DNA of 64,000 bases from Candidatus Thiodiazotropha endolucinida (GTDB lineage Bacteria; Pseudomonadota; Gammaproteobacteria; Chromatiales; Chromatiaceae). Shown in pieces: positions 1 through 64,000 of the stretch; positions within the stretch are counted from its first letter, which is position 1; the number at the start of each line of letters is the position of its first letter. Where the stretch lies: assembly GCF_001715975.1 (NCBI RefSeq), contig NZ_MARB01000008.1, positions 124,001 to 188,000 on the forward strand. Reading direction: 5' to 3'. The position numbers and the translations under genes were made by a program. The notes beneath the pieces are model-generated. The model was not told where the DNA came from. It did not search any database and saw only the letters and a list, made by a program, of their open reading frames with translations.

Positions 1-31
1 TATAATTGCGGGATTGCGCTTGATCGATCAT
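1..31 (-). CDS. mreD: MreD, first ten codons only (cut by window edge)
   Basis: An ATG at 31-29 overlaps the mreC stop codon in an ATGA arrangement and opens a frame reading MIDQAQSRNY up to the window edge. MreD is the inner-membrane partner of MreC in the elongation machinery and normally follows mreC directly. The call rests on gene order and translational coupling. Ten residues are too few for a family match. Confidence 0.55.
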   Translation of the reverse strand, partial: MIDQAQSRNY

Positions 32-933
32 TCGCCCGCCTCCCCGCTCGGTGCAGTTGACGCCGGTAGCGCTTCATCCTCCTCCATTGGCATGGAATCC
101 GCAACGATGTCGGGATCCAGGGTCCATACCAGTAATACTTCGCGTATGCGATCCAGATGGGCGGTCGTTTGTGCGATAACGGAGGCAAAGGGCTGTCCAG
201 GCTCGCGCCTCACATCAATCACTTCGGCCACGGGATAGCCGGGTGGAAAGCTGCCCCCCATGCCTGAGGTGGTCAACAGGTCGCCTACCTTGATATCGGC
301 ATTGTTAGGAAGATGGGGCAGTTCGAGACGGTTGATCAGGCCGGTACCCAGGGCGATGGTTCGCAGGCCGTTGCGGTGGACCTGAACCGGGAGGGCATGG
401 GCGGCATCGGTGATCAACAGCACACTGGCACTGAATGGGTTGATATGGGTTACCTGACCGACTACGGCATTCGCATCAACCACCGGCTGTCCTACGAACA
501 GTCCTGAGGTTTTCCCTTTGTTTATCAATACTTGTTGGCGGAATGGGTCCTGTTCCACGGCAACCAGCTCTGCGATCAACACCCGGTCTCCAACCTTGAA
601 CGAAGAGTCCAAAAGGCCTCTCAGACGCATGTTTTCCGCTTCCAGGGCTTCGAATTTCTGCTGTCTCGCACGCAGCCGCAGGTTTTCCGCATGCAGTCTG
701 TCGCGCTCCGCCTCGAGTTCGCTGCGACTATTGATGGCGTCGCTGGCGGACTCGCTTAAAAGTAGGGGCAACGAGGCGAGATATTGCACCGGGAAGAGCA
801 GTACCGAGAGTCCGGAGCGTAGCGACTCCAGATGGTTGTAGCGATGATCCAGGACCATGATTGCTATGGATAGCAGCGCGGCAGCCACCAGCCTGGTGGT
901 GATCGAGGGACCCTGTGTAAAAATGAGTTTAAT
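28..933 (-). CDS. mreC: Rod-shape-determining protein MreC, probable AUU start
   Basis: MreC is a bitopic inner-membrane protein whose periplasmic part links the MreB cytoskeleton to the cell-wall synthesis complex. There is an N-terminal membrane segment (LLSIAIMVL), then a coiled coil rich in E, L and R, then the beta-domain region with HALPVQV and GDLLTTSGMGG. The first ordinary start is GTG at 888. The frame stays open upstream, however, and encodes KLIFTQGPSITTRL, which aligns with the conserved N-terminus of E. coli MreC (MKPIFSRGPSL). An ATT at 933-931 occupies exactly the place of the E. coli start codon, and a GGAG lies 10 bases before it. I therefore place the start at ATT (933). 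The downstream GTG is the alternative and would give 286 aa without the conserved leader. Confidence 0.9.
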   Translation of the reverse strand: MKLIFTQGPSITTRLVAAALLSIAIMVLDHRYNHLESLRSGLSVLLFPVQYLASLPLLLSESASDAINSRSELEAERDRLHAENLRLRARQQKFEALEAENMRLRGLLDSSFKVGDRVLIAELVAVEQDPFRQQVLINKGKTSGLFVGQPVVDANAVVGQVTHINPFSASVLLITDAAHALPVQVHRNGLRTIALGTGLINRLELPHLPNNADIKVGDLLTTSGMGGSFPPGYPVAEVIDVRREPGQPFASVIAQTTAHLDRIREVLLVWTLDPDIVADSMPMEEDEALPASTAPSGEAGE

Positions 934-1029
934 GGCTGAATAACTCCACTTTCAATTCACTGGTTCCCTGCATCGAGCTAATGGTGTCGTTATAGGGTTT
1001 GTCTCCATCCAGTTGCAGGGGGGGCAGGC

Positions 1030-2210
<1,181 letters not shown>

Positions 2211-2291
2211 CTATCAATGGTACAGGAGTTGGGCAAGAATGGGGATGGTCAATTGAGCACAATTGGCCAAATAAATGTTGACTGCAAATAC

Positions 2292-2352
2292 GGTCTCTAC
2301 CCCGATCAGGCTCGCGTTCCCTTGCGGGCTGAATCGCAGCAGGGGTGAGACC
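2292..2352 (-). terminator. Possible hairpin terminator after the DUF5666 gene
   Basis: Arms at 2292-2303 and 2342-2352 (GGTCTC-T-ACCCC against GGGGTGAGACC) pair with a single bulged base around a 38-base loop, 31 bases past the stop of the minus-strand gene. No uridine tract follows directly, so termination is uncertain. It may only stabilise the 3' end. Confidence 0.3.
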
Positions 2353-2382
2353 TGAATAGCCTCACCCTGCCGCGGGTGACGG

Positions 2383-3771
2383 TCAATCCTCCTCTTTAAT
2401 GCTGGTAGCGATCAGCACACCATTGCTAAAGTTCCCTTTCACCTCAATTTGTTGACTGGCGAAGCTGTTGTCATCCACGCCGGAGATATCAATGAGGATA
2501 CCGAAGATCTCGATTGTCGATGGACTCACGGAATTGGGTATGCCTTTGACCTCGGCGTTGTGGTTAGACGGTGCGTGTTCCAATTCCAGTTTACTCGCTA
2601 CAAGCATACCGTTGTCGATATATACCTTTGCCTCCAGATAGTCGGAGGAGATCAGTTGTTCCAAAGTGAAGGAGGAGCTCTCACCGACGTCGCTCTCCAT
2701 GATGGTGGAGCTATCGACTTTGATAGTTTGGCCCAGCAGGGTCACTGTGCCGGCGGCGGTATCGACGTTGCCGATCCCGAGGACACCACCGATTTCTCCA
2801 CGCTCTGATGATGTGGCCTTCAGCTCAATCTCTTCGGCGAGTAGAATATCGCCGTTCATAACGCCATCAACCTCTGCGACTCGCCCTGCCGTAAGTTGGC
2901 TGGTGGCCCCACTCAGAGAGGTGGCGGATGCGTCCACGACCTGTCCGTTGAGGGAAAAGAGGTTATTTGCATCGAGCGCCTGTGTTATCTGGCCTTCAAT
3001 CTCAACCTCTTCACCGTCTTCCGCCACCACACGACTGCCGTCACCTTCGATTTCGATGGAATCGGCAACGAACAAGTCACCGCTAAAGCTGTCACCTTCA
3101 ACCTCGACAAATGTGCCTGCGGGCGGAATCGACGGGATGCTCGAGGCATCGATGACCAGACTGCCGATCTGGAATTGATTCCCGGAAACCGCACTGATTA
3201 CTCCCGAGACCTCCAGTTCGCCACCCGCCCAGGCAAGCGACTTGACCTCTATGCGGGTCGCCAACACGGTACCGGTACCATCGGTGAAACCGCTAACCTC
3301 CACTTCGCTATTGACCGGCAGGTTCTCCAGCGTTGTGGCATCGATATGATTGTCATAAACCGTATCCCCGTCCACGGTAATGGTTTGATCCATGACCTCA
3401 AGGGTGTTGTTATTGGTGATATCGTTGCTGCTGACTACACCCTCTATCAGGCTGTCGTAGGATACCGAGTCCGCGATACCGGATGCGTTTGAAGCATCAC
3501 TGCTGCCGCTGATGCTGACCACCATGCCGATCGCCAGGTCGTCCTGGGTCGCAGCCATATTGTTGACGGTAAAGCTGGCGTCGTTGGTATTGAATTCGAT
3601 ACCGTTGACAAAAATGGAGCCGAAATTGGTGACTCTGCCCTGGGTGATACCGGTGCCGCCGATGCCGCCATCGGCGACTTGTGGACCACCACCGCCACCG
3701 CAACTGGTGAGTCCTGCTACCGTAGCGCCCATTGCCGCCGAAATCAGGATCTTATGAATAAGACTATTCAT
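2383..3771 (-). CDS. DUF5666 repeat lipoprotein
   Basis: A 462-aa predicted outer-membrane or periplasmic lipoprotein. It has a short signal sequence ending in the lipobox LTSC (about residues 21-24), followed by a run of glycines. The rest is a series of about 70-residue beta-rich repeats of the type EVEVSGFTDGTGTVLATRIEVK, GTFVEVEGDSFSGDLFVADSIEIE and RVAEVDGVMNGDILLAEEIELK, which is the DUF5666 pattern. Function is unknown for the family. It overlaps the upstream DUF6502 gene by 8 bases, so the two are probably cotranscribed. The protein is very acidic and has no catalytic motif I recognise. Confidence 0.8.
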   Translation of the reverse strand: MNSLIHKILISAAMGATVAGLTSCGGGGGPQVADGGIGGTGITQGRVTNFGSIFVNGIEFNTNDASFTVNNMAATQDDLAIGMVVSISGSSDASNASGIADSVSYDSLIEGVVSSNDITNNNTLEVMDQTITVDGDTVYDNHIDATTLENLPVNSEVEVSGFTDGTGTVLATRIEVKSLAWAGGELEVSGVISAVSGNQFQIGSLVIDASSIPSIPPAGTFVEVEGDSFSGDLFVADSIEIEGDGSRVVAEDGEEVEIEGQITQALDANNLFSLNGQVVDASATSLSGATSQLTAGRVAEVDGVMNGDILLAEEIELKATSSERGEIGGVLGIGNVDTAAGTVTLLGQTIKVDSSTIMESDVGESSSFTLEQLISSDYLEAKVYIDNGMLVASKLELEHAPSNHNAEVKGIPNSVSPSTIEIFGILIDISGVDDNSFASQQIEVKGNFSNGVLIATSIKEED

Positions 3772-4591
3772 CCTTTATTACATCCTGTTCAAAATAGTAG
3801 ATGCCGATTCCGGCCTGTTTACGGCCGGTGCCATCGGCATCCGGGTTGAGATCTCGATCGTGTTGAGACAGATACTTGTCGCACTCCACCAACAGTGCCT
3901 GTGACATTTCAGCACTCATACTGCGAAATTCGATAAGCGCCTCTATGGGGAGGTTGTCGTAAGCGACCTTGCGCTGAAAGTAGGGAGTTTGCGAGCCTTG
4001 CTGTAGATTATGATCGATGGTGTCAATCAATAATTGCACATCCGTTCCCAGAATATGCAGTTTTCCTGTCTCACCGGTACGTGGAACATAGCCATCGCTG
4101 AGGAGCGTGATTTTGCCGCTCTCATCCTTGGCGATAGTACCCACCCTGATCAGTTCGTCGTAGATCGCACGGGGCGGTACATCGCCACTATGTTCCTTGA
4201 CCAGTTTACTGAAGCTCGCCTTCCCTTTATCGAAGTAGAGCGGTGCCGGGGTGCCTTTTTTGGATTGGAAGCGGGGATCGCGCAGCCAACCGGAAATAAC
4301 CCTGGCGGCGCGATTATATTGATGCGCGATGGCGCTATCGTCGGGAGTGTCGATTTTTTGTAATCGGCTTACCTCTTTACGGGTTAGCCCAGTAATGACA
4401 GATACCCTAGAAACCGTCTGTTTTCGGCCGGGGATGCCAAACTCCTTGGATGCCACGTCCATAAAGGTCCATTTGCTCAGATCGGCAAAATCTCCATAAG
4501 TAAAGCCGTTTCGCAGCATCAGCCGGACCAGCGGTCTGAGCAGCTTGAGAATGGATGCAGTAAGTGTCTTGCGAATCTCGTCCATGGGCAT
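3764..4591 (-). CDS. DUF6502 family protein
   Basis: A 275-aa soluble protein with the features of DUF6502: an N-terminal helical region (LLRPLVRLMLRNGFTYGDFADLSKWTF) with the look of a winged-helix or MarR-like fold, and the motif SVITGLTRKEVSRL that resembles a DNA-binding helix-turn-helix. Its biochemical role is not known to me. It sits immediately upstream of, and overlaps, the DUF5666 lipoprotein gene. DUF6502-DUF5666 pairs recur in gammaproteobacteria, so a shared function is likely. A role as regulator of its partner is inference. Confidence 0.75.
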   Translation of the reverse strand: MPMDEIRKTLTASILKLLRPLVRLMLRNGFTYGDFADLSKWTFMDVASKEFGIPGRKQTVSRVSVITGLTRKEVSRLQKIDTPDDSAIAHQYNRAARVISGWLRDPRFQSKKGTPAPLYFDKGKASFSKLVKEHSGDVPPRAIYDELIRVGTIAKDESGKITLLSDGYVPRTGETGKLHILGTDVQLLIDTIDHNLQQGSQTPYFQRKVAYDNLPIEALIEFRSMSAEMSQALLVECDKYLSQHDRDLNPDADGTGRKQAGIGIYYFEQDVIKDE

Positions 4592-5096
4592 TAGTTACCG
4601 GGTGATTCTGTTTATCAATGTATCTGACTACTCTATATCCCAGCTATGTCTGGATGTCGTTGATATTTATCGCCTGTCAGGCTGGTTTTTTTGTTACAGC
4701 AGTTTCCATCTGAACCGTTCAGCTGAACGCCATGCTGCATTATCGCCAGCAGGGCTGTCAGTGCCTGATGTTGGGAATTATATCCCAATGCCTTCCTGAA
4801 TTGAATTGTAGACCTAGTTGTCACTTTTCAGAAGTTGAATTTGGATCACACTTTATTATGAGGCATTAACTTCCTGTTTTTTTAACATTTATTATGAATT
4901 CTACCTAGATTAATGCCCTTGTTGGCCCCTGTGGGTCTCAGGTGACCGCCAGGGAACGATTTTTAACTCTCAACGTGTATTTGCTCGATCCGGAGACACG
5001 ACAGCATCCTTTATGGTTTATTTACTGTTCAAGTATCATGTATCGCCGATGAGAATATGGTAGATTTGCCCATTTTTCAGAGCAGGTAGCAGACGG
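4592..5096. other. Intergenic region between divergent DUF6502 and gatC
   Basis: About 500 AT-richer bases with no convincing gene. It must hold the promoters for both directions, but I could not single out a clear -35/-10 pair. Confidence 0.5.
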
Positions 5097-5384
5097 ATGT
5101 CTCTAGATAAGTCCGATGTCGAAAAAATTGCCCATCTGGCGCGGATGGCCCTGGATGAGTCGCATATCGATGCCTATGTCGAGGATCTCAGTAATATCCT
5201 CGATCTGGTGGAGCAGTTGGAAGCGGCGAATACCGATACCATCGAGCCGATGTCCCATCCTCTCCACATGGCCCAACGCATGCGGTCGGATGAGGTGACT
5301 GAAGGCGATTGCCGCGAGGTCAACCAGGCTGTAGCGCCCAAGACTGAAAACGGTCTCTATCTGGTACCAAAGGTCATCGAATAA
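5097..5384 (+). CDS. gatC: Asp-tRNA(Asn)/Glu-tRNA(Gln) amidotransferase subunit C
   Basis: Small 95-aa subunit that wraps around GatA and GatB and stabilises the transamidosome, which makes Gln-tRNA(Gln) or Asn-tRNA(Asn) by amidating mischarged tRNA. The family hallmarks are visible: VEKIAHLARMAL at the N-terminus, LSNILDLVEQLEAANTD in the middle and EPMSHPL. It is the first gene of gatCAB, upstream of gatA by 66 bases. Confidence 0.96.
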   Translation: MSLDKSDVEKIAHLARMALDESHIDAYVEDLSNILDLVEQLEAANTDTIEPMSHPLHMAQRMRSDEVTEGDCREVNQAVAPKTENGLYLVPKVIE

Positions 5385-5450
5385 CGGGTCCCGAGAATAT
5401 GACCGGTCTGACCGTAATCTCTTGGATATTCATTGGACACAAATCATACT

Positions 5451-6905
5451 ATGCACAGTAAAACCATTGCTGAACTGGGCGCCGCAATGCAAGCCGGAGA
5501 GTTCTCCAGCGTTGAACTGACACGCCATTTTATCGAGCGCATCGAGCGGTTGAACGGAGATCTCAATGCCCTGATCACCCCTACCCCGGATCAGGCGCTG
5601 GCAGAGGCCGAAGCCGCTGACAGGGTGATCAGATCCGGGCAGGCCGGTCCCTTGACCGGGATTCCCCTGGTGCAGAAGGACATCTTCTGTACTCAAGGTG
5701 TCAAGACCAGCTGTGGTTCCAGGATGCTGGATAGTTTCATCTCACCCTATGATGCGACGGTGGTGGAGAGGCTGAAACAGGCCGGCACGGTCTCACTGGG
5801 CAAGGCCAATATGGATGAGTTCGCCATGGGGTCTTCCAACGAGACCAGTTACTATGGGCCTGTACGCAATCCATGGGACCAGAACAGGGTGCCGGGGGGC
5901 TCGTCAGGGGGGTCTGCTGCAGCAGTAGCCGCGAGAATTGCGGTTGCCGGTACCGGTACCGATACCGGTGGTTCTATTCGCCAGCCGGCGGCACTGTGCG
6001 GTATTACAGGTCTCAAACCGACCTATGGACGGGTTTCCCGCTTTGGCATGATCGCCTTTGCCTCAAGCCTCGATCAGGCGGGCCCGATGACACGCAGCGC
6101 CGAGGATGCCGCTATGCTGTTGCAGGCGATGGCGGGATTCGATTCCAGGGATTCAACCTGTGCCGATCAACCCGTGCCTGACTATTCGGCTACGCTGAAC
6201 GACTCCTTGCGGGGACTGAAAATCGGTCTTCCCCGGGAGTATTTCGACGCAGGACTGGACAGCGCCGTTGCGGCATCCATCGATGGTGCGATCGGTCTTT
6301 ACAAACAGCTGGGTGCCGAAGTGGTCGACATCAGCCTGCCAAATACGGCCTTGGCGGTGCCGACCTACTACGTGGTCGCACCGGCAGAGTGCTCATCCAA
6401 TCTATCCCGTTTCGATGGCGTTCGATTCGGTTATCGCTGTGAAGACCCAAAGGATCTGGAAGATCTCTATAAGCGATCCCGGGGAGAGGGTTTCGGTGCA
6501 GAGGTCAAGCGCCGTATCCTGATCGGTACCTACGCCCTTTCCGCCGGTTATTACGATGCCTACTATCTGAAAGCGCAGAAAACAAGACATCTCATATCAG
6601 ATGATTTCAAGCGGGCCTTTGAAACGGTCGACGTAATCATGGGTCCGACTACGCCGACGACCGCCTTTGCCCTGGGCGAAAAGACGGATGACCCGGTGAC
6701 CATGTACCTGAACGATATCTACACCATCGCCGCCAATCTGGCCGGATTGCCGGGAATATCCATTCCGGTGCAGCCGGTCAACGGGTTGCCTGTCGGATTG
6801 CAGATAATCGGTAACTATTTCACCGAAGGAAAATTACTGAATGTGGCTCACCGGCTTCAGGCGGAGACGGATTGGCACCTTCAGACGGCTGAAGGCTTTG
6901 CATGA
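5451..6905 (+). CDS. gatA: Asp/Glu-tRNA amidotransferase subunit A
   Basis: Amidase-signature enzyme that releases ammonia from glutamine for transfer to the misacylated tRNA bound by GatB. The catalytic Ser-cisSer-Lys set lies in [14 protein letters not shown] (Lys) and the glycine/serine-rich block [14 protein letters not shown] followed by [12 protein letters not shown]. Length (484 aa) is normal. I use ATG 5451 (MHSKTIAEL) in place of TTG 5433 because family members begin at about this point. Neither start has a strong ribosome-binding site. Confidence 0.97.
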
Positions 6906-6982
6906 GTTTGGGCCGATCGGGTGAGTGTTGTCGGCTCCTGACTGGTCAAAGGCATCTATACAAACAGTTTTAGAGAAAAGAT

Positions 6983-8416
6983 ATGCAGTGGGAAACCGTT
7001 ATCGGGCTTGAGATTCATACTCAACTGGCGACCAGGTCAAAGATCTTCTCCGGCGCCTCGACCGCTTATGGTGCGGATCCTAATACCCAGGCCTGTATCA
7101 TCGATCTGGGGTTTCCCGGCGTACTGCCGGTGCTGAATGAGTCGGCGGTGGATATGGCGCTCAAGTTCGGTATTGCGGTGAATGCCGAGATTGCGCCTCG
7201 ATCCATATTCGCACGCAAGAACTACTTCTATCCCGATCTTCCCAAGGGTTACCAGATCAGCCAGTTTGAACTGCCGATTGTCGGCAAGGGCTCCATCGGC
7301 ATCGACCTGGAGGATGGCACGCATAAAGTGATCGGGATAACCCGTGCACACCTTGAAGAGGATGCGGGAAAGTCATTGCACGAGGATTTCCATGGCATGA
7401 GCGGGATCGATCTCAATCGCACCGGGACCCCGTTGTTGGAGATCGTATCCGAGCCGGATATGCGCTCCATCAGGGAGGCCGTGGCCTACGCCCGCAAGAT
7501 CCATCAACTGGTGGTCTATCTTGGGATCTGTGACGGCAACATGCAGGAGGGCTCATTCAGGGTCGATGCCAATATCTCGATTCGTCCCTTCGGCCAGGAG
7601 GCCTTCGGCACACGCACTGAGTTGAAGAACATCAATTCGTTTCGCTTCATGGAGCGCGCCTTGAATTACGAACTGGAGCGCCAGATCGATCTGATCGAGG
7701 GTGGTGACGAGGTTGTCCAGGAGACCCGGCTCTACGATGCCGACCGGGATGAAACCCGCTCCATGCGCAGCAAGGAGGAGGCCAACGACTACCGTTATTT
7801 CCCCGATCCCGATTTGCTGCCTGTCGAGATCGGCGAGGAGCGACTGCAACGGGCCAGGCGGGGTATGCCTGAATTGCCGGATCAGAAGCGGCAGCGCTTT
7901 GAATCCGAATACAGGCTGAGTGCAGCGGATGCACTGACGCTGACCCTGAGTCGGGCAATGGCCGATTACTATGAAGAGGTGGTTGCAAGCGGTGGAGATG
8001 CCAAGACAGCAGCCAATTGGGTTACCGTTGAACTGGCGGGAGCATTGAACAAGGCCGGACTTGATCTGACGCAATCGCCGGTCAGCCCAAAACAGCTGGG
8101 TGGCTTGCTGCAACGTATTGCGGATAACACCATTTCGGGGAAGATCGCGAAACAGGTGTTCGAGGCCATCTGGAACGGCGAAGGGGATGCAGATGCCGTG
8201 ATCGAGGCAAAGGGTCTGAAACAGATTACGGATAGCGGTCAGATTGAGAAGATAATCGATGAGGTGATCGCCGCCAATCCCAAGCAGGTGGAACAGTTCA
8301 AGGCGGGTAAGGATAAGCTGCTCGGTTTCTTCGTCGGGCAGGTGATGAAGCAGACCCAGGGCAAGGCCAATCCGGGGCAGGTCAATAAGATCCTGATGGC
8401 TAAATTAAAAGATTGA
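6983..8416 (+). CDS. gatB: Asp/Glu-tRNA amidotransferase subunit B
   Basis: GatB phosphorylates and amidates Glu-tRNA(Gln) or Asp-tRNA(Asn) using ammonia channelled from GatA. The start [15 protein letters not shown] is the canonical GatB opening. Conserved blocks include [19 protein letters not shown], the [17 protein letters not shown] motif and a C-terminal YqeY-like tRNA-binding tail ending in [11 protein letters not shown]. It has the full family length (477 aa) and is the last gene of the gatCAB operon. AGAGAAAAG lies just before the start. Confidence 0.97.
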
Positions 8417-8481
8417 TCGGCGATGGGGCTGCCTGTCATCGATGAAACACTGTGATGATTTAAGGTGAAAAGGTATCCGTG

Positions 8482-10707
8482 ATGCAGGAATCTATGGCAA
8501 GACGTATGAGATGGATTCTGGCATCACTCATTTTGCTTTCTCCCGCAATCACAACCGCTGCAATCTGGCAGGACTTGGATACATCTGAACCGGCGGCAAA
8601 AGGTCTCGACCTGTCATCCGTTTACTATCGCCGACTGGGGGCGGACAGCTCCGCCTTGAGGCAGCGTCTGCTGCAGGCACCGTTGCAGGATACAAGCGCT
8701 TCCGGCATTGAACTTGAGCTACCGCTGCCCTATGGATCGATGCAGCGCTATGCCGTTGAGGAGTCGCCGGTGATGGCCGAATCGTTGGCTCACCGCTATC
8801 CAGAAATCCGCACTTACAGGGTGAGGGGAGTGGACGATCCCGCCAGTAGTGGGCGCCTGGATCTGACACCGCAAGGCTTTCATGCCATGCTTACAACGCC
8901 GGCAGGGACTGTGTATATCGATCCGGACGAAGAAGGTGGCTATCGGAGTTATTACAAGCGGGATTATGCGGCTGTACAAGGTGATCGATTATCTCCCTTG
9001 GTCTGTATGCATCGCGATGGTCAAACGGAGAGTGATCATTTTGCCACAGTGTTTTCGCAAACCCGGGCAAGCAGAACTGTCAGTGGCGCACATCGCCGGG
9101 TCTATCGCCTCGCCGTGGCGGCAACAGGTGAATACAGCGCTTTTTTTGGCGGCACTGTCAGCGCCGCACTGGCGCAAATCGTCACCACAATCAATCGGGT
9201 GAACCAGATCTATGGCCGCGACCTGGCTGTGCAGTTTCAACTGGTGGGAAATAACGATCGCATCATCTTTACCGATCCAGATTCGGATCCCTATACCCAG
9301 ACCGCTGCCGGTATCGGATTGATGCTGGTCGAGAATCAGCAGCAACTCGATTTCATGCTGGGCGCGGACAGCTATGACATCGGCATTCTGTTCGGCACGG
9401 TCGGTGGCGGATTGGCCAGCGTGGGTTCCCTATGCACAACCTACAAAGCCCAGGCCTATACCGGTACGCCTATGCCGGATAGCGACGCCTTCTATATCGA
9501 TTTTGTCGCTCATGAACTGGGCCATCAATTGAATGCAACGCACTCATTCAATGGCACAACGGCGAGTTGCGGTGGTGTCAACAGAGTGGCGAGTGCCGCC
9601 GTGGAACCGGGTAGCGGTTCAACCATCATGAGTTATGCCGGCATTTGTGCCGAGGAGAACCTGCAGGCCAATTCTGACGCCACCTTTCATGCCGTCAGCA
9701 TTCAGCAGATGAACGAGTTTATCACCCGTGGCGAAGGCAATCAGTGCGGTCAGTTGACCGTCACGGGAAACAACGCCCCCAGTGTCGATGCGGGTCAGGA
9801 AGGGGATGGCGGCAGTCTCAGCATACCTGCCGCCACGCCTTTCATGCTGAATGGCACGGCAAGTGACGTGGACGGGGACAACCTCTCCTATCAATGGGAC
9901 GGGATGGATGCGGGGGGTGTTGCCGGTGCAACGGATGCATCAACCATTGGCACCGATCTGCCCGACGGCAGCAATCCGTTGTTTAGATCATTTCTGCCTA
10001 AACAAACTGCGGTGCGCTATTTCCCACGATTGAGTCAATTATTGACACGACAGGAGGATATCGGCGAGACCCTGCCTCAATCCGGTCGAACACTCAATTT
10101 CAGACTGACTGTGAGGGATGGTGAAAGTGGTGTCGCCAACGATGATATCACTATTCAGGTGGATGGCGATCAAGGGCCCTTCAGGATAACCGGTGGGGAT
10201 TTGAACCGTTCGTCTACCTATATGGGTGGTGGCTCGCATACCCTTGAATGGTCAACCGCGGGCACCGAAGCAAGCTGCCCAACCGTACATGTTTCACTCC
10301 TTAGTTTGAGTTCTGGCAATCCACCTGCAACATTCTGCAATATGCACGACAGCGGATTAGACCGGTTGTACCTGGGCGAGTTCTCCAATAGCGGTTCCGC
10401 CAACATCGTACTGCCGAATGTCTCTGTTGAGTATGCCCGTGTCATGCTCAGTTGCTCGGATAACATATTCTTCGCACTTTCCGATGCCACGTTTAGCATT
10501 GCAAGTGCAGAGGCGGCCCTTGGTAATGACTGTCAGCCGTTGGACGGAGAAGATCTGGAACATGGTACGATCTTCAACGCTGCTGACGGGGCGGAAAAGT
10601 TTGATAGCCCTGGCGGCGGCGGCCAACTGTTCTGGATACTTATTGTTCTGGCCTCTGGTGCTGTCTATCAATCGACTCGCTTAACGAGCAAGCCAGGCCG
10701 GAGTTAG
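8482..10707 (+). CDS. Secreted zinc metalloprotease (reprolysin-like) with C-terminal anchor
   Basis: A 741-aa exported protein starting MQESMARRMRWILASLILLSPAITTAA, a typical signal peptide. The peptidase domain (about residues 200-430) carries the zinc motif HELGHQLNATH. This is a metzincin HExxHxxxxxH in which Asn replaces the usual Gly. It is followed by the Met-turn STIMSYAGIC. A beta-sandwich region (NAPSVDAG, DGDNLSYQW) follows, as in Ig-like or cadherin modules. The C-terminus is GGGGQ, a hydrophobic stretch (LFWILIVLASGAVY), then basic residues. That layout fits a GlyGly-CTERM sorting tail, which rhombosortase cleaves. Substrate unknown. Start chosen at ATG 8482, 8 bases after AGG; GTG 8479 is possible. 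Confidence 0.85.
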   Translation: MQESMARRMRWILASLILLSPAITTAAIWQDLDTSEPAAKGLDLSSVYYRRLGADSSALRQRLLQAPLQDTSASGIELELPLPYGSMQRYAVEESPVMAESLAHRYPEIRTYRVRGVDDPASSGRLDLTPQGFHAMLTTPAGTVYIDPDEEGGYRSYYKRDYAAVQGDRLSPLVCMHRDGQTESDHFATVFSQTRASRTVSGAHRRVYRLAVAATGEYSAFFGGTVSAALAQIVTTINRVNQIYGRDLAVQFQLVGNNDRIIFTDPDSDPYTQTAAGIGLMLVENQQQLDFMLGADSYDIGILFGTVGGGLASVGSLCTTYKAQAYTGTPMPDSDAFYIDFVAHELGHQLNATHSFNGTTASCGGVNRVASAAVEPGSGSTIMSYAGICAEENLQANSDATFHAVSIQQMNEFITRGEGNQCGQLTVTGNNAPSVDAGQEGDGGSLSIPAATPFMLNGTASDVDGDNLSYQWDGMDAGGVAGATDASTIGTDLPDGSNPLFRSFLPKQTAVRYFPRLSQLLTRQEDIGETLPQSGRTLNFRLTVRDGESGVANDDITIQVDGDQGPFRITGGDLNRSSTYMGGGSHTLEWSTAGTEASCPTVHVSLLSLSSGNPPATFCNMHDSGLDRLYLGEFSNSGSANIVLPNVSVEYARVMLSCSDNIFFALSDATFSIASAEAALGNDCQPLDGEDLEHGTIFNAADGAEKFDSPGGGGQLFWILIVLASGAVYQSTRLTSKPGRS

Positions 10708-11359
10708 TGAAGTCTATTGAAGTTTGTGACTGTTTCCATCCTCCCCATAAGCATTAGCTATAGATTCGGTTAAGTCTAGCCTGCTTTGTCAGATCAACTG
10801 CCGAACGCAGTTGGTGACGCAACCATTTCTGACGATGGTTTTAATATCGAAGGTTATAATGCCACCTTCAGCAATCACCCGGCATTTGGCATATTATATG
10901 CAAATAATTTTCTGGTTAACCGCCATTCTCAGCTATCCGCTATCACCCGACGTCTCCCTCACGGTGGGTGTTGTAAAAGCAAACCGCAAATTGACGCAAA
11001 TTAAATAAGTTCGCAAATGAAGCGATTTCGGTATTTTTTACCGGTCCTGAATGGAGGTGGTAGGGTAGGATCTATGTGACATTCTCATACATCTAACGAG
11101 TACCAAGCCAATGATTCGGTGTCTGAATATTGTGGGACAGGCCTAATTGTCAGTGAAGCTGACCACGCCCTGATTAATCCGCCGTTGACAGTATGAAATC
11201 TCGATTACTGTCAGAAATGCCTGATCGATACTCGGCTATTGCCTAGATTTATCTATTTTACCGGCTAAGCGCCGTTGCCGTTATTTTTGCGGATCTTCAT
11301 GAGGGTGCTTGTCCCTATGACGCCAATAATGACAATGACTTGCGTAGTCATGAGGCTTT
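10708..11359. other. Intergenic stretch without a supported gene
   Basis: About 650 bases between the protease and the cbiM promoter. Short open frames near 10786-11008 show no protein-like composition or ribosome-binding site. A weak relative of the regulatory palindrome described below lies at 10745-10763 (CCATAA-N7-CTATAG), with no clear promoter after it. Confidence 0.5.
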
Positions 11360-11429
11360 CTATAGCCAACTCCTATAGCGTTAATCAGATTTAGGTCTTG
11401 GACAAATAGTGATGCGTGGTAAATAGTTT
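11360..11429 (+). promoter_or_regulatory. cbiM promoter with LysR-type T-N11-A operator
   Basis: The operator at 11360-11378 reads CTATAG-CCAACTC-CTATAG. A -35 box TTGGAC at 11398-11403 and a -10 box TAAATA at 11420-11425 are separated by 16 bases, putting the start near 11432. The operator centre is then at about -63, the classical site for a LysR activator. The whole 70-bp block is a near-copy of the scnB promoter at 16244-16313 (58 of 70 bases identical, no gaps). A leader of about 180 bases separates it from cbiM. Confidence 0.75.
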
Positions 11430-11612
11430 CTTTTAATGGTAGCTGTCTGGATATTATGAAAGATAGTATCAAACCATATTGGCCGCATGTGAACTGAAGG
11501 AATGATTGAGCGGCGATAACCTGAATTTTAAAATGCGTATGGCAACGGGTATGGATGTTGCTAATGATTGTTTGACCAGTTGATCCACTAAGCATGAGGA
11601 GAGGGGGTACAG

Positions 11613-12293
11613 ATGCATATTGAACCAGGCGTTGTCGAAGGCGCAAAAATAGCACTTAGCGTTGTAACGGCCGCAGGTGCGATCGGATATGCGGCCAAAC
11701 TTGCGTTAAGCACCGTTAAGCAGGATGGTATCACTACAATTGCTATTCGCAGTGTTATCACGACTCTGCTCGTCTTTTGCTTTTTTGAGGTATTGCCGCA
11801 TTATCCGGTTGGGGTGTCTGAAGTTCACTTCATCCTTGGCGCAACACTGTTTTTGATCTTTGGTGCAGGACCTGCAGCGATAGGGTTGGCAACGGGACTG
11901 CTCATCCAAGGGCTTTTACTGGCGCCGGCTGACTTGCCTCAATACGGTATGAATGTAACCTCTCTACTTGTACCGCTGTTGCTGGTTGATGCGCTGGCGC
12001 GTCGTCTGATCCCGGCAAAGACTGCCTATAAAGATGTCAAGTATGGACAGGCATTGGCCCTCTCAACCGCTTATCAGGGTGGTGTTATCGCTTGGGTGGC
12101 ATTCTGGGCATTCTACGGTAACGGTTTCGGTGCCGAGAACCTGATCCAGGTAGGGTCATTCAGTGTTGCATATTTGACAGTCATTATAATAGAACCGCTG
12201 CTGGACCTTGCGATTCTTGCAACTGCAAAGTCATTGCATCAACTCAAGGACAGCAAGCTATTTCACTCACGTCTCTATCGTGCAGCTGTATAA
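11613..12293 (+). CDS. cbiM: CbiM-type cobalt transporter membrane component
   Basis: A 226-aa polytopic membrane protein of the CbiM/NikM family, the metal-binding S-component of energy-coupling-factor cobalt and nickel importers. The N-terminal Met-His-Ile is the hallmark: His2 and the free amino group bind the metal. The hydrophobic core includes PVGVSEVHFILGATLFLIFGAGPAAIG and LPQYGMNVTSLLVPLLL, characteristic of a CbiM branch that occurs as a single gene without CbiN, Q or O. No ATPase or coupling protein lies nearby. The promoter is a twin of the thiocyanate hydrolase promoter, so I infer that it supplies cobalt for that cobalt enzyme. Confidence 0.85.
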   Translation: MHIEPGVVEGAKIALSVVTAAGAIGYAAKLALSTVKQDGITTIAIRSVITTLLVFCFFEVLPHYPVGVSEVHFILGATLFLIFGAGPAAIGLATGLLIQGLLLAPADLPQYGMNVTSLLVPLLLVDALARRLIPAKTAYKDVKYGQALALSTAYQGGVIAWVAFWAFYGNGFGAENLIQVGSFSVAYLTVIIIEPLLDLAILATAKSLHQLKDSKLFHSRLYRAAV

Positions 12294-12304
12294 TCAGTAG
12301 CATT

Positions 12305-12338
12305 AAGAGGCCTCCTGATTGGAGGCCTCTTCTTATTT
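12305..12338 (+). terminator. Rho-independent terminator of cbiM
   Basis: A perfect 11-bp stem, AAGAGGCCTCC / GGAGGCCTCTT, with loop TGATT (12305-12331), followed by CTTATTT. It lies 12 bases after the cbiM stop and separates cbiM from the methyltransferase gene. Confidence 0.85.
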
Positions 12339-12397
12339 ACATGTTGGGAATCAACCTTGAGTTGTAATGTCAAGTCAGCTGTATCGGGATGAGAAAC

Positions 12398-13222
12398 ATG
12401 ATGGCTGCCCGGGATCCCCACAGGTTTGTCAATGATCTAGGTGACGAGGCGGTCGAACGCCTTATAAGTCGTTTGGAAAGTCGGGCAAAGGATAGTGTTT
12501 TTACAAGTCTCATTGATAAATACTCATCGCTGTTGTTACTTACTGACCCTGCAAAGGTGTTGGAGGTTGGCTGTGGTACGGGGGCAATGATTCGGTCTTT
12601 CGTGCGCAGTAAAAACTTCAATGGTCATGCTTTCGGCGTTGACCAAAGCGGTAGCTTCATTAATGCTGCGAAATCATTTGCCCGCCATGAGCATCTTGAA
12701 AATAGGCTGCAATTTCAGATTGGCGATGCGCATAATCTTGATTTTCCATCCGCAAGCTTCGACACCGTTATTGCCAATACACTGATAAGCCATGTTTCCG
12801 ATCCTGCGCGTGTACTGGAAGAGATGGCGAGAGTGGTATGGCCTGGAGGAACAATCGCTGTTTTTGATGGCGACTATGCATCGCTGACCTATGCATTTCC
12901 TGACCATGATTTCGGCCGGCAAATGGATAGTGCACTGGCAACTGCTTCGTTCAACAACCCCAGGGTCATGCGTGATTTGCCGAGAATGCTGGATACCTAT
13001 GGTCTTCAACTTGTTAGTGCTTGGGGCGATGCAGTTGTTGAGATTGGAGAGGGAAGTTATTTCAAATCTTTTGCTGAAACCTATGCGCCCTATGTAACTA
13101 TTTCAGGGTTGATGGCGGAAAACGATGTCGATAGTTGGTTGTCTACACAGCGTGAAGCCATGAAGTCAGGGACATTCTTTGCATCATGTAACTATTACAC
13201 ATATCTTTTACGCCGCGTATAA
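12398..13222 (+). CDS. Class I SAM-dependent methyltransferase
   Basis: A 274-aa soluble protein with a Rossmann-type methyltransferase core. Motif I is VLEVGCGTGAMI, motif II is AFGVDQSGSFI, the acidic motif III is FQIGDAHNLDFPSASFDTVIANTLISHV, and the post-motif is ARVLEEMARVVWPGGTIAVFDGDY. The methyl acceptor cannot be read from sequence. It follows the cbiM terminator, so it is probably its own transcription unit, although it sits inside the thiocyanate locus. The start is uncertain: ATG 12398 lies 8 bases after GGGA, while ATG 12389 and 12401 are alternatives. Confidence 0.85.
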   Translation: MMAARDPHRFVNDLGDEAVERLISRLESRAKDSVFTSLIDKYSSLLLLTDPAKVLEVGCGTGAMIRSFVRSKNFNGHAFGVDQSGSFINAAKSFARHEHLENRLQFQIGDAHNLDFPSASFDTVIANTLISHVSDPARVLEEMARVVWPGGTIAVFDGDYASLTYAFPDHDFGRQMDSALATASFNNPRVMRDLPRMLDTYGLQLVSAWGDAVVEIGEGSYFKSFAETYAPYVTISGLMAENDVDSWLSTQREAMKSGTFFASCNYYTYLLRRV

Positions 13223-13433
13223 GTTGCCAGAATCACCCGCATTCAGCCGTCAATCATCATAAATCAATGATGTTTCGCTGCCTGACAGTTAATAGGCGGT
13301 GTCATAATCTTTATAGTCTGGTGGTCAGCTGTGAAAGGGATATACAAAACGGTTGAGATGTCAAGCTGTCTTGCGTTAGGCATAAAATGGCTTCCTGCCT
13401 GTAAAAAAAGTATATGTCGATACTGAAAATCCA

Positions 13434-13500
13434 CTATAGAAAAAAACTATAGATTCTATATAAATTAGCTCTTTGACAAATAGAAGTAACAGACAAGAAT
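13434..13500 (+). promoter_or_regulatory. Promoter of the glcF-like gene with T-N11-A operator
   Basis: The operator at 13434-13452 reads CTATAG-AAAAAAA-CTATAG, the same 6-7-6 layout as at cbiM and scnB. A consensus -35 TTGACA (13473-13478) begins 39 bases after the start of the operator, against 38 in the two sister promoters. AAGAAT at 13495-13500, 16 bases further on, is a fair -10. The surrounding bases are otherwise unlike the other two promoters, so only the operator and its geometry are conserved. A GACAATC-AAA-GATTGTC hairpin at 13527-13543 would lie near the 5' end of the leader. The 13223-13701 gap holds nothing else that I can support. Confidence 0.65.
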
Positions 13501-13701
13501 TATAGATACAGGCTATCCGTAAACCTGACAATCAAAGATTGTCGGGGTCCAGCTCTTATAAGTAAATAAGCATGTTTTGTGTTTGTAACCGGAAAGACGC
13601 ACAAGGCAGCATGAAACATACAGAACAATTCAGAGGAGTCTGGAAAATCAATCATATGAAGGTCAACTCTATCTTTTCCGTTTTATGCATTGAACTGTCC
13701 T

Positions 13702-15003
13702 ATGCAAACTAAATTTACAGACCAGCAGTTATCAGTGCCTGCCATAGCCAACTCGGATGTGGAATTGCGGGCCTGCCTGCAGTGCGACTACTGCACACCA
13801 AATTGTCCGACATTCAAATTGCTGGGTGATGAATACGACAGTTCACGTGGACGTGTCTACCTGATAAAGGGGTTGTTGGAGAATGAAGATAAGCCTGACC
13901 AGAAGACCGTCGATTATATTGATCGTTGCCTATCCTGTCTTGCCTGCATGTCCACATGCCCATCAAGCGTCCATTATCAGCATCTTATGGATCATGCAAG
14001 GGAGGTGATCGAACGGAAACATCACCGTAAGCCAGTGGACCGGCTTTCACGCTGGTTATTGGCGAAGATACTACCCTATCCTCAACGCTTTCGTCTGGCG
14101 ATGCGGGCGGCAAGAACGATCAAGCCGGTAGCCTCGGTACTGCCCGGCCCGATTCGTGGCATGGTTGATTACACCCCAGACCGTCTTCCGCCTCCGAGCC
14201 CGAATGATCTGCCGCAAGTGTTTCCGGCTCACGGCCAGCGTAACAGTCGTGTGGCACTATTAACCGGTTGCGCACAGCAGGCTTTGAATACGGACATCAA
14301 TGAGGCGACTATACGCATACTTCGCAGACACGGTTGCGAAGTTGTGATACCGCATGGTTCCGGGTGCTGCGGGGCTTTGACGCACCATATGGGAAAGACG
14401 AATGAGAGTCTTGCGGCAGCGGCAAAAAATATACAGGCATGGATGAAAGAGCTGGAAGGCGACGGGCTGGATGCAATAGTCATTAACACAAGTGGTTGCG
14501 GAACAGTTATCAAGGATTACGGTTTTATGTTTCGAAACGACTCTTTGGGGCAACAGGCGGCAACTATCGCCGGTTTGGCAAAGGATGTGACTGAAGTACT
14601 TTCAGGGATGAAATTAAACTACCTAATAAAACCTGGTCTGCGTATTTCCTATCATGCGACGTGCTCTCTGCAATTTGGTCAAAGAATTAGATTTACACCA
14701 AGAAAGCTATTGAAATCGGCGGGTTTCACTGTACTTGAGCCAAGGGACTCACATACCTGCTGCGGTGCGGCCGGTACCTACAATTTGTTGCAACCTGAGA
14801 TCTCCAGGCAGTTGAAAGAGAGCAAGCTAAAGGAGTTGGAAGCAGGATCCCCTGCAGCGATTGCAGCTGGAAATATCGGCTGTATGATGCACCTGGCATC
14901 AAGCACAGAAACTCCTGTTGTGCATACGGTGGAACTGCTCGACTGGGTGACGGGAGGACCAATGCCCCGATCTTTGAGTGAAGTCTGTAGCAAAGCAGGT
15001 TAA
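13702..15003 (+). CDS. GlcF-like iron-sulfur protein (glycolate oxidase Fe-S subunit family), orphan
   Basis: A 433-aa protein homologous to GlcF, the electron-transferring subunit of glycolate oxidase. It has two [4Fe-4S] motifs, CLQCDYCTPNCP (about residues 27-38) and CLSCLACMSTCP (about 75-86), then two CCG domains with GSGCCGAL and SHTCCGAAGTYN, the heterodisulfide-reductase-like cluster-binding motif. ATG 13702 gives MQTKFTDQQL, matching the E. coli GlcF start; TTG 13690 is less likely. GlcD and GlcE are absent from the neighbourhood. It lies alone in its transcription unit behind an operator shared with cbiM and scnB, so it may serve another flavoprotein dehydrogenase. Its true partner is unknown. 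Confidence 0.85.
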   Translation: MQTKFTDQQLSVPAIANSDVELRACLQCDYCTPNCPTFKLLGDEYDSSRGRVYLIKGLLENEDKPDQKTVDYIDRCLSCLACMSTCPSSVHYQHLMDHAREVIERKHHRKPVDRLSRWLLAKILPYPQRFRLAMRAARTIKPVASVLPGPIRGMVDYTPDRLPPPSPNDLPQVFPAHGQRNSRVALLTGCAQQALNTDINEATIRILRRHGCEVVIPHGSGCCGALTHHMGKTNESLAAAAKNIQAWMKELEGDGLDAIVINTSGCGTVIKDYGFMFRNDSLGQQAATIAGLAKDVTEVLSGMKLNYLIKPGLRISYHATCSLQFGQRIRFTPRKLLKSAGFTVLEPRDSHTCCGAAGTYNLLQPEISRQLKESKLKELEAGSPAAIAAGNIGCMMHLASSTETPVVHTVELLDWVTGGPMPRSLSEVCSKAG

Positions 15004-15065
15004 GTAGCTACTCTGGTTTATCAATCAGGAATTTGTTTCGAGCCTCGGGGATTGGCGATAAGTTC

Positions 15066-15084
15066 GTATAGTGCGTAGCTATGC
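15066..15084. promoter_or_regulatory. Additional ATAG-N7-CTAT box between convergent genes
   Basis: GTATAG-TGCGTAG-CTATGC contains the same core as the four promoter-linked operators. It sits between the ends of the glcF-like gene and the LysR gene, with no gene downstream to control. It could be an accessory binding site or chance. Confidence 0.25.
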
Positions 15085-15092
15085 GATGCTCG

Positions 15093-16076
15093 TTAGTTAT
15101 GGCTGTTAGGGGTGCATACTTCTGACATCGGGCAAGGGCCGGTTCGTTTTACTGGCGTATCGTGGCATCCTTCCACACCCCATTCCGTAGCCAGTCCCTT
15201 GAACGCCAGAGAGGCAGGACTCTTGTACGAATCCTTACGGCTGATAAGCGTGATTGTGTGGTGTGGAAGTTCTGGAATCAGCATAACCGGAAAAATCTCA
15301 TTTTGTTGGCACGCGATCGTGTTGGGGAGTATGGTCGAGAGCCGCCCCAATCGTAGAACCTCGATTATCGTACTTAGCGAGTTGGTCTCAATTGCAATCG
15401 AAGGTTTGATATCGTGTTCCAGGCAATAGAGGTCGATGTGCCTGCGTAGTGCAAAATCGCTGTTGAGTAGTGCCAGCGGTTCCCGTTCAAGGGTGTGTTG
15501 ATCCAGAGGAGTTTCCTGGCCGGCGTATTGGTGGGTCGATCCAACCGCCAGATTGAGTGGTTCTATGAACAGGTGTTGAGTCTCTATGTATTCATAATTG
15601 GCGGCTATGGTAAGTGTATTCGTGAATGCTATGCCAATATCGATATTACCGGCCAGAACGCCGCTCTCAATATCATCTTGCGGCATCTCATAGGTGCCTA
15701 CGGATATACCTGGATAACGTTTGTTGAATCGATCTATCAGTGGCGCAGCCAGATAATCCGTGATCGGTGTCATACCAAGACTCAGGGATCCACGGCTCAG
15801 GTCCTGCAGTTCCTGGATGGCCCGCTTCCCGGCATCCAGTTCACCTAGCGCTCGACGTGCATAACTGATATAGACCTCACCCGCATCGGTAAGGTGAACG
15901 GTACGACCTGTACGATCCAACAGCTGTGTTTCGAGAGACTCCTCCAGCTGCTTGATTTGTTGTGACAGCGTGGGTTGAGAAACAAACAGTGTTTCTGCCG
16001 CACGGGTAAAACTGTGATGTTCGGCAACCGCTAAAAGATAGCGTAGAGAACGAGGACACATGATATTTCTATCCAT
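15093..16076 (-). CDS. LysR-type regulator, CynR-like
   Basis: LysR-family transcriptional regulator. The N-terminal winged helix-turn-helix (LLAVAEHHSFTRAAETLFVSQPTLSQQIKQLEE) and linker (GKRAIQELQDLSRGSLSLG) closely follow E. coli CynR, the cyanate-responsive activator. The C-terminal effector domain has two lobes. It is divergent from scnB and convergent with the glcF-like gene. Start ATG 16076 has an AGGGG 6 bases before it. ATG 16061 (MCPRSLRYLL) is the alternative and aligns with the CynR start. An operator lies across this ribosome-binding site and ATG, which suggests negative autoregulation as known for CynR. The likely inducer is thiocyanate or a related ion such as cyanate; this is inference from context. 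Confidence 0.9.
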   Translation of the reverse strand: MDRNIMCPRSLRYLLAVAEHHSFTRAAETLFVSQPTLSQQIKQLEESLETQLLDRTGRTVHLTDAGEVYISYARRALGELDAGKRAIQELQDLSRGSLSLGMTPITDYLAAPLIDRFNKRYPGISVGTYEMPQDDIESGVLAGNIDIGIAFTNTLTIAANYEYIETQHLFIEPLNLAVGSTHQYAGQETPLDQHTLEREPLALLNSDFALRRHIDLYCLEHDIKPSIAIETNSLSTIIEVLRLGRLSTILPNTIACQQNEIFPVMLIPELPHHTITLISRKDSYKSPASLAFKGLATEWGVEGCHDTPVKRTGPCPMSEVCTPNSHN

Positions 16077-16091
16077 AGCCAACCCCTATGG
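16073..16091. promoter_or_regulatory. Autoregulatory operator over the LysR gene start
   Basis: CCATAG-CCAACCC-CTATGG is a perfect 6-bp inverted repeat with the 7-base spacer and T-N11-A core of the other boxes. It covers both the AGGGG ribosome-binding site (16083-16087, read on the minus strand) and the ATG at 16076, so bound protein would block its own gene. Confidence 0.7.
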
Positions 16092-16243
16092 AAGTTATAG
16101 AAAAAGCGGATTTCGCTAATCACTCCATGATGAGTCCTAGTGTAGACCAATTTTAGATTTGTAGTGAGGATCCACGAATATATCTTTACCTTGCGAAATT
16201 AAATTACTTTTTCCATGTAAATCAATAGGGCAATTCGTGATGA

Positions 16244-16313
16244 CCATAGCCATCGCCTATAGAGCTAATCAGAATTAGGTCTTGGACAATTATTGTGACC
16301 TGGTAAATAGTTT
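16244..16313 (+). promoter_or_regulatory. scnB promoter with LysR-type T-N11-A operator
   Basis: The operator at 16244-16262 reads CCATAG-CCATCGC-CTATAG. The -35 is TTGGAC (16282-16287) and the -10 is TAAATA (16304-16309), with a 16-base spacer and a start near 16316. The operator centre is about 63 bases upstream of that start, as at cbiM. The leader to scnB is about 190 bases. Identical positions shared with the cbiM promoter include the whole operator 3' half, TTAGGTCTTGGACAA and GGTAAATAGTTT. Confidence 0.75.
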
Positions 16314-16506
16314 GACTTAACACGATTAGAGAATCGCGCACTTCGTGAATTATTAAGAACGGCTTAAGTAAGGTGAATTTCAGCTGTGAAACAGATCATT
16401 CATCGATTGCTTAAGTATCAAAACAGTATATGCGAAATATGTAATTAAACATTAGGTAATAAATACAAGCTTTTTAAAAACCTAATCATAAGGAGGTCAC
16501 GCGACC

Positions 16507-16938
16507 ATGTCATCAGCCATCAGACAAAAAGTGATGAAACATCTGGAGATCGTCAAACAACTCCAGCCGTCTCTACACCAGGAGACTCATGCGCCCTCTC
16601 CTGATCAGGTCGATAACGAACACTATCGGGCCTATACGCGTATGTCGCATGATGTCGGTGGTGAACCGGACGTACCAATCACATGGGAAGAGAAAGAGGA
16701 AGAGGTATGGGAACACAACACCTTCGTTACATGTGAGGTGTTGGCTTGGCGTGGTATTTGGAATGCCGAGGAGAGACGCCGCAGGCAGAATGTGGATGTG
16801 GGACAGACAATGTATCTGGGTTTGCCTTATTACGGCCGGTGGTTGTTGACCGCAGCAAGAATATTGGTCGACAAGCAGTACATTACGCTCACCGAATTGT
16901 CCGACAAGATTGATGAGGTCAAAAAACGCTATGAGTAA
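16507..16938 (+). CDS. scnB: Thiocyanate hydrolase beta subunit
   Basis: Thiocyanate hydrolase converts thiocyanate and water into carbonyl sulfide and ammonia. It is a cobalt enzyme related to nitrile hydratase. ScnB and ScnA together correspond to the nitrile hydratase beta chain. This 143-aa protein matches the ScnB region (YTRMSHDVGGEPDVPITWEEKEEEVWE, then WRGIWNAEERRRRQNVDVGQTMYLGLPYYGRWLLTAARILVDK). AAGGAGG precedes the ATG by about 10 bases. It leads scnB-scnA-scnC, the order known from Thiobacillus thioparus, and overlaps scnA by 8 bases. Confidence 0.92.
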   Translation: MSSAIRQKVMKHLEIVKQLQPSLHQETHAPSPDQVDNEHYRAYTRMSHDVGGEPDVPITWEEKEEEVWEHNTFVTCEVLAWRGIWNAEERRRRQNVDVGQTMYLGLPYYGRWLLTAARILVDKQYITLTELSDKIDEVKKRYE

Positions 16939-17299
16939 ACCACACTACGATCGAGAGCATCACGTCAAGAAGGCCACGGGTATCGGTGATCCCCAATGTT
17001 TTAAAGGCGAAGCCGGCGCGCCAAAGTTCAAGGTTGGCGACAAGGTGAGGATTCGGGACCTGCCCGATATTTTTTATACCCGCACCCAGGTCTATACCCG
17101 CGGCGTGCCTGCAACTGTCGCCCAACTGGTGTATGAAAGTCCCGCCCCGGAGGATGAAGCGTGGGACAACACAGACAAGGTGGTCTGGTTTTACAGTCTG
17201 GTGTTCAAGCAAAAGGATCTGTGGCCGGACTATCCGGATGCATTTGCAAATGACACTGTAGAGACCGAACTGCCTGAACGCTGGCTTGAACCGCTGTAG
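16931..17299 (+). CDS. scnA: Thiocyanate hydrolase alpha subunit
   Basis: A 122-aa subunit beginning MSKPHYDREHHVKKATG. Its main body, FKVGDKVRIRDLPDIFYTRTQVYTRGVPATV, is the SH3-like barrel fold that in nitrile hydratase forms the C-terminal half of the beta chain. The DLPDIFYTRTQ stretch packs near the metal site in that family. The start at 16931 lies within scnB, indicating translational coupling. Confidence 0.92.
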   Translation: MSKPHYDREHHVKKATGIGDPQCFKGEAGAPKFKVGDKVRIRDLPDIFYTRTQVYTRGVPATVAQLVYESPAPEDEAWDNTDKVVWFYSLVFKQKDLWPDYPDAFANDTVETELPERWLEPL

Positions 17300-17360
17300 C
17301 CGTGCCTGCCGATTGAACACAAGACGTTTGTTTGGATAAAGAATCAGAGAGGATAGACAA

Positions 17361-18056
17361 ATGGCGGAGAAACATAAACCTGCACCAATGGTTGATGAGG
17401 TCAGTGAATTTGAGGTGCTCGAAATCGCCGTTCGCGAACTCGCTATCGAAAAAGGCCTTTTCACCGCTGAGGATCATCAGCGTTGGACTGAATATATGCA
17501 TACACTCGGGCCGCTTCCTGCGGCGCGCCTGGTTGCCAAGGCCTGGTTGGATCCGGAATTCAAGAAGCTGGCCGTAGAGGATGGAGTCAAGGCCAGCCTT
17601 GAAGTCGGAATTGACTGGGTCAACAGCATGCCGACCCATTTCGGCACACCCAGTGACTACTGCAATCTGCGTGTACTCGAAGACACGCCAAAGTTAAAAC
17701 ATGTGGTCGTCTGTACGCTCTGTTCATGCTATCCACGTCCCATCCTCGGGCAATCGCCGGAGTGGTACCGGACACCGAACTATCGTCGACGCCTGGTGCG
17801 CTGGCCGCGACAGGTGCTTGCGGAGTTCGGACTTCAAGTGCCCGAAGACGTAGAGGTTCGGGTAGAGGACTCGAATCAGAAATCACGATTCATCGTATTG
17901 CCTGTTCGTCCCGAGGGGACCGAAGGGTGGAGCGAGGACCAGTTGGCAGAGATCGTGACAAGAGACTGCCTGATCGGCGTAGCCGTGCCGAAACCCGGCA
18001 AGACAGCCAACGATCCGCGACCTGTGCGTCCCGCCGTCAACCCATACCACCACTAG
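17361..18056 (+). CDS. scnC: Thiocyanate hydrolase gamma subunit (cobalt-binding)
   Basis: Catalytic 231-aa subunit, homologous to the nitrile hydratase alpha chain. The metal claw VVCTLCSCYP has cysteines 118, 121 and 123. The Thr in CTLCSC marks the cobalt type; the iron type has Ser. In the family, two of these cysteines are oxidised to sulfinic and sulfenic acids for activity. RWPRQVLAEFG further on is also family-typical. Spacing of 61 bases from scnA and GAGAGGATAG before the ATG fit one operon. Confidence 0.95.
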   Translation: MAEKHKPAPMVDEVSEFEVLEIAVRELAIEKGLFTAEDHQRWTEYMHTLGPLPAARLVAKAWLDPEFKKLAVEDGVKASLEVGIDWVNSMPTHFGTPSDYCNLRVLEDTPKLKHVVVCTLCSCYPRPILGQSPEWYRTPNYRRRLVRWPRQVLAEFGLQVPEDVEVRVEDSNQKSRFIVLPVRPEGTEGWSEDQLAEIVTRDCLIGVAVPKPGKTANDPRPVRPAVNPYHH

Positions 18057-18064
18057 GAAGTCCC

Positions 18065-18520
18065 ATGGCAGAGATCAATCCTAAATATTTTGAACTCGAC
18101 AAAGAGATGCGCGACCGCGATCTGGATGAGTCGACGCCGGTTTCACTACTGGAAGATGTAAAAGGCAAGGGACGGGTCTGGGACGATCTGTGTGAGCAGT
18201 ATGGTGTGGATAATCCCGATCCTCCATGGCGGATCACCCTGGAAGCGACCTGCGATATGCTCGCAGGCGGTTATTGGGAAACCTTTAATGTCTGCAAACC
18301 CAAGGAGGAGCGTGATTCTGAAGAGGAGCAGAAGCATCTCGATGCCGTGGAAAGACGTTGGGAAGAGGATCAGCTCGTCAACAAATATTACGACGAAGTT
18401 CCTTTCCCGGAAAGGCAGTTGTTGGCGCTGGCGCATACGCTAATCCGGCGCGGTCTGTTTGATGAGGAGGAGTTGGCGCGTCGCATGGAAGAGATCGATC
18501 GGCGTTTGAACAGCGCTTGA
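18065..18520 (+). CDS. Thiocyanate hydrolase activator / cobalt chaperone, P15K-like
   Basis: A 151-aa acidic protein directly after scnC (8-base gap). Its ITLEATCDMLAGGYWETFN and PFPERQLLALAHTLIRRGLFDEEELARRMEEI segments resemble the N-terminal half of nitrile hydratase beta chains. That half is the fold used by nitrile hydratase activators and by the P15K activator encoded behind scnC in T. thioparus. Such proteins deliver cobalt and promote cysteine oxidation in the gamma subunit. Identification rests on position and this similarity. Confidence 0.8.
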   Translation: MAEINPKYFELDKEMRDRDLDESTPVSLLEDVKGKGRVWDDLCEQYGVDNPDPPWRITLEATCDMLAGGYWETFNVCKPKEERDSEEEQKHLDAVERRWEEDQLVNKYYDEVPFPERQLLALAHTLIRRGLFDEEELARRMEEIDRRLNSA

Positions 18521-18539
18521 TCGTGGAGATGTCAGTATG

Positions 18540-18566
18540 CAATCGAGCGAGTGTTTCGCTCGATTG
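18540..18566 (+). terminator. Hairpin between scn genes and the ABC transporter
   Basis: A perfect 11-bp stem CAATCGAGCGA / TCGCTCGATTG with loop GTGTT, 20 bases after the activator gene. No U-tract follows, so it may act as an mRNA 3' stabiliser or partial attenuator lowering transporter expression relative to the enzyme. A full stop signal is less likely. The rest of the 231-base gap shows no operator of the ATAG-N7-CTAT type. Confidence 0.5.
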
Positions 18567-18751
18567 TACTTCCAGTCGTTTGGCGCACAGGTAAAAAACG
18601 GGTTGACTGGAGATTGCATCCAAACGCAACAGTCATTTAGACCATCGGGGTGGTGAGGAGAGATCGATGCAGATCCGCTTGCTGTTTGGAGAGTGCCTGG
18701 CCCCGCTGCCAATGCAGCAACTTTCGACACTTGACACAGAGGATAGATTGA

Positions 18752-19579
18752 ATGTCTATACGCGGAGTCCGCATTAAGATTGAAGACCTTAGCCATCGCT
18801 ATACTTCAAAAAGTCCAATCACATTCGATAAGGTCAATCTGGAAGCGAAGCATGGTGAGATCATTGTCATTATCGGGCGTTCCGGTTGCGGCAAATCGAC
18901 CTTGTTGCATATTCTTGCAGGGTTGTTGAAACCGACGGATGGCTCTGTTCGTCTTGACGATACCTTGGTGACATCGCCATCGCCGCAATGGGTCATGATG
19001 TTCCAGGCGCCCCATCTTTTTCCCTGGATGAAGGTGTCGCAAAATGTCGGTATCGGGCTGCACTTTGCAGGTTGGGATGAGTCCAGGATGCGTGAAAGGG
19101 TTGACGATGCACTTAGCCTTGTCGATCTTCAGGACTACGCCGATAACAACGTGCAGGACCTGTCGGGTGGTCAGCAGCAACGTGTGGCGCTGGCGCGCTC
19201 ACTAGTTATGGAACCGGAGTTGCTGCTTCTGGATGAACCATTCTCAGCACTCGATGCCTTTACCCGCGCATCTCTGCAACACGATGTTCGATCGATTGCA
19301 AAACGCCTCGGCTTCAATGTTGTGATCGTGACCCACGATATCGACGAGGCGGTCCTGATGGCGGATCGGGCACTGATCATGGCGGGCTCTCCCGGCAAGA
19401 TCTACGACGAGCTCGAAGTCAATCTACCCGATCCACGTGAGCGGCACGACCCGAATGTGCAGGCAATGCGCACACGCCTGATGGAGGCCTTCAAACAAGC
19501 CGCTAATGAGTACCCAAGCGCTTCCGGCAAGGATGCTGGTGACGAATCAAGTCCACACAGCGTCACGCAGCATGCCTGA
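18752..19579 (+). CDS. ABC transporter ATPase, nitrate/sulfonate/taurine type
   Basis: A 275-aa ATP-binding subunit of an importer in the NitT/TauT (SsuB-like) family. It has Walker A GRSGCGKST (about residues 44-52), the Q-loop FQAPHLFPW, the signature LSGGQQQRVALARSL, Walker B LLLLDEP and the switch histidine VTHDIDEA. The ribosome-binding site AGAGGATAG matches the one before scnC. It is first in ATPase, binding protein, permease, permease. Context suggests uptake of thiocyanate or a related small anion. The family alone would equally allow sulfonates, nitrate or cyanate. Confidence 0.93.
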   Translation: MSIRGVRIKIEDLSHRYTSKSPITFDKVNLEAKHGEIIVIIGRSGCGKSTLLHILAGLLKPTDGSVRLDDTLVTSPSPQWVMMFQAPHLFPWMKVSQNVGIGLHFAGWDESRMRERVDDALSLVDLQDYADNNVQDLSGGQQQRVALARSLVMEPELLLLDEPFSALDAFTRASLQHDVRSIAKRLGFNVVIVTHDIDEAVLMADRALIMAGSPGKIYDELEVNLPDPRERHDPNVQAMRTRLMEAFKQAANEYPSASGKDAGDESSPHSVTQHA

Positions 19580-19626
19580 CCCTGCATAAGTCGGAATATC
19601 CGATTACCTAACGGAGGATATCGAAG

Positions 19627-20919
19627 ATGAATGAGCAGAAGCAGCTTATAGATAAGTACGGTGACGGAATCAATGATCCCGATCTCGTCCTGGAATACGA
19701 CCCCCTATTCAAGAACGTGTTAGGTAGTGGTGTTGATAGGCGTGATTTTCTGAAAATGGGCAGTCTTGCGGCGATGAGCAGCCTGATTCCTTCGGCAGCG
19801 ACCTTTGCCCAGGAGAAGAAATGGGATCCTGTGGTCCGTATAGGATATATCCCGATCACCGATGCTGCGGCGCTGCTGGTGGCCCATGAGTTGGGTTTTT
19901 TCAAGAAAGAGGGTATCGAATCCGTTCGCCCAACCCTGATCCGCGGTTGGTCACCCCTGGTGGAGGCGTTTGCCTCGCACCGATTCAATCTCACCCATAT
20001 GTTGATTCCGATACCGATCTGGATGCGTTATAACAACAAGTATCCGTTGAAGATCACTGCCTGGGATCATACCAACGGCTCCGCTATCATCGTGCACAAG
20101 GATAGCGGTATCAATACGCCAAAGGATTTCGGTGGCAAGCAGTTTGCCGTGCCCTATTGGTACTCGATTCATAATATCGTTTCGCAAAAGATCATGAAGG
20201 AGGCCGGTATCAAACCAGTGATACGGCCGCAAACCGCGAAACTGGCCCCTGATGAGTGTAATTTCCTGGTGCTCAATCCGCCTGAGATGCCGCCGGCCCT
20301 TGCGGCCAAGTCGATTGACGGTTACTGCGTGGCCGAACCCTTCAATGCCCTGGGCGAGATCAAGGCGGGCGGAAAGGTGCTGCGTTTCACAGGTGATGTC
20401 TGGAAAGGGCATCCATGCTGTGTCGTGGTCATGCATGAGGCCGATGCGATGGATCCTGATCGTGCGGCATGGGCTCAGGGTGTGCACAACGCCATCATCG
20501 CCGCACAGATACATCTCGGAGAAAACAGAGAGGAGATGGCGCATCTGCTCTCCCGTAATGGCAAGAAATACCTGCCGTTCCCGAAGAAGGTCATCGAGCG
20601 GGCCATGCTGTTCTACGATCCTGCCTACTACAGCAACCCGGTAGCGATCAAACACCCGGAGTGGGGTATGGACCGAATCAATTTTCAGAGTTGGCCCTAC
20701 CGTTCCGCCACTGAACTCGTTGTTTCGGATCTGAAGAGTACTGTACTCACCGGCGACGCCAGTTTCCTTGACGGACTCTCACCGGAGCATGTGGCTGATG
20801 ATCTGGTCAACTACAAATATGTGAAGAATGCCCTTGAAGCCAATCCTAAATGGAAGAATGACCCGAGCGTGCCCAAAACGGGCGACCCCTATTCCAGAGT
20901 AGAGGTGGTTAAACTGTGA
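19627..20919 (+). CDS. Tat-exported ABC substrate-binding protein (NitT/TauT family)
   Basis: A 430-aa periplasmic binding protein. The export signal is unusual: about 37 hydrophilic residues precede the twin-arginine motif DRRDFLKMGSLAAMSSLIPSAATFA (Arg38-Arg39), as in NrtA- and CynA-like proteins. The mature part starts VRIGYIPITDAAALLVAHELGFFKKEGI, the standard opening of nitrate/sulfonate binding proteins, and includes CVAEPFNALGEIKAGG. GGAGGATATC precedes the ATG, and the stop overlaps the first permease start by 4 bases. Tat export means it folds in the cytoplasm before secretion. The ligand is not determinable from sequence. Thiocyanate is the favoured guess from context. Confidence 0.9.
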   Translation: MNEQKQLIDKYGDGINDPDLVLEYDPLFKNVLGSGVDRRDFLKMGSLAAMSSLIPSAATFAQEKKWDPVVRIGYIPITDAAALLVAHELGFFKKEGIESVRPTLIRGWSPLVEAFASHRFNLTHMLIPIPIWMRYNNKYPLKITAWDHTNGSAIIVHKDSGINTPKDFGGKQFAVPYWYSIHNIVSQKIMKEAGIKPVIRPQTAKLAPDECNFLVLNPPEMPPALAAKSIDGYCVAEPFNALGEIKAGGKVLRFTGDVWKGHPCCVVVMHEADAMDPDRAAWAQGVHNAIIAAQIHLGENREEMAHLLSRNGKKYLPFPKKVIERAMLFYDPAYYSNPVAIKHPEWGMDRINFQSWPYRSATELVVSDLKSTVLTGDASFLDGLSPEHVADDLVNYKYVKNALEANPKWKNDPSVPKTGDPYSRVEVVKL

Positions 20920-21746
20920 GTGAAGATGCCGCATCTTTCAAGGTGGGCGAATCCAAGCCGTACCGTGTCCTGAAATCATCAGGACGCGGTTTATACAACT
21001 TCTTCGGGGGGTTGGCGATCCTGTTCGTCTTTTGGTGGATTGGAGGTTATTTCATATCCATCAATCCATCCACTGAACACTTCGCGGCTTTCGGGCCGAT
21101 TCCCACATTTAAGGCATTTCCCGAGCTATGGTCCTCCGGCACGATTCAGAGTGCAATAGCCGCAAGTGGCTATCGTTTGGGTTTGGGTCTGCTGATTGCG
21201 ATAGTAATCGGTGTGCCGATCGGTATTCTGATGGGTCGAAGCAAGCGCTTCCGCGAAATAAGCAATTCACCGTTTCAGCTATTGCGCATGATCAGTCCAT
21301 TGGCTTGGATGCCGCTTGCGGTCATTGTTTTCGCAACTTGGAATCAATCGATCATTTTTCTGATTGCAATTGCATCGGTCTGGCCAGTGGCCTTTGCCAC
21401 GGCCGCGGGTCTGGCGAAAATCGATCCGGCCTGGTTCAAAGTGGCGCGAAATCTGGGCGCTAAGCCCATACACATGATGACCAAAATTATATTGCCGGCC
21501 ATCAGCTTCGATGTATTTACAGGTATCCGGCTGGCGTTGGGTGTGGCGTGGATTGTGTTGGTGCCGGCGGAATATCTGGGGGTCACATCCGGTCTCGGCT
21601 ACTCAATAGAAGACGCCAGGGAAACATTGTCATACCACCACCTTACAGCCATCGTGCTGGTGATCGGTGCACTCGGTTACATCCTCGACAGTACCTGTGT
21701 GTTACTGATCAAACATTTCAGCTGGCACCGTGGAGATGAATCGTGA
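20916..21746 (+). CDS. ABC transporter permease 1 (SsuC/NrtB type)
   Basis: A 276-aa inner-membrane permease of the BPD_transp_1 family with about six hydrophobic segments. The ATPase-contact EAA-like loop is AGLAKIDPAWFKVARNLGAKPIHMMTKIILPAI. It starts with GTG overlapping the binding-protein stop. It is strongly similar along its whole length to the next gene, including the shared block GRSKRFRE-SNSPFQLLRMISPL. Confidence 0.92.
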   Translation: MSEDAASFKVGESKPYRVLKSSGRGLYNFFGGLAILFVFWWIGGYFISINPSTEHFAAFGPIPTFKAFPELWSSGTIQSAIAASGYRLGLGLLIAIVIGVPIGILMGRSKRFREISNSPFQLLRMISPLAWMPLAVIVFATWNQSIIFLIAIASVWPVAFATAAGLAKIDPAWFKVARNLGAKPIHMMTKIILPAISFDVFTGIRLALGVAWIVLVPAEYLGVTSGLGYSIEDARETLSYHHLTAIVLVIGALGYILDSTCVLLIKHFSWHRGDES

Positions 21747-21804
21747 GCCATCAGAGCGAGGAGAGGAAAAAAGTGTGTTCACCTGTTGGAAAGGTTGTTA
21801 AGCA

Positions 21805-22653
21805 ATGAGTAATGATACCGCGCCTGCCGGGTTGAACATCCTCAACAGCATGATGGGTGCAAACGCATCTCAGCGCCTATTGAAATCATCCTGGCGGGGA
21901 TTGATGAATTTCTTTGGCGGGCTTGCGATCCTGTTTGTGATCTGGTGGTTTGGCATCTATCTGATATCTTCAAATACCTCGACCGAACATTTTGGTGACT
22001 TTGGGCCAATACCAGCAATTCAGGCGATCCCAGTGTTATGGGAAGAGGGCACGATACAGAGTGCGATTACATCCAGTGGCTACCGTTTGGGTAGTGGACT
22101 GTTAATTGCCATATGCATTGGAGTGCCAATCGGTATTTTGATGGGACGCAGTAAGCGGTTTCGTGAATTGAGCAACTCACCCTTTCAGTTGTTGCGTATG
22201 ATCAGTCCCCTCTCTTGGGAACCTATCGCGGTTATTGTTTTCGTGACATGGAATCAGGCGATCATATTCCTGATAGCCATTGCGTCGGTTTGGCCTATCG
22301 CGTTTGCAACCGCAGCCGGTCTGGCCAAGGTCGATCCTGCCTGGTTTAAGGTGGCGCGAAACCTTGGCGCCAAACCCTGGCATATCGTGACACGGATTAT
22401 CATACCGGCGATCACATTCGATGTGCTTACAGGTGTGCGTCTTGCGCTCGGTGTGGCATGGATCGTTCTCGTTCCTGCAGAATTCCTTGGTGTTACTTCC
22501 GGTCTTGGCTACTCGATTCAAGATGCGCGTGAGGGTCTTTCGTACGACCATCTTATGGCATGGGTGCTTATCATAGGTGCTATCGGCTACATCCTCGATA
22601 GCTCCTGTGTGATGCTAATCAAGCGCTTCAGTTGGCATCGTGGAGATCAGTGA
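21805..22653 (+). CDS. ABC transporter permease 2, tandem paralogue
   Basis: A 282-aa permease nearly colinear with the preceding one, so the pair comes from a tandem duplication. The EAA-like loop is AGLAKVDPAWFKVARNLGAKPWHIVTRIIIPAI. The N-terminal 20 residues (NDTAPAGLNILNSMMGANAS) are the least similar part. The two could form a heterodimeric membrane channel. Confidence 0.92.
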   Translation: MSNDTAPAGLNILNSMMGANASQRLLKSSWRGLMNFFGGLAILFVIWWFGIYLISSNTSTEHFGDFGPIPAIQAIPVLWEEGTIQSAITSSGYRLGSGLLIAICIGVPIGILMGRSKRFRELSNSPFQLLRMISPLSWEPIAVIVFVTWNQAIIFLIAIASVWPIAFATAAGLAKVDPAWFKVARNLGAKPWHIVTRIIIPAITFDVLTGVRLALGVAWIVLVPAEFLGVTSGLGYSIQDAREGLSYDHLMAWVLIIGAIGYILDSSCVMLIKRFSWHRGDQ

Positions 22654-22740
22654 CATCTCGTAGTTACGACGCGATAACAGCAACCTGAAAGGCTTGGTAT
22701 CAAGCATATGTTGTGTGCTGGCGGATGCGAGGTAAATGTG

Positions 22741-23010
22741 ATGAGCAGATCGAGATTCAGTGAAGAAAAGATCTTGGCTGTATTGAAGGAAGCGGAGGAG
22801 TCGGATGAGAAGATCACTGAAATATGCAGCAAGCATGGGATCTCCGATGCCACATTTTACAAATGGCGCTCAAAATACGGAGGCCAGTCAGCCAATGACT
22901 CAAGGCGTTTGAAGCAACTCGAGGAGGAGAATAAGCGGCTTCGAGCGCTTGTTGCCGATCTCGCTTTACGTAATCAGGCATTAAAGCGCGTGGTATCGAA
23001 GAAGTGGTGA
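22741..23010 (+). CDS. IS3-family transposase OrfA, orphan remnant
   Basis: An 89-aa protein with a helix-turn-helix (RFSEEKILAVLKEAEES, ITEICSKHGISDATFYKWRSKYGG) and leucine-zipper tail (LKQLEEENKRLRALVADLALRNQALKRVV), the complete OrfA of IS3-group elements. OrfB, the DDE catalytic part, is missing: only about 115 bases separate it from the dsrE-like gene. No terminal inverted repeats were found. It cannot transpose alone. A start at 22708 would add 11 residues unlike OrfA. Confidence 0.8.
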   Translation: MSRSRFSEEKILAVLKEAEESDEKITEICSKHGISDATFYKWRSKYGGQSANDSRRLKQLEEENKRLRALVADLALRNQALKRVVSKKW

Positions 23011-23061
23011 ACACTATCGGCCGCCGTGGGCGGAAGTATTTACCACAACAGAGGAAATGAG

Positions 23062-23109
23062 ATGAATGTGGTAGGTGTATTGTTTGGTTTTGCAGTGACA
23101 ATGCAATAG
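23062..23109 (+). CDS. Possible 15-codon leader peptide
   Basis: MNVVGVLFGFAVTMQ, a short hydrophobic frame with GAGG 7 bases before its ATG, ends 17 bases before the dsrE-like gene. It could couple translation of the downstream gene. Frames this short arise by chance often. Confidence 0.2.
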   Translation: MNVVGVLFGFAVTMQ

Positions 23110-23126
23110 AGAGAGGCGATAACTAC

Positions 23127-23519
23127 ATGTCACAGAATTATCACATCGTTTGCTTGACTGGAACACGCGAAAAATTGCAGATGGCTGCAATGTTCGCATC
23201 GGTGGCAGCCGCCACGGGTGATCGGGTTACTGTATTTTTTTCTATGAATGCATTGCCTTTCTTCATCAAGAATTCTGTACAGCAGCCACCGGTGGAGAGC
23301 CGGTTTGGCGAAATGATTGAAAGCGAAGTGGGTGTGCCGCCGTTCAAACAATTGTTTAAAAGTGCGGCGGAATTGGGAGATGCAAAACTTTTGCCCTGTT
23401 CCATGGCGCTTGATCTGTTGAAGATTACCAAAGAGGCTCTTGATCCCGAGTTTGGACCGCCGACAGGGCTCACCCGCTTTCTTAACGATGCTGAAGGCGG
23501 GCAGCTGCTGACATTTTGA
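23127..23519 (+). CDS. DsrE-family sulfur-carrier protein
   Basis: A 130-aa cytoplasmic protein of the DsrE/DsrF/TusD-like fold. Its N-terminus VCLTGTREKLQMAAMFASVAAATGDRVTVFFSMNAL and the single conserved cysteine in LLPCSMALDLL match the DsrE2 or peroxiredoxin-like branch, which carries persulfide sulfur in sulfur-oxidising bacteria. GAGAGAGGCG precedes the ATG. It is paired with tusA 42 bases downstream, an association well known from sulfur oxidisers. Confidence 0.85.
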   Translation: MSQNYHIVCLTGTREKLQMAAMFASVAAATGDRVTVFFSMNALPFFIKNSVQQPPVESRFGEMIESEVGVPPFKQLFKSAAELGDAKLLPCSMALDLLKITKEALDPEFGPPTGLTRFLNDAEGGQLLTF

Positions 23520-23561
23520 ATCGATAGCGGCTCAAACTATCTCAGCAAGAGGATATTGTGA

Positions 23562-23792
23562 ATGAGTGAATTTAAAACCATCGATGCTCGAAACACGTTT
23601 TGCCCCGGGCCGCTAATGGAGCTTATTACCTATATGAAGCAGGCGGCAGTTGGCGATACCCTCGAGCTGTTATCGACCGATAACGGAACGGCATCCGATG
23701 TTCCCGAGTGGATCGACAAGGTTGGACACGAAATGATCAGTAGTGAGAAGGTCGGGGAGGTCTGGCACATGAAGGTTCGCAAGCTCAAATAG
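23562..23792 (+). CDS. TusA-family sulfurtransferase
   Basis: A 76-aa protein with the TusA signature TIDARNTFCPGPLMELI. Cys in the CPGP motif is the persulfide-carrying residue. Family members relay sulfane sulfur between rhodanese, DsrE-type proteins and oxidising enzymes, or to tRNA thiolation. Placement between a DsrE-like protein and an SQR-like flavoprotein points to the oxidation relay. Confidence 0.92.
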   Translation: MSEFKTIDARNTFCPGPLMELITYMKQAAVGDTLELLSTDNGTASDVPEWIDKVGHEMISSEKVGEVWHMKVRKLK

Positions 23793-23911
23793 CGGTAGGT
23801 GAAGAGGAGTGGATTGATTGCTTGTTAATCAATGGCTCAGCTGGTTTAACAAAAGAGATTTATCTGGCCCAGGGTCAGAGATCTCCTGTAATAGTGGATT
23901 AGGAGAGTGCA

Positions 23912-25045
23912 ATGAGAATCTTAGTCGTCGGTGGTGGCTGCGGTGGTACCATATTGGCCAACAACCTTGCGCGGCGGCTGGCCAGCGAGATCCGCAATCG
24001 TAAGGTCAGACTCACACTGCTTTCGGCCTCGGATAAACACATGTATCAGCCGGGTCTGTTGTATGTGGCGTTTGGACAGATGATGCCTGACGAACTGTAT
24101 CGTGATCAGGAGAGTCTGCTTGAGCCCTCGATTGAGTTTTATGTGGATCCGGTCGAGGCGTTCCATCTTGATCAGAACAAGGTTACAACAAAAAGCGGTA
24201 AGACACATGAGTATGACGTGATGGTCATCGCAACCGGTTCACGTATCGTGCCTGAAGAAGTGCCTGGCCTGGTCGAGGGTTCTGAAACCTTCTATTCCGA
24301 GGAAGCCGCCGTGAAGATGTTCAAACGTCTCCGTGAGTTTGAGGGCGGTAAGGTTGCGATTGTCGTCGGTGTCCCGCACAAATGTCCGATCGCCCCGGTG
24401 GAGGTGACTTTCTCCCTTCACGACTATTTCAAGATGCGCGGTATTCGCGACAAGGTGCACATCAAGTACCACTATCCAATCGGTCGGATCCACACCATAG
24501 AAAATGTTGCCAAATGGGCAAAGCCGGAGTTCGATCGCATTGGCGTTGAATATGAAACCCTGTTCAACGTCAAGGAAGTGGATGTGGAGAATCAGGTGGT
24601 AAAGAGCGAAGAGGGTACCGAGACCGCATATGATCTGCTTATCTCCATTCCGCCACACAGGGGAATGCCGGTGATCGAACGGGATAAGATGGGCGATGGC
24701 GGCTGGATACCCACTGATCGGTACAAACTCACCATGGAGGGATATGACAATGTCTATGTATTGGGGGATACCACCAACCTGCCGGTGAGCAAGACCGGTT
24801 CCGCGGCGCATTTCGAAGCCGAGGTAGTGGCCGAGAACATCGCTTCGATTATCAAGATCGGTACACCCGTACGTGATTATGACGGTAAGGTCTACTGTTT
24901 TATCGAGGCAGGTCATGATCGGGCGACCTACGCCATGTTCAACTATGAGAATCCACCCGACCTGAAGGCGCCCAATAAATCGATGCACTGGTTTAAAATG
25001 AGCTATAACAAAATGTATTGGACCAGCGTCCGCGGTCTACTTTGA
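23912..25045 (+). CDS. FAD-dependent oxidoreductase, sulfide:quinone reductase-like
   Basis: A 377-aa flavoprotein. The FAD-binding motif VVGGGCGGTILANNLARR is at the N-terminus, ATGSRIVPEEVPG lies near residue 110, and a second binding region with VLGDTTNLPVSKTGSAAHFEAEVVAENI is near 285. The overall pattern, including YQPGLLYVAFG, is that of SQR and flavocytochrome c sulfide dehydrogenase relatives. A cysteine in HKCPIAPVE occupies roughly the position of an SQR active-site cysteine; the rest of the canonical pair is not obvious. I infer a role in oxidising sulfide or persulfide and passing electrons to quinone. GGAGAG precedes the ATG. Confidence 0.85.
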   Translation: MRILVVGGGCGGTILANNLARRLASEIRNRKVRLTLLSASDKHMYQPGLLYVAFGQMMPDELYRDQESLLEPSIEFYVDPVEAFHLDQNKVTTKSGKTHEYDVMVIATGSRIVPEEVPGLVEGSETFYSEEAAVKMFKRLREFEGGKVAIVVGVPHKCPIAPVEVTFSLHDYFKMRGIRDKVHIKYHYPIGRIHTIENVAKWAKPEFDRIGVEYETLFNVKEVDVENQVVKSEEGTETAYDLLISIPPHRGMPVIERDKMGDGGWIPTDRYKLTMEGYDNVYVLGDTTNLPVSKTGSAAHFEAEVVAENIASIIKIGTPVRDYDGKVYCFIEAGHDRATYAMFNYENPPDLKAPNKSMHWFKMSYNKMYWTSVRGLL

Positions 25046-25057
25046 GGAGGCGTGGTT

Positions 25058-25501
25058 ATGACTGCCCAGACTGAATCACCTCAACCCGCAAACACTATTG
25101 ATCGTGAGGAGCTTGCCCACGAACTGGAGCAGCTATCAGAACTTGCGACACTGGTCTTGTCGGCGCGGGATGCCTTGTCGGACGATATTGTTTCCCGTCT
25201 CGCTTCGGCATTGAGTGAAGGTATCACACTGCTTGACCGTCTTACCCGCAATGAGGGTCTTATGCGCCTACTGCAGGTGCTCGATAAGCCGGAGACTCAA
25301 CATCTGCTGCATGGGCTCTCCACTGCACTCTCGCAAATGAGCCGGGAAATCGCAATTTCACCGCCGGCCAAAGGTGGTCTCGGGGGGGTTGTCAAACTGG
25401 CGATGGAACCTGGTACGCAAGAGGGTCTGCGATCGCTTTCGCTGCTGGGTAAGTATTGGAGCGACAGCATGCGTGAACTACACAGTAAGGGCGGTAATTG
25501 A
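25058..25501 (+). CDS. DUF1641 protein
   Basis: A 147-aa helical protein with the DUF1641 region (LLRLQVLDKPETQHLLHGLSTAL-like middle and GVVKLAMEPGTQEGLRSLSLLGK). The family often accompanies FAD/NAD(P) oxidoreductases and formate dehydrogenase genes, and its role is unknown. It starts 12 bases after the SQR-like gene with GAGGAGG 7 bases before ATG 25058. A GTG at 25052 is too close to that site. Confidence 0.8.
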   Translation: MTAQTESPQPANTIDREELAHELEQLSELATLVLSARDALSDDIVSRLASALSEGITLLDRLTRNEGLMRLLQVLDKPETQHLLHGLSTALSQMSREIAISPPAKGGLGGVVKLAMEPGTQEGLRSLSLLGKYWSDSMRELHSKGGN

Positions 25502-25554
25502 AAAAACAGCTGCTGATTGTGATGGACTGCCGGAGAGCGCTGTCAACGGACGGT

Positions 25555-25998
25555 TTATTTGATAAGCAGCTTGAGAGGCTGCATCTCTTTATACATGATC
25601 ACGAGAGGCTTCCTGCTGGCAAAGGTGAGAATGCGGGTGTGCGATGGATAAAACAGGTGGCTGCACAAGAACATGTGTATCTCCTCTCCACGCATTAGAA
25701 ACTCCTTAAGGCGAAGGATGTTCCTCATATCCACATCGTCCTGCAGTGGATGTTTGTAATGGTTCAATACCAAGCTATCATCAGACAGTGCCAGTTGAGG
25801 GATCTCATCGTGATGTCCCAACAGCTCGTGGTGTGCCTGTTTGCGCAGGCGGGAGGAGAGGATCAATCCGGCCCGGTCTTCTCCGAATAGCCAGCTGATA
25901 TCCCTCTCTTCATCGTAGTCGGCACTGTGTTCGCCAAAGGCGAGGCACCAGCCCCTATAGTAGGCGTTGTATCGCTTGACGATCCGTGAATCATTCAT
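25555..25998 (-). CDS. Hypothetical protein
   Basis: A 147-aa frame of protein-like composition (several Trp and Tyr, no low-complexity runs) and no family I recognise. No clear ribosome-binding site. A shorter plus-strand frame of 66 codons (25498-25698) overlaps it and starts at a TTG on the DUF1641 stop. At most one of the two is likely real, and I prefer the longer minus-strand frame. Confidence 0.45.
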   Translation of the reverse strand: MNDSRIVKRYNAYYRGWCLAFGEHSADYDEERDISWLFGEDRAGLILSSRLRKQAHHELLGHHDEIPQLALSDDSLVLNHYKHPLQDDVDMRNILRLKEFLMRGEEIHMFLCSHLFYPSHTRILTFASRKPLVIMYKEMQPLKLLIK

Positions 25999-26200
25999 TG
26001 TATGATCAGGGTGTTGTTACCGTGCCTTGCATTGCCAGGAGGGCTGGGTAGCAAAAAGATATATAATAATAAAATCTTCGGCTGGCCTTTATAGGTGGTG
26101 CAATCTGGCCAGCTCCCCATTATGCAATGGATCGATCCTCATACTACTTAAAACGCTCTCTGCATACAATCTTCAAAGAGTGGTTTACTACTACTGAGCG

Positions 26201-28186
26201 CTAAAACACCAGGTTCATCACCAGCATCATGACGGTCAGAAACAGTAGTGTCATGATGCCGCCCGCCCGCATAAAATCAGATACGCGATACCCTGCAGGT
26301 CCCATGATCAATGCATTCACCTGGTGGGTAGGGATCAGGAAGGAGTTGGATGTGGCGATGGCAACGGTAAGTGCGAAAACAGCGGGATTGCCGCCGGCGC
26401 CAATGGCGATATTCACTGCCAGCGGAACCAGCAGAACCGTCGCGCCCACATTGGACATGACCAGGGTGAAAAAGGTGGCGAGTACCGCAACCGACAACTG
26501 GATAATCCAGATCGGCATATCTCCCACTACCCAAAGTACCTGATCCGCAATCCATTTTGCCGTGCCGGTGGTCTCCACTGCGAGACCAAGCGGTATCAAA
26601 GAGGCAAGCAAAAAGACCGTCTTCCAGCTGACCGCTTCATACGCCTCATCGATATTGAGGACACCGGACAGTACCATCCCAATGGCGCCGGTGAGCAGGG
26701 CAACCGAGAGACGGATGTCGGTAAACAGCACCATTGAGAGTGCAATGCTGAAAAACAGCATCGCCCATCCCACCTTGTGTGGGCGCAAATCTTCATGGGG
26801 GTATTCAGTGGTGACTACGACGAAGTTTTTATCCTTTTCGATCCTGGGGAGAACGTCCCAGGGGGTGTGAACCACCAGGGTATCTCCCGCCATGAAGGGT
26901 ATGTTACGGATATCCTCCCCCTCGCGCAGGGTTTCACCGTTGCGGTGCAAGCCGATCATGGCGAGGCCATAGGTCTTCCGCATCCACACATCACGGGCGC
27001 TCTTGCCGATGAGTGATGAGCCGGGTGGTATGACCACTTCGGCAATACCGGCCTTGTTGGCAGAAAGGTCATTCGAGAAGGTACGCAGTGAGGAGCGTCT
27101 TTTAAGCTTGAATACCTCGGCGAAGCTGGCCAGGGAATCCGGATCGGCAACCACACCCAATACCATGCCGGCTTCAAGATCGACATCCCGTGCCAGGGCG
27201 CCCGGACCGATTCGGTTTGCCTCACCCGATAGTTTTGTCGCGATCACTCTGACCCGATAAGCGGTCTCGATGTCATCCAGCTGTTTGCCGATCAGGCCGC
27301 TCTCATCGGTGACAACCACCTCTGACAGGCTGTAGCGCAAGCCGTAGACATCCTGGAAATATTGCATCGGATCGGTACCACTGGTGCTGCTTTCACTCTT
27401 GGTTTTCGGCAGCACGAAACGCCCGGCCAGTAGGAAGTAGATGATCCCGCTGACAATCAGAGCGATCCCGATCGGCGTGACAGAAAAGAGTCCCCAGGTC
27501 TCCATCTGTTGATCGGCGGACAACGCCTTGTTTGAGGTGAGAATCAGGTCGTTGAGCAGAATCAGCGGGCTGGAGCCGACCATAGTCATGGTACCGCCGA
27601 GAATAGCGGTAAAGCCCATCGGCATCAGCAGGCGGGACATCGGCAGGCCGGATCGGGCGGAGATGCGCGATACTACAGGGAGGAACAGCGCAGCCGCGCC
27701 CACGTTCTGCATGAAAGAAGAGATGAATCCCACAGTGGCGGATATGATCGGGATAATCCTGCCCTCAGTGGTGCCGCCGGCCTTGAGTATGAATGCAGCG
27801 ACACTGCCCATGATGCCGGTTTTATCCAGGCCGGCGCCGATGATCATGACGGCGATGATGGAGATGACGGCGTTGGATGAAAAGCCATCGAACAGATGCC
27901 TGTTATCGACCAGCCCCTGATCGAGTCCCATCAGCGGCGCAAGCAGGGACGAGAGGCCCAACAGCACCATAATACTGGCGGCGGCAACATCCACCCCGAC
28001 GACCTCAAAGGCAAACAGGTAGATGGTCAGCATCAGGATGGCCCCTACCCAGGCGATCTCGATAGTGGGGGACAGGTCGGCCAGCAACAGTGCTGCGATG
28101 AGGAAGATGGCGCTTGCAATGAGCTGTTTAAGTGAGAGGGGGCTGCCTTGGCTGGGCATCGATTGCCGGTTGTTCGATGGTGTCAT
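26201..28186 (-). CDS. SLC13-family anion transporter with two TrkA-C (RCK_C) domains
   Basis: A 661-aa inner-membrane protein. Hydrophobic halves at about residues 15-270 and 465-661 flank a central cytoplasmic insert with two TrkA-C domains (VTDESGLIGKQLDDIETAYRVRVIATK and EVVIPPGSSLIGKSARDVWMRKTYGLAMIGL). This is the layout of the SLC13/DASS-like sulfate and dicarboxylate transporters of free-living bacteria. Substrate probably sulfate or another divalent anion. It is divergent from a LysR gene whose operators lie in the shared 227-base gap. Confidence 0.88.
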   Translation of the reverse strand: MTPSNNRQSMPSQGSPLSLKQLIASAIFLIAALLLADLSPTIEIAWVGAILMLTIYLFAFEVVGVDVAAASIMVLLGLSSLLAPLMGLDQGLVDNRHLFDGFSSNAVISIIAVMIIGAGLDKTGIMGSVAAFILKAGGTTEGRIIPIISATVGFISSFMQNVGAAALFLPVVSRISARSGLPMSRLLMPMGFTAILGGTMTMVGSSPLILLNDLILTSNKALSADQQMETWGLFSVTPIGIALIVSGIIYFLLAGRFVLPKTKSESSTSGTDPMQYFQDVYGLRYSLSEVVVTDESGLIGKQLDDIETAYRVRVIATKLSGEANRIGPGALARDVDLEAGMVLGVVADPDSLASFAEVFKLKRRSSLRTFSNDLSANKAGIAEVVIPPGSSLIGKSARDVWMRKTYGLAMIGLHRNGETLREGEDIRNIPFMAGDTLVVHTPWDVLPRIEKDKNFVVVTTEYPHEDLRPHKVGWAMLFFSIALSMVLFTDIRLSVALLTGAIGMVLSGVLNIDEAYEAVSWKTVFLLASLIPLGLAVETTGTAKWIADQVLWVVGDMPIWIIQLSVAVLATFFTLVMSNVGATVLLVPLAVNIAIGAGGNPAVFALTVAIATSNSFLIPTHQVNALIMGPAGYRVSDFMRAGGIMTLLFLTVMMLVMNLVF

Positions 28187-28275
28187 GCTGTTACTGCTTT
28201 AAAAAAACTAGGGGTCGTGGGTGCCCGAACAGTCACCATCCCCATGGAGCATATGGAAAAAATGCTGCACTGCAC

Positions 28276-28290
28276 ATTCCGATATGGAAT
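28276..28290. promoter_or_regulatory. LysR operator upstream of the SLC13 gene
   Basis: ATTCC-GATAT-GGAAT, a perfect 5-bp inverted repeat with T-N11-A geometry, 90 bases before the transporter start. It shares its arms with the box at 28403. Confidence 0.55.
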
Positions 28291-28402
28291 TGCATTCGGG
28301 TTAGAATGGTGCGATATCTTGCAATTGAGGCCGATAGATGGCCTGAGAATCCGGGTATCCTGCCTAATGATTCAGATATTTTCAAATAAATAATTATGTC
28401 TT

Positions 28403-28423
28403 AATATTCCTCTATGGAATATT
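28403..28423. promoter_or_regulatory. LysR operator across its own start codon
   Basis: AATATTCC-TCTAT-GGAATATT, a perfect 8-bp inverted repeat. The ATG of the LysR gene (28414) lies inside it, so binding would repress the regulator itself. The ATTCC-N5-GGAAT core matches the 28276 box. Confidence 0.65.
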
Positions 28424-29322
28424 TAAATCTACCTGACCTGAAACATCTGGCGACATTGAGAGCGGTCGTCGAGCAGGGTGGCGTTTCCGAGGCCGCCCGA
28501 CTACTGCACATCGGCCAGCCTGCGGTGACCAAACGGCTGCGTGCCCTTGACGGTTGTTATGCAGCGGGTTTGATGCAGCGGCAAGGGCGTACTTTGGAGC
28601 TCACCCCTGCAGGGGAGCGGGTCTATGCCTTTGCGCGGCTGGTGCTCGATCATCAGGCCTCCCTTTTGGATGATCTGGAGTATCTGCGGTCGGGTCTGAA
28701 CAGACTGCGCCTCGAAGTCACCTTCGCCATCGGCGAACATCTACTGCCGAGCCTGTTGTTGAATTTCTCCGATAATTTTCCTCAGTACAGAATAGAGAGC
28801 CGCATGGGTTACAGTCGGCATATTCAGCGCCGACTCGCTACGGGGCTCTCCGATTTAGCATTACTTGAGCAGGCCCCGGACCATCCCGAGGTCCTGGTGC
28901 AGAAATGGCTGGACGATGAACTTGTACTGGTTTGCGGCCTGGGGCACCCGCTTTGGGGCAGTGGACTGTTGCCGGTGACAGAGTTGGGAGATTTACGCTA
29001 TGTGCTGCGCGAATCCCAGTCGTCCATGCGAATCACCCTGGATAAGGCGCTCAGGGATATCGGCATCGATCAGTTGCCCATCGCCATGGAAGTGGGGTCG
29101 ACGGATACCATCGTGGAGATGCTGCAGCATGGTGGGCATGTGAGTTTCCTGCCTCGTTTTGCGGTCGACGATGCCCTGAATGCCGGCACCCTCTACCATA
29201 TAAAAATACAGGGACTTCGTATCTACCGTACTCTGTGGATTGCCAGGACCCGTTCGAATTTAAAAAATGCCGTGGCTGAAGCGTTTATCCAGTTGCTGCG
29301 TAAGAAATCGTGGAACGGATAG
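28414..29322 (+). CDS. LysR-type regulator of the adjacent SLC13 transporter (inferred)
   Basis: A 302-aa regulator with an N-terminal helix-turn-helix (LATLRAVVEQGGVSEAARLLHIGQPAVTKRLRAL) and a LysR substrate-binding domain (ELVLVCGLGHPLW, HVSFLPRFAV). It is divergent from the SLC13 gene, the usual placement of a LysR regulator and its target. The effector is unknown. The start codon lies in a palindromic operator. Confidence 0.9.
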   Translation: MEYLNLPDLKHLATLRAVVEQGGVSEAARLLHIGQPAVTKRLRALDGCYAAGLMQRQGRTLELTPAGERVYAFARLVLDHQASLLDDLEYLRSGLNRLRLEVTFAIGEHLLPSLLLNFSDNFPQYRIESRMGYSRHIQRRLATGLSDLALLEQAPDHPEVLVQKWLDDELVLVCGLGHPLWGSGLLPVTELGDLRYVLRESQSSMRITLDKALRDIGIDQLPIAMEVGSTDTIVEMLQHGGHVSFLPRFAVDDALNAGTLYHIKIQGLRIYRTLWIARTRSNLKNAVAEAFIQLLRKKSWNG

Positions 29323-29856
29323 TGCGACGCCTCAATCTCTAAGTTGACTGATGTAGTCCTGCCCTACACCACTAAATAACAAGGCTGTGTCAATCTTACA
29401 TTTCAGTTCCTGCAGTTGGATGCCCTGGGGCATTGTCATGCCTCAACGGTATCAGCTGGAAGAGGATAACCACTACCAGACAGGTGTAGGATTAATTGAT
29501 GGTTACCGTGACATTCTGTCATTTAGCTATGACTATTTGTCATTATTGCTCCATATTTTCCCGGTTTTTTTAGTTGCCGATTTTTTTAACAGAATAATTT
29601 GATCTATAAAAATTTCCCAACTAACCTTGCATTGTGCGCCCACTGTTTTTCGTTCAAATAGCGGAACCCTAAGTGGGTGATCAAACATCTTCTACGCCAA
29701 TTCGACTCGCCCAAACAGCCTTGGTATCCGTTTACCGAGGAGGTGATCATTCGTACCAAGAATAATTACAGCGTCTGTGTTGCCGGGTTAGTGGTCAGAT
29801 CCAAGTTAAGCAATAAATATTTCTAAAACTTAATGTAAGTTGGGAAGGAGAACAAT
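29323..29856. other. Intergenic region upstream of the aor operon
   Basis: A 530-base gap. It contains twin palindromes (29509-29542, listed separately) and, at about 29654-29826, an open frame of some 50 codons (including WVIKHLLRQFDSPKQPWYPF) without a good start. That frame may be a decayed gene remnant. I could not assign it. Confidence 0.4.
29509..29542. promoter_or_regulatory. Twin TGACA-N3-TGTCA palindromes
   Basis: TGACA-TTC-TGTCA (29509-29521) and TGACT-ATT-TGTCA (29530-29542) start 21 bases apart, two helical turns, so a dimer pair could bind one DNA face. They lie about 320 bases before aorA. The regulator is unknown. Confidence 0.4.
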
Positions 29857-30336
29857 ATGCTCAGGTCCCTTTTGATAGATGCGGAAAAGTGTACGGGATG
29901 CGTGCAATGTGAATTGGCGTGTTCCTTTGAAAATGAAGGTGAGTTCAATCCTGCCAAATCACGAATCAGGGTTTTTACATTCCACCATGAAGGGCGTTTT
30001 GTTCCCTATACATGCACACAATGTGCTGAAGCCTGGTGTATGCAGGCCTGTCCTGTTGACGCCATCACGCTGGATGCCGGCAGCGGGGCGAAGGTTGTCA
30101 ATGCTGCCGTCTGTGTCGGGTGCAAGGTCTGCACCATCGCCTGCCCCTTTGGCACCGTCAACTACAGCAGTAGCAGTGGAAAGGTGGTTAAGTGTGATCT
30201 CTGTGGCGGAGATCCCGCGTGTGCCAAGGCCTGTCCGACGGCCGCGATCACCTATGTGGACGCGGATCAGACAGGATTTGAAAAGATGCGTGCCTGGGCG
30301 GGTAAAACCGATGCCGGCAGTGCTGCAAGTGCATAA
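29857..30336 (+). CDS. aorA: Fe-S electron-transfer subunit of aldehyde oxidoreductase
   Basis: A 159-aa ferredoxin-like protein with cysteine motifs for four [4Fe-4S] clusters: CTGCVQCELAC, CTQCAEAWCMQACP, CVGCKVCTIACPFG and CDLCGGDPACAKACP. This is the HycB/AorA type that carries electrons from the tungsten subunit to the flavoprotein. GGAAGGAG stands 8 bases before the ATG. It leads the aorABC operon, the order known from Aromatoleum aromaticum. Confidence 0.88.
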   Translation: MLRSLLIDAEKCTGCVQCELACSFENEGEFNPAKSRIRVFTFHHEGRFVPYTCTQCAEAWCMQACPVDAITLDAGSGAKVVNAAVCVGCKVCTIACPFGTVNYSSSSGKVVKCDLCGGDPACAKACPTAAITYVDADQTGFEKMRAWAGKTDAGSAASA

Positions 30337-30354
30337 TTCTGGAGGTAAATAGCT

Positions 30355-32208
30355 ATGTCATGGGCTGGAAAAATTCTTCGCGTCAACCTGACTCAAGGTA
30401 CCTGCACCACCGAGGCGCTCAATCGTCAATGGGCACAGGAGTATCTCGGCCAACGCGGCCTGGCATCCAAATATCTGGTTGAAGAGGTCGACCCGCAAGT
30501 CGATCCCCTCAGTCCCGAAAACAAGATGATCATGACCACCGGACCCCTAACCGGGACCATGGCTGCGACCAGCGGTCGCTATTCGGTGGTTACCAAAGGG
30601 CCGCTTACCAACTGTATAGCCTGTTCCAATTCCGGGGGATTTATCGGTGCCGAGATGCACTTCGCCGGTTGGGACATGATCATCTTTGAGGGTAAGTCGC
30701 CAAAACCGGTCTACCTCTATGTGGTCAACGACAAGGTGGAACTGCTCTCTGCGGAAGAGATATGGGGGACCAGTGTCTGGCACACCGATGAGTGGCTGCA
30801 CGCCAAGCACCAGGACCCGATGCTGCGTATCGCCGCGGTCGGACGTTCCGCCGAGGCGGGTTGTCTCTATGCGGCGATCGTCAACGACCTGCACCGGGCG
30901 GCCGGCAGATCCGGAGTCGGCACCGTCATGGCCTCCAAGAATCTCAAGGCGGTGGCCATCCGCGGGACTAAAGGGGTTGCTAACATCAAGGACCCGTCCA
31001 AGTTCATGCAGGCCGTCAACGATGGGAAAAAGGTGCTTGCCGAAAATGCGGTTACCGGACAGGGATTACCCACCTACGGTACCCAGGTACTGATGAATGT
31101 GATCAACGAGATGGGCGCCCTTCCCACGCGCAATATGCGTGAAGTGCAGTTCGAAGGGGCGAACAAGGTTTCTGGTGAGGCGATGCACGAAAAACGTGCC
31201 TCGGACGGCAAACCCAACCTGACCACCAATGCCGGCTGTTTCGGTTGCACCATTGCCTGCGGGCGTATCTCCACCATCGACAAGGGTCACTTCTCCATTG
31301 AAAACAAACCCGAGTATTGGGGCAGTTCCGGCGGCCTGGAATATGAAGCGGCCTGGGCGATGGGGCCGGATACCGGCGTCGATGATCTGGATGCATTGAC
31401 CTACGTTAACTTCATCTGCAACGAGGACGGATTCGATCCGATCTCATTCGGTGCCACCCTCGCGGCGGCTATCGAACTCTTCAAGATCGGCGCCATCACC
31501 ACCGAGCACACAGGTGGGCAGGAGCTCGCTTTCGGTTCTGCCGAGAACCTGGTTTGGGCTGCCGAGACGTTGGTCAAGGGAGAGGGTTTCGGCAGGGACC
31601 TGGGGCTGGGTTCCAAGCGTCTGTGCGAGAAGTATGGACACCCCGAGCTATCCATGACGGTCAAGGGTCAGGAATTCCCCGCCTACGATCCACGGGGTAT
31701 CCAGGGTATGGGGCTCGCCTATGCCACCTCGAATCGTGGTGCGTGCCATCTCAGGGGCTACACGGTGGCTTCCGAGATTCTGGGAATTCCGGAGAAGACC
31801 GATCCGTTGGAGACCGATGGCAAGGCCGGACTGGTAAAGGCCTTTCAGGATGCCACAGCGGCGGTTGACTCCAGTGGACTCTGCCTGTTCACCACCTTTG
31901 CCTGGTCGTTGGAGGATATCGCGCCCCAGGTTAACGGTGCCTGCGAGGGTGACTGGACCGCGGAGCGTATGCTGGAGCTGGGAGAGCGGGTGTGGAATAT
32001 GGAACGGGATTTCAATCTGCGGGCCGGCCTGACCGCGGCGGATGACACTCTGCCTCAGCGCCTGTTGAAAGAGGCGGCCAAAACCGGGCCTGCAGAGGGT
32101 CGTGTTAACGACCTGGACAAGATGCTGCCCGAGTATTACGAATTGCGTGGCTGGACGGCGGACGGTGTGCCCACCGATGCCACCCGTCAGCGGCTCGGCC
32201 TGACCTGA
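30355..32208 (+). CDS. aorB: Aldehyde:ferredoxin oxidoreductase, catalytic subunit
   Basis: A 617-aa member of the AOR family, which oxidises aldehydes to acids (or reduces acids) at a tungsten or molybdenum bis-pterin centre. The N-terminal MSWAGKILRVNLTQG and GGRGL-like QRGLASKYLVEEV are typical. TTGPLTGTMAATSGRYSVVTKGPLT is the cofactor-binding stretch. CFGCTIACGR with a later DSSGLCLF cysteine makes the [4Fe-4S] site. Length is normal. GGAGG precedes it, 18 bases after aorA. Confidence 0.95.
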   Translation: MSWAGKILRVNLTQGTCTTEALNRQWAQEYLGQRGLASKYLVEEVDPQVDPLSPENKMIMTTGPLTGTMAATSGRYSVVTKGPLTNCIACSNSGGFIGAEMHFAGWDMIIFEGKSPKPVYLYVVNDKVELLSAEEIWGTSVWHTDEWLHAKHQDPMLRIAAVGRSAEAGCLYAAIVNDLHRAAGRSGVGTVMASKNLKAVAIRGTKGVANIKDPSKFMQAVNDGKKVLAENAVTGQGLPTYGTQVLMNVINEMGALPTRNMREVQFEGANKVSGEAMHEKRASDGKPNLTTNAGCFGCTIACGRISTIDKGHFSIENKPEYWGSSGGLEYEAAWAMGPDTGVDDLDALTYVNFICNEDGFDPISFGATLAAAIELFKIGAITTEHTGGQELAFGSAENLVWAAETLVKGEGFGRDLGLGSKRLCEKYGHPELSMTVKGQEFPAYDPRGIQGMGLAYATSNRGACHLRGYTVASEILGIPEKTDPLETDGKAGLVKAFQDATAAVDSSGLCLFTTFAWSLEDIAPQVNGACEGDWTAERMLELGERVWNMERDFNLRAGLTAADDTLPQRLLKEAAKTGPAEGRVNDLDKMLPEYYELRGWTADGVPTDATRQRLGLT

Positions 32209-32226
32209 CATAACAGGAGATGTCAG

Positions 32227-33474
32227 ATGCAATATATCGTAATCGGTGCCGGCCCGGCCGGTGTTACGGCCTGTGAAACCCTGAGGAGCCAGGACCCCGC
32301 CGGTCAAATCACTTTGATCGGCGGGGAGCCGGAACCACCCTATTCACGCATGGCCATACCCTACCTGCTGGTGGAGCAGATTGATGAACGGGGTACCTAC
32401 CTGCGGAAGAGCGAGGACCACTATAGCCAAAATCGGATTGAACATATCAGGATGGCGGTGACTCAGGTGCATCCCGAACAGCATCGTGTCACCCTGGCCG
32501 ATGGGAGCAGCCTGGAATACGATCGCCTGCTGATTGCCACCGGCGCCACGCCATTGAAACCGCCGATCCCCGGTATCGATCTGGATGGCATTCATAACTG
32601 CTGGACCCTGGAGGACGCCCGCGCCATCGTGGCACGCGCCAAGCCGGGATCGCCTGTGGTGCTGATAGGCGCGGGTTTCATCGGCTGCATTATTCTCGAA
32701 GCCCTGGTTGAGCGCGACGTGAAGCTTACGGTGGTGGAGAAAGGCGACCGGATGGTTCCACGCATGATGGATAACGTGGCCGGGAATCTGTTGAAAAACT
32801 GGTGCGAGAAGAAGGGGGTGCGTATCCTGACCAGCAGCGGAGTTGTCGGTTTCTCTGAATCAGGCAATGGTTTGAGTGTCGATCTGGACAGTGGCGAGAG
32901 CCTGGCTGCAGACCTGGTGATAACGGCAATGGGTGTACGCGCGAATATCGACTTCCTGGCCGGATCGGGTATAGAAACCGACCAGGGTATCCTGGTGAAT
33001 GATCATCTGCAGACCAGTTGGGAGGATATTTTCGCTGCCGGGGATGTTGCCCAGGGGCGTGATTTTTCCACCGGAGCTGATAGCGTCCAGGCGATTCAGC
33101 CCACCTCGGTTGAACACGGTCGTATCGCGGCAATCAACATGGTCAAGGACCAGGCGATCACCCATCAGGGCAGCCTGAACATGAATGTCCTGGATACCCT
33201 GGGCCTGATCTCCAGCTCATTCGGTCAATGGATGGGCGTCGAAGGCGGTGACCAGGCAACCCTGTTGGATGAGGGTGAGTTCCGTTATCTGCAACTGCAG
33301 TTCGACGGAGACTACCTTGTCGGTGCCAGCAGTCTTGGGCATACCCAGCACATCGGTGTGCTCAGGGGATTGATTCGGAGTCGTGTCCCATTGGGGGAAT
33401 GGAAGGATCGCCTGATGAAAGATCCAACCCGCTTGATGGAGGCCTATCTCGGTTCAGTACAGGGTGCAAGTTGA
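32227..33474 (+). CDS. aorC: FAD/NAD(P) oxidoreductase subunit of the AOR complex
   Basis: A 415-aa pyridine-nucleotide-disulfide-type flavoprotein. The FAD motif is VIGAGPAGVTACETL, the NAD(P) motif is VVLIGAGFIGCIILEAL at about residue 145, and the FAD-closing motif is DIFAAGDVAQG near 270. As AorC it would couple AOR electrons to NAD+. It starts 18 bases after aorB with AGGAGA before the ATG. Confidence 0.9.
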   Translation: MQYIVIGAGPAGVTACETLRSQDPAGQITLIGGEPEPPYSRMAIPYLLVEQIDERGTYLRKSEDHYSQNRIEHIRMAVTQVHPEQHRVTLADGSSLEYDRLLIATGATPLKPPIPGIDLDGIHNCWTLEDARAIVARAKPGSPVVLIGAGFIGCIILEALVERDVKLTVVEKGDRMVPRMMDNVAGNLLKNWCEKKGVRILTSSGVVGFSESGNGLSVDLDSGESLAADLVITAMGVRANIDFLAGSGIETDQGILVNDHLQTSWEDIFAAGDVAQGRDFSTGADSVQAIQPTSVEHGRIAAINMVKDQAITHQGSLNMNVLDTLGLISSSFGQWMGVEGGDQATLLDEGEFRYLQLQFDGDYLVGASSLGHTQHIGVLRGLIRSRVPLGEWKDRLMKDPTRLMEAYLGSVQGAS

Positions 33475-33478
33475 TTGG

Positions 33479-33739
33479 ATGTCCGAGGTGAACGTCGAAT
33501 TCAAACTCTATGCAAGCTTAATGGCGTACCTGCCGTCTGGTGCGACCGATCATGCTGTCAACGTCACGCTATCCGAAGGCGCAACCATCTTTGATTTGAT
33601 GGAGCGCTACCAGGTCCCCCGCGAACAGGCCCACTTGGTTGTGTGTAACGGCCTGTTCGTGCCACCCTCGCAACGTGAGACCTATCGGTTACAGGATGGA
33701 GATGTCATCGCTCTCTGGCCGCCAGTCGCTGGTGGATAA
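33479..33739 (+). CDS. MoaD/ThiS-like ubiquitin-fold protein
   Basis: An 86-aa protein ending in WPPVAGG. The terminal Gly-Gly is the thiocarboxylate-forming tail of MoaD, which donates sulfur in pterin dithiolene synthesis. It starts 4 bases after the aorC stop, as the MoaD-like gene does in other aor operons, and probably serves the AOR tungsten or molybdenum cofactor. Confidence 0.88.
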   Translation: MSEVNVEFKLYASLMAYLPSGATDHAVNVTLSEGATIFDLMERYQVPREQAHLVVCNGLFVPPSQRETYRLQDGDVIALWPPVAGG

Positions 33740-33772
33740 TCCCGGCCAGTCCCGCTGACTGGTGCAGAATCC

Positions 33773-34069
33773 ATGGTCAGTCGCACCAGCAGCCGGACGA
33801 TGACAATTGCCCACGCAGAGTTTCTGCGCAGCCTGTCGCCACTCAAGCAGCACTACCAGATCGAGATCGATGAGGCCGGGAGAGAAGTGGAGATCTCCTC
33901 CCGGGGGTTAAGAGCTGTTCTACAATTGCATGAGATGGGGCCGATCAAACTGGGTTCGCTCACCATGCCATCACTGAAAGTTGTTTTTAGATTTGAAGAT
34001 TCGGCCGTTGACGAATTATCACAGTTTTGGACGCGCTTTGACCTTTGTTTCAGGAGAGGAGGAGGTTGA
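33773..34069 (+). CDS. Hypothetical 98-aa protein downstream of the aor operon
   Basis: A small alpha/beta protein (FLRSLSPLKQHYQIEIDEAGREVEISSRGLRAVLQL then LGSLTMPSLKVVFRFE). I do not recognise the family. It follows the MoaD-like gene by 33 bases and could be cotranscribed. A start at ATG 33800 (MTIAHAEF) is equally possible. Ribosome-binding site weak for both. Confidence 0.55.
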   Translation: MVSRTSSRTMTIAHAEFLRSLSPLKQHYQIEIDEAGREVEISSRGLRAVLQLHEMGPIKLGSLTMPSLKVVFRFEDSAVDELSQFWTRFDLCFRRGGG

Positions 34070-34102
34070 ACTGGACTAGAATCTGTTTCGACAATAAAAG
34101 TT

Positions 34103-34120
34103 CTGTTAACAGGCCCTAAG
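34103..34120. repeat. Copy of the CTGTTAACAGGCCC palindrome
   Basis: CTGTTAACAGGCCCTAAG matches the right side of the 24-bp palindrome at 1030. It lies immediately before the AGGAGG ribosome-binding site of the esterase gene. Confidence 0.6.
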
Positions 34121-34131
34121 GAGGATATAAC

Positions 34132-35133
34132 ATGAAAAGAGAACAACAAGGCTACGGAATATCGGGCATCTTAATCATCCTGTTACTGATCCCCTGCCTG
34201 GTCCTTGCCGGGGATAAACCCTATGAGCGTGTAGTCGTATTCGGCGACAGTCTTTCCGATCCCGGGAATGCTTTTTTTCTCACCGGGATCAACCTCAAAC
34301 CACCCTATTCGACCCTGGATGAATTTTTGATACCGGATGCGCCCTATGCACGAGGCGGCAATCACTTCAGTAACGGCCCCACATGGATTGAGCGGCTGGC
34401 AAAAAAACTCGCTGTGAGAGGCAGTGCGAAACCTGCTTTCAAGGGCAAGAATGGCAAAAAACTGAAAATGACCAACTATGCCGTCGGTGGTGCCCGCGCT
34501 CGGGATAACGGTATCGATATCAACCTCAATACACAATTGAGCGCCTTTCTCAGTGATTCCCAGGGAGTGGCATCGATGGATGCGCTCTATGTTATCGCCC
34601 TGGGCGGTAACGATGTAAGGGACGCCGTTGCTGCCCTTTCCATCGATCCCACCGGCCAGGCCAGTAATGATATTCTGCAGGATGCACTGATCGCGCTATC
34701 CGATTCGATCATCGCACTGCATGGGGCTGGCGCGACAAAGCTGTTGGTTGTCAATTCGCCTGATCTCTCTCTGACTCCAGCGATAAAACGCCTTGATAGT
34801 CTGTTCCCGGGTACCGCCCTGGGGGCGGCCGTGGCATCGCTGCAATTCAACCTGAATCTAGCCGCGTTACTCGATGATCTCAGCTTGGTTTTTCCTGCAT
34901 TGGAGATTGCGCAACTGAATGTTTTTCAGACACTGCACGAGATTGTGGGCGATCCCGATGCATTTGGTTTGAACAATGTAATTGATGCGTGCGTGATGCC
35001 TAATCTACCCCCTTTCGCCTGTAAAAAACCGAAGCGTTACCTGTTTTGGGATGGCATCCATCCAACCCGTGCCACTCACCGGATCTTTGCCAGGGAGGCT
35101 GCCGAGGTCCTCAATCTGGGCGAGGATGAATAG
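34132..35133 (+). CDS. Secreted SGNH/GDSL esterase-lipase
   Basis: A 333-aa exported hydrolase. The signal peptide ends near PCLVLAG. Block I VVVFGDSLSDPGN holds the catalytic Ser, block III ALGGNDVRDA the oxyanion Asn, and block V WDGIHPTRATH the Asp-His pair. Ester substrate unknown. AAGGAGG lies 9 bases before the ATG. Confidence 0.92.
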   Translation: MKREQQGYGISGILIILLLIPCLVLAGDKPYERVVVFGDSLSDPGNAFFLTGINLKPPYSTLDEFLIPDAPYARGGNHFSNGPTWIERLAKKLAVRGSAKPAFKGKNGKKLKMTNYAVGGARARDNGIDINLNTQLSAFLSDSQGVASMDALYVIALGGNDVRDAVAALSIDPTGQASNDILQDALIALSDSIIALHGAGATKLLVVNSPDLSLTPAIKRLDSLFPGTALGAAVASLQFNLNLAALLDDLSLVFPALEIAQLNVFQTLHEIVGDPDAFGLNNVIDACVMPNLPPFACKKPKRYLFWDGIHPTRATHRIFAREAAEVLNLGEDE

Positions 35134-35189
35134 CGAGACTCCTTTTGATCAACTAATATCGCAATGCATGAAAACCCGGCAAACATAAT

Positions 35190-35675
35190 GTGTTGAAGAT
35201 CGTATCAGGAGCACAGACGGGAGTGGATAGAGCGGCATTGGATGCCGCCATGGCGTATGGCGTCGAGGCTGGTGGATGGTGCCCCCATGGCCGCCTGGCT
35301 GAAGATGGTGTGATACCTGAATGCTATCCGGTTACGGAACTGGCGAATGCTGGATATTCGGAACGCACCCTGCAAAATGTCATCGATAGCGATGCTACAC
35401 TGATTATCTATTTCGGTTATCTCTCAGGCGGTACGGAGCAAACGCTCGCCTTCTGCATTGCGCAGAGGAAGCCCTATCTGTTGATCGATGCCGAGGAGCT
35501 GAACAGGCCGCGCGCGGCGCAACGGATTCAGCAATTCATCGCTGACAAAGGAATTGCCATTTTGAATGTTGCCGGGCCGCGGGCAAGTGGAGAGGCCTCG
35601 GCCTATGACTATGCAAGAACGATTCTGGAGTCAGTGTTGAGAACCCTCTGCATAAATCCGTCGGATCGATGCTGA
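35190..35675 (+). CDS. Putative molybdenum carrier protein
   Basis: A 161-aa protein with the Rossmann-like pattern of the putative molybdenum-carrier family: IVSGAQTGVDRAALDAA at the N-terminus, GGWCPHGRLAEDG, then LIIYFGYLSGGTEQTLAFC. The family is related to nucleotide-binding SLOG proteins. Its nearness to the aor operon makes a part in Mo/W handling attractive but unproven. It appears to start with GTG. Confidence 0.8.
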   Translation: MLKIVSGAQTGVDRAALDAAMAYGVEAGGWCPHGRLAEDGVIPECYPVTELANAGYSERTLQNVIDSDATLIIYFGYLSGGTEQTLAFCIAQRKPYLLIDAEELNRPRAAQRIQQFIADKGIAILNVAGPRASGEASAYDYARTILESVLRTLCINPSDRC

Positions 35676-35729
35676 GTACCAATCCAGCCCTGAATGGTGC
35701 AAGGAAGATGTGGATATTGCGGATTCGGT

Positions 35730-36485
35730 ATGGATAAGAAAAATGCTTTGATTACAGGTAACAGCAGTGGTCTTGGATTGGGGCTCAGCAAAGTATTGTT
35801 GGCCCGTGGCTACAGGATTTTCGGCTGCAGCCGACGGGGTTGCGATCTGCCGGGTGAGGTTGTCGATGTTCATTGTGACCTTACCGATTTTGACGCCATT
35901 GCAGAGAAGTTTGAGCAACTGCTGCAAGGGATTGAGACGCTGGAGTTGGTGGTGCTCAATGCCGGTATATTGGGTGAGATCAAGCATATCAGCAAGACTT
36001 CATTGGATGAGTTGCAACAGATCATGGAGATCAATCTTTGGCCGAATAAGATCATCCTGGATTGGCTGTTGCAATCACATATCAAAGTCGATCAGATCCT
36101 GCTGCTATCATCCGGTGCAGCCATATTGGGCAATAAGGGATGGGGCGGGTATGCGTTATCGAAATGCGCACTGAATATGCTGGGACGCCTGTACGCGCAC
36201 GAATTCCCGGCGACCCACATTGCTTCCATTGCGCCGGGCCTGATCGAATCGGATATGATGGATTATCTGTGTACCCAGGCGGACAGCGAGGAGTATCCTG
36301 CATTGCAGCGACTTCGGCAGGCTAGAAGAGATGGCGCAGTGCTTTCGCCGCTCCAGGGTGCTGAACGGATCCTGGAAACCTTGTCACGCCTGAAGGAATT
36401 TGAAAGCGGCAGTTATATCGATCTCAGGCAGATTCTGGCCCCGGATGAGTATCAGGCACTGATCGAGGCGAGAAACAGGGTATGA
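35730..36485 (+). CDS. Short-chain dehydrogenase/reductase
   Basis: A 251-aa SDR oxidoreductase. The NAD(P)-binding TGNSSGLG is near residue 8, the NAG-type motif LNAG lies near 75, and the catalytic Tyr-Lys is YALSK. It ends four bases into the next gene. I start it at MDKKNALITG (35730), because the 12 residues before it do not fit the SDR fold. Substrate unknown. Confidence 0.9.
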   Translation: MDKKNALITGNSSGLGLGLSKVLLARGYRIFGCSRRGCDLPGEVVDVHCDLTDFDAIAEKFEQLLQGIETLELVVLNAGILGEIKHISKTSLDELQQIMEINLWPNKIILDWLLQSHIKVDQILLLSSGAAILGNKGWGGYALSKCALNMLGRLYAHEFPATHIASIAPGLIESDMMDYLCTQADSEEYPALQRLRQARRDGAVLSPLQGAERILETLSRLKEFESGSYIDLRQILAPDEYQALIEARNRV

Positions 36486-37336
36486 CTTTGCCGACCTTCT
36501 TGAGGGAAATATTGCTGCTGGCATCCCTGGTACTGCTGCTGTTTCTGGCAATCTCACTCTACCTCTATCTTAACCAGACCAATCTGATTCATCTGCCCGA
36601 TCTTCCGTCGAGGCGTGTGGCTGCCACGCCGCATCACGTGGGGTTGGGTTTTGAGTCTGTAGACCTGATGACTGCGGATAACGTGAGGTTGCACGGTTGG
36701 TTCATTCCCCATGAGAGACCCCGCGCAACACTGCTGTTTTTTCACGGCAATGCCGGCAATATCTCCCATCGCCTGGAATCCCTGACACTCTTCAACGCAT
36801 TGGGGCTGGCGATATTGATCATCGATTATCGTGGTTATGGCAACAGTGAAGGGAAGCCGTCGGAAAAAGGTCTCTATCGGGATGCAGAGGCGGCATGGCG
36901 TTATCTGACTGAGATAAGAGCGCTGCCCGAGAAGAAGATCCTGCTCTTTGGTCGCTCACTTGGCGGCGCGGTTGCCGCCTACCTTGCGACTCGTAATGAT
37001 CCAATGGGCGTAGTCCTGGAGTCGACCTTCACTTCCGTCCCGGACATGGCCGCTGAACTCTATCCTTGGCTGCCTGCACGCTGGCTGGCGCGCTATCACT
37101 ATAATACGCTAGAGCGAATGGCGGCCATCGACAGCCCGGTGATGATTATCCATAGCCGCCATGATGAGATCATACCTTTCGATCATGGTCGTCTGCTGTT
37201 TGAACACGCCCATCAGCCGAGACGTTTTCTTCAGCTGAGCGGTGACCATAATTACGGTTTCATGCAGGATCTTGATCGATATCGGGATCATTGGGATGAT
37301 TTTATACGCTTAGCAAGTAAAGAGCAGACCGGATGA
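36482..37336 (+). CDS. Alpha/beta hydrolase (BEM46-like), membrane-anchored
   Basis: A 284-aa hydrolase with an N-terminal membrane segment (ILLLASLVLLLFLAISLYLYL). FFHGNAGNISHRLE supplies the oxyanion hole, GRSLGG the nucleophile, HSRHDEIIP the Asp and GDHNYGF the His. It overlaps both neighbours by 4 bases, so SDR, hydrolase and pyruvate kinase form one translationally coupled run. Confidence 0.88.
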   Translation: MTLPTFLREILLLASLVLLLFLAISLYLYLNQTNLIHLPDLPSRRVAATPHHVGLGFESVDLMTADNVRLHGWFIPHERPRATLLFFHGNAGNISHRLESLTLFNALGLAILIIDYRGYGNSEGKPSEKGLYRDAEAAWRYLTEIRALPEKKILLFGRSLGGAVAAYLATRNDPMGVVLESTFTSVPDMAAELYPWLPARWLARYHYNTLERMAAIDSPVMIIHSRHDEIIPFDHGRLLFEHAHQPRRFLQLSGDHNYGFMQDLDRYRDHWDDFIRLASKEQTG

Positions 37337-38781
37337 AGACAATACCAATACGAAAAACCAAAATCGTCGCCACTATCGGCCCAGCCTCCGATTCGGTGAA
37401 AATACTCGAAGAGATGATTGTGGCCGGCATGAGTGTCGCCCGGCTCAATCTATCCCACGGCAGTTATACTGAACATAGCCAGCGTATCGGGCTTATCCGT
37501 CAGGCGTCGGACAATCTGCGGATGCCGGTTGCAATCATGATCGATACCCGGGGCGTTGAGATCCGTACCGGAAAGATCCTCCAGGGAAGCGTTGAGTTGA
37601 CTTCGGGTGATACCTTTTCCATCTTCACCGACGGCCGTGCCGGTGATCAGCAAGGGGTTTCAGTTACCTATCAGCGTTTGCATCAGGAGGTGAATCCCGG
37701 CGATGTGATTCTTCTCGATGATGGGGCGATGGAACTCACCGTGCAATCGATACTTGATCGGGAGGTTCGCTGCAGGGTTGTATTGGGCGGTGTGCTGAAA
37801 GAGAACAAGGGCGTCAATCTGCCCAATACCCAGCTTTCCATGGCGGCTGTGGAGCCGGAACATCGTGATGATATTCTTCAGGAGCTATCCTTCGCGGCGG
37901 AGAACGACGTCGACTATATCGCCGCTTCGTTTATCCAGGATGCCGATGAAGTCAACCGGATGCGGAAAATTCTGATCGAGAAAGGGGTGGACATCCCGAT
38001 CATCGCCAAGATCGAAAACCGCGCCGGAATAAACAATCTCGAGGCAATCGTGGCGGCGTCGGACGGGGTTATGGTGGCACGGGGCGATATGGGGGTGGAA
38101 CTGCCGATGGCGGATGTGCCGAGTATGCAGAAGAAGATCATCCGCATCACGGTGAGTAACGGCAAGCCCGTGATCACCGCCACCCAGATGCTGGCTTCGA
38201 TGGAGCACAATCCAAAACCGACCCGTGCCGAGGCAAGTGATGTGGCAAATGCCATTCTGGATGGTTCCTCCGCAGTGATGTTGTCCGGCGAATCGGCTAT
38301 GGGCGACTATCCGGTGGAGTCGGTCAGGACCATGGAGATGTTGGCGATCCGTACCGAGGCATCGCTGCGTGAGTATGGCTATCTACAGCATATCATTCCC
38401 CACCATTCCAATGTGGTGACCGAAGCGGTCAGTCATTCGGCCGTCAATATGGCTGATCGATTGAAGGCGGCTGCCATCATCAGTTTGACCGAGACAGGTT
38501 TCACCTCGAGGTTGATCTCCAAGCACCGGCCCGAATGTCCCATACTGGCAGTCACCCAATCACCGAGAGTGACCCGGCGGTTGTGCATGAACTGGGGTGT
38601 GGTACCCATTCTTTTTCAGGAGGAGAGCACGGATGAGGCGAAGATCGCCTTTTGCATCGAACAGGCCAGAAAGCGTGGCCTGCTGAACAGCGGTGATATC
38701 GCCATAGCCACCAGTGGCTACAGTCAAACCACCGGGGGTACGGATCTGATCCGGGTGATGACTGTCGACGGGCCTGAATAG
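37333..38781 (+). CDS. pyk: Pyruvate kinase
   Basis: A 482-aa glycolytic enzyme converting phosphoenolpyruvate and ADP to pyruvate and ATP. Conserved blocks are TKIVATIGPAS, RLNLSHGS, the metal-binding IIAKIENRAGI, VARGDMGVELP and TATQMLASM. The usual DTKGPEIRTG appears here as DTRGVEIRTG, a mild change near the active site. The C-terminal domain ends TGGTDLIRVMTV. Confidence 0.97.
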   Translation: MKTIPIRKTKIVATIGPASDSVKILEEMIVAGMSVARLNLSHGSYTEHSQRIGLIRQASDNLRMPVAIMIDTRGVEIRTGKILQGSVELTSGDTFSIFTDGRAGDQQGVSVTYQRLHQEVNPGDVILLDDGAMELTVQSILDREVRCRVVLGGVLKENKGVNLPNTQLSMAAVEPEHRDDILQELSFAAENDVDYIAASFIQDADEVNRMRKILIEKGVDIPIIAKIENRAGINNLEAIVAASDGVMVARGDMGVELPMADVPSMQKKIIRITVSNGKPVITATQMLASMEHNPKPTRAEASDVANAILDGSSAVMLSGESAMGDYPVESVRTMEMLAIRTEASLREYGYLQHIIPHHSNVVTEAVSHSAVNMADRLKAAAIISLTETGFTSRLISKHRPECPILAVTQSPRVTRRLCMNWGVVPILFQEESTDEAKIAFCIEQARKRGLLNSGDIAIATSGYSQTTGGTDLIRVMTVDGPE

Positions 38782-38842
38782 CCGGATAAAAACAGGCCGC
38801 AAATGGACGCCAATCACCGCAAAATCACGCAATTTTCATATC

Positions 38843-38866
38843 GTTCCCACGTAGGAGCGTGGGAAC
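38843..38866. repeat. GTTCCCACG hairpin repeat, copy 1
   Basis: GTTCCCACG-TAGGAG-CGTGGGAAC, preceded by TTTCATATC. The same flank appears in opposite orientation at copy 3, so the pair brackets the minus-strand gene at 38926. Confidence 0.8.
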
Positions 38867-38925
38867 TAGGGCAAACAGGCCAGGAAGCGCGGATTTACCC
38901 GATGATTTTTATTTCGGCACTGGCG

Positions 38926-39516
38926 CTAATAGATTCTGTATTGCGGCTGTACCTGATCATCCTGCCAGATGTCGTCAGGACTCACGTATTCGTCCCGCAG
39001 GTTGAAAGGTACCCCTACACTGTCGAAACAGTCGTAAACAAGCTCTGAACAGATATATTTCCGGTCTCGTGTGCGGCGGCTGATCTTGAACAGGATGCGA
39101 ATTCCAATGCGAATGATCTCGAAATTGTCATAGGGCTTGGTGAGTTCGTCCATCCCATAGCTGATAGCCTGGTTGAGCTTTTGTTTGTCAACCGGCGGAT
39201 CCACCCTTGCAATCACGATGTTGCCTTTATAGGGACGGTTTCTGCCGTGGTAGTCGCGCAGATACTTGGATAACGGCGCCAGACGCACGCCTATCATCGT
39301 CTCGCTCTCCAAGACGAAGATCCGCTCCAGGGTCGGATCCTTATAGATCATGCCGACATGACTCCAGACGGATTTGGTGAATTTCTGTACTGCCTGTGAA
39401 AAAAAATATGATCCTGAGCAGAAGACCAGGTCGCCTGTCTGCAAGTCATCTCGCATTTCACTGTAGGGTTGTACCTGGAGGTGCTCAATCTCTTTTTTTG
39501 ATATCGTCTCAGCCAT
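38926..39516 (-). CDS. YiiX/YebB-like NlpC/P60 cysteine hydrolase
   Basis: A 196-aa enzyme of the circularly permuted papain-like family (DUF830). LQTGDLVFCSGSYFFSQAVQKFTKSVWSHVGMIY carries the catalytic His, LESE the following acidic site and YICSELVYDCF the nucleophilic Cys. Members cleave peptide or lipid amide bonds, and the target here is unknown. No signal peptide, so cytoplasmic. Hairpin repeats flank it on both sides. Confidence 0.85.
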   Translation of the reverse strand: MAETISKKEIEHLQVQPYSEMRDDLQTGDLVFCSGSYFFSQAVQKFTKSVWSHVGMIYKDPTLERIFVLESETMIGVRLAPLSKYLRDYHGRNRPYKGNIVIARVDPPVDKQKLNQAISYGMDELTKPYDNFEIIRIGIRILFKISRRTRDRKYICSELVYDCFDSVGVPFNLRDEYVSPDDIWQDDQVQPQYRIY

Positions 39517-39653
39517 AGAGTGCCTCCCTGATTAATTGGGGCAAGTGTCTGATAAGCCCCGCAGTCGGTTTTGAAAGGAACTTTATTGGTTCTATATCGT
39601 AATATAGATATGGCATCAATAAACAGATTGTTTTTTTACAAAATCATCCCATA

Positions 39654-39677
39654 GTTCCCACGCTCCCGCGTGGGAAC
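39654..39677. repeat. GTTCCCACG hairpin repeat, copy 2
   Basis: GTTCCCACG-CTCCCG-CGTGGGAAC in the 403-base gap between the cysteine hydrolase and sodB, which otherwise holds only copy 3. Confidence 0.8.
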
Positions 39678-39711
39678 CCATATCTCACCTTGATACCCTG
39701 CTTAGCTATGT

Positions 39712-39735
39712 ATTCCCACGTTGGAGGGTGGGAAC
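39712..39735. repeat. GTTCCCACG hairpin repeat, copy 3 (inverted)
   Basis: ATTCCCACG-TTGGAG-GGTGGGAAC followed by GATATGAAAG, the reverse complement of the flank of copy 1. Confidence 0.75.
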
Positions 39736-39919
39736 GATATGAAAGATACACTCTGTGATGGGTATGGTTTCGGCTAAGCATGCTTACTCAGAGCCGCATA
39801 TATTTTTCAATGAGAGTTCGGTTTAGAACGTTGCGACGATACAGGATGATGGAGTGGGGCGAGGATGTGGTTGATCAAACCCCACCGGTATGCATCCATA
39901 CCGGCGGGTGATAGGGCGC

Positions 39920-40501
39920 TTAGCTCATGTTGCTTGCGACAAAGTCCCAGTTGACCACCTTCCAGAACGCCTCCAGATAGGCGGGGCGAGCATTACGATA
40001 GTCGATGTAGTAGGCGTGTTCCCAGACATCGGCGGTCAGCAAGGCCTTCTTGCCTGAGGTCATGGGTGTGCCCGCATTCGATGTGTTGAAGATTTCCAGG
40101 CTGCCGTCATCGTTCTGTACCAGCCAGGTCCAGCCGGAACCGAAGTTGGTTGCGCCGGAGGTGGCGAACTGTTTCTTGAACTCGTCAAAGGAGCCGAAGG
40201 CCGCATCGATGGCGCCCGCCAGGGCGCCGCCTGGCGCGTTGTCATCGTTCGGGCTTCGCAGGCAGTTCCAGTAGAAGGTGTGATTCCAGATCTGTGCCGC
40301 ATTGTTGAATACGCCGCCGGATGATTTCATGATGGTATCTTCCAGGGAGGCGTTCTCAAACTCAGTGCCGGGTATCAGGTTGTTGAGATTGGTCACATAG
40401 GTGTTGTGGTGCTTGCCGTGATGAAACTCCAGTGTCTCTTTGGAAATGACGGGTTCCAGTGCGTCGATTGCATAGGGCAGGGCGGGTAGTTCATGTGCCA
40501 T
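39920..40501 (-). CDS. sodB: Iron superoxide dismutase
   Basis: A 193-aa Fe/Mn superoxide dismutase removing superoxide in the cytoplasm. The metal ligands sit in [25 protein letters not shown] and [11 protein letters not shown]. The residues FGSGWTWLV and the N-terminal [15 protein letters not shown] are of the iron type. AAGGAGCACC lies before the ATG. Confidence 0.97.
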
Positions 40502-40794
40502 GGAATGGTGCTCCTTCGTTAGATAAGAATTCTTGTTGTGATCCTCGTTAATGAGAGATCCAGGCTATAACCTAGTAGAATGGTCAGCTATTTTAGCGAT
40601 GCTAATGCTAGGATGCAACTGGGTGAGTTGTGGGGGAAAATAATACCACTCTTATTGGGTTTGAGTAGCCGGGTTTGGTGTGGCACAGCGATTTTATCGG
40701 CTTGTTAATACGGCTGGCATATAAAATGTTATTGTGTGCATGCATGTAAAGTAACATTATGCTGTAAGGATCACTTTGTGAGCTGTCGAACCCC

Positions 40795-40900
40795 GGCGCC
40801 TGACGGCTATATTCTTCCGACGCCCCGACAGCACCTCCCTGTGCTGCCGTGGCTTGCGCGGCATCCCTGCCGCTACTGCAGAATATAGCCGTCAGGCGCC
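40795..40900. repeat. 106-bp cruciform-forming element
   Basis: Perfect 21-bp inverted arms (40795-40815 and 40880-40900, beginning GGCGCCTGACGGC) enclose 64 bases. Those bases contain two further hairpins: CAGCAC-CTCCCT-GTGCTG and GCGGCA-TCCC-TGCCGC. The whole folds as a three-way junction. It is the only structure I see in the 583-base gap between sodB and the hydantoinase gene. Its GC content exceeds the flanking DNA. It may be a small non-autonomous element or a structured RNA. Confidence 0.75.
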
Positions 40901-41084
40901 TACACCTGTGTCTGTCATTAAGCTGTGTTGTTTAAGATGCAACCACCCAAAGATTGTGAAATTTTACTATTTATCCCCCATCCTGGTTTGATGTCTACTA
41001 CATGGTTGGATCATTCTGGATTTGCAAATTAGATAACAGGCAATCTGGCCTCAGGTTTTGGATGAATAAAATAGTTGGAGATTT

Positions 41085-42653
41085 ATGGACGCGGTCGAAC
41101 TGAGTATCTTCTCCTCGCGTCTGGAGGCGGTTTGTGACGAGATGGGTGCGGTGCTGCGCAATGCCGCCTTCTCACCCAATATTCGCGACCGGCTCGATTT
41201 CTCCTGTGCGGTGTTCGACGCCAAGGGCGAACTTTGCGCCCAGGCGGCGCACATACCTGTCCATCTCGGCAGCATGGCCTACGCCATGGCGGACATTGTC
41301 GCCAGGGTGGAGTGGCACGAGGGCGATATGGTCGTACTCAACGATCCCTTCATGGGCGGCACCCATCTGCCCGATGTCACCCTTATCGCACCCCTTTTCC
41401 ACGCAGGCCGGTTAACTGCGTTTCTGGTCAATCGTGCGCACCATGCCGATATCGGCGCCAGTTCGCCGGGTTCGATGCCGGTCTCCCGCTCTCTCGATCA
41501 GGAGGGACGTGTGATACCGCCGGGCAAGCTTATCAGGGGAGGGTCTCTCGATAACGGTTTTCTCTCCATGATCACTCGGGCCAATCGCAATCCTGGAGAG
41601 TCTGAAGGCGACTTCGCGGCTCAGATCAGCGCCAACAGGAGTGGTTTGAAACGGCTCGCACAGTTGATCGACGAATGGGGCAGGAGTGCCTTCCTGTCCG
41701 GTCTGGAGGCACTCAATGCCTATGCGGAGCGTCTGGCGAGGGAGGCGCTTAAACGGATACCGGCAGGCGAGTACCGTTTCAAGGATCTGATGGATGATGA
41801 CGGTCAGGGCAATGGAGATATTCCCATTCAGGTCAGACTTGACGTGAAACCGGAACGGATTCTGGTGGATTTCAGTGGTACCGCCGATCAGGTTCCGGGA
41901 AACATCAATTCACCGTTATCGGTGGCCGCCGCCGCGGTCTACTATGTGTTTCGTTGTCTGATGCCGCCGCAAACACCGGCCTGTGCAGGCAGTTTCAGGG
42001 GCATCGAATTGCATGTCCCCCCAGGCTGTCTGCTGAACGCAAAACGTCCGGCTGCAGTTGCCGCGGGTAATGTTGAGACCAGTACCCGGGTTGTGGATGT
42101 CGTATTGGGTGCCCTCGCCCAGGTGTTGCCTGATGAGATACCCGCCGCCAGTCACGGCAGTATGAATAATCTGGCGATGGGGAGTGTCAGTGGGGAGTTT
42201 CGCTGGGACTATTACGAAACCATAGGCGGCGGCATGGGGGCGGGAAAGCAGGGCGGTGGACTGCATGGTGTGCAGACCCATATGACCAATACACTGAACA
42301 CGCCAATCGAGGTGATCGAGGCGCGTTTTCCTGTCAGGGTCGTCAGCTACGGGTTACGTCGGGGCTCGGGCGGTCAGGGTGTCAGAAGGGGGGGCGATGG
42401 TCTGGTCAGGTGTTTCAGATTCCTCGCGCCGACCCAGGTAACGCTACTGACCGAAAGACGTGTTCATCCACCCTGGGGGTGCGCCGGTGGTCAACCCGGC
42501 AAGGCAGGGGTCAACAGCCATAACGGAACACCCCTGCCGGCCAAGATCGCATTGATGGTCGAAGCAGGCGATACCGTCTCCATTGAGACGCCCGGCGGAG
42601 GTGGTTGGGGTGTCGTTCCGGTTCGGCCGGCATCTTCTCATCCCGGGACTTGA
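41085..42653 (+). CDS. HyuB-type hydantoinase B / oxoprolinase family protein
   Basis: A 522-aa protein of the hydantoinase B family, which with HyuA forms ATP-dependent hydantoinases, 5-oxoprolinases and acetone carboxylase. Typical blocks are [67 protein letters not shown] and the glycine-rich [13 protein letters not shown]. HyuA is not adjacent, so either the partner is elsewhere or this copy acts alone. Substrate not predictable. GGAG lies 6 bases before the ATG. Confidence 0.92.
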
Positions 42654-42689
42654 CCAGAGGTGGACGGACCTGGCTCGACCTGCCTGCAG

Positions 42690-43553
42690 TTAAGCGAGAG
42701 CTTGTTTGTATTGGGGTGTGATCAAGCTCAAAGCCTCATGGCTTTTTGTCACCATCTCTTCAATCATAGGCGATACGGTTTCCGCGCTCAGACCCGTCAT
42801 TTCCCAGGCGAAAGGGTTGATGGCCCATAGCATCTCTTCTACGTTCAGGCCGACCATCTCCCCGTTGGCGATCGCCTTGGCGATATGCACAAGGGATGTC
42901 TCCAGCTGATAATCACCCGCTTGCTTAGGATCGTCATGGTATCCGGCCACCGCTGCGAAACTCTCGGGCAGGCCCCACGCGTGCATCAGTTCGGCACCCA
43001 CATCCAGGTGGGTGAAACCTAGAACCTCGGTTTCGGTCTGTGGCAATACCCAGTTATCGCCACCTGTGATATAGAGGATATCGGTGGCTTTTTCAGGCAA
43101 CGTCAGATAGATCACCAGCCGCCCCACATCGTGCAGCAGACCCATAACGAAAAGTCGTTCGCTGTGCAGAATATTGCAGTGTTTGGCCAGGGATTGGGCC
43201 ATCACCCCGGTGGTGACTGAATGTTGCCAATACTCAGTCATGTCGACCAGCTGCTTGGGAATACCGGTGAAGGTGCGCATGGCGGTGGCTGCCATGACAA
43301 GATTCCTTAACTCATCCGCTCCGACGATGGTGATGGCGCGGGAGAGGGTTTCGATCTTCGCCGGCAGACCGTAAAACGAACTGTTGACCACGCGTAGCAG
43401 CCGGGCGGAGATATCGGCATCCTGGCTTATGATATCGGCAACCTGTGTTGAGGAGTAATTGCCGGACCCCATCAGCTGATTCACGCGAATACAGATATCG
43501 GGCAGGGAGACCAGATGATCAAGATCTTTGACGAGCGTTTTAGGATCCATCAT
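42690..43553 (-). CDS. HDOD-domain signalling protein
   Basis: A 287-aa protein consisting of one HDOD domain: LVSLPDICIRVNQLM, SQDADISARLLRVVNSSFYGLPAKIETLSRAI, then GLLHDVGRLVIY in which the HD metal pair is partly kept. HDOD proteins are usually non-catalytic regulators of motility, stress or c-di-GMP pathways. It has no second domain. Confidence 0.92.
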   Translation of the reverse strand: MMDPKTLVKDLDHLVSLPDICIRVNQLMGSGNYSSTQVADIISQDADISARLLRVVNSSFYGLPAKIETLSRAITIVGADELRNLVMAATAMRTFTGIPKQLVDMTEYWQHSVTTGVMAQSLAKHCNILHSERLFVMGLLHDVGRLVIYLTLPEKATDILYITGGDNWVLPQTETEVLGFTHLDVGAELMHAWGLPESFAAVAGYHDDPKQAGDYQLETSLVHIAKAIANGEMVGLNVEEMLWAINPFAWEMTGLSAETVSPMIEEMVTKSHEALSLITPQYKQALA

Positions 43554-43697
43554 GCGTGTACCTCAGTTTGATGGTTGGTATAGATTCTTCTTTATCTTCT
43601 ATGTACCGGCAATACTTACAAAGATTTTATGGATTTTATCAATGGTGGACTCTGGAAATGAGAACTGGTTAGACATTATAGACGACCTCTGGCGGGA

Positions 43698-45590
43698 TCA
43701 GGCTGGATTGGTCGGCAAATCGACCGTATCCGTAGAGTGGTTCTGCGCACCCTCAAGGTCGTCTTTCAATAGCGATAAAAATGCATCTCCATAGCGCTCG
43801 AGTTTGTGATCGCCAACACCCGATATCAGTGCCAGCTGCTGTTTATCCCTTGGTCTCTTTTCCGCCATCTCTATCAGGGTTGCATCGTGGAAGATCACAT
43901 AGGCCGGCACCCCTTGTGTCTGTGCGAGTTCGAGGCGAAGGTTTCTCAATGCCTGCCATATGGCTTGATTGCCGTCGCTGATTTCAGCAATGCGGGGTTG
44001 TTTGCGTTGTTGTTTAGCACCCATTTTTCGTGCCTTGCGCAACATCAGCCGGGTCTCGCCCCGCAACACCGGCCTGCTTGCCTGGGTCAGGCGGAGCCCG
44101 CCATAACCCTCCAGGTCGACAGCCAACAGGCCGCGGGCAATCAATTGACGATAGACAGTACGCCATTCGGTGGCCGTGAGATCTTTACCGATACCGAAGG
44201 TGCTGACCCGGTGGTGGCCGAATTGCGATATGCGATCACTCTCCTTGCCAAGCAGGACGTCGATCAGATGATTGACGCCGAAGCGCTGGCCGGTCCGATG
44301 CACGCAGGAGAGGGCCATCTGTGAGGCGACGGTGGCATCCCAGGTCTCGGGAGGCTGCAGGCACGTATCACAGTTACCACAGGGGTGTTCGAGATGATCG
44401 TCGAAATAGGCGAGGAGTGTCTGGCGGCGGCAGGTGGTGATTTCGCAGAATGCCAACATCGCATCGAGCTTGTGGCGTTCGACCCGTTTGTGTGATTCGT
44501 CGGCGTCGGAGGAGGCCTGCATCTGACGTAAGGTGATGACGTCCTGCAGACCGTATATCATCCAGGCGTTCGCGGCCTGTCCGTCGCGGCCGGCACGTCC
44601 CGTCTCCTGGTAATAGGCCTCGATACTCTTCGGCAGGTTGAGATGGGCGACAAAACGGACATCGGGTTTATCTATGCCCATGCCGAAGGCGATGGTTGCG
44701 ACGATCACCACCCCTTCGTCGCGCAGGAATCGGGTCTGGTGATGCTGACGGCTCCTATTGTCCAAGCCTGCATGGTATGGGAGGGCATCGATCCCGTTTT
44801 CTTGCAGCCAGGCGGCGATCTCATTTACCCGTTTGCGAGAAAGACAGTAGACGATACCGGATTCGTCCGGGTGTTCCTGGCGGATGAATCGTAGCAGGCG
44901 TTGTTTGGCATTGCCGTCATTTTCGCTGATCTGATATCGGATATTTGGCCGATCGAAACCAGCGATGAACTCACCGGCCTGCTGCAGGGCCAGGCGTTGT
45001 ACGATCTCTTTGCGTGTCGGTTTATCCGCAGTGGCCGTGAGGGCGATTCTGGGGGTTTCCGGGAAGCGTTCATGCAGCTGCGAAAGCTGTATGTATTCAG
45101 GGCGAAAGTCGTGTCCCCAATGGGAGACGCAATGGGCTTCATCAATGGCGAACAGGGCGATCCGTGACTGCATGAGCAGATCGAGCATGCGGGGCGTCAG
45201 TAGTCGTTCCGGTGCGACATAGAGGAGGTCGAGTTCTTCCCGAAGGAGTTGCCGTTCTACCTGATGGGCCTCTTCGGGGGTCAATGCCGAGTTGAGAAAA
45301 GCGGCGCGAACCCCGTATTGACGCAGGCTGTTGACCTGATCCTGCATCAATGCAATCAGGGGCGAGATGATAATGCCGGTGCCCTCTCTCACGATTGCAG
45401 GTATCTGGTAACAGAGGGACTTGCCGCCACCGGTGGGCATCAACACAATGGCGTCGCCGCCATCGATCAAATGGCTGATGATTCGATCCTGTGGCGGACG
45501 GAAGTCGGAGTAACCAAAGGTATGTCGCAGCACTTCACGTGCATGCTCCAACCCGGGGTTTGACGGCAGGGTCTCAGTCATCCGTGACAT
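43698..45590 (-). CDS. recQ: ATP-dependent DNA helicase RecQ
   Basis: A 630-aa 3'-5' helicase for recombination and repair. Walker A is [15 protein letters not shown], the DEAH box with RecQ-specific loop is [17 protein letters not shown], and motif VI is [10 protein letters not shown]. Four zinc cysteines lie in CEITTCRRQ and CGNCDTC, followed by an RQC winged helix and a C-terminal HRDC domain ([23 protein letters not shown]). GGAAAGGA precedes the ATG. Confidence 0.96.
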
Positions 45591-45782
45591 TATCCTTTCC
45601 TTTTGCGTGTATGTCAGCGTTTTTTACACTGACTAGGTTCAAGTGCGGTCAGCATTGCGTTTACGAGACGATTGTGTACCAGGTTTGTTTCAAAGTCACT
45701 ACTCCCGCAATGTTATGGCATGACACATAAAAGGGCTTGGTGTAGGCTCGGACGTGGGATTGTTATCCGGATTCAGTTTGTT

Positions 45783-47576
45783 ATGTGTGGACTCTGCGGT
45801 GAACTGCGTTTCGATGGTGGGCCAGCCGATCTGGCGGCTATCGAGAGAATGAACGAAAGATTGCGCCAGCGCGGTCCCGACCATGGCGGGAGTTACAGCG
45901 ACGGCGCATTGGGATTCGGCCACCGGCGGCTATCCATCATCGACCTGTCCGAGCACGCGCATCAGCCAATGCTGGATCAGGAGCTGAGCCTGGCATTGGT
46001 ATACAACGGCGCCATCTATAATTACAAGGAACTCAGGACTACCCTGCAAGGGCTTGGATATCACTTCTTCTCCAGTGGCGATACCGAAGTGATTCTCAAG
46101 GCCTACCATGCCTGGGGTGAGGATTGTGTCGACCGTCTGCACGGTATGTTTGCCTTTGCGGTATGGGATTGTCAACGGCAGCGTCTGTTTCTGGCCAGAG
46201 ACCGTTTCGGGATCAAACCTCTCTACTACACCCAGAACGGGAGGCGTTTCAGATTCGCTTCCAACACCCAGGCGCTGTTGGCTGCGGGCGGCGTGGATAC
46301 CGCTATCGATCCCGTTGCCCTGCATCACCAGTTTACCCTGCACGGTGTGGTGCCGGCACCGCTGACCATCTTTCGGGGTGTACGCAAACTGGCACCGGGT
46401 CACTGTATGGTGATCGAAGCGAATGGTACGGAGCGTATTCGCACCTATTGGCGCTATCCCGCCACCCGTCCCGAAGTACCGTTATCGGACGGGGAGTGGC
46501 TGGAGGCGATACATGACACGCTTCGCGAAGCGGTGCGTAAACGCAATGAGATTGCCGATGTGCCTGTCGGCGTGTTGCTCTCCGGCGGTCTCGATTCCAG
46601 CCTGTTGGTGGCATTGCTGGCAGAGTCCGGCGCCAGGGATTTGAGGACCTTTTCAGTGGGTTTCGAAGATCAGCCGGAAGAGAAGGGGAGTGAGTTCGAA
46701 TACTCCGATCCGGTGGTCGAGCGATACGATACCCGGCACCATAAGTTCCTGGTACCCAACAGCGAGGTGTTGAAACGGTTGCCTGAAGCGGTGGATAACA
46801 TGGCCGAACCGATGTTCGGCCAGGATGCGGTGGCCTTCTATCTGCTCGGAGAACAGGTCTCCCGGCAGATCAAGGTGGTGCAGTCCGGGCAGGGGGCCGA
46901 TGAAGTCTTCGGCGGCTACTTCTGGTATTCGCGCATCATGCAGGAGCACAATGGCAAAGCGGTGGAGAGATTCGCCAAACACTACTTCGACCGCGATCAC
47001 GATGAGTACTTGCGCATGGTCAGTGCGGAGTATGGCGGCGCCGACTATACGCGGGAGCTGATTGCCGAGCGGCTCAGCGCGTCCGATGCGGAGACATTGA
47101 TCGACGCCGTATTGCATTTGGATCAGACCATGCTGATTGTCGATGATCCGGTGAAGCGTGTGGACAATATGACCATGGCCTGGGGATTGGAGGCGAGAGT
47201 ACCCTTTCTCGACCACCACCTGGTTGAGCTGGCGGCACGCTGCCCCCCTGAGCTGAAACTGCGCGAGGGAGGTAAATATCCCCTCAAGGCAATGGCCAGG
47301 GGTATACTCCCTGACGCGGTAATCGATCGTCCCAAGGGCTACTTCCCGATGCCTGCCTTGAAATATGTACGGGGTGAATTTCTCGAGTTCATGCGCGGCA
47401 TACTCGATACCCGGGAGGCGAGACAACGGGGGGTCTTCCGGCAGTCATATATCGATATGCTGATGGCCGCGCCGGAGATGCACCACACCCGAATACGCGG
47501 CAACAAGCTGTGGCATATCGCCTTGTTCGAGTTCTGGCTGCAACGCAATCTTCATCCGGCAAGGAGTATGGGGTGA
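45783..47576 (+). CDS. Asparagine-synthase-family amidotransferase (NAGGN amidotransferase-like)
   Basis: A 597-aa class II glutamine amidotransferase. Cys2 in MCGLCGELRF is the glutaminase nucleophile, so the start must be ATG 45783 and not the longer frame from 45672. The synthetase half has the PP-loop VLLSGGLDSSLLVALL and GADEVFGGYFWY. The opening MCGLCGELRFDGGPADLAAIERM resembles the amidotransferase that makes the osmolyte N-acetylglutaminylglutamine amide. The NAGGN synthase partner gene is absent here, so plain asparagine synthetase B remains possible. Confidence 0.85.
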   Translation: MCGLCGELRFDGGPADLAAIERMNERLRQRGPDHGGSYSDGALGFGHRRLSIIDLSEHAHQPMLDQELSLALVYNGAIYNYKELRTTLQGLGYHFFSSGDTEVILKAYHAWGEDCVDRLHGMFAFAVWDCQRQRLFLARDRFGIKPLYYTQNGRRFRFASNTQALLAAGGVDTAIDPVALHHQFTLHGVVPAPLTIFRGVRKLAPGHCMVIEANGTERIRTYWRYPATRPEVPLSDGEWLEAIHDTLREAVRKRNEIADVPVGVLLSGGLDSSLLVALLAESGARDLRTFSVGFEDQPEEKGSEFEYSDPVVERYDTRHHKFLVPNSEVLKRLPEAVDNMAEPMFGQDAVAFYLLGEQVSRQIKVVQSGQGADEVFGGYFWYSRIMQEHNGKAVERFAKHYFDRDHDEYLRMVSAEYGGADYTRELIAERLSASDAETLIDAVLHLDQTMLIVDDPVKRVDNMTMAWGLEARVPFLDHHLVELAARCPPELKLREGGKYPLKAMARGILPDAVIDRPKGYFPMPALKYVRGEFLEFMRGILDTREARQRGVFRQSYIDMLMAAPEMHHTRIRGNKLWHIALFEFWLQRNLHPARSMG

Positions 47577-47761
47577 AGTGTTTTTTGTTACTGGCTATGG
47601 CGGTATCTGTCAGTGGGTGTTCAGATCCGGTCGATGTCGCACTCTTCAACTACCAGGGTTGTCGCAAGCAGATGACGCTGGAGTTTATCGACCAGGGGAG
47701 TGATCCGGTTGCCGCCAACATGAAAGCTAAGGCCTACTGTGAAGAGCAGATGGAAAAGTAG
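47573..47761 (+). CDS. Small predicted lipoprotein
   Basis: A 62-aa protein starting with GTG overlapping the previous stop (GTGA), with AAGGAG 6 bases upstream. MKCFLLLAMAVSVSGC is a lipoprotein signal with cysteine at residue 16. The mature part (about 47 aa) has two more cysteines (CRKQMTLEF, AYCEEQMEK). Function unknown. Confidence 0.7.
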   Translation: MKCFLLLAMAVSVSGCSDPVDVALFNYQGCRKQMTLEFIDQGSDPVAANMKAKAYCEEQMEK

Positions 47762-47780
47762 GGAAATCTCTGCGCTATGT

Positions 47781-48419
47781 CTATTTCTTTAAGGGAGGGA
47801 TATCCGCCTTGGAGACAGCCAGTAATGCTTTTACCGCATCCGGGCAAAATTGCTTTTCGCTCTCAGACTCGATCATCTTCAATGCATCTTGTTTGCTGAT
47901 CTCCTGCCGGTAACTGCGAGTCGAGGTCATGGCATCATAGGCATCCACTACGGTAATAATACGCGAGATGACCGGTATCTCGTGACCTTTCAGACCATCC
48001 GGGTAACCACTACCATCCCAATGTTCGTGATGATGCAGAACACACTCTGCAACCTCGTTGAGTAGCGGGTGTGCCAGGGTACGTAGCATATTCGCACCGA
48101 TACTGGGATGGGCCTTGATGCCTTCGTACTCATCTCCGCTGAGCTTGCCGGGCTTGAGCAGGATGTTATCGGGTATGCCGATCTTGCCGATATCATGAAA
48201 ACCCGCGGCCAGCGAGAGTACATTCATCTCATGCTTTTGCAGATTGAGATGCTTGCCGATTCGCTCCGATAGTGAGACAACCCTGTTGCAGTGTTCCAGG
48301 GTGTAGTTGTCCCTTGCTTGCAGGGCATAGTGGAGAATTGGTTCCAGTTTAAAACCGATATGATCTTCAAGCAGTGAAACACTTTTTTTTAAATTGTCGA
48401 TATCTTCTGTCTGTATCAC
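47781..48419 (-). CDS. HD-GYP domain phosphodiesterase
   Basis: A 212-aa protein with the HD-GYP fold: HD pair in GFHDIGKIGIPD, HHHEHWDGSGYPDGLKGHEIP (the GYP motif), and VVDAYDAMTSTRSYR. It probably hydrolyses cyclic di-GMP. No receiver or sensor domain is attached; the N-terminal 30 residues are helical only. Confidence 0.92.
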   Translation of the reverse strand: MIQTEDIDNLKKSVSLLEDHIGFKLEPILHYALQARDNYTLEHCNRVVSLSERIGKHLNLQKHEMNVLSLAAGFHDIGKIGIPDNILLKPGKLSGDEYEGIKAHPSIGANMLRTLAHPLLNEVAECVLHHHEHWDGSGYPDGLKGHEIPVISRIITVVDAYDAMTSTRSYRQEISKQDALKMIESESEKQFCPDAVKALLAVSKADIPPLKK

Positions 48420-48812
48420 AATTCCCTGCCGATAATGCAGTCTGATTACGGTTAAGCTTAGGATTGCTCAATGATTTTACGCCACTTGGGATTTATTTCA
48501 GTCGTTTAATTCCCTTGTTGTCGTCGTGTTCATTGTGGTTTTGCCTGTACCAAGGATAGCCTGCATTCATCGATTCGCCGGTAAGTGGATCTTGTCGGCT
48601 GCCTGCGTTTCGTATCAGACATGCCGGACCGGCACAGTTGGATCTGTGTCGACAACTTCTCGAGCCCTGTCGTGTCAAAAAGGTGTACGCTTGGATTATT
48701 ACGGGTTTTTTATCCCGGCACAAATAGATAGAATTCCCTGATAAGATCGTGTTTGAATCTTACAGTAAGCACCCCATATAGACACGATAACCCATATTGT
48801 GAGGTATACACG
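48420..48812. other. Intergenic region, no supported gene
   Basis: Between the HD-GYP gene and grxD. A 76-codon minus-strand frame at 48493-48723 is rich in Arg, Asn and Cys and lacks a ribosome-binding site, so I left it out. The region should hold both promoters. Confidence 0.45.
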
Positions 48813-49157
48813 ATGGATGTCTTGGACAGAATCAAAGAGCAGGTCGAGCACAATCCGGTAGTTATCTACATGAAGGGTACACCCCAGTTCCCTATGTGCG
48901 GCTTCTCATCCCGTGCTGCGGCTGCCCTGCAGGATTGCGGGGTGCCATTCGCCTACGTCAATGTGCTCGCCGATCAGGAGATCTTCGAGAACCTGCCACG
49001 CTATGCCGATTGGCCGACCTTTCCACAGATCTACATCGATGGCGATCTGATTGGCGGTTGCGACATTACCCTGGAGATGCACCAGAGTGGTGAATTGAAG
49101 AAAATGATGGAAGAGGCGGCAGCCAAAGTTGCGCCGACAGGCGACGATCAACACTAA
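48813..49157 (+). CDS. grxD: Monothiol glutaredoxin Grx4
   Basis: A 114-aa CGFS-type glutaredoxin that binds and delivers [2Fe-2S] clusters. KGTPQFPMCGFSSRAA holds the CGFS motif, followed by WPTFPQIYIDGDLIGGCDI. The start is MDVLDRIKEQVEHNP at 48813 with GTGAGG upstream. The preceding 20 in-frame residues do not belong to the family. Its stop overlaps the next start. Confidence 0.95.
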   Translation: MDVLDRIKEQVEHNPVVIYMKGTPQFPMCGFSSRAAAALQDCGVPFAYVNVLADQEIFENLPRYADWPTFPQIYIDGDLIGGCDITLEMHQSGELKKMMEEAAAKVAPTGDDQH

Positions 49158-49678
49158 TGACCAAATGGGATACCCGATTTCTCGGGCTGGCAGCCTATAT
49201 CTCAGCCTGGAGCAAGGATCCCTCATCCCAAGTCGGCGCTGTTATCACCGATGGGAACCGCATTATCTCACTTGGCTACAACGGATTCGCAGCCGGTGTG
49301 GAGGATAAACAGGAGCGGTTGGGCGACCGCGACTGCAAGCTCAACCTGACCATTCATGCTGAAGAGAATGCGATGATCTTCGCCAAGCGTGATCTCACCG
49401 GCTGTACTGTCTATGTCACTCATCCGCCCTGCCCACGCTGTGCATCGAAACTGATCCAGGAGGAGGTGGGGCGTATCGTCTATATCGCACCCAGTGGGGA
49501 TTTTCTCTCCCGATGGGCTGACGACCTGAAACTCTCCAGCGAAATGTACCGCGAAGCCGGTGTGGAAGTCACCAGCTATGCAATGGAAGAGATCAACCAC
49601 GACAATGCCCAGATCACCATTGCGCCGGGGGGATTTTTCAAGAAGGTGATGAACCTTTTTCTGCACAGTGATGATTGA
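49157..49678 (+). CDS. Zinc-dependent deaminase, dCMP deaminase-like
   Basis: A 173-aa cytidine/deoxycytidylate deaminase-family enzyme. The zinc and proton-shuttle motifs are HAEENAM and PPCPRCASKLIQ. The YNGFAAGVEDKQERLGDRD loop and length agree with dCMP deaminase, which supplies dUMP for thymidylate synthesis. ATG overlaps the grxD stop (TAATG). Confidence 0.9.
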   Translation: MTKWDTRFLGLAAYISAWSKDPSSQVGAVITDGNRIISLGYNGFAAGVEDKQERLGDRDCKLNLTIHAEENAMIFAKRDLTGCTVYVTHPPCPRCASKLIQEEVGRIVYIAPSGDFLSRWADDLKLSSEMYREAGVEVTSYAMEEINHDNAQITIAPGGFFKKVMNLFLHSDD

Positions 49679-49685
49679 GCGGCGC

Positions 49686-49701
49686 AGGGCCTGTTAACGG
49701 G
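49686..49701. repeat. Copy of the GGGCCTGTTAAC palindrome
   Basis: AGGGCCTGTTAACGGG, matching the left side of the 24-bp palindrome at 1030 with a decayed right arm, just after the deaminase stop. Confidence 0.5.
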
Positions 49702-49904
49702 TCGTCGTGGTGATTTTCAGCCTTGGATGGAATTCGATTCATCCAGACATCTTGATATAACAGGCATACAACCTCATCGGGTTGTTGTGCGCACGGAAAT
49801 GGAAAATGGCTCACGTGAGTATTTACATGAAGATCAAACGACTATTGAATTGTTGCTCGCGAGCCTATTGTGGCTGAGACAGTGATTGTTCCCAAGAAGA
49901 TGGA

Positions 49905-49930
49905 CCGGCCGTCGTGGGTGTGACGGCCGG
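49905..49930 (-). terminator. Possible terminator after the CBS protein gene
   Basis: A 9-bp GC-rich stem CCGGCCGTC / GACGGCCGG with an 8-base loop. In the minus direction it is followed by TCCATCTTCTT, a weak T-rich tail. Confidence 0.5.
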
Positions 49931-49975
49931 GGCATTAGTCAGTGACTCTAAAATTGGATCAGTATTGCTCGTCTG

Positions 49976-50359
49976 CTAACTGTCCAGTAAATCGGTCAGT
50001 GCACGGAAGAGATCGGTTTCGGTGAGCATGCCGGCGACATGTTTGTCATCGCCGATAACCGGCAGACAGCCGATCCGGTTGTCGTTCATCTGCTTGGCCG
50101 CCGAGGCAAGGGGAGCGCTTGCGGAAGTGGTGAATACCGGGGTATGCATGACTTCGGCGATCTCCACCGGAGCCTCTTTGAAATAGCGGGCAGCGAGTTG
50201 AAGATCCCGTCGTGTTACGATGCCGACCACTTGGTTTTCGTTGTCTACGACCGGTAGGTGGTGCATGTTTTTCTTTTCCATGATCTCGAAAGCCAGATCA
50301 TAATTATCCTCTTGCTGAACGGTGATGGGTGTGGAACTCATATAGTCGCTTACCAGCAT
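49976..50359 (-). CDS. Two-CBS-domain protein
   Basis: A 127-aa protein made only of a CBS pair (MEKKNMHHLPVVDNENQVVGIVTRRDL and MNDNRIGCLPVIGDDKHVAGMLTETDL). Stand-alone CBS proteins usually sense adenine nucleotides and bind a partner; none is indicated here. GAGGAGA lies before ATG 50359. A longer frame to 50467 adds a basic, non-homologous leader. Confidence 0.9.
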   Translation of the reverse strand: MLVSDYMSSTPITVQQEDNYDLAFEIMEKKNMHHLPVVDNENQVVGIVTRRDLQLAARYFKEAPVEIAEVMHTPVFTTSASAPLASAAKQMNDNRIGCLPVIGDDKHVAGMLTETDLFRALTDLLDS

Positions 50360-50679
50360 CGGTATCTCCTCTGGTGTATTGGTGTTATAGCCATCTAAGA
50401 TGTGATGGTGAATCGTATAACTGAACTTTAGACGATAAAACACCCGTCTGCGTCTATCCACTAACAAGTGATAAAGTCTAAATGGCCCATGAATGAATCC
50501 CGCTTACCGGATGAATACGAAAAAGGTCAGACGGATGCATGCAGAAGTGGCCATGATTTTTCGCCTGAGAAATGTCCGGTTGGGATATAACCTCTCCATC
50601 ATTCCTGAAAAAACAGTATTTTTGTTCCATAATAAATACTTAGACTGGAAAAATAACCACATGAAAAAGGGGAAGTTTG
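50360..50679. other. Intergenic region, no supported gene
   Basis: An AT-rich 320 bases between divergent genes. It must carry both promoters. A 67-codon frame in it is not protein-like. Confidence 0.4.
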
Positions 50680-51126
50680 ATGCCCAAGAAGAGTAAATCA
50701 AGTAAAGTACTGCAAGACAAAATCCAGAAAAAACTGAAAAAAAGATTCACCACCTCTGATCATCACAAAGCGCTGAAGGCCAGGGTCGATGTGTTGGAGA
50801 AGGAGTTCAAGGCATTGCGAAAGATGCTGGACGAAGGTGCCAGAAAGGCTTCGCCGGTAACCAAGCGACGTACCGTCAATAAACCTGCGGCGAATAAGCC
50901 TGCGGCCAGCCGGTCAGCGGCCAAAAACACGAACGATCTCCAGATGATCAAAGGCATCGGCGCTGTCATCGAGAAGAAACTGCAGGAGTATGGGATTAAA
51001 AGCTATGCACAAATTGCAGCCTGGAGTAGTGCGGAAATTGAGGATTTTTCACAAAGGCTGAACTTCAAGGGGAGAATCGAACGGGAGCGCTGGGTCGAAC
51101 AGGCAAAAGAGCTGATAGCCAAGTAG
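50680..51126 (+). CDS. Helix-hairpin-helix domain protein
   Basis: A 148-aa basic protein. A lysine-rich N-terminus and coiled segment (LKARVDVLEKEFKALRKML) lead to an Ala/Lys/Pro linker with repeated NKPAA. The C-terminal helix-hairpin-helix domain is LQMIKGIGAVIEKKLQEYGIKSYAQIAAWS, as in the C-termini of many ribosomal L21/PolX-like fusion proteins. It probably binds DNA or RNA. AAAGGGGAAG precedes ATG 50680. Confidence 0.8.
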   Translation: MPKKSKSSKVLQDKIQKKLKKRFTTSDHHKALKARVDVLEKEFKALRKMLDEGARKASPVTKRRTVNKPAANKPAASRSAAKNTNDLQMIKGIGAVIEKKLQEYGIKSYAQIAAWSSAEIEDFSQRLNFKGRIERERWVEQAKELIAK

Positions 51127-51170
51127 ACTTTTTGTTTGGACCGGCAATTCCTGCTGTCAAGGAGGTCTCG

Positions 51171-52616
51171 ATGTCCCCATTGAACCACTACCCCCATATG
51201 ATCGCTGCCGGGATCGAATCCGCTGGACGAATGCAGGTGACCGCGCCATTCGATCTGGCTCCGATCGCGACCATCGACACCGTGGATGAGGGTGGTGTGG
51301 AGCAGGCCTTGACTGTTGCGCGTAATCTGTTTGATGAACGCGATGGATGGCTGGCGTTGTCGGATCGGATTGCAATCCTGAGGCGAACCGCCGAGCTGAT
51401 GACCGAAAGGGCTGAGTCACTGGCACTGGAAGCGGCAAGAGAGGGCGGCAAGCCCCTCATCGATTCACGTATCGAAGTGGCGCGTGCCATCGATGGTATT
51501 GCAATCTGCATCGAGACTCTGCGCACCGAGGCCGGCGAGGAGATCCCCATGGGGGTCAATCCTGCATCCAGCGGACGGGTCGCATTCACCCACCGGGAGC
51601 CGATTGGGGTGGTGGTGGCCGTCAGTGCCTTCAACCATCCCCTCAACCTGATTGTGCATCAAGTCGCGCCGGCGGTTGCCACCGGCTGTCCCGTGATCAT
51701 CAAGCCGGCCGAGGATACCCCGCTCTCCTGTATGCGATTCATCGAGATACTCAGAGAAGCGGGCCTGCCGGCGGCATGGGCGCAGGCGCTGGTCACCGCG
51801 GATCTGGAGGTTGCAGGAAAGTTGGTGACCGATCCCCGGGTCGATTTCTTCAGTTTCATCGGCAGTGCGAGGGTGGGTTGGCATTTGCGATCCCATTTGG
51901 CGCCAGGTACGAGATGCGCGCTCGAACATGGTGGCCTTGCTCCGGTGATTGTTGAAGCCGATGCCGATCTCGACGATGCCCTACCGCTGCTTGCCAAGGG
52001 CGCCTTCTACCATGCCGGACAGGTGTGCGTGTCCGTGCAGAGGGTGTTCGCCGATCAGTCGATTGCGCGCCGTATCGCGGATGGTCTGGCAACTGAAGGA
52101 AACAGTATGCGAGTGGGCGACCCGACACTCGAGGAGACAGCCATAGGTCCGCTGATCCGGCCCCGTGAAGTGGAGCGGATCCATGCCTGGGTCAGCGAGG
52201 CGATTGAACAGGGCGCTGAACTGATCTGTGGCGGTCAACCCTTGTCGGAAACCTGTTATCAGCCGACAGTGCTCTACAATCCACCGGCGGACGCAAAGGT
52301 GAGTACCCAGGAAGTCTTCGGACCGGTGGTTTGTGTCTATGCCTATGATGATATGGATCTGGCCATTGATCAGGCCAATGCCTTACCCTTCGCCTTCCAG
52401 GCGGCGGTCTTCAGCAATAATCTGCAGCGATCGCTGCGGGGTTATAAACGCTTGCATGCATCGGCGGTGATGATCAATGATTTCACTGCCTTTCGTGTCG
52501 ACTGGATGCCTTTTGCGGGCTTGCGCCAGTCAGGTATGGGCGTTGGCGGCATACCCCATACCATGCGTGATATGCAGATTGAGAAGATGATGGTGATCCG
52601 CTCTGACGAGTTATGA
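51171..52616 (+). CDS. Aldehyde dehydrogenase family protein
   Basis: A 481-aa NAD(P)-dependent dehydrogenase. Cofactor-binding blocks are VVVAVSAFNHPLN and FIGSARVGWHL, the general-base Glu is in ALEHGGLAPVIV, and the catalytic Cys is in HAGQVCVSVQRVF. Related to lactaldehyde and glyceraldehyde-3-phosphate-type ALDHs; substrate not fixed. GGAGG lies 5 bases before ATG 51171. The 3' end overlaps xseA tail-to-tail by 6 bases. Confidence 0.94.
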   Translation: MSPLNHYPHMIAAGIESAGRMQVTAPFDLAPIATIDTVDEGGVEQALTVARNLFDERDGWLALSDRIAILRRTAELMTERAESLALEAAREGGKPLIDSRIEVARAIDGIAICIETLRTEAGEEIPMGVNPASSGRVAFTHREPIGVVVAVSAFNHPLNLIVHQVAPAVATGCPVIIKPAEDTPLSCMRFIEILREAGLPAAWAQALVTADLEVAGKLVTDPRVDFFSFIGSARVGWHLRSHLAPGTRCALEHGGLAPVIVEADADLDDALPLLAKGAFYHAGQVCVSVQRVFADQSIARRIADGLATEGNSMRVGDPTLEETAIGPLIRPREVERIHAWVSEAIEQGAELICGGQPLSETCYQPTVLYNPPADAKVSTQEVFGPVVCVYAYDDMDLAIDQANALPFAFQAAVFSNNLQRSLRGYKRLHASAVMINDFTAFRVDWMPFAGLRQSGMGVGGIPHTMRDMQIEKMMVIRSDEL

Positions 52617-53987
52617 CTCTTTTTTCGCTGCCGGGTTGATATCTTCGACCCGACATACAAGGCTGCCTTGGCTGAGTCTGGCATTTACCCGGTCACCTCT
52701 CTCGACTTCGCTGCTGGCGCGAAGGATATGGCCATCCTCTTCACGGCTGACGATGGCATAGCCCCGGCTCAGGGTATTCAGTGGGCTGAGGGTGTGCAGG
52801 TCCCTTGCCAGTTGGTTCAATACCGTTCGCTTATCCATTAGCCTACGCTCCATGGCGCGTTGCAGCCTTTCCGCGAATAGCTGATAGTGGTGACGCCGAT
52901 TCTCGATACGTTGTTGCGGGGAAAGGCGCGTGAGGCTGGACCACAGCTTTTCCAATCTGTGTTGCAAGTTAACGAGGTAGAGCTGCTGGGCTTGTCTGAG
53001 GCGCTGGTTCAGTTCGTCAAGCCGTTGAGCGCGTTGCAGCAGGCGTTGGCTCGGGTGTTGCCTGAGGAGACGGTTCCGGAGTGTTGAGAGCTGCTCCTGG
53101 TGATGTCGTAAACGACTCGTCTGAATCAATCTGAGACGCTGGCCTAGCTGGTGCAGCTGCCTCAGCCAGGCTGCCCGGTCGGGAGATACCAGTTCAGCCG
53201 CCGCCGATGGCGTGGGTGCCCGTTGGTCGGCGACAAAGTCGGCGATGGTGAAGTCGATTTCATGGCCGATACCGCTGACCAGTGGAATCCTGGATGCATG
53301 AATGGCACGGGCAAGACTTTCGTCGTTGAATGCCTGCAGGTCCTCCAGCGATCCGCCACCGCGACTCAGGATCAATACATCGCATTCATTACGCTGATTG
53401 GCCAGTTGCAGCATATGTACCATCTGTTCCGCCGCCCCTTCACCCTGGACCTGGACCGGATAGATGACCACAGGCAATGCGGGAAAGCGTCTCTTCAACA
53501 CGGTGAGCAGATCCCGAATCGCAGCGCCGCTCGGTGAAGTGATAATACCGACCTGTCCTGGCATGCCGGGAATGGTTTGTTTGTGAGCAGCATCGAACAG
53601 GCCTTCCGCTGCAAGTTTCTGCTTGAGCTGCTCAAAGGCAAGTCGCAAGGCCCCTTCGCCTGCTGGTTCCATATGTTCCGCGATCAGCTGGAACTCGCCG
53701 CGTGCTTCGTACAAGCTTACCTTGGCGCGCAACATGACCTGCTGCCCGTTCTCCGGTTGAAAACGCAGTCGCTGGCGCTTCATGCGGAACATGGCGCAGC
53801 GAACCTGGGCGATCTCATCCTTGAGGCTGAAATAGATATGCCCGGAGGCCGGTTGGGCCAGGTTGGAGATCTCGCCACTGATCCAGATCAGCGGAAAGCT
53901 GTTCTCGAGTACCGAACGTGTTTCACGTACCAGGCGGGAAACCGTATAGATATCTCTCTGGGGAATGTCGCTGATTGTCGTATTCAA
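52611..53987 (-). CDS. xseA: Exodeoxyribonuclease VII large subunit
   Basis: A 458-aa catalytic subunit of ExoVII, which degrades single-stranded DNA. The N-terminal OB-fold is VSRLVRETRSVLENSFPLIWISGEISN with HIYFSLKDE. The central nuclease region has GIITSPSGAAIRDLLTVLKRRFP, SRGGGSLEDLQAFNDESLARAI and GIGHEIDFTIADFVADQRAPTPSAAAE. A long coiled coil follows, with the C-terminal LSRGYAIV. Its ATG overlaps the stop of the upstream sensor gene by 4 bases. Confidence 0.97.
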   Translation of the reverse strand: MNTTISDIPQRDIYTVSRLVRETRSVLENSFPLIWISGEISNLAQPASGHIYFSLKDEIAQVRCAMFRMKRQRLRFQPENGQQVMLRAKVSLYEARGEFQLIAEHMEPAGEGALRLAFEQLKQKLAAEGLFDAAHKQTIPGMPGQVGIITSPSGAAIRDLLTVLKRRFPALPVVIYPVQVQGEGAAEQMVHMLQLANQRNECDVLILSRGGGSLEDLQAFNDESLARAIHASRIPLVSGIGHEIDFTIADFVADQRAPTPSAAAELVSPDRAAWLRQLHQLGQRLRLIQTSRLRHHQEQLSTLRNRLLRQHPSQRLLQRAQRLDELNQRLRQAQQLYLVNLQHRLEKLWSSLTRLSPQQRIENRRHHYQLFAERLQRAMERRLMDKRTVLNQLARDLHTLSPLNTLSRGYAIVSREEDGHILRASSEVERGDRVNARLSQGSLVCRVEDINPAAKKES

Positions 53988-56900
53988 GCTGGCTGTTTCT
54001 TCAGGCTGGATTCAAACGCTTCCGGTTGTAACGGACGGTCAAAGTAATAACCTTGAAATATCCTGCAGCCGTTGTCACGCAGAAATTGCAATTGTTGCTC
54101 TGTTTCGACGCCGACTGCAACAGCTTCGATCTCCATCTGATGAGCGATGGTAATGATTGTCTGTACCAGTTTGGCGTCTTTGTGGTCGCTGGTGATATCC
54201 CTGATGAAACTACGGTCGATCTTCAGTTCATCCAGTGGCAACTGTCTCAAGTAGGCGATAGAAGCATAGCCTGTTCCAAAACTGTCGATACAAAATCTGA
54301 CCCCAAGCTGCTTTAATGCGAGTATCTTCTGTTTCGCCTCATCAAGGTTTTCCGCCAGGGTGTTTTCATGGATTTCCAGGGTCAGCCTGTTCGGGCTGAA
54401 TGAGGTCTCCCTCAGAATAGTCTTGACCTGATCGGTAAAACTGACCTGGTGAAAATGTATAGCGTTGATGTTGACTGCAATGCGTTTGAGATTATTCGGT
54501 TCCTGCACCCATGGTTTGCTCAGCATCAGGGCATGTCTCAGCACCCACTCGCTGATCGGCAGGATCTGTCCCGACTCCTCGGCCGCGGGAAGAATGATAT
54601 TGGGTTTGATTTCACCCTGTTGTGGATGGTCCCAGCGCAACAGCGCTTCAGCGCTCACCAATTCATCCTCGCTGTTGTACTGGGGCTGGAAATGGAGAAG
54701 TAACTGGTTGTTTGCCAGTGCCAGCCTGAGGTCGTGCTGCAGACGCAGATGTTCCTCTGCCGCCTGCTGCATCCCCGGAAGAAAGAAGCGGATGGTATTG
54801 CGACCGGCATCTTTGGCCCGGTACATCGCAGTATCGGCAAATTTGAGGATATCGTCAGCGGTTTCATTGTTCATCGGGAAAATCACGATACCGATACTGG
54901 GCGTGATATGAAGTTCGTTACCGCTGATGGTATACGGCTCCGAAATGGTCCTGAGAATCTTATTCGCACCTTGTTGGGCCTGCTGCGCCGCGAGTTGAGG
55001 GTCCCCGCTCAATTCAGAAAACAGCACCACGAATTCGTCACCTCCGAGTCGGGAGGCAGTATCTTCATCGCGGATCTGCTCAGTCAATCTAATGGCCACC
55101 TCCCGCAGTAGTAGATCTCCGATATTGTGTCCCAAGGAGTCGTTAATAGTCTTGAAATGGTCCAGGTCCATAAACATGACCGCCCCACGGTGGTTGTGTC
55201 GCAGGCAGCGAGCCCTTGCCTGACTGAGGCGATCCAGCAGTAAGCGTCTATTCGGCAGTTCGGTAAGCGCATCGAATGTGGCCTGGTGTTCCAGTCGGTC
55301 CATTGCGTGCATGCGTTCGATCTCGGCACTCACCCGGGCGGCGATAATATCCATCACATCCATCCATTCATGTTCCATGAACAAGGGTTTGCTGGATGTA
55401 ACCCAGACGATACCTGTTACCCTGCCTGTACGATCCTTGATAGGTGTGCCGGCATAGCCCTGAGCCTTCAGTAAGACCAGATTTTCGTCGCCGGGAAACA
55501 GGTCCTGCACCCCCTGAGTGTAGAGCTGGGCGCTATCTTTGATCACGACATCGCAGGGCGTTCCTGCCAGTGTGTATTCAAAATCATCAATGGATTTGTT
55601 GTTGACAATGGTTGCCAGGGCTTTGATACGGTCGTTACCGATCAACTCGCCGATATTAGCTCCATCGGCATCGAACCAGCGGCAAAGTTCCTGTGCGACA
55701 TGCTTGAAGAAATCACCGTCGGTAATGCCCACCATACTGCGCATTAACGTATGCATGGTATCGGCTGCCCGCTTTCGATCAGAGATATCCTGATGGGTGC
55801 CGCAGACGCGAGTGGGGCGGTTGCTGCTCGGTTCATGTTCCACGGCGCCGCCGGAACCCTCGATCCATATCCAGCGGCCATCGCTGTGGCGCATTCGAAA
55901 CTCCACATTGTAGGGAATGCCATCCTCGATATGCTGCATAATGATTGGCATCACCCGCTCTCTATCCGCTGGGTGTAGGCGGCCACGCCAATCCTCGATA
56001 TTGCCTTTCAGGTCACCCGGCAACAATCCCAGCATATCCATCCATCTGCTGTTCACCGTCAACTCGTTTGTGGTCAGGTTCCAATCCCAGAAGCCCAGCG
56101 TGGCGCCTTTGATGACCAGGGAGAGTTGTCTTTCCGTATCCCGTTGCAGACTGATGTCCATGATCGAGACAGGAATACGGCGAGCCTCGTCAACGGTGCG
56201 GGAGAGAGGAAAAGAGATCAACAGCTGAATCGGTCTGCCGTCGGCTGCAAGCATGGAGATCTCCGCAGTGAATAGCCGCTTTTTTTCGCTGCTTGCGATG
56301 AGAAACTCCTTCAATGCGGTGAATACATCAGGCGTGTAGCTGTCCGGCAGCCAATGTTGCAGTTCATACAAAGTGTCGACGGCGAAAAGCCGCAGGGTAG
56401 CCGGGTTTGCGTTCACGATGCGGATCAGCTGAATATATTCAGCAAGCTCCTGTGGATGGTTGTCTAAATAACTGCGGATATCCTTCACGCCTGAGTCGGT
56501 GAGTTCCTGCAGTTTGATCAGGGCCCTCGAGCTGTCACCCTCACAGAGCGCAATGGCAACGCCGTTGAAGAACTGTCGATACTGCGCCTCCTGGGTAATC
56601 AGTTTTTGACTCTTACGGCTGTGTTTCAGGCTAAGGATCTGCGCCAAGATAAACAGTGCGATGATCACAAGACTGCTCATCAGGAGCACCTGCAATACCC
56701 AGGTCGGTATCTTCTCTTCTATGGTTGTTTCCGGCTCGAATAAGCTGCTCAGGTTTTGTTGGTAGGCTGAACGGTCATCAATTTTCATGATCGCTAAATG
56801 GTATTCCAGCCGTTTCTTGATATATTCGGCGCTGGGTGATTTTCGCGATATGGCAAGACGAATATCCTGAGGCATCAGTACAATGGGGCTGGCGATGGCA

Positions 56901-57508
56901 GGGTAGATATGACCCCGTGTAGCGCCAAACAGGCGGTTGACCAGGCCGGCGTCCGCGTTGCCTAGAGAGACGGCGCGCAGGACCCTGTCATAGGTGTCGT
57001 ATTCGATGAGATCACAGGTAATGAGGAACGACTCGCACAGGGATTCAAGACCGCCCGCACCCGTGATATACACATCATCCCGCAACACGGCGATACGCTT
57101 TCCGTCCAGGTCCGGAAACGACTTGACCGGTGACGTTTCAGGAATGAAAATCTGCTCCCAATTACTGACCAGTCCTTGTTCGATGAACAAAAACTGTTGT
57201 TGTCTGTCTGTATTGATTGCTATGGCCGGCAGCAGGTCGATCCTGCCGTTGGCGAGGCGCTGCAGATTTTCGCTCCAGGTGCCGGTTACGTAATGCAGTT
57301 TCCAGCCCTCCTTGGAAGCGATGTCGTTGAGGGTCTCTATGAATAGACCACCGGGACTCCCGGTCTGATTGACAGTGACGAGGGGTGGATTGTTATAGAT
57401 GCCGACTTTTAACAAAGTAGCCGATTGATCGGCTTGAATGACTTCTACTAAAAGGATTGAAAAGAGCAGGAAATACCTTCCAATAGTATTGACAGCTCGT
57501 CTCCGCAT
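53984..57508 (-). CDS. Periplasmic-sensor GGDEF-EAL cyclic-di-GMP protein
   Basis: An 1174-aa membrane signalling protein. In order: signal sequence, periplasmic PBPb-like ligand-binding domain (about 30-275: KVGIYNNPPLVTVNQTGSPGGLFIE), membrane helix (VLLMSSLVIIALFILAQIL, about 285), two PAS regions (about 310-450 and 450-580, the latter with FRMRHSDGRWIWIEGSGG), GAF-like domain (about 590-740), GGDEF (ASRLGGDEFVVLF, intact) and EAL (SAEALLRWDHP, intact). In the EAL domain the metal-binding DDFGTG reads DSFGTG, so phosphodiesterase activity may be impaired. It is translationally coupled to xseA. Confidence 0.92.
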   Translation of the reverse strand: MRRRAVNTIGRYFLLFSILLVEVIQADQSATLLKVGIYNNPPLVTVNQTGSPGGLFIETLNDIASKEGWKLHYVTGTWSENLQRLANGRIDLLPAIAINTDRQQQFLFIEQGLVSNWEQIFIPETSPVKSFPDLDGKRIAVLRDDVYITGAGGLESLCESFLITCDLIEYDTYDRVLRAVSLGNADAGLVNRLFGATRGHIYPAIASPIVLMPQDIRLAISRKSPSAEYIKKRLEYHLAIMKIDDRSAYQQNLSSLFEPETTIEEKIPTWVLQVLLMSSLVIIALFILAQILSLKHSRKSQKLITQEAQYRQFFNGVAIALCEGDSSRALIKLQELTDSGVKDIRSYLDNHPQELAEYIQLIRIVNANPATLRLFAVDTLYELQHWLPDSYTPDVFTALKEFLIASSEKKRLFTAEISMLAADGRPIQLLISFPLSRTVDEARRIPVSIMDISLQRDTERQLSLVIKGATLGFWDWNLTTNELTVNSRWMDMLGLLPGDLKGNIEDWRGRLHPADRERVMPIIMQHIEDGIPYNVEFRMRHSDGRWIWIEGSGGAVEHEPSSNRPTRVCGTHQDISDRKRAADTMHTLMRSMVGITDGDFFKHVAQELCRWFDADGANIGELIGNDRIKALATIVNNKSIDDFEYTLAGTPCDVVIKDSAQLYTQGVQDLFPGDENLVLLKAQGYAGTPIKDRTGRVTGIVWVTSSKPLFMEHEWMDVMDIIAARVSAEIERMHAMDRLEHQATFDALTELPNRRLLLDRLSQARARCLRHNHRGAVMFMDLDHFKTINDSLGHNIGDLLLREVAIRLTEQIRDEDTASRLGGDEFVVLFSELSGDPQLAAQQAQQGANKILRTISEPYTISGNELHITPSIGIVIFPMNNETADDILKFADTAMYRAKDAGRNTIRFFLPGMQQAAEEHLRLQHDLRLALANNQLLLHFQPQYNSEDELVSAEALLRWDHPQQGEIKPNIILPAAEESGQILPISEWVLRHALMLSKPWVQEPNNLKRIAVNINAIHFHQVSFTDQVKTILRETSFSPNRLTLEIHENTLAENLDEAKQKILALKQLGVRFCIDSFGTGYASIAYLRQLPLDELKIDRSFIRDITSDHKDAKLVQTIITIAHQMEIEAVAVGVETEQQLQFLRDNGCRIFQGYYFDRPLQPEAFESSLKKQPA

Positions 57509-57739
57509 AGTCGCAGTTCCGGTGAAAAACAGTCCTTACCAGAAGCATAGCGCTTTGATAACCGAATGTTGGGTAATATTTCATGTTGCTGAAGCCTCAT
57601 TACCTTTTCGGTTCCTGCCCAACCTTGCGCCGCACGGAGTCCGTCAGACGATGCGTAGTGAGGGGTAGATCGCTAGGCTCGCGATAGCGTTTTATCGAGA
57701 CTCTATATTTCTGATTTATAGGATATTTATGGTTAACGG

Positions 57740-57768
57740 TTTACCGGCCAACCGGCACCTCCTATAAT
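57740..57768 (+). promoter_or_regulatory. Sigma-70 promoter of guaB
   Basis: -35 TTTACC (57740-57745) and consensus -10 TATAAT (57763-57768) with a 17-base spacer, about 31 bases before the predicted start of the guaB message leader and 39 before the ATG. The rest of the 298-base gap has no gene. Confidence 0.75.
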
Positions 57769-57806
57769 GCCCGGTTTATTTCACCCCACCTGCCGGAATA
57801 AATGCT

Positions 57807-59270
57807 ATGCGTGTAATCGAGGAAGCCCTCACATTCGACGATGTACTTCTGGTACCGGCCCACTCTCAGGTACTCCCTAAAGATGTAGATCTACGGACCA
57901 AGCTGACCCGTGGGATTGAGCTCAGTATCCCCCTGGTTTCCGCTGCCATGGATACCGTGACCGAGGCCCGTTTCGCCATTGCACTGGCCCTGGAAGGGGG
58001 AATAGGCATCGTGCACAAAAATATGACCCCCCAGCAGCAGGCCGCAGAGGTCGCCAAGGTCAAGAAATACGAGAGCGGCGTCATTCGTGAGCCCATAACG
58101 GTTGGACCCTATGTCAGTATTGGCGAGGTTGTCGAGCTGACCCGGGCGAGAAATATCTCCGGGGTACCGGTCGTGGACGGTAAAGAGTTGGTCGGCATTG
58201 TCACTGGACGGGATCTGCGTTTCGAGCGAAAGATGGATGATCCGGTACGCAACATTATGACTAAAAAGGAGAATTTGGTTACGGTCAAGGAAGGTGCAAG
58301 TCGCGACGAGGTACTGCAACTACTGCATAAAAACCGTATCGAGAAAGTGCTTGTGGTGGATGACGATTTCTCGCTGCGCGGCATGATTACGGCAAAGGAT
58401 ATTCAGAAGGCCAAGGACTATCCCGGCGCCTGTCGCGATGAACATGAACGTCTCAGAGTAGGCGCCGCGGTGGGTGTCGGCGCGGGTACCGAGGAGCGGG
58501 TGGATGCGCTGGTCAGGGCCGGTGTCGATGTGGTGGTGGTGGATACCGCCCACGGCCACTCCCAGGGCGTGCTCGACCGGGTTGCCTGGGTTAAGAAGGA
58601 GTATCCCGATGTGCAGGTGATCGGCGGTAATATAGCCACCGGGGAAGCCGCCAACGACCTGGTCAAGGCGGGCGCGGATGCGGTCAAGGTGGGAATAGGT
58701 CCCGGTTCCATCTGTACCACACGCATCGTTGCCGGGGTGGGTGTACCCCAGGTGACTGCGGTAACGAACGTTGCCAAGGCCCTTGAAGGTACCGGCGTGC
58801 CGCTGATTGCCGATGGCGGCCTGCGCTACTCAGGGGATATCGCCAAGGTCCTGGCTGCAGGCGCCTATTCGGTCATGATCGGAGGCATGTTTGCCGGCAC
58901 CGACGAGGCTCCCGGCGAGGTGGAGATCTACCAGGGCCGTTCCTACAAATCCTATCGGGGTATGGGTTCACTGGGCGCCATGTCCGGTAAGGATGGCTCC
59001 AGCGACCGCTATTTCCAGGAGACCAATGAAAAAGAGAAACTGGTGCCGGAGGGTATCGAGGGCCGGGTTCCCTACAAGGGGCCTGTGGTCGGTGTCATCT
59101 ATCAGGTGATCGGCGGTATCCGCTCCAGCATGGGCTATACAGGCTGTGCCAACATCGACGAGATGCGTACCAAGCCGGTGTTCGTGAGGGTCACCAATGC
59201 GGGGGTTACCGAGTCCCACGTCCATGACGTGGCCATCACCAAAGAAGCCCCCAACTATCGGCGCGATTGA
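57807..59270 (+). CDS. guaB: Inosine-5'-monophosphate dehydrogenase
   Basis: A 487-aa enzyme making XMP from IMP, the first committed step to GMP. The start [24 protein letters not shown] is canonical. A CBS pair is inserted at about residues 90-205. The catalytic loop is [20 protein letters not shown] with the active Cys, and [10 protein letters not shown] follows. It is followed immediately by guaA. Confidence 0.98.
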
Positions 59271-59271
59271 C

Positions 59272-60849
59272 ATGACGACTGATATCCATGCCCATCGGAT
59301 CCTGATCCTCGATTTCGGCTCCCAATATACCCAGTTGATCGCCCGCCGTGTGCGCGAGGCGGGTGTCTATTGCGAGATCTATCCCTACGACAATCCCGAT
59401 CAGGGATTAAGCGGCGTGAAACCGGCCGGTGTCATCCTCTCTGGGGGTCCGGAGACGGTAACCGCCGATGAGGCGCCGGCGGCGCCAAACGAGGTATTCG
59501 AGCTTGGCGTGCCGGTATTGGGGATCTGCTACGGCATGCAGACCATGGCGGCTCAACTTGGTGGCGAGGTGGCATCGTCAGACAGGCATGAGTATGGTTA
59601 CGCCCAGGTGCGCGCCAGAGGCCACTCCCGACTGCTCAAGGATATCGAGGACCATACCAGCAAAGAGGGATATGGCTTGCTGGATGTCTGGATGAGTCAT
59701 GGCGATCGCGTGGAGTCCCTTCCCGAGGGATTCAGGGTGATCTGCGAGACGGAGAATGCACCCATCGCCGGTATCGCCGATGAATCCCGTGACTACTATG
59801 GTCTGCAGTTCCATCCCGAAGTGACCCATACCCGCCAGGGCCAACGCATCATCGAACGCTTTCTGTTCAAGATCTGCGGTTGCGAGGTGTTGTGGACGCC
59901 GGGCAAGATCATCGAGGATACCCTCCACCATGTGCGTGAACAGGTTGGTGAAAAGCAGGTCGTGCTGGGTCTCTCCGGCGGTGTCGATTCCTCCGTCGTG
60001 GCGGCGATGCTGCATCGTGCCATCGGCGATCAGCTGACCTGCGTGTTTGTCGACAACGGCCTGCTGCGCCTCAATGAGGGCGACCAGGTGATGGCCACCT
60101 TCGCCGAGCACATGGGTGTCAAGGTGATCCGGGTGGATGCGGAGGATCGCTTTCTCAAGGCGTTGAGCGGGATTGCCGAACCGGAACAGAAACGCAAGAT
60201 TATCGGTAACCTCTTCATCGATATTTTCGAGGAGGAGGCCGGCAAGCTGGAAGATGTCTCTTTTCTTGCCCAGGGCACCATCTATCCCGATGTGATCGAA
60301 TCGGCGGGCGCCAAGTCGGGCAAGGCCCATGTCATCAAGTCCCACCACAATGTGGGGGGGCTGCCCGACTATATGAAGCTGGCGCTGGTTGAACCTCTGC
60401 GCGAGCTGTTCAAGGACGAGGTGCGCAAGATCGGTGTTGAACTGGGTCTGCCCTACGAAATGATCTACCGCCACCCCTTTCCCGGACCGGGTCTTGGGGT
60501 GCGCATCCTCGGCGAGGTGAACAAGGAGTATGCCGATCTGTTGCGGCAGGCCGATCACATCTACATCGAAGAACTCTATAAACAGAATCTCTATGACGAA
60601 GTCAGCCAGGCCTTCGCCGTTTTCCTGCCGGTCAAGTCTGTGGGTGTGGTGGGGGATGCCAGGGCTTATGAGTATGTCGTCACCCTCAGAGCGGTGAAGA
60701 CGGTGGATTTCATGACGGCCAAGTTCGCCCATCTGCCATTCGAGTTTCTCGAAGAGGTGTCACGCCGAATCATCAATGAGGTCCAGGGTATATCCCGGGT
60801 GGCCTATGACATCTCCAGCAAGCCGCCTGCCACTATTGAGTGGGAGTGA
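59272..60849 (+). CDS. guaA: GMP synthase (glutamine-hydrolysing)
   Basis: A 525-aa enzyme converting XMP to GMP. The glutamine amidotransferase class I domain carries the nucleophile in GICYGMQ and the partner motif FHPEVTHT. The ATP-pyrophosphatase P-loop is [12 protein letters not shown]. The dimerisation domain ends [15 protein letters not shown] 59272 is 1 base after the guaB stop. A longer frame from 59197 would overlap guaB. Confidence 0.98.
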
Positions 60850-60943
60850 CTGGAATTTATAACATATTGAAATATAAGAATAAAAACAATCCAATTGATA
60901 ATGTAATCTACATCATCAATGGTATTTATTGCGCATAGCAAGG

Positions 60944-60990
60944 CAGAAAACATCGATACCATGAAAGGTAAATTGATGCTGGCATGGTAT
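60944..60990. repeat. 47-bp repeat flanking the AbiE module, copy 1
   Basis: Matches 62838-62884 at 39 of 47 positions without gaps. Each contains GATACCATG, 19 bases, then CATGGTAT, an inverted repeat able to bind a dimer. Confidence 0.65.
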
Positions 60991-61032
60991 CAGCTGCGCT
61001 GAGCATTACCTGTTTGAGCAAGGCCTCAGCCC

Positions 61033-61057
61033 GCCGGTCATTAAAGACATGACCGGC
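61033..61057. promoter_or_regulatory. Inverted repeat upstream of AbiEi
   Basis: GCCGGTCAT-TAAAGAC-ATGACCGGC, a perfect 9-bp inverted repeat about 140 bases before the AbiEi frame. AbiEi antitoxins are known to repress their own operon through inverted repeats, so an operator is plausible. Confidence 0.4.
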
Positions 61058-61194
61058 TACCAAGCCACGAAGGGGATGCGTGTCGTTGCTTGTTTTGCGC
61101 CGACCTTACCCCGCGCTCACTCATACAGACTTCGAGGCTCTGAATAGCGCTTTTATTTTAAAAGAAAAAGATATACACTTTTCTTTCAAAATAT

Positions 61195-61705
61195 ATGGGC
61201 AAGCACGCAGACAGTACCAACAGCAAGATCCTCCGCCGGATTCAGGGCCGCAAGCGGGGCTGGGTCTTTACGCCAGACAGTTTTACGGATCTTGGTACCC
61301 GCCGGGCTGTCGATCTTGCACTGATGCGGTATCGGGACAGCGGCCTTATCCGCCAGCTGGCCCGGGGCCTACGCAGCCAATTTGCTTGGACTCTCCAAGC
61401 AAGTCCCCATGAAGGTTGTTTATTTAACGGATGGTCGCTCACGGACTGTCCAGGTTGGCAAGTGTCAGATCATCCTGAAGCACACGACTCCCCGCAATAT
61501 GGCCACTGCGGGAAAGATCAGTGGGTTGGTGATCCAGGCACTGCGCCACCTGAGCAGGAAGAACGTCGATCAGCAAGTCGTCGCACAGCTCGATCGTCGG
61601 CTCGATGACGATGCACGCAAGCAACTGGTAAAGGATATTCGATATGCCCCAGCCTGGATCGCCGATATCTTTCGTTCACTGGCCGATCGGGAAAGCGCAG
61701 CATGA
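61195..61705 (+). pseudogene. AbiEi/DUF6088-type antitoxin, disrupted
   Basis: The frame from 61195 reads GRKRGWVFTPDSFTDLGTRRAVDLALMRYRDSGLIRQLARG, the winged-helix part of DUF6088. It then breaks at about 61366-61370. The homologous continuation YAANLLGLSKQVPMKVVYLTDGRSR is in the next frame and runs to 61705. Intact members have roughly 35-40 residues between these blocks, so the lesion is an internal deletion that also shifts the frame. AbiEi normally represses the operon and neutralises the AbiEii toxin. Confidence 0.8.
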
Positions 61706-62727
61706 AAGAATTTATTGGGATGTCGGAAGAACGTCGCCGGCTGGTCTGTACGGAGACGGGCGCACAACTGAATCTGTTCGAGATTGCCGTCGAAAAGGAC
61801 TTCTGGGTTTGTTGGACGCTGGGCAAATTGTTCAGTCTGCCCGAATTGGACAAACATCTGACGTTTAAGGGTGGTACGTCGTTATCCAAGTGCTGGAATC
61901 TCATCGAACGTTTTTCCGAAGCTATCGATATCGTTATCGACAGGAGAGCCCTGGGTTTTGGTGGAGAGAATGCCCCGGAACAGGCGCCCAGCAGGAAACA
62001 GATGACCAAGCGCCTCAAGGCGCTGAAAGAAGCCTGCCAGCAATGTATCAGCGACCAGATTCAACCGACACTCTTCGAATCGATCTCATCAGATCTACCG
62101 GACACACTCGAATGGTCGCTTGAGCCTGATCTCGACGATCCCGATGAACAGACCTTGCTGTTGTTGTATCCAACGGCCTTCCCGGAGCAGGCCGCCTATC
62201 TTCGTCGAGCTGTAAAGATTGAGATGGGCGCCCGGTCAGATACAGAGCCTGTTGCATCCGTCGAGATCACGCCCTATATCAGAGAAGCCTTCCCGGAATT
62301 ACTGGCCGAGCCAGGTTCAGAGGTGAGGGCAGTACGGCCAGAGCGCACCTTCTTGGAAAAAGCAATGCTGCTGCATGAGGAGACATTTCGTCCAGAGGCC
62401 AAGAAAAAGCAGCGACGATCGATGGCCCGCCATTACTATGACCTCTACCGGATGATTCAGGCCGGAGTGGGTGACGAGTCTGTCCGGGATCTTGGGCTAT
62501 TCCATCGGATTGCCATGCATCGTCAGGTGTTCTTCCGCTATACGTGGGTCGACTATTCGACGCTAAATCCGAAGGAACTGCAGCTGATACCCTCAGCCGC
62601 CGATCTCCCCGCGTGGCAGGCCGATTATAAAAGTATGCAGCAGGAAATGTTCTATGGTGATGTACCAACATTTGAGGAGATTATGGAGGAAGTCGCTGTT
62701 TTCCAGAACCTGCTGAATGCTGGGTAA
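61702..62727 (+). CDS. AbiEii-type nucleotidyltransferase toxin, probably inactive
   Basis: A 341-aa full-length member of the AbiEii/AbiGii family. Motif [27 protein letters not shown] (residues 55-80) is complete except that the usual SEDID reads SEAID: the first Asp of the metal-binding DxD (residue 74) is Ala. [16 protein letters not shown] (motif III) and [10 protein letters not shown] (motif IV) are intact. The ATG overlaps the antitoxin stop. Without the Asp, the nucleotide-transfer activity should be lost, matching the broken antitoxin. Confidence 0.85.
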
Positions 62728-62837
62728 GCGACATCACCTAGGGGCAGTGTGGAAGCGTTCAATCGGCAATTTTTTCGAGTATTTTGAAGGATTTTCTGAG
62801 CATGGTATTTTTCATGGTATATACCGCGTGTTGAAAT

Positions 62838-62884
62838 CAGAAAACAGCGATACCATGAGCGGCGAATTGGTACTGTCATGGTAT
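62838..62884. repeat. 47-bp repeat flanking the AbiE module, copy 2
   Basis: Same orientation as copy 1 at 60944. Extra CATGGTAT or ATGGTAT words precede it (62802-62808, 62813-62820). Confidence 0.65.
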
Positions 62885-62919
62885 TGACGGCATTCAGATT
62901 TCTCTTCTCGAGTGGGTGT

Positions 62920-62946
62920 GGCGTGATTATGGCCTATAATCACGCC
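62920..62946. promoter_or_regulatory. Operator-like inverted repeat before the Fic gene
   Basis: GGCGTGATTAT-GGCCT-ATAATCACGCC, perfect 11-bp arms. A half-site GGCGTGAATA follows at 62965, and TACAAT (62957-62962) could be the -10. This suggests an autoregulated promoter. Confidence 0.6.
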
Positions 62947-62991
62947 AATAATAATCTACAATATGGCGTGAATAAGTGCTAAAATCGCGCC

Positions 62992-64000
62992 ATGAGATGG
63001 ATATGGCAACAGCCCGATTGGCCAGATTTTCACTATGACAATCGCGCGCTCGATGACCGGGAACTTGAATTTCGCATAAGCTCAGAGCGTCTAGCTGGCC
63101 GCTTTGAGGCACTGCCAATGGCGTCCCAAGAGGATGCCACGATCGATTTGATGCTTGCAGAAGCCATCAAAACCAGTGCCATTGAAGGCGAGGATCTGGA
63201 TAGAGAATCGGTCAGGTCATCTCTACTCTCTTTAATTACATCGGATACGCTACCAGACAACTCAGACCAGAAAGCGGCGGGGGCTGCTTCGCTGCTGGTG
63301 GACGTTCGTAAGAACTGGCACGCATCGCTGACACACGATCTGCTGGGCAAGTGGCAATCCATGGCTGTCCCGGAACAGCGCTATACGCCTATTCTGCGAG
63401 GCGCATACCGCAACGATCCTTCGCCAATGCAAATAATGAGCGGGCCTTACGGTCGTGAAAAAGTTCACTACGAAGCCCCGCCAGTGACTCAGGTGCCTGA
63501 CGAAATGACGGGATTCATCGGCTGGTATAACCAGACCAGCCCTTCAAACAGGGATACAAAAATACCAGGGATTGCCAGAGCGGGTATTGCACACCTCTGG
63601 TTCGAAGTGATCCATCCCTTCGACGATGGTAACGGGCGAGTCGGCAGGGCGATTGCTGATCATGCGCTTTCGCAGTCTCTCGGCTATCCGACCACGGCTT
63701 GTCTTGCCACGGCGATAGAGGGAGGCAAAAAATCTTATTATCTGCAACTGGAGAAAGCGAGCCGTGGAAGCCTGGACGTTAATGCCTGGCTTGATTACTT
63801 TGCCGACAGGGTCATCAAGGCACAGGAAATTGCCAGAGAAGAAGTGGATTTTGTACTGGCCAAGGCACGTTTCTACGAAACCTATGGTGACCAGTTGAAT
63901 GACCGGCAGGCCAGAATGGTATCTCGGGTGTTTGCTGAAGGCCGGAAGGGCTTTGAAGGCGGGATAACGACAAGAAAATATGAAGCGATAACCAAGTGCC
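62992..64000 (+). CDS. Fic-domain protein, 3' end beyond the window
   Basis: 336 residues visible. MRWIWQQPDWPDFHYDNRAL is the DUF4172 N-terminus. TSAIEGE (61-67) is the inhibitory-helix motif [ST]xxxE[GN], and HPFDDGNGRVGR (208-219) is the complete Fic catalytic loop. Fic enzymes transfer AMP or related groups to proteins. The built-in inhibitory helix means a self-restrained (class II-like) enzyme without a separate antitoxin. The frame is open to the last base. Confidence 0.93.
   Translation, partial: MRWIWQQPDWPDFHYDNRALDDRELEFRISSERLAGRFEALPMASQEDATIDLMLAEAIKTSAIEGEDLDRESVRSSLLSLITSDTLPDNSDQKAAGAASLLVDVRKNWHASLTHDLLGKWQSMAVPEQRYTPILRGAYRNDPSPMQIMSGPYGREKVHYEAPPVTQVPDEMTGFIGWYNQTSPSNRDTKIPGIARAGIAHLWFEVIHPFDDGNGRVGRAIADHALSQSLGYPTTACLATAIEGGKKSYYLQLEKASRGSLDVNAWLDYFADRVIKAQEIAREEVDFVLAKARFYETYGDQLNDRQARMVSRVFAEGRKGFEGGITTRKYEAITKC

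Follow-up and report, generated by a model that had tools for sequence, protein, structure and literature searches.

The CynR box of E. coli is ATAA-n7-TTAT, and the OxyR motif is 5'-ATAG-n7-CTAT-3', its sites lying at -66, -44, and -35, according to excerpts of PMC5002191. In the scn (thiocyanate hydrolase) clusters described by Berben et al. (2017, PMC5328954), a cyanase, a methylase, and a cobalt transporter lie upstream, and the excerpted passages of that paper mention no regulator or operator of the scn cluster. A search of the open-access full-text literature returned no description of a regulator of proteobacterial thiocyanate hydrolase. Moderate transcription of the hydrolase in a symbiont of the same genus as ours is reported in an excerpt of PMC11171427. 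Here, we analyzed a 64-kb stretch of DNA (the window) with an scn locus whose promoter boxes read ATAG-n7-CTAT rather than the ATAA-n7-TTAT of a cyn operator. Judged from sequence, these boxes are very probably the operators of a CynR-family LysR protein (15093-16076), which would control a regulon for thiocyanate use and regulate itself at its own start codon.

Genes of the locus and its LysR-type regulator

The genes of the locus are as follows.

11613..12293, plus strand: CbiM-like membrane protein for cobalt uptake (Pfam CbiM, 63.6 bits, cut-off 23.1)
12389..13222, plus strand: class I methyltransferase, 3' of cbiM (Pfam Methyltransf_11)
13690..15003, plus strand: GlcF-like 4Fe-4S/CCG-domain protein (NCBIfam GlcF, 407 bits, cut-off 333)
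15093..16076, minus strand: CynR-family LysR-type regulator, its ATG (16076-16074) inside its own box
16507..18056, plus strand: scnB, scnA, and scnC, encoding three cobalt thiocyanate hydrolase subunits (matches to NHase beta N and C, NHase alpha, TIGR03887)
18158..22653, plus strand: remainder of the presumed scn operon, with a small conserved protein, a NitT/TauT-type ABC ATPase, a binding protein, and two permeases (the second assigned by inspection)
23127..25045, plus strand: DsrE-like protein and SQR-like flavoprotein, 3' of scn (DsrE, Pyr_redox_2)

The gamma subunit ScnC scored 393.1 bits with TIGR03887 (cut-off 291.45) and is accompanied by its beta and alpha partner genes, which identifies the enzyme as thiocyanate hydrolase. 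It matched the gamma subunit of PDB 2dd4 at E 2e-129 and is 80% identical to the T. thioparus chain. Several neighbouring genes have counterparts elsewhere: roughly half of the remaining scn loci carry a homologue of the methyltransferase (mostly 49-67% identical), the small protein, ATPase, and binding protein lie 3' of scn in most other proteobacterial loci, and DsrE-like and SQR-like homologues occur in many other scn loci.

The regulator has both domains of a LysR-type protein (HTH_1, 87.2 bits; LysR_substrate, 114.6 bits) and scored 368.4 bits with the NCBIfam CynR model (cut-off 277), on which CynR of E. coli K-12 reaches 507.7 bits. Among proteins of solved structure, E. coli CynR is the closest to it (43% identity). 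In our tree, a single branch (100/99) unites 59 of the 60 scn-linked LysR proteins, beside and apart from E. coli CynR, which is the nearest outside row to these 59, although it is the single CynR included and sits on a long branch. Six of 24 outgroup rows were retained for this tree, a first tree with long outgroup rows having misplaced several. Among 274 sampled genomes, that of the window (G000) included, five proteins exceeded the CynR cut-off, and all five lie in scn loci; this count is a lower bound, since the E. coli control genome also gave no CynR above the cut-off. That control gave no cyanase either, so that either the strain is without the cyn operon or the search misses such genes. 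In one genome (G011), the LysR gene is split into two pieces on two contigs, one piece with two internal stops.

A composite element at three putative promoters and a box at the lysR start codon

All four 19-bp boxes described in an earlier sequence-only reading of this DNA were found, and comparison strongly supports them. They are listed below with the promoter parts that follow them and with their scores on the non-genus matrix.

11360..11378, plus strand: putative LysR-type operator (recognition half) of the cbiM promoter, CTATAGCCAACTCCTATAG, conserved in the genus (score 51.3)
11384..11427, plus strand: second operator part of cbiM, ATCAGATTTAGGTCT, and promoter, from cross-species columns and coordinates
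13434..13452, plus strand: putative operator of the glcF promoter, CTATAGAAAAAAACTATAG (score 25.6)
13458..13501, plus strand: second operator part of glcF with -35 and -10, from coordinates
16073..16091, minus strand: putative autoregulatory box covering the lysR Shine-Dalgarno sequence and start codon
16244..16262, plus strand: putative operator of the scnB promoter, CCATAGCCATCGCCTATAG (score 54.2)
16268..16311, plus strand: second operator part of scnB, ATCAGAATTAGGTCT, and promoter, from cross-species columns and coordinates

The boxes before the three plus-strand genes belong to a composite element, which consists of CTATAG-N7-CTATAG, 5 bp, and then ATCAGAATTWGGTCT overlapping into a -35. 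At cbiM, the -35 TGGACA (11399-11404) is separated by 17 bp from the -10 AATAGT (11422-11427), and the scnB promoter has the same arrangement (TGGACA at 16283-16288, 17 bp, AATAGT at 16306-16311). The glcF promoter has a -35 TTGACA (13473-13478) and a weak -10 (AGAATT at 13496 or AAGAAT at 13495). A 16-base spacer had been proposed, which, counted after TTGGAC, gives a -10 of TAAATA; across species, however, the conserved column lies at element positions 63-68 and reads [A/C]ATAGT, 17 bp from TGGACA. Because conservation shifts the -10 to AATAGT, the box centre moves from the proposed -63 to near -65. Taken from the boxes and the conserved -35 and -10 columns, these would be LTTR-type promoters with a T-N11-A box centred near -65, a position that agrees with the OxyR, IlvY, and CynR sites in the excerpts of PMC5002191. 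The second half of the element is a poor palindrome.

The element is the distinctive feature of the locus; the 8-base core alone is ordinary genome-wide. The window holds seven exact ATAG-N7-CTAT cores against 0.44 expected from shuffles, and six of them fall within 11362-16260, where the sequence-only reading had counted five in about 5 kb. It had also noted one core without a promoter, but two (13502 and 15068) stand without the composite promoter. Its view that the core is rare in itself did not hold: the whole genome (4.49 Mb) contains 55 cores against 76 for the reversed pattern, and we therefore rejected the core, taken alone, as evidence. At that density, about 0.06 cores would be expected in 5 kb of random position, whereas the 5 kb at the scn locus hold six. 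The cores at 1416, 13502, and 15068 were rejected as parts of the system, being unscored by the non-genus matrix, as was a copy identical to a 15-mer of the scnB box at G000:C6:219157, where the composite promoter is absent.

The fourth box includes the lysR ATG and ribosome-binding site, as had been read from the window, and its register over the start codon is constant in 50 of 53 non-genus loci. No other ATG start among 204 controls reached a 9/12 box match. In the window, the promoter module downstream of the lysR box is degenerate (non-genus matrix score 18.3). The genus-only matrix gave no match in lysR's own direction in 54 loci, which is expected if the promoter half faces the divergent gene.

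Distribution of the element and competing explanations

We scanned the whole genomes of 22 members of the genus (probably Ca. Thiodiazotropha) with the operator and -35 pattern, allowing at most three mismatches. The element was present in 11, all of which carry scnC/thiocyanate hydrolase and the CynR-like LysR, and in none of the other 11; a reversed-pattern control gave no match in the genus genomes. Outside the genus, a box matching at least 10 of 12 positions lay within 350 bp of scnB in 42 of 59 tested proteobacterial loci (61 loci minus two skipped), against a mean of 0.71 and a maximum of 4 in shuffle controls and 0-2 for five control palindromes, and no box was found near scnB in 10 tested actinobacterial loci. 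A LysR match was likewise present in 56 of the 61 non-genus proteobacterial scn loci and in none of 11 actinobacterial ones. The genus-only matrix matched upstream of scnB in 52 of 57 non-genus proteobacterial loci, the other five falling below threshold, as well as at cbiM (18/18) and PorA (3/3); it matched neither upstream of scnB in nine actinobacterial loci nor at any of five genes inside or downstream of the operon (0 of 44-61 each). In total, it gave 123 matches, compared with 0 for the reversed matrix. T. thioparus has two three-mismatch copies of the element distant from scn.

By these sequence comparisons, the element tracks the presence of the scn LysR. The sequence-only reading had named boxes equally frequent at random places, or lost from orthologous loci, as arguments against itself; the full element is not scattered, occurring within the genus only in scn-bearing genomes, and is kept in the orthologous loci of genomes that carry the label Gamma-, Beta-, or Alphaproteobacteria. 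What the comparisons show is that the sites exist, that they are conserved, and that they go together with scn and this LysR.

The partners behind the element vary. Matches of the genus-only matrix preceded GlcF in 4 of 12 loci meeting the start filter, and those of the non-genus matrix preceded GlcF-like genes in at least 19 loci, most of whose proteins are only 33-39% identical to that of the window. Among the genus loci scanned, L034, L035, and L039 have no element before glcF, and in four others a porin gene intervenes between element and glcF, at least one copy being interrupted. Alignment to L031 shows that the window is without the porin gene that precedes the GlcF-like gene there, with the junction near 13685. 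No PorA was found in the window genome by a search without a known positive, an empty outcome that carries no weight by itself; a PorB-like protein, 60% identical, lies elsewhere in that genome (G000:C1:208170). The proposal of one regulator for cbiM, the glcF-like gene, and scnB is supported by the conserved element, with the glcF link the least steady part. In relatives, cyanase, HupE/UreJ, or porin genes sit 67-356 bp downstream of the same element.

Cyanase bears on the reading that the LysR protein is a classical CynR answering cyanate only, with thiocyanate hydrolase a passenger in a cyanate regulon. The CynR model score and nearest solved relative agree with it, cyanase is the first gene behind the element in L095, L124, and L153 (and the second gene in L137), and within the genus cyanase occurs in 10 of 11 scn genomes and in none of the 11 others. 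However, the window genome retains the LysR gene and boxes with no cyanase match in genome or window, and in 6 of the 10 cyanase-bearing genus genomes the gene lies away from the scn locus, where no composite element was found. Moreover, scn is the constant partner, as in all five proteins above the CynR cut-off, the box is unlike that of cyn, and E. coli CynR falls outside the branch of the scn-linked proteins. We consider this explanation unlikely.

The core itself recalls OxyR, whose motif the window boxes share, and an OxyR-like protein is present in all 22 genus genomes (best match 225-269 bits, under the 329-bit cut-off), so the genes could belong to a peroxide response. Yet the 11 genus genomes without scn have the OxyR-like gene and no composite element, the element follows the scn LysR, including the single register over the lysR start codon, and its second half is ATCR...GTCT rather than another ATAG-CTAT. 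OxyR was rejected as the regulator on this distribution (22/22 against 11/22), and we regard a peroxide response as very improbable. That the promoters resemble each other through recent duplication and shared ancestry only, with no selection on binding, is scarcely credible: the cbiM and scnB promoters are similar across about 70 bp and a decayed copy of the promoter module follows the lysR box in L037, L038, and L041, but outside the genus the half-sites, spacing, and -10 are retained amid divergence of the N7 spacer and flanks, and the element precedes unrelated genes (HupE/UreJ, cyanase, porin).

Proposed thiocyanate regulon and comparison with known systems

For control by the scn-linked LysR, we infer how it binds, which way it acts, and what its effector is as follows. 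A LysR tetramer would occupy four half-sites at 11-bp intervals, ATAG and CTAT followed by ATCA and GTCT; given the poor palindrome in the second half of the element, this tetramer model rests on the spacing. The ATAG/CTAT pair would be the recognition site, and the ATCA/GTCT pair would abut the -35. Effector-bound LysR may then activate the cbiM, glcF-like, and scn promoters, while through the fourth box LysR would limit its own synthesis. The most likely effector is thiocyanate or the cyanate that may occur with it. Because the hydrolase is a cobalt enzyme, co-induction of cobalt uptake would be logical.

A broader reading, to which we give about even credence, is that this LysR is a specialized sensor of pseudohalides, derived from CynR for the detection of thiocyanate, and that its regulon defines a Proteobacteria-wide thiocyanate module. 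Dedicated outer-membrane porins would serve for entry, CbiM and HupE/UreJ as interchangeable cobalt importers, and cyanase as an optional safety valve beside the hydrolase, while the GlcF-like Fe-S protein may have an unrecognized role in a carbonyl sulfide pathway, and the operator over the lysR start codon would be retained as a special means of autorepression. Should the regulon prove right, it provides a sequence handle to find genes working with thiocyanate hydrolase in clam symbionts and wastewater bacteria, naming as candidates a route of entry through the outer membrane, importers of cobalt, and an Fe-S protein, as well as a candidate thiocyanate-responsive promoter.

Compared with known systems, actinobacterial scn clusters (Streptomyces, Rhodococcus, Nocardia, Mycobacterium) encode homologous ScnB, ScnA, and ScnC but are without the LysR match (11/11) and the box (10 tested). 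The OxyR regulon shares the ATAG-n7-CTAT core, with half-sites about one helical turn apart (excerpts of PMC5002191), whereas its regulator and gene content differ and genus genomes with an OxyR-like gene but no scn are without the element. The clusters of Thiobacillus thioparus and Thioalkalivibrio thiocyanodenitrificans have, in the passages of Berben et al. (2017, PMC5328954), the same scnABC, NitT/TauT transporter, and DsrE/TusA/SQR genes, whereas the window has an intervening GlcF-like gene and no cyanase match. Likewise, the CynR/cynTSX system of E. coli has a CynR-family LysR protein, autoregulated and with sites near -66 (excerpts of PMC5002191), as is predicted for autoregulation here. 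However, the targets here would be thiocyanate hydrolase together with cobalt uptake, a porin, and an Fe-S protein, the box covers the start codon of the regulator, and the scn-linked proteins form a separate branch.

Architecture and conservation of the composite element

The four 19-bp boxes are all present where the sequence-only reading had placed them, namely before cbiM, glcF and scnB and over the lysR start. The window contains seven copies of the ATAG-N7-CTAT core, where 0.44 would be expected. Its dense clustering in about 5 kb holds, with six cores between 11362 and 16260 rather than the five claimed. The rarity of the bare 8-base core, which had been offered as evidence, does not hold genome-wide: the 4.49-Mb genome contains 55 cores and 76 copies of the reversed control. 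By itself the core is no proof, and the case rests on a longer element and on other genomes. The window spans C8:124001-188000 of genome G000. The 15-mer of the scnB box (ATAGCCATCGCCTAT) is repeated exactly on another contig of this window genome (C6:219157-219171), without the composite promoter; this copy is probably due to chance.

Alignment on the box of 45 sites from outside the genus (the genus being 22 genomes taken as probably Ca. Thiodiazotropha) revealed a second block at a fixed distance from the box and a third at the -10, while a few of the 45 resemble chance boxes without the second block.

Blocks of the composite element in the non-genus alignment, with the window copies
Positions 1-19: box
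Positions 25-39: second operator part, ATCGGAATTAAGTCT; window copy ATCAGAATTAGGTCT
From position 40: TGGA; window copy TGGACA
Positions 63-68: cATAgT; window copy AATAGT

The best conserved position of the last block in these 45 sites is T68, with 1.1 bits. The -35/-10 spacer is 17 bp and the start is predicted at about position 75, which places the box centre near -65. The proposed promoter geometry stands in having the box upstream of the -35/-10, whereas the cross-species columns correct the spacer from 16 to 17 bp and the centre from -63 to near -65. Half-sites start at 3, 14, 25 and 36, in 11-bp steps, and we infer from this spacing that these are four putative LysR half-sites.

When named genomes were scanned with an alignment built from two gamma subunits, 80 loci were recovered: 8 from the genus (L077-L083, L140), 61 from other Proteobacteria and 11 from Actinobacteria (two of which, L143 and L144, overlap). 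Of the 61 proteobacterial loci, 56 contain a LysR match (weak in L112 and L131; none in L087, L098, L103, L126 and L154); none of the 11 actinobacterial scn loci does. A box matching at least 10 of 12 positions lies upstream of scnB in 42 of 59 proteobacterial loci (L087 and L098 skipped) and in 0 of 10 actinobacterial loci (L143 skipped). For the proteobacterial loci, dinucleotide shuffles gave 0.71 on average and at most 4, and each of five other palindromes gave 0 to 2. Conservation in orthologous loci, which the sequence-only reading had left to be checked, is thus borne out.

A matrix of 44 positions was trained on 27 hand-listed genus sites only (21 distinct). Its threshold was the highest score reached across 2.1 Mb of shuffled sequence, and loci without a covered gene start were left out of each count. 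In the other Proteobacteria, the matrix exceeded the threshold upstream of scnB in 52 of 57 loci, of cbiM in 18/18, of the porin gene PorA in 3/3, of GlcF in 4/12 and of the methyltransferase in 1/30. No hits were obtained upstream of ScnC (0/61), the ATPase (0/52), the binding protein (0/49), DsrE (0/44) or SQR (0/44), of LysR in its own direction (0/54), or of actinobacterial scnB (0/9). The reversed matrix gave 0 hits versus 123 forward. A reciprocal matrix, trained on non-genus scnB sites and hence not independent in its counts for them, marked four places only in the window among the matches listed (51.3, 25.6, 18.3 and 54.2); among the same matches, the next best window place scored -8.2 and the best of 1.9 Mb of shuffled window 4.8.

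Genes behind the element in non-genus loci (Pfam assignments)
HupE/UreJ: L121, 306 bp; L115, 268 bp
Cyanase: L153, 67 bp; L124, 111 bp; L095, 177 bp; L137, second gene, at 964 bp
Formate/nitrite-type channels: L105, 170 bp; L108, 571 bp
DUF4198: L114, 202 bp

HupE/UreJ proteins, which are able to carry cobalt or nickel, occupy here the place of CbiM in other loci, an arrangement that fits cobalt supply to a cobalt enzyme.

The lysR-start box was assessed in 53 non-genus loci, 8 of the 61 being skipped with LysR missing or truncated. In 50 of them the best box keeps a single register with respect to the LysR start; 46 reach at least 9/12 and 32 at least 10/12. As the Shine-Dalgarno sequence and start codon explain part of this match, the same anchoring was applied to 204 further ATG starts in these loci, none of which reached 9/12. 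The composite promoter usually lies next to the lysR box, reading away from lysR, and the divergent gene is often cbiM or scnB; judged from this layout, a single site appears to serve both lysR autoregulation and the divergent gene. At the window lysR box, only a degenerate copy of the promoter remains, with the scnB element 171 bp beyond.

A looser pattern found 1 to 5 sites in each of eight named whole genomes, mostly at scn. Copies away from scn with two to three mismatches occur in two Thiobacillus genomes (L197, G330 C1:424022; L198, G330 C18:81787; L199, G337 C14:70015), close to small helix-turn-helix genes and a gene resembling TonB receptors (all named by eye), and are perhaps sites of a related regulator. 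Thiocapsa roseopersicina carries a two-mismatch element on a non-scn contig (L194, G336 C17:10411), similar to the one that precedes the GlcF-like gene in locus L120. The GlcF-like frame of Thiobacillus thioparus (L109, 2349-4556, minus strand) has 735 aa, versus 248-490 aa in the other 27 listed, and ends in a C-terminal Phenol_MetA_deg domain of outer-membrane type, which may reflect a fusion or an error in the sequence.

Distribution and promoter history in the genus

Thiocyanate hydrolase is encoded in 11 of the 22 genus genomes, and the same 11 carry a LysR orthologue of at least 77% identity, the best match in the other 11 being much weaker. In G011, LysR is in two pieces on two contigs (L011/L040 and L041), the larger with two internal stops, which reflects either a broken gene or an assembly fault. 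The whole-genome pattern (operator, second operator part and -35, up to 3 mismatches) picks out precisely the 11 scn genomes and no other, and its reversed control matches none of the 22. Within the genus, the composite element is thus confined to scn-bearing genomes rather than spread at random, the second point left to be checked. Matches to its -35/-10 half are likewise restricted to these 11 at 0 or 1 mismatch, and one or two appear in several non-scn genomes at 3 mismatches. All genus composite sites are at the scn locus save two on other contigs: that of G011 precedes PorA, and that of G001 lies 230 bp from a contig end. PorA stands at the end of the G001 scn contig, and we infer that these two contigs adjoin.

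PorA, an alginate-export-like outer-membrane porin (Pfam score 23.5 bits, slightly below the cut-off of 25.2), is preceded by an extra element in the genus loci L031, L032, L036, L037 and L039. In L031, L032, L037 and L038, a glcF-type element is followed by an OprD-type porin, PorB, and then by glcF. About 1.4 kb of L031 (7009-8404, with PorB) is absent from the window, with the junction near 13685, which leaves glcF directly after the promoter, as also in L033 and L036. PorB is interrupted by stops in L031; it seems to be decaying in the lineage, with its promoter kept for glcF. No element before glcF was scored by the non-genus matrix in L034, L035 or L039 among the matches listed, L040 being outside the scan. 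The link between box and glcF is real in the window but variable within the genus, since PorB intervenes or no element is scored, depending on the locus.

A decayed promoter module follows the lysR-start box in L037 (11502), L038 (11074) and L041 (290), 175 bp from the scnB element, and suggests promoter duplication. Two further features were seen in the window.

Additional features of the window
20916-21746 and 21805-22653: two similar permease genes in tandem, scn transporter operon
22708-23010: short ORF separating the second permease from the DsrE-like gene, transposase OrfA-like by eye

Regulator, effector and relation to known systems

Against the CynR model, the window LysR reaches 368 bits, above the cut-off of 277 (E. 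coli CynR, 508). Among proteins of solved structure it is closest to E. coli CynR (2hxr, 3hfu), with 43% identity. Of 274 genomes sampled from the class (G000 among them), at least 5 have a protein above this cut-off, a lower bound because the E. coli control of the same search gave none above it. For four of the five, scn lies in the 4-kb stretch retrieved; the fifth locus (L161) is identical over 3.9 kb to the scn-bearing L121 of Thiohalophilus. A 67-row tree groups 59 of the 60 scn-linked LysR proteins on a single branch (100/99) that excludes E. coli CynR; the LysR of L135 lies further out, and its row and that of E. coli CynR are long branches. A LysR tetramer would occupy the two blocks of the element, repressing its own start region, and in its ligand-bound form would recruit polymerase to promoters with a weak -10.

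CynR responds to cyanate (PMC5002191). Thiocyanate, as a related small linear anion, is the natural effector candidate. E. coli CynR has reportedly been crystallised with azide. Ten of the 11 scn genomes have a cyanase match, against none of the 11 genus genomes that lack scn; the one scn genome without it is G000, with no match in the genome or the window. In G001, G003 (a short partial match only), G007 and G011, cyanase shares the scn contig and stands close to cbiM; in the other six it lies elsewhere, at places where the up-to-3-mismatch pattern found no composite element. Given cyanase in these ten genomes, cyanate may also be the effector; the retention of the system in G000 without cyanase speaks for thiocyanate itself, which we consider somewhat the likelier ligand.

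OxyR, whose published motif ATAG-n7-CTAT equals the core of the boxes, the CynR motif being ATAA-n7-TTAT (PMC5002191 for both), does not explain the distribution, as an OxyR-like protein, none above the model cut-off, occurs in 22 of 22 genus genomes and the composite element in only 11.

The scn neighbourhood with cyanase, methylase and cobalt transporter has already been published (PMC5328954), and a Ca. Thiodiazotropha symbiont transcribes hydrolase and cyanase moderately (PMC11171427). No regulator or operator of proteobacterial scn genes came up in the portions of the open-access literature covered. LysR regulons are well known as a kind, and the predicted regulon of proteobacterial scn genes appears new and is well supported by comparison across genomes.
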